A stretch of 64,000 nucleotides of DNA from Aedes albopictus (Eukaryota; Arthropoda; Insecta; Diptera; Culicidae): assembly GCF_035046485.1 (NCBI RefSeq), contig NC_085137.1:340804505-340868504 (forward strand), written 5' to 3'. The notes beneath the pieces were generated by a model. That model ran no database searches, was not told where the DNA came from, and worked only from the letters and a program-made list of their open reading frames with translations. The translations under genes and the position numbers were made by a program. Within the stretch, counting starts at the first letter, position 1; each line of letters begins with the position of its first letter. Shown here piece by piece: positions 1-64,000 of the stretch.

Positions 1-208
1 GAAATACCTGGAATTATCAAAAAAAAAATCCTGAAGAAATTTTAAACCACCAAGAAAATGCAACATTGTCTTTCAGGAATTTTCCCAGAGTTTTCTTCCC
101 TGGTTGCTGTAGGGATTCTTAATAGTATAACTGCGGAGGAAGGTATATTCTCTTTATACAGGCAACTCCTCATGTGTTCCTCTTGGCATTTTTTCAGTAT
201 TTTCTTAA
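1..208. other. non-coding flank, nothing recognised
   Basis: AT-rich sequence with A-runs and no ORF, splice pattern or repeat boundary that I can support. It is presumably intron or upstream flank of the ZP-domain gene whose exon starts at 1679. Confidence 0.4.
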
Positions 209-366
209 AACGCAGTCCACAAACTACGTAGACTCAATTTTGGCCATTTTAGAACTACCCTTATAGACTTTGTCCACACAAAATTTTCGAAATTAGGATG
301 AAGCTTAGATTTTGACCAGACCGCCTTCCGCCCCCTAAGAGTCTACATAGTTCATGGACGGGCTCT
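209..366. mobile_element. degenerate short TIR element (MITE relic)
   Basis: The left end reads GTCCACAAACTACGTAGACTC. The reverse complement of the right end reads GTCCATGAACTATGTAGACTC, so about 20 bp pair as imperfect terminal inverted repeats around a 160-bp body. A related half-element is at 33316-33440. No clear target duplication survives, so the superfamily is unassigned. Confidence 0.5.
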
Positions 367-439
367 AAAGTATTCTGCCTGGAGAATACTTATCTAAAGT
401 TTAAGTTTCTTTCTAAAAAGTCTCACTGGGATTCTCCAG

Positions 440-560
440 ACATTACTAAAAAAAATCTCAGTGTTAAGGCTGATACAAATTTTATTTGACTTTTTGTCCC
501 CCCCCCCCTTCAAAAATTTTTGGCTAGATTTTGCATTTGCAAATTTGCAAATCGGAATAG
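440..560 (+). repeat. dispersed repeat, copy 1 of 3 (CTTTTTGTCCCCC family)
   Basis: A tract with GACTTTTTGTCCCCCCC, a run of C, then GGCTAGATTTTGCATTT. It recurs at 7340-7680 and 35250-35470, where it is longer. The family is of interest mainly because copy 3 supplies the empty site for the TTAA insertion in copy 2. Confidence 0.55.
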
Positions 561-1678
561 TGTTACCAGTTCTACAGTCAAAATAGTACACGCGGAACTA
601 AAAATGGTCAAACAGTGACTAAAATTTACCTTGAAGCGATTTGAGCTTTGGATATTTACTAGAAAAAGTACTGAACCGATTTCGATCAAATTTGTACCAC
701 TTAATTGATACTATGTTAAGAATATCGAGTGAAATTTTCAAACGTTTTGATAAGGTAACAAAAAAGTTATAGCCTAAGCAATTTTTTGAAATGGGAGCCC
801 AAATTTTCTAAAATCTCATTTTATGATATCGACAATATCTGTGCCAATATTCAACCGATTTTAATGAAAATTCCAGAGTTGGATTTCATGAACAAAACTT
901 TTATGAAAATACCCTTTTTCAATAAAATATACAGTTTGGAAAAGATGCAATACAGTCCACAGCTTTGTAAGAATCTAATGATTCCAAAAGCAGTTACCCC
1001 CGCCCTTTGAAATCTTGGCGGCCATATATTTCAAAACATTTAGAACAGAAAAAAGCAGCTAGATTGATTCTACATAGTACAAACAATGTTGATCTTTTCC
1101 GGCATGGCACGTGAAAAAAGTCTAAAAGTCCAAACCGCAACAACCGGCTTGAATGCGGAAAGACGAACCGGAATGAGGTCTGCTCAAACTTACCAACCAC
1201 CGCAACCAACCAGCACCGACAGCCGGCATCAAGTAATAATAGTAAGTAACACTACTATGAACACATTGGCTGATGGCAAACGATTGGATGGTGTACCACG
1301 GCCAAGATTTATGTGATCACGAGCTAGCTGTTTTTTTTTCTTCACCAGTCATCCAACGATCCATGCCATGCTAACCACCAGCCCAGCCAATAAGCTTGAT
1401 GCTGCTCCGCCAAGGGAGGTGGAGGCTGCAAGAATTAAAGCAATTTTCAACAATGTTCTTGCGCGACTCGTCGTCGTCGTTTAATCTCACCCCTTTTCCT
1501 CGTCTTGCCTCTAACTGTCTAGTCTTCTAGGATGTTCAGTTTACCTGCGAGGGAGTTCAGCGTTCGCGGCATAGCTCTGAACCCGCTGCCGTCTAATCCA
1601 GCGGTAAAACGAAAGGGCGTAACCGACAACTGATATGTGATTCTTTTCTTCTCCTTTCCATCTCTTCCCCACCGACAG
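560..1678. other. non-coding, probable intron upstream of ZP exon
   Basis: No repeat boundary or convincing ORF. From about 1050 to 1650 the base composition is less AT-rich than in the flanking transposon-rich DNA, as expected of low-copy DNA near an exon. The short ORFs here have no recognisable domain. The segment ends in a polypyrimidine tract (TTCTTTTCTTCTCCTTTCC) and a CAG acceptor at 1676-1678. Confidence 0.5.
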
Positions 1679-1911
1679 GATCTGCCACGATATTCACCAA
1701 AGAACCCACAGTGCGGATACAGTGTCTGTCGGGCTCGATGCTGATCACGATCAAGGATGCACCCGCTAACCTGAACGGTCAGTTCAGTGGGATGGTGTAT
1801 CCGAAGGGGTTGGCGAAAAACTCAACCTGCCTCACCGAGTACCGGGACCAGGAGGCACCGCTGCGCTACAAATTGCCGCTCAAGAGCTGTAACACGATGC
1901 CCATCGAAACG
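1679..1911 (+). CDS. internal exon of a ZP (zona pellucida) domain protein
   Basis: A 233-nt exon bounded by a pyrimidine-rich acceptor ending CAG (1678) and a consensus GTGAGT donor (1912-1917). Reading from TCT at 1681, with two leading nucleotides completing a split codon, gives 77 codons without a stop. The encoded peptide carries the start of a ZP domain: a VRIQCLSGSM segment, then ITIKDAP, FSGMVYPKG, an NSTC sequon with cysteine, a charged TEYRD stretch and KSCNTMP. The three cysteines and the CxxxxM pattern match the ZP-N half of insect apical matrix proteins. ZP proteins are secreted or membrane-anchored and polymerise in the apical extracellular matrix of epithelia such as cuticle. 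The exon ends in phase 0. No other exon of the gene was found, so flanking introns are very long or the gene leaves the window. Which insect ZP paralogue it is cannot be settled from 77 residues. Splice sites are seen; family assignment is from domain knowledge. Confidence 0.8.
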
Positions 1912-2430
1912 GTGAGTAATCTTTTGAGGAATTCCTATTGTTATTGGTGATGGTGTTCAGAAATAATGAGACCGCTTATGGTGTACGAGATTGTGTTATG
2001 CGATTGAGATCTCAAAGTTAATATTATTCATCATCAGTGATTAGTTGAAGTGATTTTTCCATTATTTTCCTCCGATACTTTAGGTTCCACCTAGAAATTT
2101 ATACAGGCTTTTTGTAAAGTTTTCACCAGCATCTTAAAAAAAATGAATAACATCAAGATATGTTTTATGCAAAGGTCCAATTGAAAAAAATACGCATTTA
2201 TAGATGATTTATTGAAATATCCAGTTCAGAATATTCCATATTTCAATACAATTAAAAGAATCCATTTATATATCTCTAAAAATATTGAAAGTACATAAAT
2301 CCAATTGTTATTTTGAGTTGCATCAATAAAAAACACTCCGGAATTTTACAAGAAAAACAAATTTAAAAGTTTAGCATAAATAGAAAAACGCATAAATTAA
2401 AACAGGGCATAAAAAAGGGCACTCCTGAGG
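1912..2430. other. AT-rich intron start, nothing recognised
   Basis: It follows the GTGAGT donor of the ZP exon. AT-rich, with many A-runs. No ORF, RNA gene or bounded repeat could be supported. Confidence 0.4.
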
Positions 2431-3410
2431 GTTTGAAATGGGGCCAAGGTTGTTTCCCGGAGTCTCAGGGAAGCCTGAAAAGAGATGGTTCCAGGAGGCT
2501 TCATGGTAAGTTGGTTTCAGATAGTTTTGAGTTACGTTTTAGTGGCATTAGGGCTAGTCGCTAGTGCTGTCAGAGGCATTTCAAAGATTTACAGCGAGGT
2601 TTCACGATGTACCAAGGACTTTCAGGGGGGTGGTGTACAAGGTTACAAGGAAATTGTAGGAATTTCGGGAGATTTTCACTGGCGATTCAAGATGTTTCGA
2701 ATGGTTTTTGCGGAGTTTCAAGGAAGTTCAAGAGCGTTTTAAGGATTATCAGGGAGTGGGATGGTTAAAGCGCATGCCTTTCACACCGAGGACCTGGGAT
2801 CGAATGCATCTCCCGAAAATCCCACAATATGTGAGTTCTTCCTTCGGAAGGAAAGTGGAGCGTGGGCCCTGGGATGAACAAACCTAGGGCTAAAAATCTC
2901 GTTAATACAGACAAAAAAAAAGTCTTCGGTGGCGTCTGATAGGGTCTTAGGAGCGTTTTGGAGCGTTTCATGGGGTTTGACACCTCTGAAATGATCCTAA
3001 AGCCTCCTGAGACCTTCTGAAACTCCCTTGAAATCCCCTTAGATTTCATATATATCTCTGAGACCCCCAGAAACACCCCTGATACCCCCTAAATCCCACT
3101 ACAACCGCTTAAAATGTCTCAGAAACCCCTAGAGTTTAGCATATAGAAAATTCTCTAAAAGCTTCCTGGAAATTCCAGAAACATCAATGAAAACACCTGG
3201 AACACCCTGATACCTCCGAAAACGCTCGTGAACCCCCAGTAATTCTTTACATACCTTTAAACACTCTGAAACTACCAGTAGGGCCCCAAACTTCATGAAA
3301 CGTCCCTGAAACCCTCCATAAGATCTTTTCCGTCCTTTCAAACCTTCGAACCGTTTCAAACCTACTTGAAACTGAAAATCTTCGAAAATGTAGTTTTTAC
3401 TGTTTTCTAA
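2430..3410. repeat. foldback satellite with GTTTCA/TGAAAC units in opposed arms
   Basis: From 2430 to about 2980 the top strand repeats imperfect units with GTTTCA, TTTCAGGG and GAGCGTTTT. From about 2985 to 3400 the complementary form prevails (CTCTGAAAT, TTCTGAAACTCCC, CCTGAAACCC). The array therefore switches strand near 2985 and could fold into a long hairpin. A tRNA-derived SINE sits in the left arm. A second array of the same satellite, also switching strand, is at 57130-57900. Confidence 0.65.
2759..2936 (+). mobile_element. tRNA-derived SINE (GATGGTTAAAGC family), copy 1
   Basis: It begins at a truncated box A (ATGGTTAAAGCGCATGCC) followed by box B-like ACCTGGGATCGAATGC. The conserved body CTTCCTTCGGAAGGAAAG, GAGCGTGGGCCCTGGGATGAA, CCTAGGGCTA and CTCGTTAATACAGAC ends in A9. 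The better preserved copy at 38264-38446 starts about 30 bp further upstream. Other copies lie at 4200-4256, 12775-12905 and 59645-59835. Confidence 0.75.
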
Positions 3411-3419
3411 CATGAGCTT

Positions 3420-4112
3420 TTACTAATAAAATTAGTCAAAGATTTTTTTCCATAGTACTGAAGATTATTACTGAATTTGAAGATTCCTCTGGATGATTAT
3501 TCGAAAAACAAATTAAATCAAGAAGAAATCTGGAAAACCGTGCTAGAGGAACAAGGGAAGGGCTTCTAGATCTAGCAGATCTTTCCGACAATTCCGATAA
3601 GATGCTGCAAATTTCATGTGGACGCGGATGAGTCTGAAAGTTGAAATTCATCATAAAATTCTTATATGTACAACTATTTTTCCAGAAATTCCGTCCGTTT
3701 CTTCCTGGAACTTTTTTCGAAATGGCCTTCTTGATTCTCATAAATTTTCTTTTGTATTTTTTCTTCACTCCATTTTTCTTGTTTTTTTTCCGGGTTCCAA
3801 CCGGAATTTTTCCAAAATTAGAACAATTCTTTCCGGGAAACTTGAGGATAATATTTTTTGTTGTTTTTCACGGGGATCCTTCAGAATTTCTTTTCACATT
3901 TTTTTCCAAAACATAGCCGGATACATCCACAATCGCTGGTGGATTTGTTCAAGAGTTTTACCTACAAAAATTTTCATTGGAATTCTTTTAGGGATTGTCT
4001 CGAGATTTCCTCGGAATTATTCCCAGAGCTCTTCGCGGAACCCCTATAAGAAATTGTCCCTAGATTATGGATACTTCTTTTGGGATTTCTTTAATAAATG
4101 CTCCCGGAGTTC
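3420..4112. repeat. decayed GGAATTCC-type satellite and flank
   Basis: Irregular 12-15 bp units with TTCCAGAAATTC, TTTCCGGG and GGAATTTT are visible but badly eroded. The longest ORF over it is low complexity and runs into the TTA tract, so it is not considered coding. It probably belongs to the same satellite class as the arrays at 16.9-22.4 kb and 27.6-29.7 kb. Confidence 0.45.

Positions 4113-4199
<87 letters not shown>
4113..4199. repeat. (TTA)n microsatellite
   Basis: About 29 uninterrupted TTA triplets. It abuts the 3' tail end of a reverse-oriented SINE fragment at 4200, so it may have grown from the SINE's terminal simple-sequence tail. Confidence 0.97.
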
Positions 4200-4256
4200 G
4201 CTTTATTTACAAAGCTTTCAGCCCTAGGCTGGTTCACCTCGGACCCCGGAGTTCTT
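4200..4256 (-). mobile_element. SINE tail fragment (GATGGTTAAAGC family), copy 2
   Basis: TTTATTTACAAAGC, then CAGCCCTAGGCTGGTTCACCTCGG, is the reverse complement of the 3' body of the SINE complete at 38264-38446. The promoter half is absent. Eroded GGAATTCC satellite follows to about 4440. Confidence 0.6.
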
Positions 4257-4439
4257 GCAGGGACTTTTCAAAGCATTTTTCTCGGAATGTCCCCTGGGAT
4301 AAGTGACGAAATTTTTTGTAAGAAATACCTGGAGAAATACCATAACGATTCCAGGTGAAATCATGCAAGAAACTCCGCAAAGACCTTTCAGAGAAATCTC
4401 GAGAGGAACTTCGAAAGAAATACTGAGGAAAACTGGGGC

Positions 4440-5589
4440 ATGCTAAGAAAGTTCTAGCTAGGAAATATTAAGGAAATTTGTTGCGACGCCGCAATCTTTT
4501 TTGAACCAGTCTAAATTATGAACCCGTCTAGCCACAACATAGCTGCAGCATGACAGTTCTCGTGTTGTAGTAGTGGTAGGTGAAATGAGAGTCGATGACT
4601 GAGGTAGAAGGTAAAAAAATAATAGTTTCGCCATAGCATGAAATTTGAGTCGATAGTTTGATAATTTGTTGAATTTATTGTTGCTTCGTAGTGGTTGGAG
4701 GTGCGTTAAAACCTTAAACAGCAGTGTGGTGAAATTAGGCGGTAGCATCCGTAAGTAAACATTTGTAGCTAAAAAGTATGAAATCGATTGGAAAAATAGT
4801 GTAAATACCTACCTGTATATTTTCCCAAGTGTACAAATAACGGTACCTGGTGACACCTGAAACAAGGAGAAATAACCAGAACTTACCGTGCAGCGGTTAC
4901 TATTGTAAGTAGACTCTTGAAAAGAGAAATTATGTAAGACAAGTTCACAATTCGAAACCGTTTGTGATTCCACTTTAGCATCCGCGCAAAACCCAAACCC
5001 CCCTCTGCTATAATCTCGCAAATATCCCTATAAAATTTATTGTAAACCTTTCCCGAAACACTTTTAAGAGAAATTACTGGCATAACCTCTGTAAGCGTGT
5101 TGGGAAAACCTTTGGGAGAACTGCAGAAAGCCAGAAAATCAGGGAAAAGAAAAAAAAAACTGTCATAAATTTAAGGAAAAATTCACGGGAAGAATTCTAT
5201 GAGAAACTGCGAAAGAGTTTACAGAAAGTATTCGTGGTACTTAGCAATGCGGAAGGACTTCAAGAAATAAGCATGCCTAGGATGTAGATAGAATTTCGAG
5301 ACAAATCTTTGAAGGAAGTAGTCATCGGTATAAGTAGTCGGTAGTCCAGTCTCAAAATCGTGTTTAAAATAAAACGGTCATACAGTCAGTGGAATTATTG
5401 ATTGGACTCTTGGATGTCTTGGTGTGATTGGACTCTTGGATGGAGCCTGACGTACTCAGGGAATTTCGTTTTGTCCTAAGACACTCTTGTTCACAAATTC
5501 GCCCCTCCCTATGTCAGATTTTTCTGAGAACTGCTTTTCTTCACCCCCAACACCTAGGGTGGCTATAGCTTCAGGTATCAGAAGGTCAG
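4440..5589. other. non-coding, weak repeat content
   Basis: No coding region is supported. Around 5100-5300 are eroded GAAGAATTC-type satellite words. At 5400-5450 ATTGGACTCTTGGATG occurs twice. From 5550 the sequence belongs to a dispersed repeat also present, reverse-complemented, at 15475-15605. Confidence 0.4.
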
Positions 5590-5597
5590 CTCCAGAG

Positions 5598-6735
5598 CAA
5601 GGTTGTTAAACGATAAATTATCGTCGATAATTTATCGCCAACTACGACCTCGATGACAGTTTTTCGATAATCCGTCGTTAACGATAAAGAGTGCGTTACA
5701 TTATCGTTATCGTTATTGCATCTTCGATAATTTATCGAAAATTATCGAGTTAACTGTTGGATGTCATGTAAAAAAAACGTTTGCGTAGATTTTTTTAATT
5801 CAGTCAATAAATGTTCCCATCCGTCTATATGATTAAAAAACGAACCTTGCCAAGCCCGTGAACAAGGGGGGGAGGGGTAAACCACCTCTCCCCTTGCCGA
5901 TGTTACATACACTAGGCGCCCCTTCGCCTTTTGCAGAAATTAGGAAAAACCCCTCCCTTGGCGCCGTTTTTGTGCACGGGCCTGAACCTTGCCTGTGCTA
6001 CTGCTACATTGTCGGTCAAAATTTTTCAAATCATAAGCTAAAGGAAATTATGCGTATTGCAATATGCTACGTATTAACATGTAACCACTCGAAAGAAAAA
6101 TCTCTTGTCCCAGGATTACGATGGGTTGCAGCCGATGGAATCCTTGAAAATATTTCCCATCCTTGGAGGGATTCCAGATGAAACCTCTAGAGTAATTCCC
6201 AATTGAATTTCCAAAGGAATTTCCCGGAATTTGATAGCTAGAGGATTATCCAAAGATGTCCCTGGCGGAACTTCCGATGGCAGTTAGCATGCCAGGAGTA
6301 AACGATGGTATCCGTTGCGAATTTCACAATGGAATCTAGTGAAATACTCGCAACAATCCTAGGTGGGTTTCCCAAAGGAATCACTGGAGAAATTCCCGCA
6401 GCACTCTATGTGGAATTTTTGATGGAATGATGACAAATTCCCGATGAATTTCCTGGCAGGATCCCCGATGGAATAGAACGAAATTTCTGATGGAATCGTT
6501 AGTTCGATGAAAATTTCATTCAATGTCCGATGAAGTCCCTTTCCAATGTTTATGTCAAACATATTCCACCAAGATTGCTATGATCGAAACTTACATAGTT
6601 AACTTCAGTTAACTAGCGTTGAATTATCGAACGTCGATAAATCTTGCGATAATTTATCATCATCGCAGTGTGCGATAACGTTAAACACAGTTATCGTTAT
6701 CGGCGATAACGATAATTTATCGATTAACAACCTTG
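5598..6735. mobile_element. hAT-type non-autonomous element, 1138 bp
   Basis: Terminal inverted repeats start CAAGGTTGTTAAACGATAAA on the left and CAAGGTTGTTAATCGATAAA (reverse complement) on the right, with one mismatch in 26 bp. The element is flanked by a perfect 8-bp duplication CTCCAGAG at 5590-5597 and 6736-6743, the TSD length of hAT elements. Two unoccupied paralogues of the target, with one CTCTGGAG each, are at 15494-15501 and 15574-15581 in reverse orientation. Sub-terminal regions are rich in ATAATTTATCG and its complement. The interior carries a smaller hAT-type element (5851-5984) and eroded GGAATTTCC satellite at 6180-6540. There is no transposase ORF. Confidence 0.88.
5851..5984. 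mobile_element. nested hAT-type MITE, 134 bp
   Basis: Inside the 5598-6735 element. Ends are CAAGCCCGTGAAC and, reverse-complemented, CAGGCCCGTGCAC. The flanking 8-bp duplication AACCTTGC is perfect (5843-5850 and 5985-5992). The body has G-runs near one end and C-runs near the other and can fold. The ORF crossing it runs through both element boundaries and is not a gene. Confidence 0.82.
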
Positions 6736-6743
6736 CTCCAGAG

Positions 6744-7339
6744 GCACGTTCTCCTTTATTTGGGAAATTTGAGCCATCATCATCGAGCGCCATACGATGG
6801 CTATAGCTTACTGTCATCATTATATTTTCTTATGTACAATACTGGTACCGAATAGCTCTTCTTCATTTATGCAGAACATGAAAAACTTGAAGCAAATGTT
6901 CAAGTTATGAGAAGTTGTAAAAAAAATGCACGACAATTTACCTAAAATTATCTCAAACAAATTTTACTTTTAAAGAAAATAAAGTTTTATCAGTATCAAA
7001 GTAATCCATTACCCCTTTTTTAATCCTGAGGAACGTGAAAAGCTAATCTTTAAAATAAAATAGACAGCGTAGAGCTACTATTTTGTTTTTAACTGGATTA
7101 GCAAGATTGATTACTTTTTGCTAGTGCATATCGAGACTCGCGCCTTTACTTCACGTTACTTGTTCTGTGGCTTAGTTGCCTAAGGCGCCGGCCTGTCAGA
7201 ACCATTTTTTTATAAATTTATCTGTTCAAATTAACAGTCGTAACAGTTAAACATACCAACCTGTTGGTATATCAGCTTAGTCATAAATAAAGCTAACATG
7301 TGACCAAGAAACTTTCATAGCTCAATATTTTTTTTTTCT
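6744..7339. repeat. dispersed repeat flank and AT-rich non-coding DNA
   Basis: The first 130 bp (to GAATAGCTCTTCTTCATTTATGCAG near 6875) recur in diverged form at 57910-57990 and, for the part next to the insertion, at 15475-15605. The rest is AT-rich with no recognisable feature. Confidence 0.45.
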
Positions 7340-7680
7340 TAAAAAAATAGTTTCTGAATTAAGCTGATATAAATTTGATTTTAACTTTTTGTAACCCCCC
7401 CACCCCCCCACTTTCCTTGGAAATTGTTTGTGGCTGGATTTTGCATTTTGAGGGGGCAGATAAAAAATATGTATCAATTTATCGGGTCTTGCCAAAAATG
7501 CTTTAACGAATCCGATGAGTTCTTAACCCTCGAGCAGTCGCGTCTTCGACTACCTGCAGCGACGCCCCGCTCACTCTGTGTACCACATTCGAGCATTTTT
7601 CATGGTGCGTGTACTCAGTACACGACGCGATTACTCCCGGGTTAATATTTTTCAGATTAAATGCTTTACCCAGTCAGCCA
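7340..7680 (+). repeat. dispersed repeat, copy 2 of 3, split by a TTAA insertion
   Basis: Shares GCTGGATTTTGCATTTTGAG, ATCGGGTCTTKCCAAAA, AATCCGATGAGTT and CAGATTAAATGCTTT with copy 3 at 35250-35470. The match breaks exactly at a TTAA, where the 115-bp element at 7527-7641 is inserted. Confidence 0.75.
7527..7641. mobile_element. piggyBac-type MITE, 115 bp
   Basis: Begins CCCTCGAGCAGTCGCGTC; the reverse complement of its right end is CCCGGGAGTAATCGCGTC. Flanked by TTAA at 7523-7526 and 7642-7645. CCC ends and a TTAA duplication are the piggyBac signature. The same repeat at 35424-35427 has a single TTAA and no insert, which fixes the boundaries. Confidence 0.85.
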
Positions 7681-7795
7681 AAAGTGATGGGACATTTGTT
7701 TGGATTTTGGTTTGAACCTTGATCCGGAAGACAGACGTTTTTGACGTCGCTACAACCAAGAGAGAAAGTGAACAAAAAAGCCTCTGGTTTTGCAC

Positions 7796-7931
7796 CCCAA
7801 GTAACATTTTGATGAGCAGTTAGTCTTCTAGAAGTTTAAAAAGCCGTCATAAAACTTTATACTTTTTATTTTGGTTTTATGATGGTTCTAATAACCTCTT
7901 CTAGTCTCTTTAACTAAAAATGTTACTTCGG
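7796..7931. mobile_element. CCCAAGTAACATTTT MITE, about 136 bp
   Basis: Left end CCCAAGTAACATTTT; right end, reverse-complemented, CCGAAGTAACATTTTTAG. The arms continue to pair into the body (AAAACTTTATACTTTTTATTTTGGTTTTAT). The same terminal words bound the longer insertion at 54948-56510. The target duplication is unclear. Confidence 0.6.
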
Positions 7932-7933
7932 AT

Positions 7934-9182
7934 ATCAAAATAACCCAACTGTGCTGAAATATTCAAGCTATCCCAGAATAAATTTAAACTAAATTTAAAA
8001 TAAGAACTCAGGCGAAAGCCTGGAGCATCGACTCGTGGTAAGGATGATCAACCAATAAATGTGCAAACAAAAAACAAATGCAAAGTTTTCATAATTATTG
8101 GGACATGCTAAAGGTACTCATCCAAGTTCAAAATTAATATATTGAAATACCCCAATGGTAAAACCAAGTTCAGCAGTGGGTGTGATGTCAGTTTCAGAAT
8201 TCACAATGAGACGATGACCTCAGCCCGAGCGTTCTATACAGATGTTCGCGTGATGTGATGTTTATTTCGTAATGCGAACTTTGTTCTTCAACCAAGAGTC
8301 AAGAACGAACATACGTTCCGTCGTTGCTAGCTGTTGTTGCTGCTGTTGTCGGTACACCAAGAAGCTGAGGAAACCGGTTCGACGGGGTTCAGCTCCATAT
8401 TTTGAATGTCATAGCCGTTGGCCATACACTTCCTTTTTTGTGCAAGCTTAGTGGGTGCTCGACGAACAACCATTATTCAGTGTTGTTGATGATTCTGCCG
8501 AGAGAACAAGTCTTTATTGCTGAACCCGGACTTGAGCCCGGGCAAAAAAGCGTCTCGGTCGAGTCGTGGGTTCCGAACAATGTGGTTTGTCAATTGATTG
8601 CCTAAGTTACGGCATACTGAGTGACTGCTGCTGTGCCAAGCGACGACGTGACTCTTCCACGCCGTGACATCTGAAACCGGTTAGAAAAGGCGTATGTTAA
8701 TGGTCAACATTGAAAAAAACGGACCCTTTTTCGAGGTCGAATTTAAACACTCCACAATGGAGTCTTTATCACCTCATAGTTAGCACACAAGACGACAAAA
8801 GTCACCAAACCGGTGTCATCAAAACGAAGCTGATATGCAAATGTGCAGCGCGCATCGATCCAAGGTCACTTGATTATTTATGCTTTTGATGCATCCACAA
8901 ACATTCGATATGGATGTTGTATAGAAGCTTTGGTTTTATTTTTATTTTCAAAGTAGCGCTTTTTACGCTAAACTATTTATTTGTTCTACATCACCATAAA
9001 CTTAACACATAAGTCACCATTCCGGTACGGATTTTTTAAACCTGGATTTCGTATGCTCTTCTAGATTCAAATCACATAAAAAGATAAACCTCTGAGTTTG
9101 AGTCAAAAATATTGAGAGTTAGAGGTGGAGCAAATGCCTCAAAGCAGAATTTTTGAGTAGCAAAATGAGGCTTTCACTTTAA
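7934..9182. other. non-coding, low-copy appearance
   Basis: No bounded repeat recognised. The stretch 8220-8690 is less AT-rich and non-repetitive (including a TGTTGTTGCTGCTGTTG run near 8330). It may be low-copy intronic or regulatory DNA, but no motif is assignable. Confidence 0.35.
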
Positions 9183-9385
9183 GGACAAGGTATTTGGAGT
9201 ACAAAGCTCCAATTTTCTCGAGCACAAATCTAGAGAACCGTCAAACGTAACTGGCTGAAAATGTTATGTGGCGCTTGCTTCCGCACAGTAAACATTGAGT
9301 TACATTTTCAGCCAGATCCGTTTGACGGTTCTCTAGATTTGTACTAGATTTGTAATTTGAGCTATGTACTCCAAATACCTTGTCC
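9183..9385. mobile_element. TTAA palindromic MITE (GGACAAGGTATTTGG family), copy 1
   Basis: Near-complete palindrome about 203 bp long, beginning GGACAAGGTATTTGGAGTAC and ending with its complement. Left flank TTAA (9179-9182), right flank TTTA, so one duplicate is mutated. Paralogues at 11331-11531 and 29848-30047. Confidence 0.8.
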
Positions 9386-10494
9386 TTTAGTGCCATAACT
9401 ATCTAAATTTTTAACTGGTTTTCAATCTGTTTGCATATTTTTTTTTTATAAATGTTAAAAAAAACTAGTATCTTGTCCCAAATTACGCTAGTTTTTTTTC
9501 TTTTTTCTCAATATTCAAACTTAAGGGCCCGATAATTGTTCAAATGTTTGACCAATTTCAAATATTTTAGCGTGTTTTTGAAAATATTTGTGCAGCCTTA
9601 AACACACTTTCCAAATTTCTGCAATAGCACACTAGAAGATTTTGGATTAGTCTAACAGTTAAAAAAAAATGTGCTTTAGATATTTAATTTTGAGTTGAAA
9701 GAAAAAAATATAATTTTAAAAAATCTTGAAAAACTCATTTTTTGCGTGATTTAAAAAAATAATGCTCAATAAGTCTATTTCAAAATCGATTTGAAAGAGA
9801 TTTATGGAAAACGATTAAAAATTATGAAAGTTGTGGCAGTGAAAACAACTTTTTATTACTCAAAACATCACCTTTGACGCATTTGCACCAACACTAGATC
9901 TCAAAATTTTTTGCTCTTACTCGGGGGTTTCTCTTTCCACACATTTGATTTGAATCCAAGAAAGCATACGAATCTCAGATTTCAACAACTTTTGAAAAAT
10001 AAATCGCATTTTATGTGGCATCAATTTATTACGTAACGTAAAAATCATTGTAATAAACCGTGAGAAAGCTGCAATGGCAACCATCCACGCGATGAATGGC
10101 AATTACATTCAAGCCCTGGAGATTTGTTAATTTTGTTTCTTTCTGTTGCCTTAACTATTAACGCTATGCCAGTGCAGCCATTGTAAATCATCCTGTCAGC
10201 TCTCCTTATCGACTCACCGTTTTGCAGCCCATGTGATGTTATCCTCTATGCGATGTATTATATCGCAAAACTCTTATTTGAGGAAAACATGCATTTTTCT
10301 TTTAATATTATGAATATTTAGTAAACGAATTTTTTTGAGTGAACAGTTTGTTAAGAAAAGCTATGTGTTTCGTTAGAAGATCATATTACTTTAATTATTA
10401 AAATTTCAAAATTCTTCTAAAATCAAAATTTTACGATTCATTTTTCAAAATAAAAAATTTGCGATGACCTAAAAATTTTGCATAGATTTTTTTT
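9386..10494. other. AT-rich non-coding DNA, nothing recognised
   Basis: Long A/T runs with no ORF above background. No terminal repeats or tandem structure could be delimited. Confidence 0.35.
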
Positions 10495-10930
10495 TTGCCT
10501 TTCTCGTACACCAAAGTGTACTGAAAGGCTATATGATCACTCAAAAAAACGAATTTTTGATAGGAGGCTCAGAGGGCCAAGTCACATATACCAATAAGCT
10601 CAGTTCAACGAATTGAGATGATGTCTGTATGTGTGTATGTATGTTTGTGTACAAAAAGGTCACTCACTTTTAAGGCACTTCCCATTGGCCGATTTCTCGG
10701 ATTATAGCTCGAATCAAACCGGAATTTTACCGCATTGTTGCTATTAAAAATGGTCCGGATCGGTCAAGGCGTTCCGGAGTTATGGCCATTTGAGTGATCC
10801 GGACCAGCACCGGTAGAACTGGCCACATATAAAACTGAACCAAGTCCCCGACCAAGCCCCATCATGCGACACATCAAACTGCGGCGATTTTTATAACCTT
10901 CAGCATGGTTGACAAATTTTGTGCGGATAT
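10495..10930 (+). repeat. dispersed repeat with GCCTTTCTCGTACAC head and TGTATG tract
   Basis: Starts with a short hairpin, GCCTTTCTCGTACAC followed by GTGTACTGAAAGGC, then CTATATGATCACTC, a GATGTCTGTATGTGTGTATG tract and GTTATGGCCATTTGAGTGATCC. I recognise this as a widespread mosquito repeat from its opening hairpin and TGTATG tract. Its class is not evident from sequence alone. Confidence 0.5.
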
Positions 10931-10934
10931 TAAC

Positions 10935-12130
10935 ACAGGAGACCAAAGATTCTACGATGTCGGTCCAAAATTCAAGATGGCGGTCTAAAATCCAAAATGG
11001 CGGCTCCAAATTCAAGATGGCGGCTGTATAATGAAGTTTTAAGCCCTAAACCATGCAATATGGGTATATTTTGTATGGGGAAGATGTTTGGAGTCCAATA
11101 ATGGCGACCATAATATTCAAGATGGCGGTCTAAAATCCAAGATGGCGCCTCCAATTCAAGATGGCGGCTGTTTAATGGAGTTTTAGGCACTAAAACCATG
11201 TAACATGGGTGTATTTTGTATGGGGAAGATGCCTGGAGTCCATAAATGGCGATCTGAGTATCCAAGATGGTGGTCTAAAATTCAAGATGGCGACTCCAAA
11301 TTCAATATGGCGGCTGTAGACGGAGTTTAAGGACAAGGTATTTGGAGTACATTGCTCAAAATTTCTAGAGCACCGTTTTTTAGAACCGTTGAACGGATTT
11401 GGATGAAAATGCATCACGCTATTGACAACCACTGAACAATTAGCGTGATGCATTTTCATGCAAATCCGTTCAACGGTTCTAAAAAACGGTGCTCTAGAAA
11501 TTTTGAGCTATGTACTCCAAATACCTTGTCCTTAAGGCTTTAAACCATGCAATAAGGGTATATTTTGTATGGGATAGATGTCCGGTGTTCAAAAATGACG
11601 ACCTGAACATTCAAGATGGCGTTCTTAAATTCAAGATGGCGGCTTCAAATTCAAGATGGAGGCTGTTTAAATGAGTTTTAGACCCTAAAACTATGCAATA
11701 TGGGTACATTTGGTATGGCGGGCTAAAATCCAAGATGGCGGCTCCAAATTCAAGATGGCGGTTGTTTAGTGGAGTTTTTGGCTCTAACACCTTGCAATAA
11801 GAATATATTTTGTATGGGCAAGATGTCCGGACTCCAAAAATGGTGACCTGAATATCCAAGATGGCGGCTCCAAATTCAAGATGATGGTTGTAAAATGGAG
11901 TTTTTGACTCTAAAACCATGCAATATGGTTATAATTTGTATGGTAAAGGTGTCCGGAGTCCAAAAATGGCAACCTGAATAAGATAGCGGTCTAAAATACA
12001 AAATGGCGGCTCTAAATTCAAGATGGCGGCTGTATAACGGAGTTTTAGGCCCTAAAACCATGCAAGAAGGGTATATTTTGTATGGGGAAAATGTCCGGAG
12101 GCCAAAAATGGCAAACTGAACGGACTTAAA
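10935..12130. repeat. tandem array, about 145 bp unit rich in AAGATGGCGGC
   Basis: About seven imperfect units. Each contains two or three AAGATGGCGGC words, GGAGTTTTAGGC, CCTAAAACCATGCAATATGG, GTATATTTTGTATGGGGAAG and ATGTCCGGAGTCCAAAAATG. ORFs in the array repeat the same peptide (LEFGAAILDFRPPS) because the unit is periodic and are not considered genes. One unit is interrupted by a TTAA MITE at 11331-11531. Confidence 0.85.
11331..11531. mobile_element. TTAA palindromic MITE, copy 2 (best preserved)
   Basis: 201-bp nearly perfect palindrome starting GGACAAGGTATTTGGAGTAC. It is flanked by TTAA at 11327-11330 and 11532-11535. It lies inside a tandem unit whose neighbours read GGAGTTTTAGGC uninterrupted, so the unoccupied site is visible in the same array. 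The loop is about 20 bp (around ACAACCACTGAACAATTAG). Confidence 0.9.
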
Positions 12131-12269
12131 TCCAAAATTGCAGCTTTTTGTTATGGTGAAATGGGAGAGCGTCCAGGTGCATTTTTGACTCGCATTTTTG
12201 AGATCTCGTCATCCACAAAACGCCCAAAAACGAAAATGCTACTCAATGTGAGCAAGGCTCTCTCTCTTT

Positions 12270-12472
12270 GCTTGGCGTAACGTCCTCACTGGGACAAAGC
12301 CTGCTTCTCAGCTTAGTGTTCTATGAGCACTTCCACAGTTTTTAACTGAGAGCTTCCTCTGCCAATGACCATTTTGCATGTGTATATCGTGTGGCAGGCA
12401 CGAAGATACTCTATGCCCAAGGAAGTCAAGGAAATTTCCTTTACGAAAAGATCCTGGACCGACCGGGAATGA
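12270..12472 (-). mobile_element. Feilai-type SINE, 5'-truncated
   Basis: Reverse complement of the 3' three-quarters of the SINE complete at 23309-23584 and 32005-32287. It includes the TTGGCGTAACGTCCTCACTG tail region, GTTCTATGAGCACTTCCACAG, CCAATGACCATTTTGCATGT, the GATACTCTATGCCCAAGG block and GATCCTGGACCGACCGGGAA. It breaks off inside box B, so the internal promoter is lost. Confidence 0.85.
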
Positions 12473-12774
12473 ATGAGCAAGGCTACTCATTGCTTTTCCA
12501 GCTCTGTTTGTTGTTTAGATGATGAGATCCGTGCTTTCGGTATTTGCAAGGCAGCCATTGAGACTGCCATCTTTGGATTCGCTCATATATGTCCTTAAGA
12601 TATATAGGCGCGAACATCAAAGCTACATAAACGATATGATTTCTGGTGCCATGTAATAGATTTTTGATTAACGTATGAAAGTGCGATATTCATCAATATG
12701 TCACATGAGTTTTGTTGAAATGTATTTTCGAAGGCACGAGAAAGGCGCTATCACCGCTAGGTGGATTAATTAGA

Positions 12775-12905
12775 GTTTTTGTCCTTATTAACGAGATTTT
12801 TTACCCTAGGCTAGTTCATCTCGGGACCCACGCTTTACTTCCCTTCCGAAGGAAGAACTCACATTTTGTGAGTTTGTCGGGAGTGGGATTCGATACCAGG
12901 TTTTC
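12775..12905 (-). mobile_element. tRNA-derived SINE (GATGGTTAAAGC family), copy 3, truncated
   Basis: Reverse complement of the SINE body: ACGAGATTTTTTACCCTAGG, CATCTCGGGACCCACGCTTT, CTTCCGAAGGAAGAACTCAC, TGAGTTTGTCGGGAGTGGGA and TTCGATACCAGG. It ends in box B, so box A is missing. Confidence 0.8.
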
Positions 12906-13420
12906 CCGGACTTTGTTCCAGGATTTATCTTGAGATTTTTTCAAACATTTTTTCCGAGCACTTTCCAGAGAGTTTTTTAGAAATATTCCGTGGATTACTC
13001 CCAAATTTCCTCGAGAGACTCTAGAGCTTTTTTTCTTCTAGTATGTTATCTAAAATTAACCCAGCATTTTCCACGGTTTCTACCCAAGATCTACCCTTCA
13101 ATCCTACATATGTTTTTTTCCGGTTTACTATTAAAATTCCTTCAGGGACTCCTTTAAGGATTATTTCGTGGATACCTCCTGAGTTTTCTTGAAAGGTTTT
13201 CTCGAGATTCCACTATAAATGTTTTTTAGAATTTCTACAAACATCATTCCTTTGATTCCTCTGGGAATTGCATTTAATTCGCCCAGAAATCTCTACTAAG
13301 TTCTTCAGATATTATTTAGAGATAATTCTGTGGATTATTTTCTTAATTGATCCTTTACCTGCATACTTCAGGTGTTCTTTTTATGATTCCTACAATGTGA
13401 TGTAGGGAATCGTTTTCAAG
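12906..13420. repeat. eroded GGAATTCC/CTCC satellite
   Basis: Loosely periodic 12-bp-like words (TTTCCGAGCACTTTCC, ATTCCTTCAGGGACTCC, GAATTTCTACAAACATC) resembling the better arrays further right. Too decayed to give a consensus. Confidence 0.45.
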
Positions 13421-13829
13421 AGAATGAATATAAACAAGAAGTGAATGTATTAGCAAAAGAATTCTGCTAACATTGACAGTTGATCTGCACCAAAAAAAAA
13501 GTTCCTAATAGTTTGAAAGCTGAGGATTTTTTTTTTTTTTTGATATGCTCAATTTAAAATCGTCAAAATAGTAACTTACATCCCTTTGCATCTGGGTCCC
13601 TCAATTGTTATGGATAAAAAATGTGGAATTTTGGAAATAATTTCTCGTAAACTGTTGTGTATTCTTGATAAAAAAAAATTCTAGATGATATTGTTAAGAA
13701 ATATCTGGAGGTATTTTTGATGCAGTTCCAAGGAACTTCATCTAAAATTAGTGGAATATTCTAGAATGTTCTAGTAGAATCTACAGAGGATGTTTACTCT
13801 AACTGAGCTCCAGAAGAACAGGATATTTA
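13421..13829. other. non-coding, nothing recognised
   Basis: AT-rich with homopolymer runs. No ORF, RNA or bounded element. Confidence 0.35.
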
Positions 13830-13836
13830 GTTAAAG

Positions 13837-14129
13837 CACAGATAACAGACGTTCATGATAGTATATGATATGTGTGTAAACCCTTTCAAACGCCATGCCA
13901 TTTCAATGAGGAAACCTAACTGGCAACCATTTAGAGATGGCGCAATGATCGCATTCATAGCGCTTGAGTGCAAATGACAAACGCAAGCAGTCCTCTGTGA
14001 GATTGAGATAACCATTACTACAATGGTTCGCTGTATAGATGGAAGCAGTGGCCAAGGTATATGGTTTTTCCAGTTTTTACACACGTTTCGAGTAAAATTT
14101 TGTTCTAGGATAAACATCTGTTATCTGTG
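13837..14129. mobile_element. TIR element with 7-bp target duplication, 293 bp
   Basis: Starts CACAGATAACAGACGTT; the reverse complement of the right end is CACAGATAACAGATGTT. Flanked by GTTAAAG at 13830-13836 and 14130-14136. A 7-bp duplication does not point clearly to one superfamily. The interior ORF on the minus strand covers the ends and is not a gene. Confidence 0.75.
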
Positions 14130-14136
14130 GTTAAAG

Positions 14137-15390
14137 AATAAATAGTGAAATTAATTGAAATTTTAGATTCTGTGTTACGATTTAACGAAGGCTACTGACA
14201 AAAATATTGGCAAATCAGTAAGAATTGGCACTGAAACACAATGCTAAGTGTTCAATCATACACGCTTCACGCTCATTCCAAGCTCAAATTGTTATATAAC
14301 GATCCTCAAGATGAGAGGCGAATAAATTTTCAAGCACATTTTATCGCAATCGCCTATGATGACAATTTACCTTCCATGCGGTGTTTATTATTGTTTGCAG
14401 TTGTGGGGTTGTGGGACAAAATGCTCGGGCGCCATCATCGTCGTTCACAAACCCCAAGCGCACTTGGAGGAGGAAGCAAAACCAATGACGAAGTTGTAAT
14501 TTATTTGCATATATATTCGCGTCTATGGACCGCTGAAAAACAAGTTTGAATCTTTGTGCAAAATTATCGCTGGGGGAGGTCGCATATCTTACTTTTCTTC
14601 ATTCGCAATTCCCCCGCCCTCGCACTCTAGTGCTATTTCTGGGATGGGATCCGTACATACCTGTATCAAAGCACTTTTCTCTCGAGTTGCAAACCATGGC
14701 GGCTTTGAAGTTCACCACATGTTTTACGTAGGATACCTACGTACCCTGCCACCCTGTCTTCACCAAGTGCCAGGCAGTGTTGATACAGTCGGATGGCGGC
14801 GGCGCAGAGTGCAAACAAAGAGTCTCATTTCACGGTTTTCCAGCGAAAGAATTCCAATACCCACACGTTCCAACTCTTTTTTTTTTAGACTGGACATCGT
14901 CGTCATACCCTCCGCCACAGCACATTGCTTCGGTCGGTATCAATTACCAGGCGATTCGCATCTCCATCTGTCTCGAGGTCTCGAGGTCCGCGTACGAAGC
15001 AAATGCCGTTTGCTTTTTTGCCGTTGATGGAAAATGTCTGTATAGTGAGTGGAAAGGCAATGTGGCCACAGTAGAAGTGCAAAAAGAAAAATTTGATCAT
15101 TTGCGGCTGAGCTGAAACCAGTTCTAAGATGCTTGGTAGTAAGTAGGCAAGGCACTCGGAAGCGATGTGTGTGATATCACATTTGCAATCAAACAGCCGG
15201 ACCTTTGGCTCGTGACAAGTGCACTCGCCTTGAATCTGACTCGACGTCGTGCATTCGTTACGAACATACACAATTTCTTACAAGCAACACGTTTTCTCCA
15301 TTAACCAAGGTTATTTTAACTGCAAAAGCAATCTGCAGAGGTCGTTCATCAATGAGATAGAGCATCTGTTACAGCCTACAGTAGGCTTGT
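14137..15390. other. low-copy-looking DNA with unexplained overlapping ORFs
   Basis: Less AT-rich than its surroundings, without visible repeat structure. Overlapping ORFs at 14554-15027 and 14777-15115 (+) and 14903-15271 (-) have no domain, signal peptide or repeat that I recognise, and no convincing splice context. They are more likely chance ORFs in GC-richer DNA. Possible low-copy intronic or regulatory DNA. Confidence 0.3.
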
Positions 15391-15394
15391 TCTT

Positions 15395-15830
15395 TTCCTT
15401 CTTGGAGTAACGTCTCGTAACTCGAATAAAGCCTGCTTCTCAGCGTAGAGTTCTTGGGTACTTCCACAAACGTCCCAAATGGAGGATAACGTGCCTCTGG
15501 AGCCGGCCTTCTGATATGGGAATTTCCATGGTGATCTTCATGGCACAAATTTCCCAAATGGAGGAGAACGTGCCTCTGGAGCCGACCTACTGATACCTGA
15601 TGGTGATCTACTAAGAACTTTCGCTGCCAATGATCATTTTTCATATGTTTCACTGTGTGATTTACTCTATACCCAAAGAAGTTTAGAAAAATTGTAATAT
15701 TTGGTTTAATATTAAATATCTATTACGAAAAGTTTTAAGACCGATTAAGAATTGAACTCGTCATCCTCAGCAAGGTCGTCCTGAATACCCAACCCACACT
15801 TCGGATGTATGGTATGTTTTGCGAGTGGGG
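15395..15830 (-). mobile_element. diverged Feilai-type SINE carrying an inserted repeat
   Basis: The SINE tail (GGAGTAACGTCTCGTAACTC, GCCTGCTTCTCAGCG) is at 15405-15470. The middle (CTGCCAATGATCATTTTTCA, TTTACTCTATACCCAAAG) follows at 15625-15680. The box B side (ATTGAACTCGTCATCCTCAGC) is at 15750-15790. Between them, 15475-15605 holds two copies of a unit, AACGTGCCTCTGGAGCCG, matching the flanks of the hAT element at 5598-6735. Confidence 0.65.
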
Positions 15831-15839
15831 CAGTCAACA

Positions 15840-16818
15840 CTTGTAACAAATTACTTCACATGCTAGAAATGCTCGTTCTTTAAAAATTCAAATGTGAGTT
15901 CATAGTTTGTTAGCTCCAAGCAAGTTGCCGAAAGCAACTAAGTTTCTAGTAGCACTAAATTGCTCAGAAACCCATTTCCTCCTATATTTGCATACTCGGG
16001 CATTTTGCAATGGCAATTTAGGAGTTTAGTCAAGTATCGCTACCAAAACCATAGCGAGTACGGTGATTTTGTTCACGCTTCACGTATTTATCAGGATGTG
16101 CAAGAAGAATTCACGCTTGGCTACCTCAATTGAGTTTCGCTACCGTAAAAAACGCGTATCGGATATGTATTCCTATTGAATCCTATCCAACTCAATATAA
16201 CTCTATAAACAAACCGTATCCGTAGAAAAAAAAAACACCTTTTATACATGAAAAAAAAGATAATCTATTCGCGATGCCAAAATAAAAATGAACCTGACAT
16301 TTAAACAATTAAATGTTAATCGAATTCCCTAACCTTGACCGCGCACAGGCACGCTCACACCAAAGACAAAGCTCCCATTTCAAAACGGTTTGAATGAAAA
16401 AAGCCAGCCAGCCACCCGAATGGCAAACAGGTTACCTTCATTCATTGTCGAATGCGTGAAAAAAAAAACCGGATCACTTTGAGGCAGATGGATACCTAAA
16501 TGCCACGCCAATGGTGTGGTCATTATTTACTGAACCGGTATCATTTGATTGTGAAATTTAAATTGAATTTTAGCATTGATACCGATATATGTCATATCCT
16601 TGATAGAGAGAATCTACTCCAAATGTTTGATATTTGATTGGATTTATTGATAAACGGTTAATAAAAGCAAACTACTTAGAAAGCACCACAAAATTATTTC
16701 GCCATGAGCTACAACGCTATTGACCGCAGCATTTGATTGGATTGGTGTATAGTAAACCAATAATAGATGAGACGCAACTAGCTAGCACAAGATATGCATT
16801 TGAGGTGATGAGACAACT
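15840..16818. other. non-coding, nothing recognised
   Basis: AT-rich. No ORF, no bounded repeat and no RNA gene could be supported. Confidence 0.35.
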
Positions 16819-16989
16819 ATCAAAGTCAAGGGCGTAGCCAGGGGGGGGGGGGGGCAGGAGGGGGGCCGTGGCCCCCCCCTGACCGAGCAACTATATTCTA
16901 ACTTAACCGGAAAACTTAGATGATCAGAGCTGTTTTTGACTAGTAAAAATATAATTCTCCTGCATCCTCGTATTTTTTTTTTAATGTAT

Positions 16990-19644
16990 GCAGGAATTCC
17001 TTCGGAAATTCTTGGAGAAATATCTTCGAAAATTCCTGGGGGTATTCCTTCGGAAATGCCTGGAGGAATTACTTTGGAAATTCCTGAAGGAATTCTATCC
17101 AAAATTCCTGGAGGAATCCCTTCGCGAATTCCTGGAAGAATTCCATCGAAAATTTCTGAAGGAATTCCTTCGGAAATTCCTTCGGAAATTCCTGGAGCAA
17201 TTCCTTCGGAAATTCCTGGAGGAGTTCCTTAGGCAGTTCCTTGGGAAAATCTTGAATTAATACCTTCGGAGATTCCTGGAGGATTTTTTTTTTAAGAAAT
17301 CCATAGAGAAATTCGTGAGGAAATCCTTAGGTGAATTCCTTACGAAATTCCTGGACAAAATAATTCCAAACTCCCTGGAGGAATGCTTATGGAAATTCCT
17401 GGAGGAATACCTTCGGAAATTGCTGGACGAATGTCATTGAAAATTCCTGGAGGAATTCCTTCGGAAAGTCCTGGAGGAATTCCTTCGGAAAGTCGTGGAG
17501 GATTTTTTTCGGAAATACTTTTTGTTTCGTTTTTTTGGAAATTCTAGCAGGAATTCCTTCGGAAATTCCAAGTGGAATTCCTGGAGCAATTTCTTCGGAA
17601 ATTCATTGAGGAACTCCTTCGGAAATTCCTGGAGGAATTCTTTCATAAATTTCGGGAGTAATTCCTTCGGAAATTGCTGGACGAATTCCTTTGGAATTCC
17701 AGGAGGAATTCCTTTAGGAATTCTTTCGGAAATTCCGGGAAGAATTCCTTCGGAAATTCCTGCAATAATTTCTTCGGCAATTACTGGAGGAATTCCTTCA
17801 GAAATTGCTGGACGAATTCTTTTGGAAATTCCTGGAGGAATTCCTTCGGAAATTCCTGGAGGAATTCCTTCAAAAATTCCTGGAGGAATTTTTTCGGAAA
17901 TTCTTTTAAGATTTTTTTTTGAAATTCCTGGAGGAATACCGTCGGAAATTCCTAGCAGAATTCCTTCGGAAAATCCTGAAGGAATTCTTTCGGAAATTCC
18001 GGGAGGAATTCCTTCGGAAATTCTATTAGGAATTCCTTCAAAAAATTCCAGGAGGAATTCTTTCAGAAATTTCGGTAGGATTTCTTTCGGAAATTGCTGG
18101 ACGAATTCCTTTGGAGATTCCCGGAGGAATTCATACGGAAATTCCAGGAGAAATTCCTTTAGGAATTCCTGGAGGAATTCTTTCGGAAATTCCTGAAGGA
18201 ATTCCATCGGAAATTGCTGGACGAATTCCATTGGAAATTCCTAGAGGAATTCCTTCCAAAATTCTTGGAGGAATCCCTCGCAAAATCCTGGAAGAATTCC
18301 TTCGGAAATTTCTGGAGAAATTCCATCGGAAATTCCTGAAGGACTTCATTCGGAAATTACTGGAGGAATTCCATCGAAAATTCCTTGGTGAGGTCCTTCA
18401 AAAAATCTTGGATGAATACTTTCGGAAATTTCTAAAGGAATTCTTTTGAAAATTCCGGGAGGAATTCCTTCGGAAATCGCTGGACGAATTTCTTTGGAGA
18501 TTCCTGGAGGAATTCATTCGGAAATTCCAGAAGGAATTTCTTTAGGAATTCCTGGAGGAATTCTTTCGGAAATTCCGGGAGGAATTGCTTCGGAAATTCC
18601 TGAAGCGATTCCTTCAAAAATTCCTGGAGGAATTCCTTAAAAAATTCCAGGAGGAATTCCTTCCAAAATTCTTGGAGGATTCCCTTCGCAAATTCCTGGA
18701 AGAATTCCTTCGGAAATTTCTGAAGGAATTCTTTCGGAAATTCCTGCAGGAATTCCTTCGGGAATTTCAGGAGGAGTTCCTTCGGAAATTCCTTGAAGAG
18801 TTCCCTCGAAAAATCTTGGATGAATACCTTCGGAAATTTTTGGAGGAATTCTTTCAGAAATCTATAGAGAAATTCCTGAGAAAATCCTTGGATGAATTCC
18901 TTAGGACATTCCTGGAAAAAAAATCATTCTAAACTTCTTAGAGGAATGCTTTTTATGATTCCTGGAGGAATTTCTTCGGAAATTACTGGACGAATTCCTT
19001 TAGAAATTCCAGGAGGAATTCCTTCGGAAATTGCTGGAATAATTTCTTTGGAAATTACTGGAAGAATTCCTTCGGAAATTCCTGGAGGTATTCTTTCGGA
19101 AACTCCAGGAGGAATTCCTTCAGAAATTCGTGGAGGTATTCCTTCGAAAATTCTTGGAGAAATTTTCTCGGAAAGTCTTTTTGGATTTTATTTTTGGAAA
19201 TTCCAAGAGGAATTCCCTCGAAAATACATGGAATTCCGTTAAGAATTCCTTCAAAAATTCCTGAAGGAATTCTTTCGGAAATTCCGGGAGGAATTCCTTC
19301 GGAAATTGCTGGACGAATTCGTTTGAAGATTCATGGAGGAATTCCTGCTGGAATTCTTTCGGAAATTCTTAGGGGAATTTCTTCTGAAATTCCTGGAGAA
19401 ATCCCTCCGGAATCTCTTGGATGCATTCCTTCTGAAATTCGTGGAGCAATTATTTCGGAAAATCCTGGAGGAATTCCTTCGGAGGAATTTCTTTAAAAAA
19501 ATCCCGGAGGAATTCCATTGGAAATTCCTGGAGAAACTGTTTTGGAAATTCCTGAAGGATTTTTTTTTTAAATTCCAGGAAGAATTCCTTCAGAAATTCC
19601 AGGAGAAATTCTGTCGGAAATTCCTGGAGAAATTCCTTTGCAAA
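16990..19644 (+). repeat. left arm of 24-bp satellite
   Basis: The consensus on the top strand is CCTTCGGAAATT followed by CCTGGAGGAATT, i.e. two related 12-mers. Well over a hundred imperfect unit copies are visible, with AAAATTCC, TTGCTGGACG and TTTTTTTT variants. Because 24 is a multiple of three and the unit lacks stops, it opens long ORFs in several frames and both strands (up to 265 codons, IPSEIPGG-like peptides). These are by-products of periodicity. Confidence 0.9.
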
Positions 19645-22430
19645 TTTCCAAAGGAATTTCTCCATAAATTTCCGATGTAATTCCACCAGGAATTTTGCGA
19701 AGGAATTCCTTCAGGATTTTCCGAATGAATTCCTCCATGTATTTCCGAGGGAAATACTCCAGGAACTTCCGGAGAAATTCCTCCCAGAAATTTCGGAAAA
19801 ATTCCTCCACAAATTTCTGGAGGAATTACTCTAGGAATTTCCGGAGGAATTCCTCCAGGAATTTCCGAAGGAATTTTCAAGGGAATTCCTCTTGGAATTT
19901 TCAAAGGATTTCCTCCTGGAATTTCCGAAGGAATTCCTTCATGAATGTTCGAAGAAATCCCTCCATGAATTTTCGAAGGAATTCCTCCATGAATTGCCGA
20001 ACAAATTCCTCCTCGAATTTTTCCAAGGAATTTCTGAAGGATTTTCCGAAGTAATGCCTCCATGAATTTCCGAAAGAATTCCTCCAGAAATTTTCCGACG
20101 GAATTCCTCTACGAATTTGCGAAGAAATTCCTCGAGGAATTTCCGGAGGAATTCCTCCAAGAATTTCCGAAAAAAATCTTCTAGGAATTTTCAAAGGAAT
20201 TCCTCTTGGAATTTTTAAAGGATGTCCTCCTGGAATTTCCGAAGGAATTCCTCCATGAATGTCCGAAGGAATTCCTCCATGAATTTCCGAATGAATTCCT
20301 CCAGGAATTTTGCGAAGGAATTTCTAAAGAATTTTCCGAAGAAATTCCTCGAGGAATTTCCGGAGGAATTCCTCCAGAAAATACCGAAGGAATTCCTCCA
20401 TGAATTTCCGAAGGAATTCCTCCAGGAATTTTGCGAAGGAAATCCTAAAGCATTTTCAGAAGGAGTTCCTCCATGAATTTCCGAAGGAATTGCTCCAGAA
20501 ATTTTCCGAAAGAATTCATTCACGAATTTCTGAAGAAATTCCTCCACGAATTTTCAAAGGAATTCCTCCAGGAATTTCCTGAGAAATTCCTCCATGAATT
20601 TCCGGATGAATTTCTTCAGAAATTTCCGGAGGAAATCCTCCAGGAATTTCCGAAGGAGATCCTCCAAGAACTTTCAAAGAAATTCCTTCTGCAATTTCCG
20701 AAGGAATTTCTCCTGGAATTTCCGAAGGAACTCCTCCTGGAATTTCCGAAGGAATTCCTGCAGTAATTTCCGGTGGAATTCCTCCAGGGATTTTCAAAGG
20801 AATTTCACCTGGAATTTTCAAAGGATTTCCTGACGGAATTTCTGAAGGAATTCTTTCATGAATGTCCGAAGGAATTCCACCAGGAATTTTCGAAAGAATT
20901 TCTCCAGGAATTCCTTCACGAATTTCCGAAGGAATTCCTCCATAAATTTCAGAAGGAATTCCTCCAGGACTTTTGCGAAGGAATCGCTCAAGGATTTTCT
21001 GAAGAAATTCCTCCATGAATTTCCGAAGGAATTACTCCAGGAATTCCCGAAGGAAATCCTCCACGAATTCTCGAAGGAATTCCTGCAAGAATTTCCGAGG
21101 GAACTCCTCCAGGATTTTCCCGAAGAATTCCTCCATGAGTTTCCGGAGGAATTTGTCCAGGAATTTCCGTAGGAATTCCTCCAGGAATTTTCAAAGGATT
21201 TTTTCCTGCATTTCCGAAGGAATTCCTCTACGAATTTCCATAGAAATCCCTCCCGGAATTTCCAAAGAAATTTCTTATGGATTTGCCTTGAAATACCTCC
21301 AAAAATTTCCGAATGAATTCCTCCAAAAATTTTTGACGGTTGTCCTCAAAAAATTTCCTTAGGATTTTCTCACATAATCCCCAAACGTGTTTCTGAACGA
21401 ATGTTTGAAGAAGTTTCTCAAGTTTTCGTAGGAGTTCCGCAATACATTTTTAAGGGAATTTCTTGAGGAATTTCCGACGAATCTTCTCAAGGATCTTTCG
21501 CTGGAATTCCTTGAGGAATTTCGTAGAGATTTATAAAAAAAAACCGAAAAACAATCCTCAACGAACTTATCAAAAAATTTCTCACGAAATTTCCGAAGGT
21601 ATTCCATAAGACATTTCAGACATATGTCAAAAAAATTTCCAAACGAACTCCTTTAACAATTTCCGAATTTTTCTTATCAAGGCATTTTTAAAGGAATTCT
21701 TCAAAGAATTTCCGAATGAGTTCCTCTAGGAAATAAAAAAAAATCACAAAAAGCATTTCTTCAGGAATTTCCGAAATATTTTTTCAAGGAAGTTTTGAAA
21801 GATTTTTAAAGAAATTCCTTATGGAATTTCAGAAGGGATATCTCATGAGACTTTTAGTGGAATTCTTTCAATATTTTCGAAAGAATTGCTTCAGGAATTT
21901 GGGAAGGAATTCTCACAGAAATTTCCGGATGAATTCCTCCAAGAATTTTTGAAGGTATTCCTCAAGGAATTTTCGGAAAAATTCCTCACGAAAACTCCGA
22001 AGGAGTTCCTCAAGGAATATTCTAAATCTATTTCAAAGAAATTCCTCAAGGAATTCCCGAAGAATCTTCTAAAGGAAATCGTAGAAGAATTCTCGAAGGA
22101 ATGTCTTATGGAATTCCTCAAGGAGCTTTAGAAATGCAGGAATTCCTCAAGAAATTTCTGAAGAATTTGTCGAGGAATTTCCGGTGGAATTTCTCAAGGA
22201 TTTTCGAAATAAATTCCTGAAATTATTTTTTAATTGATTCCTTTAAAAATTTCCGAATACATTCCTCTAGTAACTTCCAAAGATATTCCTCCAGGAATTT
22301 CCGAAGGAATTCCTCTAGAAATTTTCAAAGATTTTTTTCCGGTAATTCCGAAGGAATTAATTAAAGGATTTTTCGAAGAAATTTCTCCAAAAATTTCTTA
22401 GGGTATTCCTCAAGAAAAGGAATATTAGTT
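19645..22430 (-). repeat. right arm of 24-bp satellite, opposite orientation
   Basis: The top-strand consensus becomes CCTCCAGGAATT followed by TCCGAAGGAATT, the reverse complement of the left arm. The switch is a 15-bp perfect inverted pair, GGAGAAATTCCTTTG (19626-19640) and its complement (19649-19663), around an 8-bp spacer. Units decay progressively after about 21300 and become hard to follow past 22430. Confidence 0.9.
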
Positions 22431-22945
22431 TAGTTGGAATTTTTGAAAGAATTCCCGGAGAAATTCTTAAAGTATTTTCTGGAGCTTCTCAAACGGATTT
22501 CTGGTGGAATTAAGAATGATATTTGTAATGAATTACTGGGGAAATTCTTGAAAGAATTCATGGTGAAATTCGTAATAAAACTTCTGGAGGAATTAATGTA
22601 GAAATTTCTGAAGGTATTCCCAACGGAATTACTGCAAGTTTTCCGACGGTAATTTCTGCTGGAATATCTACATTAAAATCGCCTGGAAAAGTATTAAAGA
22701 AATTGGAGAAACTGCTGGATAAATTCAAATCCATGATGGTATTTGTTAAGAAATTCCTGATGGAATATCTTGAGGAATTCCTCAGGATTATAATCATATA
22801 TGATTCTTCCATTGAACCATTCCTGTTAATCACCCATATTTCATACTTCACTTTTATTTATTTTTTAATGATGAAATATTTGAACTCCTTGTTACTGCAA
22901 AGTGGTTTTCAGTGTAAGGGTGCTCGCCCCCCCCTGGCCGAAAAG
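22431..22945. other. decayed arm end and sub-terminal part of the giant hAT element
   Basis: Occasional GGAATT and AAATTCC words persist to about 22770. The last 150 bp are AT-rich, then enter GCTCGCCCCCCCCTGGCC and the right TIR. ORFs here are short and unsupported. Confidence 0.5.
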
Positions 22946-23308
22946 CTGGCTACGCCCTTGATCAAAGTAGAGTAGTTCGACTAGGCTTGCTCTTGTGCAA
23001 ATTTCTCGACAATTCAGTTAGTAAACTTGCAAAGATTACTTTCAAATTAAGTCTACGTTATACTGCAGGAAGTATAATTACAACTCCATAACTCCATTTT
23101 ATTTTTAAACTTGGTATCGATTTGGAGGGCTACTAAATGGTGAGACGACAAGGAGCGTTCAACATAGTTCTGGTCCTCACAAGTTCCTACCTCATGTTTC
23201 CACAGATCCAGCGATGGCAAAGACCGCCAGCTAAGAGTTGTGTCCTTCTGACTTCTGACTGTTGTCCTTCTGACTTCAGCTAGATTTAAGTAGTACGTCC
23301 CAAAGAGG

Positions 23309-23584
23309 CCCATATAGCCGAGGCGGTAAACGCACGGGTATTCAGCATGACCATGCTGAGGGTGACGGGTTCGATTCCCGGTCGGTCCAGGATCTTTTCG
23401 TAAAGGAAATTTCCTTGACTTCCTTGGGCATAGAGTATCTTCGTGCCTGCCACACGATATACACATGCAAAATGGTCATTGGCAGAGGAAGCTCTCAGTT
23501 AATAACTGTGGAAGTGCTCATAGAACACTAAGCTGAGAAGCAGGCTTTGTCCCAGTGAGGACGTTACGCCAAGAAGAAGAAGAA
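23309..23584 (+). mobile_element. Feilai-type SINE, full length
   Basis: Starts at CCATATAGCCGAGGCGG (box A TAGCCGAGGCGGTAAACGCA), then box B GGTTCGATTCC. The tRNA-unrelated body has CTTGGGCATAGAGTATC and ATGGTCATTGGCAGAGG, and the 3' end is an AAGAAGAAGAAG tail. Flanked by a 12-bp duplication GTCCCAAAGAGG (23297-23308 and 23585-23596), which marks target-primed insertion. Nearly identical to 32005-32287, so insertion was probably recent. The host is the 5' region of a LINE relic. Confidence 0.92.
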
Positions 23585-23599
23585 GTCCCAAAGAGGTGC

Positions 23600-24935
23600 G
23601 GCTCAAACAGCGTCTGTTCTGGCATCCAGAGGCTGAGTGTGAAGTGATCCTCCACCGGAAGCTATACCTAAGGTGACAGCCCCACCATGGTGGATAGAGA
23701 ACCTTAGACCAACAACCTGTTGTTCTCGAAACCCAAACACCATTATAGATTATCTAAAATAAAAGATTACAAACTGATTCATCAGCAACGGCTTTTAGCC
23801 CAAAACAACTGAATTGGAACTTGGAATATATTAACTCTAGTCCAGCAGGGTAAACTGGTACAACTAGCCAATGAGGCATGCCGTATGAAGCTCGAGATTA
23901 TGGAGTGAGCGAAGTCCATGGAACACTGCACTGCGCTCATGAAGCGGAAACCTATTATTGAGAGGATAGTTGTAGCCTGAAACAGAACACGGGTTCGAAA
24001 CCTTATTATGATCCAATGTTACGCGCCAACCGATGCTATCGAATTGCAAGACAAAGAGAACTTTTACAGTCAACTGAACGCTGTCATGGATATGATTCCA
24101 AAAGGTGATATCAAGATCCGCATGAGTGGCTTCAGCGCGAAGGTTGGTTCTTAAAATTTGGACTATGAGCACGTAATGGGACGCCATGTTCTGGGAGAAA
24201 TGAGCGAGAACCATCATCATCTAATCGGCGTAATCCAGCTGCGCATTGTGAGGATCCATGGTGAACTACGCACCCGGAGAAAGCAGTGAATCACAGATGA
24301 AACCTGGAGGAAGATAGAGGAGTGAAGGAACGCCAAAGCCGCGATAGAGCGAGCGAAAATACGAGGAGCCAAAACCGTACCCCGTGAGCGCTGTTCGGCT
24401 TTCGAGAAGAAAGTAAAAAGCTCATGTAGATGGGGCAAAATAGCGTGAGCGAACTCTTTAGTCGACGAAGGTGAGAAAGTCGTAAACACCCAGGACATCC
24501 GTCTCCTTTACGATGTTTCACGTCGCCTTAGTGGGACTAAGATGAATGCTATGTTGCCCGTCACTGGCGTAGTCAGGGGGGGTTAGGGTAAAAACCACCC
24601 CAGAGCCAAAATTTGTGAAACAAATTTTCAGTATAAAACGCTTTGCGACGAAAAAAATTTTCGGCTGCGCCGCTATTTTCAAACTACAAATACAATTGCT
24701 CATTACTGTTTACAAATTGTAAGTTTCAAATAAAAAAACCGTTGAAAACCCAGAGACAATTTCTGGCTACGCCACTGGTGCCCGTTAAAGACACATCTGG
24801 ACAATTATTGACCGACCCGGCTGACCAATTGAAACGTTGGTTCGAGCACTTTGGAAACCTTTTTCAAGTATCGGCCACGCCATCAACTATTAAACCTTTC
24901 GTATCTCGCGCTGTTAGTAACCACCGTTGCTAATG
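23600..24935 (+). pseudogene. dead RTE-type LINE: endonuclease and linker relic
   Basis: The segment 24008-24150 translates to an apurinic-endonuclease-like block (IQCYAPTDAIELQDKENFY, then NAVMDMIPKGDIKI). The expected GDFNAKVG catalytic loop reads SGFSAKVG, so the metal-binding Asp and the Asn are lost. After several stops and shifts, the linker before the RT domain reappears at 24780-24880 (VKDTSGQLLTDPADQLKRWF). A 216-bp hAT MITE (24562-24777) splits this linker exactly. No RT domain follows; from about 24940 the sequence is unrelated. Family: RTE-like, from motif knowledge. Non-functional. Confidence 0.8.
24562..24777. mobile_element. hAT-type MITE, 216 bp, CAGTGGCGTAGCCAG ends
   Basis: Left end CACTGGCGTAGTCAG; right end, reverse-complemented, CAGTGGCGTAGCCAG. 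Flanking octamers TTGCCCGT (24554-24561) and GTGCCCGT (24778-24785) match at 7 of 8. Removing the element plus one octamer restores the reading frame of the interrupted LINE linker (M-L-P-V-K-D). G-runs inside the left TIR mirror the giant element at 16827. Confidence 0.87.
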
Positions 24936-25034
24936 CTGAATATGTACAAAAAGCGAGATTTTTAAACGTGTTGTACAAAATACAACAGCGCAATTGCTTG
25001 AGCGTTGAACAAACGTTATGCAACATCGGATTTT

Positions 25035-25617
25035 TTTTGTATGAATTTCTCCAGCGATATATTCAGAAATTTCTCCAGGAACTTTTCCTGGAGTTCCTCT
25101 GGGGACTTCTCCACGAATTTTTCCTTCGTGAATTCTTCCATGTACGTCTTGCGGGGTTCCGATTGTTTCAGGGCTTGTTCAAAGCAATGCTTCATGCATT
25201 CCTCCAACTTTTTTTTAGAATTGTTTACAGATACTTGTGCAAGGATGCATCAATGAAGATTTTTTCTATTACCTTCTTCAGTGAATTAATCATGGATTCT
25301 TCCACAGATTCCATCATGAACACCTCTGAGGATTTCACCAGACATTCCTCCGAGAATTTGTCCTGAAATATCTTTAAGGGTTCATCCAATCATTATTCCA
25401 GTATTTTTTTTCGAGGATTCCTTCAGGAATTTATCTAGATATTCCCAAAGGGATTTCACCCCTGATCCTTCTAAATATTTATGTAGGCATTCCTTTAGAG
25501 GCATTCCTTTTTCAGGCATTTGTACATATATTCAAGGATTCTGCTAGAGATTGTTCTAGTAAATCTATCTTCTTCCATTATTATTCGAAGTATTTTTGGA
25601 AATAATCTTCCAGGAGG
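25035..25617 (+). repeat. 12-bp satellite, left part (before retro-insertion)
   Basis: Imperfect TTCTCCAGGAAC, TTCCTCTGGGGA and TTCCTTCAGGAA units, continued at 27607-29690 after the insertion. The 171-codon ORF across it is a periodicity artefact. Confidence 0.65.
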
Positions 25618-26195
25618 TTTTTTCAGAAAATTTTATCATGAGCATGAGCATGAGCATGAGCATAGATGACCGTACTATTCGTAGTTGCTACTCCGTGATT
25701 GACCAGAACAATCGAAGTTGCACAAGGAACCAACAGACGGAGGTTGGGAGTAGCTTATCGTCCTCAATGTGCATCTTCGAGAATTCCAAACTTTATTAGG
25801 TCAATAACGGCGCCGGCCACGTCCTTACGGTCATCGAGGAAGGAAAGGAATGTTATTATGACGTGCGTTGCTTACTAAAGACCGAGATCACCTCTGCGTC
25901 TCCACGTCTGTCATGGGAAGGACTTTTTGTTAGTGGGGAGGGGAAAGGGCGCATGATATGAGTTCACTTTGGTAAGTGGAGTGATTCATGCAGCCCTATT
26001 AATATCAAACCATTTATTTTCATTTGGACTAAAACAAAACACATGCCGACATCGAAGATGACGAACCATTCAGATAGTTTTCGAAGTGCGAAAATTAACG
26101 AAAGAGAAAATAAAGTGATTTGAACCAACGTGGCTTTGGAACTTGGGCCGACACTTGACGTGACGAACATTTCAATGTCTGCAAAAAATGTTGAT

Positions 26196-26453
26196 GTTGC
26201 ATTTATCGTATCATAAATCGCCCCGTACGAAGATGAGCAGTCAAATAGACGACGACGACGACGACGTGCACGCGGACGATCCGAATGAAAACGCGGCCTG
26301 TACACTTTGCCTCCAAAAACTCACTAAATCGCCCCGTACGGAGATGAGCAGTCAAATAGACGACGACGACGACCGAATGAAAACGCGGCCTGTACACTTT
26401 TCAAAGCCAGCGCGCGATGCTTTGCTGCTGCCGAACTAGAACTACCGCACACT
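26196..26453 (-). repeat. tandem duplication with GAC runs (two units)
   Basis: Two units share ATCGCCCCGTACGRAGATGA, GCAGTCAAATAGACGACGAC, GAATGAAAACGCGGCCTGTA and CACTTT, then run into the AGCCAGCGCGCGATGCTTTG monomer end. They are part of the 5' monomer region of the 25639-27585 insertion. Confidence 0.75.
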
Positions 26454-26454
26454 A

Positions 26455-27114
26455 GGGTAACGGTCGAATTTTGGACCCCTAGAGGACATTAGTTTGGATT
26501 TAGGCTGAAATCAAACAGATTCCGAGAGTGTTACACATAATGATGATGTTGGTATGGCCGTAAAAGCCCCCACTGTCCGTTGAAAATACCCACAAGGTTA
26601 TATCTGGCTGAAAATTTGATGAAAATAACTGATTTTTGAAGCATCAGTTTTCACTGTTTTGGACACCCTAATGTATTTTGGACCCTCTTAAGTATATATT
26701 TTGGACATCCGGTGTTTTAACCCGCTTGAAACTATTTTCGAAGATTCTACCACTTGAGTATGCTGGATCACATTCTTATTACTTGATTGACAAAGGCTGA
26801 TTAGACGAATTTTGCGAATTTAGTGCGCTAGATTGAAAAACGTTTTTGTTTACAAATGCAAGTTTCCCCAGCACCACATTCTCTTTTGGTAAACATACCG
26901 CGACGCTCGCACGGGTGACGAGATTAACGAAAATTAATTTCAAGGCAAATAATGATATTTCCAGTGAGGAAATGCTTGCCGCTCGTGCAGAACAGTAAAA
27001 TTTAGCGAATGATTCTAAAAATTTTCATCATCTCTTCATTAAATCTGTGAAAGTTATGATAATACGACCCAGGGGGTCCAAAATATATGGGGGTCCAAAT
27101 TATATTGGTTACCC
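26455..27114. mobile_element. TA-flanked TIR element, 660 bp
   Basis: Left end GGGTAACGGTCGAATTTTGG; right end, reverse-complemented, GGGTAACCAATATAATTTGG. Flanked by TA at 26453-26454 and 27115-27116. Intact monomers nearby read CACACTACTGACTG, whereas here the sequence is CACACTA-element-TACTGACTG. The unoccupied site is therefore known and the duplication is TA, as in Tc1/mariner-type MITEs. Internal copies of TTTTGGACCCTC and TTTTGGACATCC occur. Confidence 0.88.
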
Positions 27115-27116
27115 TA

Positions 27117-27575
27117 CTGACTGCTTGGCGTCCCGTCGTCGGAGCCCGCAGAGAAAAGAGAAAAAATCGCAAAAATCTAGCAGAGCCAGCGCGCGATGCT
27201 TTGCTGCTGCCGAACTACCGCACACTACTGACTGCTTGGCGTCCCGTCGTCGGAACTCGCAGAGAAAAGAGAAAAACTCGCAAAAATCTAGCAAAGCGAG
27301 CGCGCGATGCTTTGCTGCTGCCGAACTAGAACTACCGCACACTACTGGCTGCTTGGCGTCCCGTCGTCGGAGCCCGCAGAGAAAAGAGAAAAAAATCGCA
27401 AAAATCTAGCAAAGCCAGCGCGCGATGCTTTGCTGCTGCCGAACTAGAACTACCGCACACTACTGACTGCTTGGCGTCCCGTCGTCGGAGCCCGCAGAGA
27501 AAAGAGAAAAAATCGCAAAAATCTAGCAAAGCCAGCGCGCGATGCTTTGCTGCTGCCGAACTACCGCACACTCTT
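27117..27575 (-). repeat. four tandem monomers of about 115 bp
   Basis: Units run CTGACTGCTTGGCGTCCCGT, CGTCGGAGCCCGCAGAGAAA, AGAGAAAAAATCGCAAAAAT, CTAGCAAAGCCAGCGCGCGA and TGCTTTGCTGCTGCCGAACT, ending CCGCACACTA. Unit lengths differ by a few bases (an extra AGAACT in some). They lie at the 5' end of the minus-strand retro-insertion, like promoter monomers of some LINEs. The periodic ORF (DCLASRRRSPQRKEK) shifts frame between units. Confidence 0.88.
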
Positions 27576-27606
27576 TTTTTTTTTTTTTTTTCAGAAAATT
27601 TTATCA

Positions 27607-29690
27607 GATACATATTCAAAAATAAATCCAGCAGGAATTTCTTTAGAATTTTGTGCTTAACATTTTAAAGAGACCATCCAAGGAGGCATCCAATTCGTCC
27701 ACAAATTACTGCAGACATGGATTCCTTCAGATTTTTTCCCCGGATACCTACACAAAATCTTCCAGGAGTTCGTTTAGAAGACTCTCCTGGGATCATGCGC
27801 GTAACTACAGCACATTTGGCTCATCAGCTCCAACGTCGTGCTCGCTTGCTATGCATTACAGCCAGCGTGCTTGACATTGGAGCTGAGGGGCCATATGCTC
27901 TGTAGTTACGCACATGCCTGGGATTTCGTTAGAAATTGCTCATGCAATTGCTTCCGGGCTCCTCTTGGGGTTTCTTCACATAATCTTCCAGGTATTTCTT
28001 CAATAACGGGAAATTATTCTGGGATTTTTTCAGGAACAAATTCAGGCATTATTTTAAAAATCCCTACAAGAATTCTTCTAGGAACTTTTCTTGAGATTTC
28101 TTCAGGAATTCCTACAGGATGCGGGAATCATTCTGGGGTTTCTTCAGGAAATCATCTAGGAATTTCTCAAGGAATCCACCAGGAATTCATCCGGAAATTC
28201 ATCGAGGCATTCCTCCAGGCATTCTAGGGCAGTCCACCAGGGATTCCTCTATTGCTCCAGGCATTTCTCCAGGAATTGCTCCAGGAATTTCTCCAGGCTT
28301 CCACTAGAGATTTTTCCAGGAATTGCTCCGGAGATTCCTCAAGGAATTCCTCTAGAGATTCGTCCATTAATTCCTACAGGCATGTCTCTGGGAATTTCTT
28401 CAGGAATACAACCAGAAATTGCTCCAGGGCTTATTCCAGGAATTCCTCAAGGATTTCCAGCAGGGATTCCTCCAGAGGTTCTTCTTCCAGAAATTGCTTC
28501 AAGGATTCCTTCAGGAATTCTTACAGGTGTTTCTGCAGGATTTTTTCAGGAACCCCTCCAGACATCCTTCAGGCATTCCTCCAGGAATTTCTCCAGGGAT
28601 TTCTGGACGGATTTCTACAGGATTTTATCCAGGAATTTCTTCAGGAATTCTCCCAGAAATTCCTCCAGAAATTCCTTCAGAAATTTCTCAGGTATTCCGC
28701 CAGGAATTGATCCAAAGATTCCGCAGGCATTCCATCAGGACTTCCTCCACGGATCCCTTCAAAACTTTTCCCTTGGATTCCTTCACGGATACCTCCAAGA
28801 TTCTGCCAGAAATTGATCCAGAAATTCTCCCAGGAATTCCTCCAGGAATTCCTCCAGAAAATCCAGAAAAATTGTTCCAGGTATTCATTCAGAAATTGCT
28901 CCAGGGATTCCTCCGGGCAATCCCCTAGAGATTTTTCCCCTATTCCTAGAGATTCCTCCAGGAAGTCCTACATGTCTCCAGAAATTTCTTTAGGGATTCA
29001 TCCAGGAATTGCTTCAGGACCTCCTCCAGGAATTCCACAAGGAATTCATGCAGGGATTTCTCTTCGGATTCTTCCAGGAATTCTTCCAAGGCCTCCTCCA
29101 GGGATTCTTCCAGCGGTTCCTACAGCAAATCAGCTAGGAATTCCTCCCAAAATGTATTTGAAAATTCATCCAGGAATTCCTTCGGGGATATCTCCACAGA
29201 TTCTTCTTGAAATATCTTCTAGGATTTCAGGTTTTCCTTTAGGTATTTCTACAGGAATTATTTAAGAAGCGCCTCCAGGAATTTCTCAAACAGTTCTTCC
29301 AGGGGTTGCTCCAGGGGTTTTTCCAGGAATTCCTGCAGGGATTTCTCTGGGGATTCCTCCCGGAATTCCTTTGGGCATTCGTCCAGGGTTTTTGTTTTCT
29401 CTAGAGAAATTTCCCCATGAGTGGAGAACTCCTCCAAGCATTCCTCTATCAATTATCCCAGGAATTTCTCCACGAATTCCTTCCAAAATTCCGACAGCAA
29501 TTTCTTCAGGAATTCCTCCAGTTTTTTTATCCACCAATACCTCCAGGTACTTCTCCAGGAATTCTTCCAAGAATTCTTCTAGGAATTCAAAAAATGCTCC
29601 AGGAATTTCTTATGGAATCCCTTCAGAAATTCTTACAGCGATTTCTCCAAGAATTTCTCTAGGGAATACTCCTAGGAGCATTTGTTCAAC
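27607..29690 (+). repeat. 12-bp satellite array AGGAATTNCTCC, about 2.1 kb
   Basis: Dense tandem array of AGGAATTTCTCC, AGGAATTGCTCC and AGGAATTCCTCC words on the top strand, strongest at 28080-29680. The 12-mer is the same as one half of the 24-bp unit in the giant hAT element. Here I see no strand switch and no flanking TIR. ORFs in it (up to 169 codons) are periodicity artefacts. Confidence 0.88.
27794..27916. mobile_element. palindromic MITE with 8-bp duplication, 123 bp
   Basis: Ends CATGCGCGTAACTACAG and, reverse-complemented, CATGTGCGTAACTACAG. Arms pair on through TCAGCTCCAA. Flanked by perfect CCTGGGAT at 27786-27793 and 27917-27924, inside the 12-bp satellite. The 8-bp duplication suggests hAT-like mobilisation. 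Confidence 0.85.
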
Positions 29691-29847
29691 AAATTCTGCG
29701 GTGATGATAATGTTCAACAAATTCTAAATGTGTCTGTCTGCTGTAAATAGGGTAGTTTTAGCATTTTCGGCATTTTTTTTTGTCGCGACTCAGGAGAGGT
29801 TTCTATACGCAAATTTTCCTAAAATTCGGCCGTCTGATTCAGTTCAA

Positions 29848-30047
29848 GAACAAGGTATTTGAAGTGCATTGCTCAATTTTTCTAGAGCACCGTTTTAAAG
29901 AATTGTTAAGTAGATTTGGCTGAAAATGCATCCCGGTATGGACATAGACTAAACAACCATCATGATGCATTTTCAGCCAAATCCGTTCGACGGTTCTTTG
30001 AAACAGTGCTCTATAGAATTTGAGCTATTACTTCAAATACCTTGTCC
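29848..30047. mobile_element. TTAA palindromic MITE, copy 3
   Basis: Same family as 9183-9385 and 11331-11531 (ACAAGGTATTTGAAGTGCAT at the left, ATACCTTGTCC at the right). The right flank is TTAA; the left is TTCA, one mutation away. The loop differs from copy 2 while the arms agree. Confidence 0.8.
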
Positions 30048-30051
30048 TTAA

Positions 30052-31340
30052 CATTTGTTCTTTCCTTGTCCTTCCATGTAACCTTGTCCAATATTCCATG
30101 AATTAGGTTTCTCATATAGGCAGCTGCTGCCTTAAACAGCATAATATCTCTTAATAATGTTCATTTCTCGCAAGAATTGCTTCGAAGAAAATTACTTTTT
30201 TTCACTGGGATATTCATCGTGTCATGAAAATATGTTCTTTAGTTCTTTCCATTATTATGGTTGCTTAATAAAACGTAGACGCTGCTCAGCAGGAAAGCCA
30301 ATCACGCAGCAGACGACATGCAAATCCGCCACAACGTCCCACACATCATCACATCATCAGTGACTATATTTGTCGATGTGACGCATTGTTGCTAACGTTA
30401 TTGCTAATTTCCATCCATCGTCGTCCTCTGATTCACGCGGATTTCTCAAGAATGTGCGTATAACCCCATACAAAATATATGTACAACTCACGTCGATCAT
30501 TCTGCTTCTACTTCTTCAACTCATCAACCACAATAACCGGAGGTACCCACCTTGCCAACCCACTCGAGCGAGACTTCCTTTGCGTGATTAAACGCGGCGG
30601 GAGTACATTGTCAACGTGGACACGAACGAATGTCATATCTCAATCTCGCTGCTTTTGTGTGTTGTTACATCCATACTTACCTCACCACCTATCTTACCAT
30701 AAGTACTCATTTCCATGGGGAATGCATGGCGACCGCGACGTTCATGATGCATGCGATCAAATGATTTCGTCGCTGAAATTCTTTGATGGCAATGTGAGCT
30801 TCCAGCCAGCGGCCGGTCGTAGTCATTGATGGGTCAAGTCGGGTGGCCTTCCGTGAACAACGCTACGCGTGGATGACTAATGGGATTCGAGATGGTACAC
30901 GACGATAGGGACGAATAGCCTAGCTATTAACTAAACCACTAGTAACGCTGGCTGCTAACAGTCAGTCCGACACATAGACATAAGAGCAGCAAGCCATCAT
31001 CTTGCGCGAACAGGAAACCCATTAGGGCGGGTTTGTGAGATGTAATTAAAAAAGTTTTGTGCTGGGTTCGTCTTTACAAGCAGTAAATTTAGGGTTAATT
31101 GTAGCGGCCACACGTTAATTGAATTTCACCAGCGCGAAAGACGTTGGGACGGGCGGTTCGTACAACAAGCGGGAGCATTGAACTTCACGATGACATTCAG
31201 CTTCGCAGACATTGAACTTTGACTCGGGCGAGTGGTTTATAAAGAGTCATAGTTTCGAAGTTTGATAGCATGAAACGAGATTTTGGTTCATGTAGAGTCT
31301 ATGCAAATACAGAAAGCGATTTTTGAGTCCAAATGAGCAC
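30052..31340. other. low-copy-looking non-coding DNA
   Basis: No repeats bounded and no splice-supported exon. The 30479-30829 ORF (116 codons) starts with a basic YNSRRSFCFYFF segment and has no recognisable domain. The less AT-rich stretch 30300-31240 contains ATCATCACATCATCA-like words only. Possible low-copy intron or intergenic DNA. Confidence 0.35.
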
Positions 31341-31344
31341 ACAC

Positions 31345-31535
31345 TGAAGTCCCATGCAGCCACAGCTTTGAAGGTGTGGGTATCAAGCATAACCATGCTG
31401 GTGGTGACGGGTTTGATTCCCGATCGGTCCAGCAACTTTTCATACTTGACTTTCAAGAATTGCTCAGTCAATAGCTGTGGAAGTGGCCATAGAACACTAA
31501 GCTCAGAAGCAGGTTTTTTCCCAGTGCTTGATTAA
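31345..31535 (+). mobile_element. diverged Feilai-type SINE
   Basis: GTATCAAGCATAACCATGCT, GGTGACGGGTTTGATTCCCG (box B), CGGTCCAGCAACTTTTCATA, then after a deletion CAATAGCTGTGGAAGTGGCC, ATAGAACACTAAGCTCAGAA and GCAGG. The middle block is missing and box A is barely recognisable. Confidence 0.75.
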
Positions 31536-31706
31536 ATGTCTCTCGAATTCTGCTTCCTTCTAGTTCACGTATGTTTTGGACACAAATGAATTCAATTCCC
31601 GGAACACCTTCTACGTATATGGTACATAGGATAGTTAAACATTATGATTTGACAGTAGGTGTTGATTCGAAAAGTCGGTCAAATTCTTCGCAATCCAAAC
31701 CAAGTT

Positions 31707-32559
31707 CCGTAATCCGGGGTCAAATTGATCACTATAAAACAACTTTTGCCGATAGCATTAGTAGCAATTCAAATATTGCCAAAAGAATTTCTGTAAAATC
31801 AGTACCCAGTGGATCTCCATGAAACCATGTGACAAAATTTTGTTTAACATATTCAAACTTTGAGTTAAATAACTCCAAAAATCAAAAAATTGAAAATTTC
31901 ATTAGGGGCGAAATTGATCAACAAATCAACATACAATTAAGCATCGGGTAGAAATAAAAATGGTCTTCTCTGTTTAATTTTGCTCTTCTTAACCCGAATA
32001 ACGCAGGGCCATATAGCCGAGGCGGTAAACGCACGGGTATTCAGCATGACCATGCTGAGGGTGACGGGTTCGATTCCCGGTCGGTCCAGGATCTTTTCGT
32101 AAAGGAAATTTCCTTGACTTCCTTGGGCATAGAGTATCTTCGTGCCTGCCACACGATATACACATGCAAAATGGTCATTGGCAGAGGAAGCTCTCAGTTA
32201 AAAACTGTGGAAGTGCTCATAGAACACTAAGCTGAGAAAGCAGGCTTTGTCCCAGTGAGGACGTTACGCCAAGAAGAGGAGAGGAGGAACCCGAATAACG
32301 CGTTAAAACTCTTACAACTAGTGAATTTCACACTCAAAATGCAAAATTATTTTCTGAAATTTCCCCCTAAACGCCTAAAGGTAGGCAATTTCCTTTGAAA
32401 TATGTGATTTGTATCACAATAAATGACTATTTCATAAAAACATAATGAGGTAAGAAGTTTATGATCATTACGACGCTTAGAAGTTCCTAGTATGAAATTA
32501 CTATTTAATACCCGAATGATCAATTTCACCCCGCTGATCCATTAGACTCCGGTTTACGG
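31707..32559. mobile_element. CCGTAATCCGGGGT TIR element, split by a Feilai SINE
   Basis: Left end CCGTAATCCGGGGTCAAATT; right end, reverse-complemented, CCGTAAACCGGAGTC followed by CCCCG and TGAAATTGATCA. The right flank is TA; the left flank is TT, so one duplicate may be mutated. The same family is better preserved at 58135-58961. The Feilai insertion at 32005-32287 is younger. Confidence 0.65.
32005..32287 (+). mobile_element. Feilai-type SINE, full length
   Basis: Starts AGGGCCATATAGCCGAGGCG, with box A and box B intact, the full body, and an AGAAGAGGAGAGGAGG tail. Flanked by a 14-bp perfect duplication AACCCGAATAACGC (31991-32004 and 32288-32301). Nearly identical to 23309-23584. Confidence 0.93.
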
Positions 32560-32611
32560 TAATGTATTCAAAGTACGATTGATCAAAAAATTTTAAATTG
32601 AGATGGATGTA

Positions 32612-32997
32612 CAGGGGGTGGCCAAAATGTTTGGGATAAGGAACTTTTTTTTTCACAAAAAAGTTCAACATGCTGTAACTTTTCATAGAGTGCAACAAAT
32701 ATTCTCAAATTTTGAGTGCTTGTCAGCCTATTATATGTGCATCATTGATATAAATTTAAGCTTGATTGATTAATCTTTCGCGAAGTTAGAACCGTTCTCG
32801 TAAAACACTTTTTTAACATCTCATTTTGGAAATGTCATATCTCGGAAATCAGTAGACCAAATTGAATGAAATTTTGTACGTTTATCCACAACATATTAAT
32901 GCTTGAAAAGTCTTTAAAACATAGCATAATATAGCATGTTGAAGTTTTTTGTGAGAGAAAAAAAGTTGCCTATCCCAATCATTTTGGCCACCCCCTG
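32612..32997. mobile_element. Tc1/mariner-type MITE, 386 bp
   Basis: TIRs CAGGGGGTGGCCAAAATGTT and, reverse-complemented, CAGGGGGTGGCCAAAATGAT, flanked by TA at 32610-32611 and 32998-32999. Arms pair further inward (AAGTTCAACATGCT with AGCATGTTGAAGTT). No transposase. The CAGGGGG start and TA duplication fit IS630/Tc1/mariner mobilisation. Confidence 0.88.
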
Positions 32998-32999
32998 TA

Positions 33000-34545
33000 G
33001 CTTAAATATGTTTGCCCACCAGATCATAATACGTCATCACAGTGCAACGAAGAAATGTTTCTATGTAGTTGCCAAATAAGGTGTTTCGTATGCAGAAAAT
33101 CCAACGCACACATTTGCTTGCATCCTCCCTAGACGTAGATAATTGTAAACAAACACCTTACCGACGGGAATAAGCGACTGATTTGAAATTATATATGACA
33201 TCCAGCACAGATCCGCGATGAATATTACTCTCAAAGTTTTTTTTTTCACAAAAATCTTCAAATATCCTCAAACATCTTCAAAGACATTTGAATCCAACAA
33301 ATTGTTTTCCCGTTAGGGGCTGTTCATAAACTACGACGACCAAATTTCGGCCATTTCAGACCCTCCTCCCCCTCGTAGAGTTTTGTCCATACAAAAATTT
33401 TGAAATTTGTATGGAGCGTACACTTTGGCCAGCCCCGAATTCCACCAGAACTGAAGCATATCTTTCTGACAAATAATTTCACAGAAGTTTTTGACCCATT
33501 CTCACCCCCAACGACGGTACTATAAATGATTACAAAAATGGTTGATTCTAAGTTATTGAAGCTACTTACGGACAGACTTGTTAGAATCCCAAAATAGTCG
33601 CCACCATAGCCGACTTTGGCACCTACTGACGATTTCGAGCGCACAAATCTCTTCGTAAACAAAACCAGCGCATCTGATTTTCTTATTTTAAGCTAATTAC
33701 AGGTGAGCAAGAACAGAATAATAAAATGCACTGTTGTTCGAAGCTTGCTTCTTGAGATTTGAACGTCTGAAGTTCTGATGCGCTGTTGAAGCGGGATTTA
33801 AAAACGTTTGTCCTTAAGTTAGCTAATCTTAAGTTTCTTTATCTTCTCCTATTTCTTCTTTTTCTTCTTCTTGGCGTCTCATTTGGATCAAAGCCTGCTT
33901 CACAGCTTTGTAAAGTTTTCGTGGCCAATAACCATTTAAATAAATCTTTTAAACAGAGCAATGAATAATAATGTTTTTGTTTTATCTTTACAGGTATGTA
34001 CACAAATATGGTAGCATTTAGCTAATTTTCGGTAAGCACTATATCTTAAATTCGCCGATAGAACTAAATTGACCTAATATTCAATAGATTTTTGCTGCAG
34101 TTTGACCCACTCGTATTATGCAATTTCTCTCTTCACATAAAATCCGTAAAAAAAAACATAATGGTCTCATATCTATATTGACTCAAATTAATAACCATCA
34201 CTCTCACCGGGAACGCTGAAAAGATCTATAGAGTCAATATACAAGATTAACATTTTAAATGATTGTTCGCTTAATTCCCGGTATGACTCCTGTCGATGAT
34301 TTTAAATCGTTTGCATAACGCCACGCATTTAACCCTCACAACCGTCATTTAGAAAAGGATCATGTTCTTTGTTATTAGATAAAAAAAAGAGTAAAGTCCT
34401 ATTGATTTCTTTAATGTTCTTGTTTTTGTAAGCTTTTGCCGTGTTCCATCCTGTCATTTTTATACAAAACTTGCTCAACTATATCAAACCATTTGGAAAC
34501 CTGTCTTACACTGTTTTAAATCATGAGAGAATTCATGTCTTGTTA
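33000..34545. other. non-coding with small repeat fragments
   Basis: 33316-33440 is a short element bounded by GGGGCTG words (GGGGCTGTTCATAAACTACG at the left) related to 209-366. 33860-33915 (CTTCTTCTTGGCGTCTCATT and AAAGCCTGCTTCACAGC) is a Feilai tail fragment in minus orientation. The remainder is AT-rich with no gene. Confidence 0.5.
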
Positions 34546-34547
34546 TA

Positions 34548-35019
34548 CAGGTCGGACTCGATTATCCGGAGTCAGGTTCTGGAGCTTTCCAAACATATCA
34601 GGCCAAACATGTCTAAAGGTCCTATCTGCAGAAGAGAGGCCCTCTTTGGTTTCCCTCTCTTTCGTTAATATCTCAGCTGTTTATTTGTATTATGATTGTC
34701 TCCTTGCATTGAACGATGGTCAAAACAATCGTCTTTTGATTTGTATTGCAAAAGTAGTTGAAAAGTGTACCATTACATTGCAATAATTGAAAGAGAAAGT
34801 GAACAAAGAGAGCCTCTCAATTGCAGATAGGACCTATTGAAATGTTTGGCCTGATATATCTTGCAAACGGAATGCTGCATCAAGCTGAAAATTTGCCATT
34901 TTGTCAAGCTGACATTGAGTAGTAATCAGTCAAAATTTCAACATGATACAGCATTCCGTTTGCAAGATATATGTTTGGAAAGCTTTAGAACATGACTCCG
35001 GATAATCGAGTCCGACCTG
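34548..35019. mobile_element. pogo/Tigger-like MITE, 472 bp, with two inner hairpins
   Basis: Outer ends CAGGTCGGACTCGATTATCC and, reverse-complemented, the same, flanked by TA (34546-34547 and 35020-35021). Inside, ATCAGGCCAAACATGTCTAA pairs with a block at 34828-34858. A second pair, ATATCTTGCAAACGGAATGC with its complement at 34950-34970, forms a separate hairpin. The CTCGATTATCCG terminus resembles pogo-group ends. Confidence 0.82.
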
Positions 35020-35249
35020 TACATCCTTTTATGGTTCATCAGAAATTTTTCCTCCACGATTTCCTACTCTACTGATAATTTCATCTCATGAAACTTGTTT
35101 TAATTACATACCCCATACAACTGGTTAGATCTGCCACCTTCTACGTCTCTGAAACATTTCTTCCAGAGCTTCACCAGAAAATTTTCTGGAATCAATAATC
35201 CAAAAGGAATTTATAACAAGTTTTTTAATTCTGAGTTTAGGGCATTTCT

Positions 35250-35470
35250 AGAGATTTAGAAGTGTGTATATTTTCGTTGAGTAAGGCTGATTTAATTTTG
35301 ACTTTTTGTCCCCGACCCCCCACCTTCAAAAAATGTTGGCTGGATTTTGTATTTTGAGGGGGCAAAAATATTTATCAAAATATCGGGTCTTTCCAAAATA
35401 TCCTTAACAAATCCGATGAGTTTTTAATATGTTACAGATTAAATGCTTTGTTATTTTTCTTCCAACCCCG
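35250..35470 (+). repeat. dispersed repeat, copy 3 of 3 (unoccupied TTAA)
   Basis: Matches 7340-7680 closely (ATTTTGTATTTTGAGGGGGC, AATCCGATGAGTTTTTAATA) with a single TTAA at 35424-35427, where copy 2 has a piggyBac-type MITE. Confidence 0.75.
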
Positions 35471-35925
35471 CAGTCACCGCACACAACATCTTTCTTCCTG
35501 TTCGTTCTTTCTGGTTCTTTCGCAAGCAATGTTGTTGACGTCATTTTTTCGGCGTTGTTGACGTTACTTTACTGATGGGCCAAGATTTGGGTACATAGTG
35601 AAAAAAATAGTTATTTTTCGTTGAAAACTAATATACAAGTTCAAAATAGCGTCTTTGACCGTCGCATAAAATGTTCAGTTATCGAAAAATCAATTCGAAA
35701 TGTTCCAGAATCATGCCATTTATGATCATGTGTTAGACTACACACCTAGAAAATATCATGTAATTTTAAGTGTCCTGAACCTGACATATACGAGCATCTT
35801 CAAAAACACAAATTTAGAGGTTGAAACATGTAAATTTACGTCTTTCAAGACACCCCAAAATGAAACTATTTTTTTCTTATCGTCTATCAATCGCTGGAAC
35901 CCATATGACAGATAAAACATACATA
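35470..35925. other. non-coding, nothing recognised
   Basis: AT-rich, no bounded element. The antiparallel ORFs at 35756-35980 overlap the SINE-like sequence and have no domain. Confidence 0.35.
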
Positions 35926-36020
35926 AGTAAAATATGCCATGCATGGGATTCGAACACCGGATCTGCTGATCGTGAGCCACATCTCCTACCTCTCGGCTAT
36001 TTCACCGAGTCGGATGGTGG
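35925..36020 (-). mobile_element. tRNA-like SINE head
   Basis: On the minus strand: CTCGGTGAAATAGCCGAGAG with box A TAGCCGAGAGGTAGGAG, then box B GGTGTTCGAATCCCATGCAT. The tRNA-like region is followed by a non-tRNA body, and the acceptor stem does not close, so a SINE is more likely than a functional tRNA. Confidence 0.6.
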
Positions 36021-36478
36021 TTGATGAACTTGATACTGATTCTACGTTTCTGGTGAAACAAATTTGTTGACATCTAACGCAACCAACCAGCACTTACATG
36101 ATGCGCGTAAAATTGAGTCCAATTTGTGATTCAGTCTTGAAAACGTTTACGTTCTTTGGTTATTCCGTTCCGTGCAAATTTCAGAATTTCTAAGTGTGTA
36201 CCCACTAAGCCGAAGAGCCATGGCGTCTACAAAAGCTAAACAAAGTAACATTTTCATTCAACTTTAATGCTCCAAAGTGCTAAAATTGAAACGAAATGTT
36301 ACAGTTGTTTGGCGCATACCTTTCCCAATCTCCAGTTATGCTTGTTGGTTTGAGTTTTTGGTCAACGTTAGATAGGCCGAACGAGGGGACTATGCCAACG
36401 AAGCATCTCGATACCCTACCTCTTGAGATATCTCAAGAATTACTTCATGAATGTCTAGTGTTTATGAGAGAATCAAGA

Positions 36479-36600
36479 CGGGCTTGGTGGTCTAGTGGCT
36501 ACTGCTTCTGATTCGTATGCAGAAGGTCATGGGTTCAATCCCTGGCCCGTCTCTTTCCTCCTACTTTGTATCTTTCTATCTACTTTCTCTCTCTTTCTCT
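36479..36600 (+). mobile_element. tRNA-derived SINE or tRNA-like pseudogene with CT-rich tail
   Basis: ACGGGCTTGGTGGTCTAGTG starts a 73-nt tRNA-like unit: box A GTGGTCTAGTGGCTAC, anticodon-arm-like TTCTGATTCGTATGCAGAA, box B GGGTTCAATCC and closing GGCCCGT pairing with ACGGGCT. A CT-rich tail (TCTTTCCTCCTACTTTG, CTTTCTCTCTC) follows, typical of SINEs rather than of a free-standing tRNA. A real tRNA gene cannot be wholly excluded. Confidence 0.65.
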
Positions 36601-36625
36601 CATCTCTACATATACAATTCATATA

Positions 36626-37323
36626 CACGCAGAAAAATAAATTGTAAACACAATTAAATTCTAGTTCAAATCAACCGATTTTTCAGTTTACTATAGCGAC
36701 AAACTAATTTCTAGTTTAAATTGAACTGTTCTATTGTTTGATAATACAAATATTTTCATTTGTCGATTTTTTTGACAGTTTGTTGAAACAAACAGAGATA
36801 TGGTATTTTCAACATGAAATAATGGATTGATTCAAACGACTGCACTTTTGCCACTAACAAACCCGGAATGTGATTGTGTTGGTGACGGCAGCAACTGCGG
36901 CAGCTTGAAAATCTATTTTTAGACCGTCGGTAAGCGGATGGGGAGGAGAACGACTAAAAAAAGACAAAAAAGGCGAAACCGATATTTTTTTTGTGGATGC
37001 TGTCGTGAGTACCTGCGCGTTATCCATCACGGCCACAGCTGCACTTGGAAGTTGGCGTGATGGATTTGCTGCACCTTCTTCGATGTGGCGATGTTGGGGT
37101 AAGCATTTTATAGATGTGTGAATGCTCTCGGACCATGTGTATGGTTTTTATTTTGTTGAAACAAATGAAATTTTTGACATTATATGAAATGATGGTAATC
37201 GGTTGTTTTTATCGATAAACTCTAAATGAAAACAATTAAATATAACTTTGGAATAAGTAAATTCTCAGTTTGAAAATCAACCATGCGTTTTATTGTTTTT
37301 AACAAGAGCCATTTTTCTGCGTG
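36626..37323. mobile_element. CACGCAGAAAAAT TIR element, 698 bp
   Basis: Left end CACGCAGAAAAATAAATTG; right end, reverse-complemented, CACGCAGAAAAATGGCTC. Flanked by TATA (36622-36625 and 37324-37327). Sub-terminal AT-rich blocks near both ends resemble each other. The central 36840-37080 segment is less AT-rich and may be captured DNA. No transposase. Confidence 0.7.
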
Positions 37324-37609
37324 TATATCCATATGTTCATAGCCATCGCTAGAACAAGAAACGAATTGAAAAAAAAAGTCGTTTCCCTTCCTTCTAACTA
37401 CCACAGCACAATGTACATAACGCCTGCAAGTTATGCAACCAAAAGCGAACTGTGCCGCTTGACCTTCATATTCATCACACAATATATCACCTAACACGAA
37501 CACTATAAATAATCCCCCATACATGGATCGCATCACCGACCCAACGTGCGGGTTGTGGGGACGCAGGGGTGCTCTCGGTTTTTTAGTAGCAACAACCAAT
37601 ACATATTAC

Positions 37610-37800
37610 CATTCCTGTCCCTTCCCAGCTGACTATAAGGATTTGGCTGGCGCCGTTATTGATCAAAAATGCATGAGCTGCTACAATTGCACTTTGAGAA
37701 TAAGTGGAATGTCCCAGTCCCTTATTCAGTTGGATCTCTAGTCTATGCAATTGGAACCAGTTCAGATCAATCACGGAGGAGCAACCATTGACATAGTCCG
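37610..37800 (+). mobile_element. LINE-like 3' end, copy 3 (AAGGAYGTGGCYGGCGCCG family)
   Basis: ATAAGGATTTGGCTGGCGCC, GTTATTGATC and CAGATCAATCACGGAGGAGC match, in the same order, the 3' block of the insertions at 25639-27585 and 41901-43389. No tail or duplication identified; the 5' part is missing. Confidence 0.65.
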
Positions 37801-38252
37801 AATTGATCTTTTTTTTTTATCGTCTAGTGTTTATAAGAGAATCGTCCAATAATTTCATCAAAAATTCCATCATGATTTCCACCAGAATTACCTCATGCAG
37901 TGCAGTACTTCTCATGCAACTTTTGTATCCACTTTTGTAAAAGCTCGTTGTACAATTTCTACAGAAATTTCGGTGAAAAAAAAACAAAATTTTATTCAAA
38001 ATATACCCAAACGTTAGCTTATTTATAAAATTTGATAAAAGTGCACTAGAATTTTCACTAAAATATCTTTTATAAATTTTTGTGTTATTAGAACCCTTTA
38101 ATTTTAATTTTAGATAATTCTAAATTTCGAGACAAAAACCAAAAAAAAATAAAAAATTGCACTTGCCAGAAATCTTTTGCGAAAAAGTTAAGCAAAAAAT
38201 AAGCAGAAGATTCTTGAGCAATTTTTTCCAACTGTTTGCGTAATATAATTCA
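37800..38252. other. AT-rich non-coding DNA
   Basis: Includes eroded satellite-like words near 37850-37990 (AATTTCATCAAAAATTCC). No gene. Confidence 0.35.
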
Positions 38253-38263
38253 AAAACTGTTCC

Positions 38264-38446
38264 GCGTGGTGGAGCGGACCTGGTGTGATGGTTAAAGCAC
38301 GTGACTTTTACGCCGAGGACCTGGGATCGAATCCCACTCCCGACAAACTCGCAAAATGTGTGTTCTTCCTTTGGAAGGGAAGTAAAGCGTGGGTCCCGAG
38401 ATGAAACTAACCCAGAGCTAAAAAAACTCGTTGATACAGATAAAAA
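38264..38446 (+). mobile_element. tRNA-derived SINE (GATGGTTAAAGC family), best copy
   Basis: GCGTGGTGGAGCGGACCTGG leads into box A TGTGATGGTTAAAGCACGTG and box B ACCTGGGATCGAATCCC. The body has CTTCCTTTGGAAGGGAAGTA, AAGCGTGGGTCCCGAGATGA and AACTCGTTGATACAG, then an A-run. Flanked by the 11-bp duplication AAAACTGTTCC (38253-38263; 38447-38457). Confidence 0.87.
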
Positions 38447-38639
38447 AAAACTGTTCCACTAACGCATCCAATAAGTTCTCAATTATTCTAGAAAACTGTC
38501 AGACGTTTTTGCTAGATCTCGAGAAAATCAACATACCATTTATTTATGTCAATAATCCATCCGAAGAAAAGTTTACATAAATAAGTTAGTCTAAAAAAAA
38601 CAAGAAACAATACATTAAAACTTAACGAATTAAAAATTA

Positions 38640-39434
38640 CATCTTCTTTTCTGAGAGCATTGCGTAACTGATTTGATGTTCTACCTCCAAAAACTTCCTT
38701 ATCATTGCTGTCAATGGCGCATGGTTACCATAGGCAGTGCGATGGGTACCTGTTTTGCAGCAACGAAGAATTCCGTAACCACCTTTGAGAAGCTCGGTAG
38801 TCCAATTGCGCAAGTATTTCCGGGAAATCTACTTCAACAGTCAGGAGCTTTGCTACAAATGTTGCCTGTTATACCGTCCTCCTACACTCCAAAGAATCTA
38901 AATCTAATAGAAGGTATCTGTTCAAATACGGTGGCAAATTCGTCGGATCACGCCAGGGAAGATTGTGCAAAGCCATTCTCAGATATCGCTTTTGTACCCG
39001 TTCAAGTCGAATAATCCACGTGACTACATACGGACACCAGATAACAGATACATTCTCAAGTATTGATCGAACAAGCGAGCAGTAAAGCGACCTTAGGCAA
39101 GGCGGGTCAGTAAAATCGTTTACAAGTTGTCGATTCACTTTGGAAATTATCGGAAATTAGACGGAAGTCCAGCTTTGGATCAAGATCTTCGAAGGGCCCC
39201 AAGAATTTTGACCCTGTCAACTCTCTGCAGCAAGACGCCACCAATGTTATAGTCAATGCGATGAAACGCCATTACCACACATTTTGAAATACTGATGGTT
39301 AACTTGATCCGGCAACACCACTCGACGAACAGGTCCAATAAGCGTTGCAATTGATGGCAATCCTCCAGAGTTGATACAACAATATAAAGCTTCAGGTCAT
39401 CTGCATACACAAGTTTACATCTTGCTCCAGACAT
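38640..39434 (-). pseudogene. LINE reverse transcriptase relic (jockey/LOA-like)
   Basis: On the minus strand, 39180-39434 encodes the RT palm with CKLVYADDLKLYIVV, including the YADD catalytic motif, then thumb-like sequence (ISISKCVVMAFHRID). After a frameshift, 38869-39138 gives the C-terminal part (YCSLVRSILENVSVIWCPYV, then VQKRYLRMALHNLPWRDP and NLPPYLNRYLLLDLDSLE). That signature belongs to the jockey/LOA/R1 side of non-LTR elements; the exact clade is uncertain. The upstream RT fingers are replaced at 39435 by another repeat. Non-functional. Confidence 0.82.
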
Positions 39435-39655
39435 TGTAACGTCGCGCTACTAATTCCCATTTTTAACATACTTTCCCATTGAAAAATAACTATTCAACAG
39501 ATCATACTTATTGGAAATTTTACAAGGAATATGTAAAAATAATTGAGGGTTTACGGTCGAATTTACGAGTTATATTGCAAATTATTGTGCCCGAGAAAAG
39601 ACGTCAAAACGTTGTAACGTCACGGTAGAATGCGTCATATTGTAAATCAAGCACA
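39435..39655 (+). repeat. dispersed repeat (TTGTAACGTCACGCTAC family), copy 1
   Basis: TTGTAACGTCGCGCTACTAA at the left, GAGGGTTTACGGTCGAATTT and ACGAGTTATATTG inside, and GTCAAAACGTTGTAACGTCACGGTAGAAT at the right in two blocks. Copies at 54735-54947 (reverse) and 56508-56655 (partial). The ends are direct rather than inverted repeats. Confidence 0.7.
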
Positions 39656-39772
39656 ATGCCCACTATGCCCAGGGAGTCGAGAAAATGTTCCCGACTGGAA
39701 CGGGAACCGAACCCGCCGTCTCTGGATTGGTGATCCATAGCCTTAACCACCAGGCTAACTGGAGACCCCTTC
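39640..39772 (-). mobile_element. tRNA-derived SINE (GGTTAAGGCTATGG type), 3'-truncated
   Basis: On the minus strand: GGGGTCTCCAGTTAGCCTGG, box A TTAGCCTGGTGGTTAAGGCT, box B CGGGTTCGGTTCCCG, then TTCTCGACTCCCTGGGCATA. The body resembles the Feilai body (CTCCCTGGGCATAG), but the tRNA head is different. It may be a hybrid or sister family. Confidence 0.7.
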
Positions 39773-39899
39773 ATATTCAAGTGATTATGGTGTGATTCAC
39801 TTAATATTGAAGTAAATCAGATCTGCTTCAGTTTATATTCAAGTGATTCAAGTCTGATTCACTTCATATTCAAGTGAACAGTACTGATACACATCATAT
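39773..39899 (+). repeat. tandem repeat, about 31-bp unit CATATTCAAGTGATTC, part 1
   Basis: Units of TTCATATTCAAGTGATT followed by CARGTCTGATTCAC. The tract continues at 41085-41241 and 46350-46430. The three parts were one tandem array before the elements at 39900-41080 and 41242-46349 were inserted. Confidence 0.8.
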
Positions 39900-41080
39900 C
39901 CCGGGTAGAGATGAAGTACTGACGATCAAAACGTGATATTAGTTTGACTAGTTTGATAAGAGATAAAAGATCTGAAAGTAATACCGTCAAGGCGCCAGTC
40001 ACCGTGTGCCCTTCAATATTTTTTTTTATTATTTCCATATTACGATTGAATGGTATGACAATTTCCCTCCAAATTCACCAATACAACACTAATGAATCGT
40101 TACCATGTCAAAACGCTCATTAGGAACTTTTAAGAGTATCATTTTGACACTAACGTGTGTTTACATGAAGCGGGTTTCTGCTCGTTCACTGCATTCATAG
40201 TGAAGAAACGAAAACTGCCCTAAGGTGATTTAAGCGATAAACTAAATGTAGTAACGTTTTTATTCCACCAAGAAGCAATTAAATTCACATATCAGATATG
40301 TATTTTACATTACCGAAGCAAGTTTAACAAGAAAGTACGATTACTCGTACTTTTTAATTGAAACAAAAGAGCACGGTAAATGGATACCCTAAAAATCAAT
40401 GGTCTCCATTCACCGTGCCACATATTGTCCCATAAACCTAGAAAAAAAATGAAAATATTAACATTCGTTTCTCTAATAAAATCTTGCAAGTTATAACTTG
40501 AAATGAATATAAACGAAGAAAATTCCCTTGGCTGGGTTGTGTTGATCATTTTTAAACAAAATAGAATAAATTTTCTCATACACGGTGAATGGGTCCCTAC
40601 TACCACGGTGAATGGTGACCTAGCACAGAATCAGGCGACCTTACTACCCTCTACTAATTGTACTATATCAATAAATTTTGTGAAAAATTTTCTACTTATG
40701 TGGATATTACTTTAATTTTAACCTATAATGAAGGCAATTAAAAGCGGCACTAACAATGTTTATAATACTGGTGTCAAATGACAGCCCTTATTCGCACTGA
40801 ATCCTCTTAGATCTACGGTGAATGGTGCTTTGACGGTATCTGAAAAATGTTCCTGAATCATCTGCACAATATCAAAATTTGATATTTCAAGATCAAACTA
40901 ATAGCTCGATGCTATTGGTTGGATCTTACAAAATCTCAACATGATATGATGGTGATGTTTCAGGAGTAATATCTCAAGTTTACTCCTAGATCCTTTATCT
41001 CATATATAAATCAAACCAATATAATTTTTTGGTCTTCATATCAAAATATGCTATTATTCAGATATTCTCCTCTACTCGGG
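39900..41080. mobile_element. CCCGGGTAGAG TIR element, 1181 bp, hosting a second element
   Basis: Ends CCCGGGTAGAG and, reverse-complemented, CCCGAGTAGAG, inserted in the 31-bp tandem tract. AT is present on both sides and agrees with the unoccupied unit (TCATATTCAAGTG), but such a short duplication is weak evidence. Inner sequences GATATTAGTTTGA and TCAAACCAATATAA hint at sub-terminal pairing. A TA element is nested at 39984-40836. Confidence 0.65.
39984..40836. mobile_element. nested TA element, CCGTCAAGGCGCCA ends, 853 bp
   Basis: Left end CCGTCAAGGCGCCAGTCACC; right end, reverse-complemented, CCGTCAAAGCACCATTCACC. Flanked by TA (39982-39983; 40837-40838). CACGGTGAATGG-like words recur internally near 40400, 40580, 40605 and 40815. 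No transposase ORF. Confidence 0.82.
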
Positions 41081-41084
41081 ATTT

Positions 41085-41241
41085 AAATGATCGAAGTTTG
41101 ATTCTGTGATATGATTCGAGTGATTCAGATCCGATTCACTTCATATTCAAGTAATTTAGGACTAATTTACTTGACATTCAAGTGATTATGATTTGATTTA
41201 CATCATATTCAAGTGATTCAGGTCTGGTTTACATTATATTC
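41085..41241 (+). repeat. 31-bp tandem repeat CATATTCAAGTGATTC, part 2
   Basis: Four to five units, ending at the TATTC duplicated by the Transib-type insertion at 41242. Confidence 0.8.
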
Positions 41242-42185
41242 CACAATGGTTTATTTTCCCATTTTCACGCTCTTAATTAATAGCTCGTAAGATTGAGGAA
41301 AAAGAACAATAGTGTCTTCGGCAAAATTGACGGGAATGACCAGCGCCATCTTTTGACAGTTAGAGTTTTCGGATCGATCCCCCTAAAAGTGAGATACAAA
41401 ATTATTTTTTTTTTAATTTGTTGAGATAGAGGGTTGACGTCTTCGGCAAAGTTGTAGCATTTTTGATTCCAAACAACTTTCCTGAAGACGTCAATGTTGT
41501 ATTTTTTTACACTAATGGAGATAGAGGCCTGTGTTTGAAAGTCAGCCCCAAAAACACGTTTTTAAGTAAAACATACATTTGTTGAATTTTTAGGCCCATA
41601 CAATGTTCTGCAAAGTTGTATGTATCAATAAAATACGCAACTTTGCCGAAGACATCGAAGCTGTGAGAATTAAATGAGACGAGTTATAGATAAATTTATG
41701 ATTTTTTTCATCCACTTTTAGGGATAAATATCATTCTTAGGGGCAAAAAGGTGCTGCTGAGGGAGGATACCCTTATCAGAAAGTACATCTAAAGAGCTTT
41801 CAAATAAGGGTTAGTTTGTCCGTCCACGATCGTCTACTGAGAAGATATGACCATAATAAAAATGTCCATACTACAATTATTTGCAATCAAATCTACTTTG
41901 CTTAGCTTAGACTGAGCTTAGACTGACTGCACATATCTATGGTTGCTACTCCGTGATTGACTCGAACCAATGACAGTTGCACAATGAATCAACTTAATAA
42001 TTGACTGGGAGTGGTCAACATTCTCACTGTGCCCGCTTCAGAGGCTCTCAGTACAATAACGGCGCCGACCACGTCCTTGCAGTCAGGTTGGAAGAGTGAA
42101 GGAATGTTAATAGCAACCTTTGTTATGTGAAAGTTGGCGTTTACCGCACGTCTCCACCAAAGGCTGTAGGAAGGAGTGATTGTTA

Positions 42186-42591
42186 CCCGAGCAGGAACGA
42201 ATAACTGACACATAACTGCAGCATACCAAAGTCAGGTATCATACTGAGACAAGGTATTGGTCGGCTATCCAGGTATTGAAAATAACTTATTTTGGTATTT
42301 TGTAGGTATTGATAAAATACCTCAACAAGTCATTGGTTTGATGTTGAGGACTGCTTGAGGTATTATTCAATTATGCAAATATCGCTATTTGTATAGAAAA
42401 ATCGCCGATTATGGTTTAGGTATTGCAATACCTGATGTCATTATTCTCTAGTTATGCACAGAATACACTCCAGTTATTATTTGAGGTATTTTACCTCTTA
42501 TGCAGGGCAAATTAATACCTCATCCTGGTTGTAGGTATTGGGTTTTCCATACCTGAGTTTGTTATTCTTCAGCTATTTTCTCCTGCTCGGG
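42186..42591. mobile_element. CCCGAGCAGGA MITE, 406 bp, TA-flanked
   Basis: Ends CCCGAGCAGGAACGAATAAC and, reverse-complemented, CCCGAGCAGGAGAAAATAGC, flanked by TA (42184-42185; 42592-42593). The interior repeats GGTATT words (AGGTATTG, GAGGTATT) many times. It is nested in the retro-insertion 41901-43389. Confidence 0.85.
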
Positions 42592-42649
42592 TAGTAGGGC
42601 AGGTATCGTTGGGTCAGGATTCACTTTGATAAGTAATATGACCTTTTGA

Positions 42650-43060
42650 AGTTGAAGTATGCCGTGCACACTGCAGTGATGTTGTTCGCTTCACGCGGAA
42701 AGCAAACAACCAACCACCCTCGTCAGGTGGTTGCTCAATATTTACTACAAATGAAGCAACAAAATATGCAGACGGAAGTGCTATTGTTAACATCACGCGG
42801 AAAGCAAACAATCCACCACCCATGTCAGGTGATCGTTTAATATTTACTATTAAAGACGCGACAACATATACAAACTTAAGCGCTATTGCTCACTCGGCGC
42901 GGAAAGCAAACAATCAGCCACCCGCGTCAGGTGGACACTCAAGATTTACAACAAAAGACGTGACGAAACATGCGACATGTGACGACTGATGCGCTATTGC
43001 TCGCTTCACTAGGAAAGCAAACAATCGACCACCCACGTAAGGTGATCGCTCAATATTTAT
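42650..43060 (-). repeat. four tandem units of about 104 bp
   Basis: Units share GCGGAAAGCAAACAA, CCACCCRYGTCAGGTG, GCTCAATATTTACTA and GCGCTATTGCTC at about 42695, 42797, 42899 and 43005. They occupy the 5' half of the minus-strand retro-insertion, as the monomers at 27117-27575 do in its counterpart. Confidence 0.82.
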
Positions 43061-44640
43061 TCATAAAAATACATACCACAATATTACATGGACAGATACA
43101 TAGAAAAACAGTATGTCGTTAAGAGATTGCACAAAAAATAAATGAAATTCAATAAAAAGAAGAGATAATTTGTAAGATGCCATCCCGAAAAGTGACAAAA
43201 TGGAACAAGAAAAGAGGACATTATAAATATATGGTATAAAATTTAATTAATACAAAAATTGATGTAGAATCCATAGAAAGAGAATAACAAGGAACAAACT
43301 CACCGGAAAGTCGCCTGCCATCAATCGAACTAAAAATGCGAAACGAAAAAATCTGGCCTCCAGCTGCCGAGCCGTCACTACACACACTCTATTTGCAATC
43401 AAATCTACTTTGACAGAAAAATTCATGGCTACTATGATGAAATATAAGTTAAACCCGCTTTCGTCTTATCTTACAGAAGAACTCGTGAATAGTTTTACTC
43501 TGTGAGAGCGTATGAAACCCCGATAAATCTTAATATTTTATTCAATGAAGGAGATTTGTACTAAACAATAGAAACATATAAAAAGGCTGTGGAAAACATT
43601 TTTTAGAACAAATTTGGTATTTAAAACAATTAGTACTGTTGCGCAAATTAGCTTAAAGAAGGCTACCTATTAGTTGATCATAGTAGCCATTAAATTAACT
43701 GTCAACGTAGATTTAAATGCAGGTAAATCGTAAATGGACATTTTTTATTATGGTCATATCTCCTCAGTAGACGATCGTGGACGGACAAACTAACTCTTAT
43801 TTGAAAGCTCTTTAGATGTACTTTCTGGTAAGGGTATCCTCCCTCAGCTGCACCATTTTGCCCCTAAGGGCCGATTTCTTCGCCGGGTAAAACATCCGTT
43901 GAAATTTTAGTAGGAAAAGCGGAATCGCTCGGTAAATTTTTCGGATGCAGAAGGAAATTAACAATCATGAACTACCTAGAGACTGTTGATATTTTACCCA
44001 ACGCTAGTATCGACATTGCAGAAAAGACGTTGCAATGTTGATTCTATGTTTTGATATCCAGAATCGCTATTGCCGTGACAACTCTGGTTGTGGATCAAAC
44101 AATTGCATTTTGATTCATAATACAACCGAAATCAGTAGCTTTATGAATCATATTGCAATTTTTTGGTATAGGTAGTACAAAAAACTAGTCCGTTGTGATA
44201 CGGCAACCAAATTTCATAGTGTAGAGTTGTAAAAAGATATTTAAAATCCACTTGTGTCATTTTTAGGTAGTGGAACTTATGTATAAAATTTATAAATATA
44301 ATTAGTCATTAGTCATTCATACTTATAGTAGTAGGGTGAATCGCCAATTGTTGCAATTGTTGTTAACTTCAATTGTCCTTACATGACACGGTTTGTTGAG
44401 GAAACGTATTAGTATTCACAAGCCAATCGCATACCAGAAGGGCATTATGGGTACTCTTTAAGGAGAAACTTCAGAGTATACAAATATGGCTGCCACAATG
44501 GCCGACTTGGATCCCTGCTCACGTTTTCAAGAGCACAAATTTTAAAAATTCGTAAACAAATGTGCTAAATTTGCTTTTTCATCAGATTTGTGCCTCTAAA
44601 CTTTGTATGCAAAATTGCAATGGGATTTCTTGATGTTTCA

Positions 44641-44775
44641 CCTTAAACAGATTAAATTACTGCTTAAGCCATGATTTCCTGCTTATTTGAAATGTTTCAT
44701 GATTTTGCGAATGAGATGATCAAAGATTGCATTGGTGATCGCGACGTTTAATCAGTTTACGCTGTTAAGTGAGTC
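44641..44775. repeat. dispersed 135-bp element, copy 1
   Basis: CTTAAACAGATTAAATTACT to CAGTTTACGCTGTTAAGTGA. A paralogue with a few substitutions is at 59506-59640. The ends (TTAAACAG and CTGTTAAG) are short inverted repeats, so it may be a small MITE. Confidence 0.7.
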
Positions 44776-44950
44776 CCCCTATTCTTTTTACATGGTAAAT
44801 TTTTCATGTAATACAAGTATTTGGAATTGAAAAACCGGGAAATATTTGGTAATCGTACTGGGAAAACCGGAAAAAAGAAGTAAATTTCAAAACTGAAATT
44901 GGCCACCCTGAAGAAAAAGCCTGCCGATAATATCCAATGTCACCCTATTA

Positions 44951-45114
44951 GGCAGCATCCATTTATTACGTAACGCCAAAATCGACATTTTTCGACCCTC
45001 CCCCCCTCCGTAACGCTTTTTTGCATGAAACCTTACAATTTTTGTATGGGCTGTAACGCTTGACCATACTCTCTCCCTCTCCCAAGAGCGTTACGTAATT
45101 TGTGGATGGCGCCT
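44951..45114. mobile_element. TA MITE, 164 bp (GGCAGCATCCATTTATTACG)
   Basis: Ends GGCAGCATCCATTTATTACG and, reverse-complemented, AGGCGCCATCCACAAATTAC with GTAACGC on both arms. Flanked by TA (44949-44950; 45115-45116). C-runs (CCCTCCCCCCCTCCG) lie inside the left arm. Confidence 0.82.
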
Positions 45115-46349
45115 TAGGTATTCAAAATAAGTAATGTTTAGAAGTACACCACGAATAATACTTTTTATATTTAAAATTATGAGTCAAAATGTTGAATATT
45201 CGATGGGCTAAACGTGCTTTGAACTAAGTTTTTTGTAAGAAATCAGTGTATAAAAAGTTATTACAAGATTTTTTCTTGAGTGCTTGAACCATAACAGACA
45301 AACATATGTTTATTGTGACCTAAAATTATGGAAGCACCGGATTAAAATAAATAAAAACTTTAATGCGAATGTAATTTCGACTTCCAAATCAGGATGACAA
45401 ATTTCCAAAACTATCAACACTATGCCTTTTTGAAGACTTTCAATCTAATGTAAAAACTTAATTGTCCCAAAAACCGATGTTGCATTCATTATATTGACGA
45501 CGCGCTGGCTGTAGATTATCATTTTCTTTATTATCACCTCCATCCGTATCCAAACGTTTTACAATTGTATCGTTCCTAAGTGTTCATGTTTTATAAAAAA
45601 TATTTTTTGCTGTTTTAAAAATGTATCCATGAATCAGGTGAAGAAACCCAAACTCTGCAATTTGCGGCTTAAGCCTGGCTTATCTCTGCTAAGCCACCTC
45701 AGAGCACCGCTTAAAATAAGCCACGCTTAACGTAAATCGTAGCTTTATTAAACCGGGTTTAGTGGTTAAGCCAAGGTGAAGAAATCGAAAAAAAGCTAAG
45801 CCCAGCTTAACATTTTGCTAAGCCTGGTTTAAAATTTAAGCCCGGGTGAAGAAATCGGCCCTAAGAAAGATATTTATCCCTAAAAGTGGATGAAAAAATC
45901 ATAAATTTATCTATAACTCGTCTTATTTAATTCCCACAGCTTCGAAGTCGTCGGCAAAGTTGCGTATTTTATTGATACATACAACTTTGCAGACCATTGT
46001 ATGGGCCTAAAAATTCAACAAATGTATATTTTACTTAAAAATGTGTTGTTGGGGCTAACTTTCAAACACAGGCCTCTATCTCCATTGGTGTAAAAATACA
46101 ACACTGACGTCTTCAGAAAAGTTGTTTGGAATCAAAAATGCTACAACTTTGCCAAAGACAACTTTGCTACAACTCAACAAATAAAAAAAAAATGTATCTC
46201 ACTTTTAGGGGGATTGATCCGAAAACTCTAACTGTCAAAAGATGGCGCTGGTCATTCCCGTCAACTTTGCCGAAAACACCATTGCTCTATTTCCTCAATC
46301 TTACGAGTTATTAATTAAGAGCGTGAAAATGGGAAAATAAACCATTGTG

Positions 46350-46430
46350 TATTCATGTGATTCACTTCATATTCAAGTGATTCCATTTTATGAACAATTT
46401 ATTCTAGTCGGATCAATTTTATATTCAAAT
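46350..46430 (+). repeat. 31-bp tandem repeat CATATTCAAGTGATTC, part 3
   Basis: The continuation of the array after the Transib-type insertion; the first bases are the TATTC duplicate. Units degrade after 46430. Confidence 0.75.
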
Positions 46431-46870
46431 GAATCAGGCTTGATTATTATTTTTATCTTATCAGGATCGCGAAGTAGAACTTCTTAAACAGGTCAAAATT
46501 TACATACCCACTAGCTCCACTTAGGGGCAAAACTTTGAACTAATTCCTGCCTATCGTATGCTAATGGCATTCTGAACAGCTTTGCCGAAGGCACGAATCG
46601 TCTATATAATCAAGATCGTGAGCACTACCTTCTGAAAAACTTTTCCGAAGACTTGAATTTTCTATCTTATCGTGATCGCGACTCGCGAGATAAAGCTGGT
46701 TAAGCATGTTCATTTGTACATACCCACTAGTGTAACCTAGCGCCAGAATTGCGAACCAAACTGTTTGTCTTTAAGATGTCAACGACCTTCTGAACAACTT
46801 TGCAGAAGACTGTACCTTAGCTGATTATCAGAATTTCGAGATACAGCAGCACGAATTTACTAATTTTCAG
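46431..46870. repeat. compound repeat with TTTGCCGAAG modules
   Basis: TACATACCCACTAG occurs about 217 bp apart (near 46501 and 46718), with CTTCTGAACAACTTTGCMGAAG-like blocks at about 46570, 46630 and 46785 and TTATCRKGATCGCGA between them. The TTTGCCGAAG word is also in both Transib-type elements and in 60754-61452. Confidence 0.6.
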
Positions 46871-48530
46871 GCGATGCTTAATTTTTCAAATCAGTTGACC
46901 AAAACTAATGACATTTTGCAAGCAAGAGTCTGTTTGTGTATCATAACTGCTTACGAAATTTCATCTTCAACCATACTGTATTTTGAACTGTAGCGGTAAA
47001 ATACCATCAGTCGTGCGAATGAAAATTGTTTTTTTTTGAGCTGAAATATGACATAAATAATAAACATACACCAAAATAGTTTTCAGCCAATTTTTATTTA
47101 CCAATCGATCAGTAACGATTGCAGAGCTATAGACGTATTTCTGTGTCCCGATTATTGCGGATACCGTCTTTAGAATACGGTTTACAACATGCCTATCCTT
47201 TTCCTAGGTTGTAAATCGGATGGGTAACGCTACTGATTTATGTTAATTTGTTCAACATAAACATTACAAAGCACTAGAAAGAACTACATAGAAAGGTACA
47301 CAAATAAAAAGCGAGGAACAAGAATTGAACTCAGGACTTTCTGCATACAAATTATAAGTAAGAACTATAAGTCTGTGTCCCACAACCGTAACGATGACAC
47401 CACAGAATAAATAATTTAGCGTGAAAACTTTATTGACTCTCGCATTGCATCTTGATATTCCGGGGCGTTTCCAGTAGCTCCCGAATCTAGCTCACGGCTA
47501 AAGCTAAATCATGGTTCCACTTTTCCTCGTTGAATTCTTTCCGAAAGCCTTCAGCACAAATTTCTCACCATTGTGTTTAACCTCGCGCGTCTGGGAACAG
47601 CGCCACTTATTGCATTGCGCTCGAGAAAATGGGTCACATTGCCATCACGGAGAAGCAGCAGCAGCAGCAACAGTCAGTAGTGGTGGAAAAAGAATCCCCA
47701 GTTCAATCATCTATCATTAGAGACAACTTTCTCCTGGTGGAGGCCACTTTGACCTCCATACCGTTACAAGTTGATGATGCTTTCGGTTCGGATTGTCTGA
47801 CTGTCTGTTCGTCCGTCTGTTTACATTTCGTTCGACGAGCACGTGATTCAGCAAATAAACGGAGAAGCAAAGGGAATCGTAAAACAGAAGCCCGTTTCAT
47901 GTTCTCACATACAAATCTGTATGTAGGTCTTACTGCTGCAACATTCGTTATTACTTCGCTTTTATCGTCGCTTTCGTGATTATCATATTCAAGGCTATTT
48001 TTCTATCGTATATTTTGTTATTTTTGAGATCTTTGTGTTTAGCTCTTCTATGGCTGGCTGTCTATTAAAATGCTCGTGTAATTGAAGGTTCCTTAAGCCT
48101 AACAGATTCAAGCTTAAAAAATGAATAATTTACAGATCAATAGCTTTGACTCCTTCGGATTATAAACATGAACAAGTTAATATAAATTGTAATCATCTCT
48201 ACAGAGTACAAAATTCAAAGAAATTCAAAGGAATGTAGGTTCTGGCACTTTTATTAACCTCATCATTTGTTTTCCACAGCGCTGAAACCACTTGCAATCA
48301 CAATGACTAGCATACCTCCAGCAGTGCAAGCCATACGCTTAACTTTCTTCGTTAGTCAAATGTGGCACAAACCAAAGTGAAATGCAGAGAGACCTAAAAA
48401 GAAGCGAATCGGTACCCCTAACTAAGACCCAACAGGGAATCGTGCTCTATGTGTGTCTTCGTCCATTGTCACCGTCGCGCATCCCTTGCCTTCATTCACC
48501 ACCTAGTACCCCCACCAACATAGATACCTA
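46871..48530. other. non-coding, low-copy-looking; possible tRNA-like remnant
   Basis: 47310-47400 on the minus strand has a box B-like GAGTTCAATTCTTG and a partial tRNA-like fold; weak. The ORF at 47629-47979 contains a short polyglutamine run from a CAG microsatellite and no domain. No splice-supported exon was found. The Transib insertion begins immediately after CAGTG at 48531. Confidence 0.35.
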
Positions 48531-48535
48531 CAGTG

Positions 48536-50241
48536 CACAATGGTCCCAGGTCCGAATCTAGCTAGACAAAATTATTTACGGCGAAACTATTGATTTTAGC
48601 TATATGGTGTCTTTGGGAAAGTTTTTCCAAAATTTGTGTCCTATTTAGTCAATAAATTGAAATTAGGGTGGTCCAAATGGTTTAAAAGATTTGTATATCA
48701 ACTTTTTTGTTTTTCCAAATACACCTATACAATGTTCTACAAAGTTTTAGAACAAATAATTTGGAGCAACTTTGCCGAAGAAACCAACCTCCTAACTATT
48801 ACGGTTGACGAGTTATGATTTTTTGAAGCTTAGATGTTAGGGTGGACCTTAAAAAATCAGTTTTTTGCTTATAACTTTTCATAGGGACATTTCTCGCAAA
48901 AACGTTGTTCCGAGCACTTTTAGATCTTTTGATTTTACACTTTTTCTCCGAAGAGGGCAATGTTATATCTCTTGAAATAAGAAAGTTGTGCAAGATTTTC
49001 TCTTAAAAATCGCTTTTCTTACATGTAAATATTTCAGAATGGCGCAAACCGATTTTCAATCTTTTAAATCCATTCAAAAGATCTCACTTTCATTGTTCGA
49101 TGGTGAAAAAATAAAAGAAGTGTTTTTTGTTTAAAGCGCTTAATTAATTTTTGAAAATATGTCATTTTTCATCAAAAAATGGCCATAACTTCAAGAATAT
49201 ACAAAATACAGGTATGATGTCTTCGGCAAAAAGGTGCGCAATTGAATGCTTTAAAATTGTCTAGAACTAAGTTTTTTTGAAGAATCAACACATAAAAACA
49301 TATTTAAAAAAAATGGATTTTTAACTAAAAAATAAACACTATCAACGTTTCAAAGAACCTTCTGTCAATGCTACCCTAATGAAAGGTTCCATACTTTTCT
49401 TTCTATGTTGGATTTCTAAAAACAATCGATTAGTATGCATATACTTAATATTTTGGTTTATTGAGCTTAGAACAAATAAAAATTAAAACTACATATCTTT
49501 TCAATTCAATTCAAAATAACAAGTTCTTGAGCTTTGGCTGGAAGAGAGTTTAAAGGAGAATCGCTGCTTTTCCTATTCATCAAGGAAATCACTGGATCGG
49601 ATGTTAGAAGCAAACGTTGGAAGACGTCTTCGATGTTTGCCGTTCTGCTGAATTTCCTGGAGTGGAATTCTCGGAACTTTCTGATAGACTTGTTCCGGGT
49701 TTCCAGTGCTTCCTCGCTCAACATTCTAACAGGAACAATACTGTGCTTCGCGATGGCACCGCCGTGGACCAAAATTTTGTGGAGAGTTGGAGACAGCGGA
49801 TACCAACCATATAGGCTAGAATAAATTATTATTATTATCCAATTCCATTATTATTAGTTTTATTATTATTATATGTCAAACTACATCTTACCTGATATAA
49901 AGTTTCCTAGTCGTTTCCAAGTAGTTTTGGAATACTTCCACGTTGATATCACTCTTACAGTTGATAATAACTAGAATGATGTACATTCTCTCCAGTAGAT
50001 CTTCATTCAACCCCGTAATTTCGCAGATTGTACGCCATTCTTTGAAAAACGTTCGTGAGGTATTACCATCATTGCTGTTGCCACCGCTCGGTAACGGTTC
50101 GCTAATTCTGAGCCCTAGTCTTCGTTTTATTTCGGCTCGAATGGTGGCTTCTCGTTGACGGACAGCTTCGTTAGACTTCGCTACGCGCCATGTCGGTTTT
50201 TCCATTTTTAGTCGATATGCTACCTTAAGAAACAGTTCCAT
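48536..50241 (-). repeat. left Transib arm (inverted copy of 51898-53606)
   Basis: Reverse complement of the right arm with scattered substitutions. From the outside it contains the terminal 40 bp, about 0.9 kb of non-coding sub-terminal DNA with CTTTGCCGAAGA and CTTCGGCAAA words, the mirrored polyadenylation region, and a mirrored 3' half of the transposase gene. The inner limit is at the ATGGAAC codons: beyond ACAATGG the two sides diverge completely. Confidence 0.93.
49506..50241 (-). pseudogene. inverted duplicate of transposase exon 3 end and exon 4
   Basis: Encodes, on the minus strand, the MELFLKVAYRL segment to the intron at KLYI (49888-50241), then an intron and the last exon (VHGGAIAKHS to KAQELVILN, 49506-49815). 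Splice sites appear preserved. It lacks the 5' half with the first two catalytic aspartates. Amino-acid differences from the functional copy include K for E, T for K, I for T, R for G and S for N. Read-through from the left flank would place this antisense copy and the sense copy in the same transcript. Confidence 0.9.
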
Positions 50242-50367
50242 TGTAGATCAAAGTAGACTAGATCAAAGTAGCCTAGTTCAAAGAAGCCTAGTCAGCAGAG
50301 CATGATTTTCTGCATGCATGCTGTTGAATTTTGGTTAGTGCGTTATCGTTCCACAGAAAAAAGCAAG
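50242..50367 (+). promoter_or_regulatory. short unique 5' leader of the transposase gene
   Basis: Only 126 bp separate the left arm from the start codon. GATCAAAGTAGACTA and variants (GATCAAAGTAGCCTAG, TTCAAAGAAGCCTAG) occur as three near-tandem copies at 50245-50290. An initiator-like TTAGTGCG lies near 50335. No TATA box is evident. Promoter function is inferred from position only. Confidence 0.4.
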
Positions 50368-52633
50368 ATGTCAGTTGGTAAGTTACAGAATTTCTCAACT
50401 TTTGAAGTAGATTCCCTAACTAAATTTTCCACCAGGTCTTAAAGTCGCCTTCCATGAATTGGCTGAACAATTCATTACCGATAGTTCTACAACATCCTTG
50501 TGTCAGTACGTTATTGACAAGTTCCAGGGCAAAACAATTGATACTGCAGAACTTCAAAAGAAAATTAGCTTTTTCGCACTCAAATTCACAACAGCATGGA
50601 AAAAGGGCAACCGGAAAAGAGACCGTTTCTTTGAGCGCAACAAAATTTGGTTGAGTGGGTTTGAAACTTTCAAAGAACTTCCGATGTCGAACACCAAGAG
50701 AGGGCGTCCGCGTAAATCATTTGAAACCTCAAGCACAAAATCGAAGCAGCGAAAAGTTCATGATATCAGCGTCGAAGTTCCGTATCAGGAGTTGATGTTT
50801 GCAGCGGCAACAAGAGCCACAAGTTCCGGACATAGAGATGCGGCAAAGATCATCAAAAATATTTCTGAATTTCCAGAAACCGCCACTAGCTTGAAGCAAT
50901 CTATGAAGTCTTGTGATGCCGGAGTGGAGCAGTATTCACCGACTGAAGCTTTGGCATTCATTTGTAAGAACGGATTTTCCAAGAGTCAATACAATGACAT
51001 TCGTGCATCGGATTTGAAGAAAGGGTGTGATTTGTATCCGTCCTACAATCGGGTTTTGGAGGAAAAGAAGCTGACGTATCCTGAAGGTAATTTCTATTTC
51101 ATTAGATAGGGCCCATTCATACACTATAAAGGCATCACAAAACATCTTTTCTATTATCTAACATGATCGAAATGAATCTATGTTGCTTATGGACAGATAA
51201 TTATGGGAATGCAAAAATAGTCATGAGATATTCATAATTTTCAGGTATTACGATAAAACCATCAGCAGCCGAAGTTCCCCTCCAATCCCTAGTTGACCAC
51301 ACAAACAAACGCTTAATAGAAAGCCATAGAAGTATTCTTGCTGGTTCGGCTTGTAATACGTTTGAGATTAACTATAAGTGGGGCTGCGATGGCAGTAGCA
51401 ATCACTCTCGCTATAAGCAAAACTTTGTTGAAACGGATGAAGACGGTGAATTACGAGAGTACAATGATTCACACATATTTTCGATGGCTCTTGTTCCTCT
51501 CCAATTAATTGGAAGAATCTCAGAGCACGAACGAGATATTTTTTGGAAAAATGATCTACCTTCTTCCGTTTCGTTGTGCAGACCGATCAAGCTAATTTTT
51601 TTGAAGGAATCTGCTCAGCTAACGCGAAATGAAGTTGAGAAAGTGCGAGATCAAATAAAAAATCTGAGGCCAACTGAAATTCTTCAAGACGGTCGGACAA
51701 TTACTGTATATTCTTCGTTAATTCTAAGTATGATGGATACTAAGGTAGTAAACGACCTCACAGAAACAAACTCGCAATCCTGCTCATTTTGTGGGAAAAG
51801 CGGAAAGAATCTGAATGACGCAACCAACGATCTGAACGAGACCAACGCTGAAAAGTTCTCTCGTGGATTCTCCCCTCTCCATTGCTATATTCGGACAATG
51901 GAACTGTTTCTTAAGGTAGCATATCGACTAGAAATGGAAAAACCGACATGGCGCGTAGCGAAGTCTAACGAAGCTGTCCGTCAACGAGAAGCCACCATTC
52001 GAGCCGAAATAAAACGAAGACTAGGGCTCAGAATTAGCGAACCGTTACCGAGCGGTGGCAACAGCAATGATGGTAATACCTCACGAAAGTTCTTCAAAGA
52101 ATGGCGTACAATCTGCGAAATTACGGGGTTGAATGAAGATCTACTGGAGAGAATGTACATCATTCTAGTTATTATCAACTGTAAGAGTGATATCAACGTG
52201 GAAGTATTCCAAAACTACTTGGAAACGACTAGGAAACTTTATATCAGGTAAGATGTAGTTTGACATATAATAATAATAAAACTAATAATAATGGAATTGG
52301 ATAATAATAATAATTTATTCTAGCCTATATGGTTGGTATCCGCTGTCTCCAACTCTCCACAAAATTTTGGTCCACGGCGGTGCCATCGCGAAGCACAGTA
52401 CTGTTCCTGTTGGAATGTTGAGCGAGGAAGCACTGGAGACCCGGAACAAGTCTATCAGAAAGTTCCGAGAATTCCACTCCAGGAAATTCAGCAGAACGGC
52501 AAACATCGAAGACGTCTTCCAACGTTTGCTTCTAACATCCGATCCAGTGATTTCCTTGATGAATAGGAAAAACAGCGATTCTCCTTTAAACTCTCTTCCA
52601 GCCAAAGCTCAAGAACTTGTTATTTTGAATTGA
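50368..52633 (+). CDS. Transib transposase (RAG1 core relative), four exons, apparently intact
   Basis: Exons 50368-50377, 50436-51086, 51245-52247 and 52324-52633 join in frame to 657 codons plus stop; introns of 58, 158 and 76 bp have GT-AG ends. The start ATG (MSVG) lies just after the leader, with the first intron after codon three and one base. In order: an N-terminal region, a basic KRGRPRK motif (91-97) like the GRPR of the RAG1 nonamer-binding domain, a WGCDGSSNHSRYKQ block with the first catalytic Asp (D269), ALVPLQL and PSSVSLCRPIKL, MMD with the second Asp (D385), a zinc-binding CSFC pair (C400, C403), NSNDGNTSRKFF, LYGWYPLSPTLHKIL, and LSEEALETRNK with the catalytic Glu (E589) before SRKFSRTANIEDVF and LLLTSDPVIS. 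It should bind the CACAATG ends and carry out nick-hairpin excision and 5-bp staggered insertion in the nucleus. MMDT replaces the commoner MxDG, the only odd residue near the active site. Activity is inferred, not shown. Confidence 0.93.
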
Positions 52634-53606
52634 ATTGAAAAGATATGTAGTTTTAATTTTTATTTGTTCTAAGCTCAATAAACCAAAATATTAAGTATAT
52701 GCATACTAATCGATTGTTTTTAGAAATCCAACATAGAAAGAAAAGTATGGAACCTTTCATTAGGGTAGCATTGACAGAAGGTTCTTTGAAACGTTGATAG
52801 TGTTTATTTTTTAGTTAAAAATCCATTTTTTTTAAAATATGTTTTTATGTGTTGATTCTTCAAAAAAACTTAGTTCTAGACAATTTTAAAGCATTCAATT
52901 GCGCACCTTTTTGCCGAAGACATTATACCTGTATTTTGTATATTCTTGAAGTTATGGCCATTTTTTGATGAAAAATGACATATTTTCAAAAATTAATTAA
53001 GCGCTTTAAACAAAAAACACTTCTTTTATTTTTTCACCATCGAACAATGAAAGTGAGATCTTTTGAATGGATTTAAAAGATTGAAAATCGGTTTGCGCCA
53101 TTCTGAAATATTTACATGTAAGAAAAGCGATTTTTCAAGAGAAAATCTTGCATAACTTTCTTATTTCAAGAGATATAACATTGCCCTCTTCGGAGAAAAA
53201 GTGTAAAATCAAAAGATCTAAAAGTGCTCGGAACAACGTTTTTGCGAGAAATGTCCCTATGAAAAGTTATAAGCAAAAAACTGATTTTTTTAAGGTCCAC
53301 CCTAACATCCAAGCTTCAAAAAATCATAACTCGTCAACCGTAATAGTTAGGAGGTTGGTTTCTTCGGCAAAGTTGCTCTAAATTAATTGTTCTAAAACTT
53401 TGTAGAACATTGTATAGGTGTATTTGGAAAAACAAAAAAGTTGATATACAAATCTTTTAAACCATTTGGAGCACCCTAATTTCAATTTATTGACTAAATA
53501 GGACACACATTTTGGAAAAACTTTCCCAAAGACACCATATAGCTAAAATCAATAGTTTCGCCGTAAATAATTTTGTCTAGCTAGATTCGGACCTGGGACC
53601 ATTGTG
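51898..53606 (+). repeat. right Transib arm
   Basis: Contains the 3' half of the functional transposase gene, starting at the internal ATGGAACTGTTTC, its last intron and exon, the polyadenylation signal, about 0.9 kb of non-coding DNA and the terminal CACAATGG (on the minus strand). Pairs along its length with 48536-50241. Confidence 0.93.
52677..52682 (+). terminator. polyadenylation signal AATAAA of the transposase gene
   Basis: AATAAA 44 nt after the stop codon, at a usual distance for a compact transposon transcript. A mirror copy is in the left arm. Confidence 0.7.
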
Positions 53607-53611
53607 CAGTG

Positions 53612-54324
53612 TTGGCAACACGTAGAAGCATTGTTATTCTCAGCTCGTTGCCTGTGCATTCCTCTTGGCGGCGTGGCGGCGAAGGTTCGTTGCCATATCG
53701 GTCGATGAAATCTTTCCACCAGTTTTATAATTCACGATCGGTTCCCGTTTGCAACCAAGCGGGTTCCAATCAGGGGGGACAGGAGACGACATTATGGATG
53801 ACACACAGGCTGGGATTGCCCATAGGCCATATACATAGTATCACATCGGTAGAACTTTTATCGGCAGCGGGATAGGCCATTAGTTTAATTAACTAGCAAT
53901 GCTGTTTTAAATCTCATCAAAGTAAGGGTGTTAACAGATCGATGTCGTTCTTAATTAGAGAACAGGCATGGAAAGAATTTGAGATAACCATCAGATTAAG
54001 TTCTAGATTGAGTTATACTTTTCAGCATTCCAAGCAAGAAGATATTACGCCTTATGACTATCATCATCGAGACATATTGGAGAGGATATGAAGATTAAAG
54101 CGGTTGTGTTTAGTAGAATGTATGGTTTGGTAGAACCTATTTTATATTTATATCCTAATAGCGACACCGTTGAAGATTCCTAGGTGTTCTCCCTTCAGCA
54201 TGTTCTTTGCATTCTTCACTATCACCAAGACCATGCCCAACCTTTACTGTAGGTTAACGTAGATTATATGCCAATTGAAGTAGATTCTGTAGACTTTGAA
54301 AATCCTGAGCAACTTCGCAATTTA
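53612..54324. other. non-coding, nothing recognised
   Basis: 53612-53880 is less AT-rich with an 88-codon ORF lacking any domain; it may be old LINE debris. The rest is AT-rich. Confidence 0.35.
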
Positions 54325-54734
54325 TTATGCTAACTTGATACTTGATGGGCTACAACTCATAGCGATGAGTCTACGCCGAATGTAGCATTCATCGCACTTG
54401 TCTAGGTCATGAGTCAATCGCTTCCAGTTGCCCAGAACGTTGAAAGTCTTTGGGTCCTCTTGTCGTTCTTGCGGGGTACGAGTTACGTGCCCAGCCAACC
54501 GCATCCTGCCATGTTTTATTCGCTTCACTATACCTATCTCTATATACGTGATACAATTCGTAGTTCATGTGACGCCGCCAGGTGTCGTTTTCCAGTTTAC
54601 CGCCGAGTATTGTTCGCAGCATTTTACGTTCGACGACTCCAAAGACTCTCCGATTAACTTCTCGAAACGTATGTACTTGGTCTTCGTGGTGCCAATCCGC
54701 AGAGCAACCCTCTTAAAAGGTATGAGACACATTC
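54325..54734 (-). pseudogene. RTE-type LINE relic, C-terminal part
   Basis: Minus strand, in broken frames: VALRIGTTKTKYIRFEKL, then MLRTILGGKLENDTWRRHMN and YELYHVYRD, then IKHGRMRLAGHVTRTPQERQ. These are the usual C-terminal signatures of RTE-like reverse transcriptases (TTKTKYM, then RTIFGGK, WRRRMN and AGHVARMP). It continues upstream, beyond an insertion, in the RT core at 56656-57080. Confidence 0.85.
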
Positions 54735-56655
54735 TACCGTGACATTACAACGTTTTGACGCCTTTTCGGTCAGATTTTCCACTATAACTCGTAAATTTGA
54801 CCGTAAACCCTCAAATATTTTTGCATCTTCGGATTCCGTGTAAAATATCCAATAAGTATGGTCTGTTGTACAGTTAGTTTTCATTGGAAAAGTTTGTTTA
54901 AAATGAGATTTAGTAGCGTGACGTAACAACGTTCCCAAGTAACAAATTGACAACCTTTCAGCTTTCGTGGTAATTTATAAAGGTTTTATTATAGCAGCAA
55001 ACATGCCGCGTTGTCTTCAGAAAGCATTTAAATATTCAAAATAACCACAGATAAAAATTTTACTTCTAATTGTTTTCACAACCTTCTGTAGCCAAAATTT
55101 AAAACCACATATGACATGGTATTTAAAATAGGTTTATCATATCATTCTGTTCCTCTAGAGAACCGTTCATTTGAAACTGTACACATGGACTTATAAATGT
55201 TGTGATATATTATTCCATAAATGTATTTTGTTATTATAAAAGACGCGAGTAAGCCAAACGGTTTTATATGGGATCAAACAGCATTTAAACCAGCTGATCA
55301 GCGGCTACCTGCTGACCGAGCGCAATCATTGCTTTTAGCCCATAATTCACATACCGTAATGGCAATCTTGCAGTGGTCAGCAAGAATTAATGTTTCGAAC
55401 CATAGATAACTAAGGATGGAAGTTCGTCAGGGCATACTCCAGGCCATGGAAGTACAGTATAACCACAGACGGAATCACAAACGGGACACTTTACGAAGCA
55501 CTCACCAGTGCCACATCAAGAGGGAGGTTCATACCCGGCATCTCTAATCAACTTGAACAAAGAATTGGCGAACAACGCTCGTGTCTTGGTTACTTATCAG
55601 TCGGTTCTAAATAATTTAATATGATTGTCGTTGGTAAAAGCCATCGTACGTAATTGCTGCCGTTTATAATCACTTCAATAAGAAAAAACACCACAAAATA
55701 CTTCACAATGAAGTGCTTTCACTCGAATTAATGGCTCAAATGTAAACATCACATTCCAGCTGTCAAATTTTTAACAGGTTGCTGTTTAGTCTTAAGTTAA
55801 AAAATAACGGAACGGCTTTATATCAGCTTTTAATGTAACTGTTTAGCATGCAGGTTGTCATTACAAATGCAATCACAAGGCATTATGCGTTAAACAATGC
55901 TTTTATGAAAGCAAAGTGGAAATTATAGAAAAATAGATATTTTCAGCGCCGACATATTGGATTGTTCAGTTATTTCAGCTGAATGATGATTTTCAAGCAT
56001 ATTTCAGGTGACATTTGTATGTTATATTAACGATTTCGAAGAGGGCGCTTATTTTTTCGCATCTTTTATAGCATATTTCACATTAAATTTCATCTGGTAA
56101 TTGGTTTGGCGGCACTATACGATAAATAATCACTGTGCAAAGTGTGCAAATTTGGAACGTACTATTTGCATTATTTCTCTGGCAGTTTTGTTTTTTTCTT
56201 CCACGATGAATCTATCAAGATGAAATATAATTTATAAATTCGGAATACTTACGATGAATGTCATTATTAGTGGGAATAGCATTTATCTAGGTAGAATACT
56301 CTAGAGTTAGTTACTACAAATGCTGGATTACTTTTGTTGAATACACTTCAAAACCTTCACCAGGATGGGCCAACTAGCAAGATTTTAATCTTCCTGAGGT
56401 TATGGTAGAAGCAATGCGGATAATGTTGCTGTGACTAGAGTTTTATTGAAGTAGGTTTATAATAATCTTCTAGTGTTTCATAAAACTGAAAATGTTACTT
56501 GGGTTGTAACGTCACGCTACTCATTCCCATTTTAAACATGAATGAAAACTAATTGTTCAACAGATCAAACCTAATGGAAATTTTTCAAGGAATCCGAATA
56601 TGCAATAATATTTGAGGGTTTACAATCCAATTTACAAGTTATAGTGGAAAATCTG
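54735..56655. mobile_element. composite insertion splitting the RTE relic, about 1.9 kb
   Basis: The two ends are copies of the TTGTAACGTCACGCTAC repeat in opposite orientation (54735-54947 reverse, 56508-56655 forward). Just inside them are CCCAAGTAACAAATTG and, on the other side, CCCAAGTAACATTTTCAG, the same terminal words as the MITE at 7796-7931. This suggests an element with CCCAAGTAACA ends (54948-56510, about 1.56 kb) inserted in or between the outer repeats. No transposase ORF. Order of events is uncertain. Confidence 0.6.
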
Positions 56656-57080
56656 GCCTCTTTCACGGCCCGACGATCGATCCCGATGATGTCGATATTG
56701 TCTGCGAATCCCAGGAGCATATTCGACCGCGTGTCAATGGTTCTTCTCCTTTGCACACCCACTCTCTCCTTATCAATCCTTCAAGTGCTACCTTGAACAG
56801 TAAATTCGAATGAGCATCGCCCTACTTCAGACTGTCTAAGGTTACCAATAAAGACTAGATTGCAACCCGTCAATCGTCGCATGAATTAGTCTTAATAGCT
56901 TCGCCGGAAGCTTATGTACGATCATAATCTACCATAACTCGTTTCTCTTCACTGAATCGTGCGCCGCCTTGAAATCAATAAACAGATGATGGATTGCAAG
57001 TTGAACTCCCGAAATTTAGCGAGAATCTGCCGTTGTACCTCTAGCGTTGGAGGTTCCACAACCTGTCCATCGTCGTCGTT
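56656..57080 (-). pseudogene. RTE-type LINE relic, reverse transcriptase core
   Basis: Minus strand: HHLFIDFKAAHDSVKRNELW (motif A with FIDFKAAHDS), LPAKLLRLIHATIDGLQSS, then after stops GVQRRRTIDTRSNMLLGFADNIDIIGIDRRAVKEA. The catalytic FADD is FADN, so one Asp is lost. It is collinear with the C-terminal piece at 54325-54734 once the intervening insertion is removed. Confidence 0.87.
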
Positions 57081-57129
57081 GAATTCAGCCTGTCGCTCTT
57101 CCATTCCCACCGTTCAACGATTCCTCGAA

Positions 57130-57905
57130 ATGCTCTCTCCACGGCACACATACAAGGTTTTCAAGAGCATTTCAATGCAATGGTGCTTCAAGGGCGTTTC
57201 AAAGGGTTTTAAGGTTTTTGGTGAAGGTGTCTCTAAATATCCTCTGAAACATCCTGAAATGCTCCAAAATCCACCTAAAGCCCCCTCGGACCCCATGTAA
57301 TGCACCTGAAATTTGACCTGAAATCTTCCTAAACCATCGAAAACGCCTCTGTAACGCTTTTGAAACTTGAACCCGCTGAAAGTTCTCCGAAACTTCCTGA
57401 ATTGCTTCAAAAATCCTCCTAAAAGCCCCTTCGGCTCCATGCAACGCCCCTGAGACCCTTCGAAAATTCTGATAACGTCTGCGTAACGCCTCCGTAACGC
57501 TTTTGAAACCCGCTGAAAATCCTCGAAAACCTCCTAAAATGCTTCCAAAATCCCCCTCTGACCCCACTCCCCTGAGACGCTCCGAAACCCTTGGAAACAC
57601 CTTTGTAACGCCTCTGAAATCCGCACAAACCTTCAACTTTCTGAAATGTTTCCAAAATCTTTCCTGCAATGCCTTCGAAACTCCCCTCAGATCACTGAAA
57701 AGGCCCCTGAAACCTCCTCCGAAAGACAATCTCACGCAATCTCCACCCTGAAGAGTCCCTGAATTACCACTGAGACTCCCTGGAGACTCCTGAAGCCCTT
57801 TGATAGGAACCTTCAAACCCTCTTTAAATGCTTCTGTACCCCACTGAAATTCCTTGGGACCCTTGAAACGCCCCTGAAACACCCCTTCAACCTCCCTTTT
57901 CCCCT
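57130..57905. repeat. foldback satellite of TGAAAC/GTTTCA units, second array
   Basis: 57150-57232 shows GGCGTTTCAAAGGGTTTTAA-like units. From 57236 to 57890 the complement dominates (CTGAAACATCCTGAAATG, CCCCTGAAACCTCCTCC, TTGAAACGCCCCTGAAAC). The strand switch is near 57234, with very unequal arms. Same satellite as 2430-3410. The 227-codon minus-strand ORF is a periodicity artefact (GVSKAL, GFRGL repeats). Confidence 0.75.
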
Positions 57906-57909
57906 ATAA

Positions 57910-57995
57910 ACGTCCCCCATGGTGGACGTCATTATTACATTTTCCTATGCAAAATATTGGTGCTGAGTAGCTCTTCCTTTTGTTATGCAGGGCAT
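57910..57995 (+). repeat. dispersed repeat fragment shared with 6785-6875
   Basis: ATTACATTTTCCTATGCAAA, ATATTGGTGCTGAGTAGCTC and TTCCTTTTGTTATGCAG match the right flank of the hAT element at 5598-6735 with substitutions. Confidence 0.55.
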
Positions 57996-58134
57996 AACAA
58001 CAGGTGCATAACTCAAAAGTGCATAAAAATAATCTACATAAAAAGAAGTTTTAGAGTGTATTATACAATGATTTATAAAAAAAGGTTGGGAAACCATGAA
58101 GGAGTCGCAAACGATTGCGATCCTAGTTTACGTA

Positions 58135-58961
58135 CCGTAATCCGAGGTATCATTGATCAGCGGGGTAACATTGATCGGCTTGACCCAACTCAGGAAATGT
58201 TCAAACAAGCATTTTACATTGAATCAGTTTCTGCTATCGAATGGTATATCGTAATCTGCTATCATTTAGCTATTAAATGGCATGCACTTCATGAAAATTG
58301 AATTTCATAAACATTGAAAAAAATCGATTTTTCCATAAAAGTGATTCGTAACGTAATGAGATACATTGTCAAACATTCATGCTTGGCGTGAATACTAGAT
58401 ACAATATGATTTTTGAATACAATATGATATATGATACAATATGATACAATATGATTTTTGAAATCACTGTATTACTTCAATATGATATCCTAGAGTTGGA
58501 TTTAATAAACGAAACTTTCATGAAAATGCTCTTTTTCAGTCAAATATACGGTTTTCTAAAAGTCGGCTATCAATTCCTTAAGCCATTGCCTATTTTTAGG
58601 CGTTAGTCGTGGTTTACAGAATTTTATTCCTAAAATAACTTAAAAATTACATAATTTGTAAGAATTTGAACAAAACATTCAAAATCAGCGACCCCGAATT
58701 TAGTAAGTAAGGGTATTTTCAACACAAATGAACATTGATCACTGACATGATCAATGTTACCCCAAATCAACAAAATCAAAAATCAGATCAAAAAACTATT
58801 TAAACATGTTTTAAAGTTTTACAATACTTTTTACAGTAGCTTAACACATACTCAGAGGGCCAGTACTTGTTTTGAAAATATAAAACATGTAACGTTTGCT
58901 TTAACAAGAGAATTATTCAAGAAAGAGCGAAAATTCTGATCAATGTTACCCCGGATTACGG
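58135..58961. mobile_element. CCGTAATCCGGGGTAACATT TIR element, 827 bp
   Basis: Left end CCGTAATCCGAGGTATCATT; right end, reverse-complemented, CCGTAATCCGGGGTAACATT. Flanked by TA (58133-58134; 58962-58963). ATTGATCAGCGGGGTAACATTGATC near the left end repeats the terminal word. The interior near 58730 has the complement CATGATCAATGTTACCCC, so several copies of the same site are present. No transposase. Related to 31707-32559. Confidence 0.83.
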
Positions 58962-58963
58962 TA

Positions 58964-59505
58964 TTTATTAAAGATATATTCTAAAGAATTCCAGTAACAG
59001 GTTAGAGGAGCCTTTGACAAATTTCTAAGATACTTTGCAAACTTTATTTTCCAAAGTTTGTCAAGAGTAACATTTGAAGAGAGACTAAATTGTTTTCATG
59101 TATTTTTTTTAAATCGATGTAACACAAAGATGACAAGACCTACAAAAATGTAGTATGGTGGACTATCGTGAAAAGTTAAAACAAAAACAATTCAAACAAT
59201 GCTGATGTGATACATTTAAAAAATAATAAAAACTTGTTCCATTGATTGAATATTTTACAGCGTGTTTCGTGCCGATATGGACATATATAGGCTCAGTAGC
59301 CTCTCATCAACAAGTTGGATGCATAGAAATTTGTTTATAAAGCAACTTTTCATAATCTAACATTTATCTGGACTAAAATTTGAAGAGGGCGTAAATTTTC
59401 TCTAATTTTTGTATCGAAGTATTACAAAGTGATTTATTGTGGACTATTGTAGCATTGACTGATGTGAAAAACATTAAATAAATATAAAGATTAACATTAG
59501 GAGTA
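58964..59505. other. AT-rich non-coding DNA
   Basis: No ORF or element boundary. TTCCAAAGTTTGTCAAGAG and TTTGACAAATTTCTAAG words occur but without clear structure. Confidence 0.35.
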
Positions 59506-59640
59506 CTCACTAAACAGATTAAATTGCTGCGTAAGCCATGATTTTCTGCTTATTTGAAATGTTTCATGATTCTGCGAATGAAATAATCAAAGATTGCCTT
59601 GGTGATCGCGGCGCTTAATCAGTTTACGCTGTTAAGTTAA
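59506..59640. repeat. dispersed 135-bp element, copy 2
   Basis: Paralogue of 44641-44775 (ACAGATTAAATTGCTGCGTA, TCAGTTTACGCTGTTAAG) with a few substitutions. Confidence 0.7.
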
Positions 59641-59644
59641 TTTC

Positions 59645-59835
59645 CCTAATGATTTTATTTGTCTGTATTACCGAAATTTTTAGCCCTAGGCTAGTTTATC
59701 ATGGGACCCACGCTTTACTTCCCTTCCGAAGGAAGATCTCACATTTTGTGAGTTTGTCGGGAGTGGGAATCGATCCCAGGTCATCGGAGTGATAGTCATG
59801 TGCTTTAACCATCACACCAGGTCCGCTCCACAACA
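59645..59835 (-). mobile_element. tRNA-derived SINE (GATGGTTAAAGC family), copy 5
   Basis: Reverse complement of the SINE at 38264-38446, full length: TTGTCTGTATTACCGAAATT, TTTTAGCCCTAGGCTAGTTT, GGGACCCACGCTTTACTTCC, TCGGGAGTGGGAATCGATCC (box B) and TGCTTTAACCATCACACCAG (box A), ending GGTCCGCTCCACA. Confidence 0.88.
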
Positions 59836-60752
59836 TTGATTTTGCAAAACAATTGGAAATTACCGTTTTTACATTTTATTTTTTCTTCTTTTTTTTTATT
59901 TCTGTGTTCATAATTCTTGGTTAAATAGTTTTTGATAGAAGAACTTTTTTTTCTTATATATATAGGTCACAGCAGTATTGTTTGAAGAATATGTAGGGGA
60001 TTGAACGATCTTCCTACAGAAAAATAATCATCGATTTAAAAAAGATAGGTTTTTCGCAATATCGACCTTTTTTCAGTTTACGAATTAGTTATACATTTTT
60101 TGGATTTTTGTTTTCAAAAAACTTCATGTAATTTCCCTATACGATATTTTTTGGTAGGTCTTGTCATTATTGAGTTACATCGATTTACAGACGACTCTTC
60201 ACATGTCGATGTTCTATTAACATCTCGATATCTCTCTCTATCTCGATATTTTGGTCGGTCCCTTCAATCTGCATACATTTTTCCTCTCCATGTGTCGATA
60301 TCTTTTAATCTCGATGCAAACTATATCGTTTTTGTTCTAGGTTTTCTTTTCGTATGTCCATATGACCATTTTCACAGGTTGCTAGACCAAGTTTTCTAGG
60401 AGCAAAAGATTCTGGGAACGTGTCTTCAATATCGAGATGTAGAGAGTCAACTGTAAAACAAATCTATGAAAAGAAGGCCCTTTTCAAATGTTACGCTTGA
60501 CAAATTTCTAAAAACAAAGAATGCGAAGACCTATTGTTTATGTGCATCATTTTTCGTTTGGTTCTAAAAGGGTGCTGCCATGCCACCCCTATAAAAGTGT
60601 TGACGTGAAATTCGTCATTTTATAACTTTATTTGCCATTTCTCTTCCAACCATCTGGTGGATTTTATCGTTAGGGAGTTTCTAATGGTTATCTCGATATT
60701 ATAATACTGGCAGAATACCATGTAGATAGGTTGTTGTTAGAATGTAAGTATT
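59836..60752. other. non-coding; TCTCGATATT-rich fragment
   Basis: 60180-60440 has CATCTCGATATCTCTCTCTA, TCTCGATATTTTGG and AATATCGAGATGTAGAGAG-like words in both orientations, suggesting an eroded TIR element without determinable ends. No gene. Confidence 0.4.
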
Positions 60753-60753
60753 A

Positions 60754-61452
60754 GAGTGGGTCAACGTTCTATGGAGAAACTTTAAATTTGATCGTATCAA
60801 CCCGGAACAAAGCTTTTTCAATGTATATTAGCGTCTAAAACAACTGTGCAAAATTTGTAAGCGGTTGGTTGCGTCCCCGTATTCAGCATTGCGATTGAAA
60901 TTTGTGTGGAAGTTAGTATGAGAAAACGTACTTTTTTGCATTTTACTCATAAATTGATTTTTTTTTGTCTAATACCATGTAACTAACGACGTTAAAATAT
61001 AGCCTAGGATATGCCGAAAAACTTTGCCGAAGACCGCAGAGTGATCCGACGCTTGTGAAAAAAGTTATTTGCCTGGTAGCTTAGACCAAAAATTGAGATT
61101 ATATTATTGATGTTATTCCTTTACATGTTAAATGTTAAGCACCACCGGGCAATCTGTACGTTATAACTTTTTTCACGAGTGTTGGATCACTTTGCGGTCT
61201 TCGGCAAAGTTTTTCGGTATATCATAGGCTATATTTTAACGTCATTAGTTAGATCGTTTTAGACGAAAAATTTCAATTTATGAGAAAAATGCAAAAAAGC
61301 ACGTTTTCCCATACTAATTTCCATACACATTTCAATCGCAATGCGGAATACGGGGAAGCAACCAATCGCTCCCAAATTTTGCACAGTTGCTTTGGACGCT
61401 AAAATGAATCGAAAAGGGTTTGTTCCGAAAAATCGACTTTGTTGACCCAGTC
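60754..61452. mobile_element. palindromic TA element, 699 bp (GAGTGGGTCAAC)
   Basis: Ends GAGTGGGTCAAC and, reverse-complemented, GACTGGGTCAAC, flanked by TA (60752-60753; 61453-61454). The arms pair along most of their length: for example CTGTGCAAAATTTGTAAGCG with a block at 61361-61383, and AAAACTTTGCCGAAGACCGC with GCGGTCTTCGGCAAAGTTTT. No transposase. Confidence 0.85.
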
Positions 61453-61454
61453 TA

Positions 61455-62480
61455 GTAAGTATATATTACCGAAATTTCTATAATTCTCGTCAACATTTTT
61501 AAAGAGATTTCTACTGCGCACATGTGGTTTAGTAGGTCCTGATAAAAATATTACAATAAAAGAGTTATTAAAAGTAGAAAACACTTGGCAGTTGCATTGA
61601 TCAAAAAATGTTAAATTTTCAAATAACACTCTGAACATATACAGATTTTTCTCTTTTTTTGTAGCGAATATAAAACCTTAGATATAAGCTGTACCTCAAA
61701 AAATTGAAAATGTTTCATCAAGTACAAATTGGTATATAATGTTTTAAAAAATGTTCGATAAAAGTTTTCGACTGTGTCACTGGGCGTTGCATACTAGTCC
61801 GTTGCCTAGTGTCGTGTTTCCTTCAAAGAGCGAAAAAGCTCACTGGAAGCATTGAACGTGTCCGTGTCTTAAAAAAAAATATTTGAGGGCAGAATCCAAA
61901 AATTATAAAACATATTAAACTCATTCGTACAGGGTATTCTGCTTAGCGGGTTCGAAAAGTCGGTACAAGATCAGCATTTCAATGTTTGATTAATCTATAC
62001 ATAGTGATTTCTGGATAATTGTGCTGTTTTAGAAATTTTAAATAACAACATTTGAACGTAACAAATTGAACTGAAAGAATTTACAGTGGTGTTGCTTACT
62101 TTCAGGTGTATACTGGAGATATCTGTCCCATTTTATATAATTGATTCAAATTTGTAAGAATACTCTTCGCTAAGCCGTTTTGAAAGCATTTTGTTTAACA
62201 ATTTAATTATTCAATTCCTAAATCCATACAAGTAGGAAATCATTGACCGCAAAATCACTGCACTTGAAATATCATATGAACGATTCCAAAAATAACAAAC
62301 AATCTCATTCAATTTTCTCATCGATGTTTATTTTAGTTCCATCGTTAGCGATTAAATTTAACACATTCTACCTCTCTAATACTTACGTTGCTCTGTCATT
62401 AAAACATTATAATCATATCGTATATGTATGACACTCATGACATAATTCAACACCCATGAGAGCACAAAAGACTTCCGAAA
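61455..62480. other. AT-rich non-coding DNA
   Basis: No bounded element or gene supported. Short ORFs at 61399-61638 and 62243-62431 are AT-rich and lack domains. Confidence 0.35.
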
Positions 62481-64000
62481 CGTATCAATCAATTAGAGTC
62501 GGCACGGGTAACCATTTATCAGCCATGGGCACCCAAAAGCTATAGTTATCCAACTCTTTCCGCCATGTAGCCACGAGTAACACACATTCGTGGAAAATTA
62601 AATCCCAAGAGACAGTGCTCACAGGCAGTCTCATAAGATGGTAATAAAATGCAATAACAGCCGCACAGTCACTTCCCAATGGGTGTATAGCTATAAACTT
62701 GAAACGTACGAAGTGGCCTAACGAACGATGAGACCCATGGTGATCAGCGAAGATTGGCTGTGTACTGGGTATGTGGAGCGCCACCTGTGAAAAAGAGACC
62801 GACAAAGCATCGATTCCCAAAGATTGGCAATTTTTAAAACCAAAATTATGCAAAAAATGAATAACTATTCAACACACGTATTACGACATATTTTGAAGTA
62901 AGCCATCTATACGAAGCAAAAAACAAGGGATGGTTAAAATCCACAACAGAGCACAGCACGGCCAGTTTGGACAGGGTAAGTTTTTGAGGTCGTTCACCGC
63001 TCCATTGATCTAGTGTAGAGTCCACACAGGAGATCTAACCAACGATGGTAAGTTAAAATTCAATATGCAAGTGCCTCAGACAGATGGCCAGATTGAGATC
63101 ATTTTGTCTTTTGGTTTCAACTTTGGTCCATTGTTGTCCGTTCAGTCTGAGCGACAGGTCGCCAATAGTCGTGGCTTGTTCCGATGAGATAAAGGTGGAA
63201 TAATAATTGGTGAACGTTTTGTGGGGCGGCTCTGTGGAATGGTGTGGTTCACGCACTCCAAAAAAGCAGAGACTGGTCGAGGACGGGTTTGTTTGATTTT
63301 CTGACTTACCAAGCGTAAAATGAGTCAGCTAGTGGCGGACGAACCAATGTAGACTGCTGATTGATGAGTTAAACTGGTCGATTTTGTGGTCAACTGGGTT
63401 ATGTAACTTTTGCGAACATTCGGTTCGTTTAGTTCGATAACGTTTAGCAGTGTTTGCCGAGTTTGTTACTCGATTTGATTTAGAAACATTTCCTTTCTTC
63501 ATCGATATTTAAAACTTTTACTATACTACTATTTACTAACCATAGTAATATTAATCAATATTTGTTTCAGATGTTCTGAATAATACACTTTTAAAAGTAT
63601 CAAAATCCCGCAAATATTATTCATTTTTGCTCAATTTTGCAAAACAAATATAAAAATCAGTCATGCCATCGTTATGAAACCATGCTTCTACTACTGCCAT
63701 ACCGCCTCAATAATTATGCCATTGTCGCTAAAAAGAAATACATAAAACAAACAGCCGGTGAAGAGTAAACGGACCACCCCGGGCAAAAATCAACGCAAAC
63801 ATCCTCATTTGGAAAATTGAATTTCCTTCAAATCCATAGGCAATAGGTCATGGCGATTAAATACAGTTAAATACACCAACCACGAACACGTACATCAACT
63901 GAGAAGAACTACACGTCAACAAAGCCGAAGGGCAATTTGTTCGATAAGCATCTCTCATGGAGACTCTGGTGCTGGGCCACCATGGTGCAAGATGCTACCG
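62481..64000. other. low-copy-looking DNA with unassigned minus-strand ORFs
   Basis: Less AT-rich than the preceding region and without visible repeats. Minus-strand ORFs at 62485-62853 (122 codons) and 63053-63256 (67 codons, ending LNLAICLRHLHIEF) have no domain I recognise. A CTTACCATCG pattern near 63043 on the top strand is not a convincing splice signal. They could be chance ORFs, fragments of a host gene or a lncRNA. I do not call a gene. Confidence 0.3.

What the first reader, a model, noticed from the sequence alone, without database searches (positions are those of the whole stretch)
48536..53606. Intact Transib transposon whose terminal inverted repeats are 1.7 kb and engulf half of its own transposase gene
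Seen: CACAATGG ends, a perfect CAGTG target duplication, an uninterrupted four-exon 657-aa transposase, and two arms (48536-50241 and 51898-53606) that are near-identical inverted copies. Known: Transib, the RAG1 relative, usually has short TIRs, tens of bp. Here the right arm includes the 3' half of the coding region (third-exon end, last intron, last exon, polyA signal). The transposon therefore carries its active 3' end once in sense and once in antisense. Few differences between arms and an intact gene imply that it is young. A Transib of this layout is, to my knowledge, not described.
Basis: partly seen in the sequence, partly recalled or inferred. Interest (0 to 1): 0.87.

Follow-up and report, generated by a model that had tools for sequence, protein, structure and literature searches.

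The report
Transposon whose ends swallowed its gene
A jumping gene of the Asian tiger mosquito, related to the enzyme that assembles our antibody genes, has mirror-image ends so long that they include the last third of its own gene, and copies of that form sit in at least five places in the genome.

Summary
48536-53606 is a 5071-bp Transib transposon with CACAATGG ends, a CAGTG duplication, an open four-exon 657-aa transposase and 1.7-kb inverted arms (14 mismatches, 3 one-base gaps). The right arm holds 219 of 657 codons: a third, not half. One answered search of the host genome (Aedes albopictus, 1.34 Gb) showed that the layout is not private: 5 of 18 analysed copies, on three contigs, share the identical inner junction, each with its own perfect 5-bp duplication. 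The other 13 have an ancestral layout, mostly with ~0.9-kb non-coding inverted repeats, so long, nearly identical ends are old here. In the derived form the left repeat gained ~820 bp copied from the right side, joined with about 1 nt of homology. Arms of a copy share derived variants, most simply by gene conversion, so arm identity does not date the element. Full-length genes are open in two extended copies (this one included) and in two identical ancestral-layout copies. TIR extension is known from Galileo and Mu killer; I found no Transib case in the papers searched. A regulatory role (hairpin RNA, 219-aa divergent ORF) is untested.

The parts
48531..48535 (.). left target site duplication CAGTG
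48536..53606 (+). Transib element, extended-arm form, 5071 bp
48536..50244 (-). left arm: inverted copy of the right arm
   Evidence: 1709 bp, 99.0% to the right arm
48536..49424 (.). part of the left arm that corresponds to the ancestral TIR (element positions 1-889)
   Evidence: ancestral-layout copies match here and then leave the window sequence
49425..50244 (-). extension, about 820 bp, absent from the left side of the ancestral layout
49506..50241 (-). two-exon open frame in the left arm, 219 aa (residues M439-N657), first codon 3 bp inside the junction; expression unknown
   Evidence: open in 5 of 5 extended copies
50244..50245 (.). inner left junction, between these bases (the T at 50244 can belong to either side)
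   Evidence: identical in 5 of 5 extended copies
50244..50291 (+). 15-bp tandem repeat, 3.2 units; such units are also in the ancestral layout
50245..50367 (.). 123 bp between the left arm and the transposase ATG; probable promoter (inferred)
50368..52633 (+). transposase gene, four exons, 657 aa; catalytic D269, D385, E593
51895..53606 (+). right arm: end of exon 3, intron 3, exon 4, 3' UTR, terminus
52712..53606 (+). ancestral right TIR, about 895 bp
53607..53611 (.). right target site duplication CAGTG

Best explanation
It is a cut-and-paste Transib transposon of Aedes albopictus. Its ancestor had two non-coding ~0.9-kb inverted repeats outside the gene. Once, during repair of a break (most likely the gap left by excision), the left end copied from the homologous right repeat, ran ~820 bp past it through the 3' UTR, exon 4, intron 3 and the end of exon 3, and was then joined to a 15-bp repeat upstream of the gene with about 1 nt of homology; the left-specific DNA in between (roughly 170-185 bp in most ancestral-layout copies) was lost. 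The gene stayed whole, the terminal sequence stayed the same, and the rearranged element went on transposing: five analysed loci carry it. Since then the two arms of a copy have converted each other. SHOWN: layout, ancestral form, junction, five insertions with TSDs, derived variants shared by both arms, two open full-length genes of this form. INFERRED: break repair as the cause, conversion as the process, the promoter, current activity.
For: Same junction and own 5-bp TSDs at 5 of 5 extended copies (window, L009-L012; CAGTG, CAGTG, CATTG, CAATG, CATTG; different flanks). Ancestral layout in 13 of 18: mostly ~890-895-bp TIRs, then left-specific DNA, then AGATCAAAG; on the right both forms read alike at this place. 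Transposase matches HzTransib 6pqn, E 5.1e-82; D269 and D385 in 65 of 65 and 69 of 69 relatives with a letter there, E593 in 60 of 61 (71 relatives). Derived variants shared by both arms of a copy: window 3, L009 6, L010 5, L011 2, L012 3; one is in L009 alone, others in nested sets of copies. Outer (889 bp: 7 mismatches, 3 gaps) and inner (820 bp: 7 mismatches) parts of the window's arms diverge alike. Four copies have 0-4 private substitutions in 3.3 kb against 9-38 in 11 ancestral-layout copies.
Against: No excision or transcription was observed, and no reads were seen. The repair event is not seen; a fusion of two copies gives the same product. In the tree of the shared 3' region L012 does not group with the other four (internal branches near zero), so its common origin rests on the identical junction; if L012 were a separate event, its three variants shared by both arms would need no conversion. 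Some shared variants also occur in ancestral-layout copies (alignment columns 775, 783), and exchange with other copies is possible. Extended copies are not the only young or intact ones: two ancestral-layout copies, identical over 4802 bp with different TSDs, are open too, so open genes are 2 of 5 against 2 of 13. Private-substitution contrast P = 0.052, and the low counts partly reflect that the four are close kin. Only 40 of 864 candidates were scored.
Confidence: 0.72

Rival explanations
1. Fusion of two copies: two elements lay head to head, a deletion joined the gene middle of one to the upstream repeat of the other, and the outer ends then moved as one unit.
For: Gives exactly the same product; the arms could have differed from the start. 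The family is multicopy, and two Transib-type elements lie 2.2 kb apart in this window.
Against: Needs two nearby inverted copies plus a deletion and then transposition of the composite; no such intermediate was seen among 18 analysed copies. The pre-existing 0.9-kb TIR homology offers a simpler route.
Confidence: 0.2
2. Assembly artefact (inverted repeat misjoined).
For: Inverted repeats are prone to misassembly; no reads could be examined.
Against: Five loci with the same junction and perfect TSDs in different flanks; arms differ by 1 to 14 substitutions, differently in each copy.
Confidence: 0.02
3. The extended arm is kept because it regulates the element: read-through RNA folds into a 1.7-kb hairpin that makes small RNAs against the transposase, or the divergent 219-aa ORF makes a C-terminal repressor.
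For: Mu killer has the same kind of partial inverted transposase duplication and silences MuDR (PMC3440606, passages; that paper finds short antisense transcripts in silencing plants rather than the proposed hairpin). The left ORF has an ATG 3 bp inside the junction and is open in 5 of 5 copies, even in three where the main gene is broken.
Against: All ten arm frames are open, as youth and conversion would also give; the window's arms differ by 5 non-synonymous and 2 synonymous changes, no sign of constraint; the window's left ORF has lost a glycine kept in 61 of 62 relatives. Hairpin RNA needs transcription through both arms. In Ae. aegypti the siRNA pathway is reported to have a limited effect on TE expression, but its authors say that hairpin-derived siRNAs may have been overlooked (PMC12076837, passages).
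Confidence: 0.08

Closest known systems
Transib superfamily (Hztransib of Helicoverpa zea)
   Same: Homologous transposase with the D, D, E triad, 5-bp TSD; Hztransib is 3518 bp and was itself described as having long TIRs (PMC1852546, passages; the TIR length is only in a figure that is not held)
   Different: TIRs here are mostly ~0.9 kb in the ancestral layout and 1.7 kb with coding sequence in the derived one; perfect TSDs read CANTG in 11 of 14 copies, that of Hztransib was GCTCG
Galileo (P superfamily) of Drosophila willistoni
   Same: Nearly complete copy with 765/757-bp TIRs at 99% identity; its 3' TIR overlaps 69 bp of the transposase segment, which is repeated inverted at the 5' end; three copies with extended TIRs have identical TSDs (PMC4168063, passages)
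   Different: Other superfamily; much shorter coding overlap (69 bp against 219 codons plus an intron); the paper calls all characterized copies non-autonomous
Mu killer (maize MuDR derivative)
   Same: Both TIRs from one end of the parent and an inverted partial duplication of the transposase gene (PMC3440606, passages)
   Different: Mu killer is internally deleted and silences its parent; here the gene is whole and copies of the form are at five loci with TSDs

Membership tests
Transib superfamily | RAG1-like DDE transposase homologous to Transib | tested here: met
   6pqn E 5.1e-82; RAG1 PF12940 just under its cut-off (24.7 against 25 bits). D269/D385/E593 line up with chain positions that, with an offset of 17 worked out by me, are the D126, D225, E436 published for Hztransib (PMC6941560, passage)
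Transib superfamily | 5-bp target site duplication | tested here: met
   perfect in 5 of 5 extended and 9 of 13 ancestral-layout copies; L013, L015, L021, L022 not
Transib superfamily | ends beginning CAC, like the RSS heptamer | tested here: met
Transib superfamily | RSS-like nonamer at a 12 or 23 spacer (some members only) | tested here: inconclusive
   ACAAAATTA after 23 nt, 6 of 9 with the recalled consensus; 8.4% of 20,000 shuffles do as well
   mostly ~890-895 bp in the ancestral layout, 1706-1712 bp in the extended one
Galileo-type TIR extension into the transposase | long TIRs lengthened by internal sequence that includes coding DNA, in copies with TSDs | tested here: met
Galileo / P superfamily | P-type transposase | tested here: not met
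   no P-type family among the Pfam or PDB hits; the strong or nearly significant ones are Transib and RAG1
Mu killer-type silencing locus | antisense or hairpin RNA that silences the transposase | not testable with these tools
   no RNA data

The most novel reading that the evidence does not exclude
The extended form is a self-governing transposon: its inverted third of the gene makes hairpin small RNA or a divergent C-terminal repressor that limits its own transposase, while inter-arm conversion keeps the trigger matched to the gene as both evolve, and this restraint helped this form to spread in the present genome.
Probability: 0.07. Interest if true: 0.8.

Novelty: new variant of a known kind. 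Interest (0 to 1): 0.5.

Why it matters
It shows, with ancestral layout, product and junction side by side, how a transposon's terminal repeats can grow into its own gene without breaking it, and that such an element can be found at several loci with intact TSDs. It also suggests that the two ends of one element convert each other, which spoils dating by arm identity, and it offers a natural test of whether a built-in inverted gene fragment silences a RAG1-related transposon. The bearing on V(D)J ends is small: the ends of this family were already nearly symmetric before the rearrangement.

Tried and rejected
Rejected: (1) A cryptic heptamer at the inner junction (ACAATGG resembles the terminus CACAATGG). 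The ancestral copies show a plain joint to AGATCAAAG with about 1 nt in common. (2) A natural breach of the 12/23 rule: the ancestral layout already has near-identical ends, and the nonamer match is weak. (3) Extended copies as the only intact lineage: dropped after the split copy L025 proved open and L026 identical to it. (4) Purifying selection on the 219-aa left ORF: 5 non-synonymous to 2 synonymous. No result: TIR and junction patterns in viral contigs, TIR pattern and protein in genome contigs, protein P0001 in viral contigs, right-side DNA in plasmids; fold of the promoter stretch, z -1.0. Left out of counts: the fragment L028 (one end) and the other short matches; L016 in the junction comparison, its anchor not being found; the two split copies in the tree and the private counts; L030 was fetched but not analysed. 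Splicing is supported by two Ae. albopictus gene models (P0077 intron 2, P0074 intron 3); intron 1 rests on its GT-AG sites. P0074 stands for a cluster of 23 members and begins at M383; its meaning was not resolved.
Full report
What is there. 48536-53606 is flanked by CAGTG on both sides, begins and ends with CACAATGG, and consists of two arms of 1709 and 1712 bp around 1650 bp of single DNA. The arms differ by 14 substitutions and three one-base gaps; 7 of the 14 lie in the coding part. The gene has four exons and 657 codons; the right arm holds codons 439-657, a third of the gene. The left arm carries the same two exon parts on the other strand as an open 219-aa frame that starts 3 bp inside the junction.

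What it is. The protein matches the solved HzTransib transposase at E 5.1e-82 and RAG1 weakly. The catalytic D269, D385 and E593 are kept in 65 of 65, 69 of 69 and 60 of 61 of the 71 relatives that have a letter there. Near-identical gene models come from Aedes albopictus (98-99% over 36-87% of the query), and the sequence on which one of them (P0072) lies has the same length, 518725454, as the window's contig C2, so the host is very probably that species.

Is it private? The genome search answered once: 56 matches, with 40 of 864 first-look candidates scored, so counts are lower bounds. I fetched 20 stretches and two more. Eighteen elements had both ends: the window, L009-L023 and two split by an insertion (L024/L025 with L029, and L027/L026). 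Five of 18 have the extended layout: window, L009, L010, L011, L012, on the chromosome-sized contigs C1, C2 and C3, 5057-5073 bp. All five have perfect TSDs in different flanks and the same inner junction to the base. So the arrangement has been inserted several times; it is neither a private rearrangement nor, very probably, an artefact.

What it came from. Thirteen of 18 have the ancestral layout. Nine of these are 4365-4694 bp long; four are longer. Their TIRs are mostly about 890-895 bp at 95-99% identity (with a deletion in L015 and insertions in L017, L020 and L022). Then follow on the left roughly 170-185 bp of its own in most (131 bp of it an 85% copy of TIR sequence; about 100 bp in L023), then the AGATCAAAG repeat and the gene. 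At the junction 10 of 11 copies compared read ...GCTGATCAAAGTAGCCT, or a further repeat unit, before AGATCAAAG; L016 lacked the anchor. In the extended form the left TIR runs on for ~820 bp as an inverted copy of the right side and joins AGATCAAAG with one shared T. Thus long TIRs and near-identical ends are old in this family; the extension into the gene is new.

How it behaves. Within a copy the arms differ by 14 (window), 3, 1, 3 and 12 substitutions (L009-L012). Yet both arms of a copy share derived variants that other copies lack: three in L012 alone, one in L009 alone, others in nested sets (totals for window, L009-L012: 3, 6, 5, 2, 3). If one junction means one origin, such sharing means sequence exchange after the event, most simply between the arms. 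If L012 were a separate event (it is unplaced in the tree), its three sites would not count, but the others would. Arm identity is then no clock. Age is better seen outside: the window, L009, L010 and L011 have 4, 2, 0 and 1 private substitutions in 3.3 kb, L012 has 17, and 11 ancestral-layout copies have 9-38 (Mann-Whitney P 0.052 for five against 11; the four are close kin, which lowers their counts). Against a special vigour of the extended form stand two ancestral-layout copies about 630 kb apart that are identical over 4802 bp, have different TSDs (CCTTG, CACTG) and an open gene.

Gene state. Full-length open frames: 2 of 5 extended copies (window and L011, two residues apart) and 2 of 13 ancestral-layout copies (the identical pair; L025 translated, L026 by identity). 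L016 is open over 638 codons, 57 nt shorter; the others have stops or shifts. All ten arm frames of the five extended copies are open, which youth and exchange explain without selection.

Mechanism. The best account is repair of a break, most likely after excision, in which the left TIR used the right one as template, copying ran past its inner edge, and the end was then joined to the upstream repeat. A Galileo paper invokes aborted gap repair and template switching for its variants (PMC4168063, passages). Fusion of two copies remains possible. Regulatory roles by hairpin RNA or by the 219-aa frame are untested.

Known or new. My searches were: Transib with 'long terminal inverted repeats' (0 papers), with 'long TIRs' (11 papers, of which I opened PMC1852546 only), with variants of the phrase (2 papers, neither holding Transib), with mosquito (18, three opened: PMC8355894, PMC3442997, PMC3212995), with RAG1 and TIR (49, 30 listed), Hztransib (5), Aedes/hairpin (140 with three of four terms, 25 listed) and Aedes albopictus (5, PMC7728395 opened). 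In those listings and passages I saw no such element; of each paper I saw only listing or passages. Repbase and most subscription papers could not be searched, and the 2005 Transib paper was not held. Galileo and Mu killer are close precedents in other superfamilies, so I call it a new variant of a known kind.

Noticed in passing
41242-46349: Second Transib-like element 2.2 kb away: ends CACAATGGTTTATTTTCCCA (20/20), TSD TATTC, ~500-bp TIRs at 92%, no open frame above 115 codons in 41001-46600; probably a non-autonomous relative with long TIRs.
   Followed up: partly
12 sites, e.g. 41441, 48767, 53362, 61199: Motif CTTCGGCAAAGTTG (up to 1 mismatch) 12 times in the window, mean 0.00 in shuffles; in the TIRs of both Transib elements, there also as CTTCGGCAAAGTTG-N21-ACTTTGYAGAACATTGTA, and elsewhere; meaning unknown.
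   Followed up: partly
L009-L027 (copies with perfect TSDs) and the window: Perfect TSDs of this family read CANTG in 11 of 14 copies, a target preference that resembles the last five bases of its own CACAATG heptamer.
   Followed up: partly
L025 and L026: Two ~10.4-kb ancestral-layout copies with a large insertion, about 630 kb apart on C2, identical over 4802 bp but with different TSDs: a recent jump.
   Followed up: partly
16992-21332, 27114-27563, 28251-29147: Long minisatellite arrays: 24/48-bp units around GGAATTCCTTCGGAAATTCC, a 117-bp unit, and a 12-bp unit.
   Followed up: no
12258-12470, 23374-23573, 32073-32283: A ~200-bp repeat present three times, the other two 98-99.5% identical to the first and inverted to it; perhaps a young MITE.
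   Followed up: no
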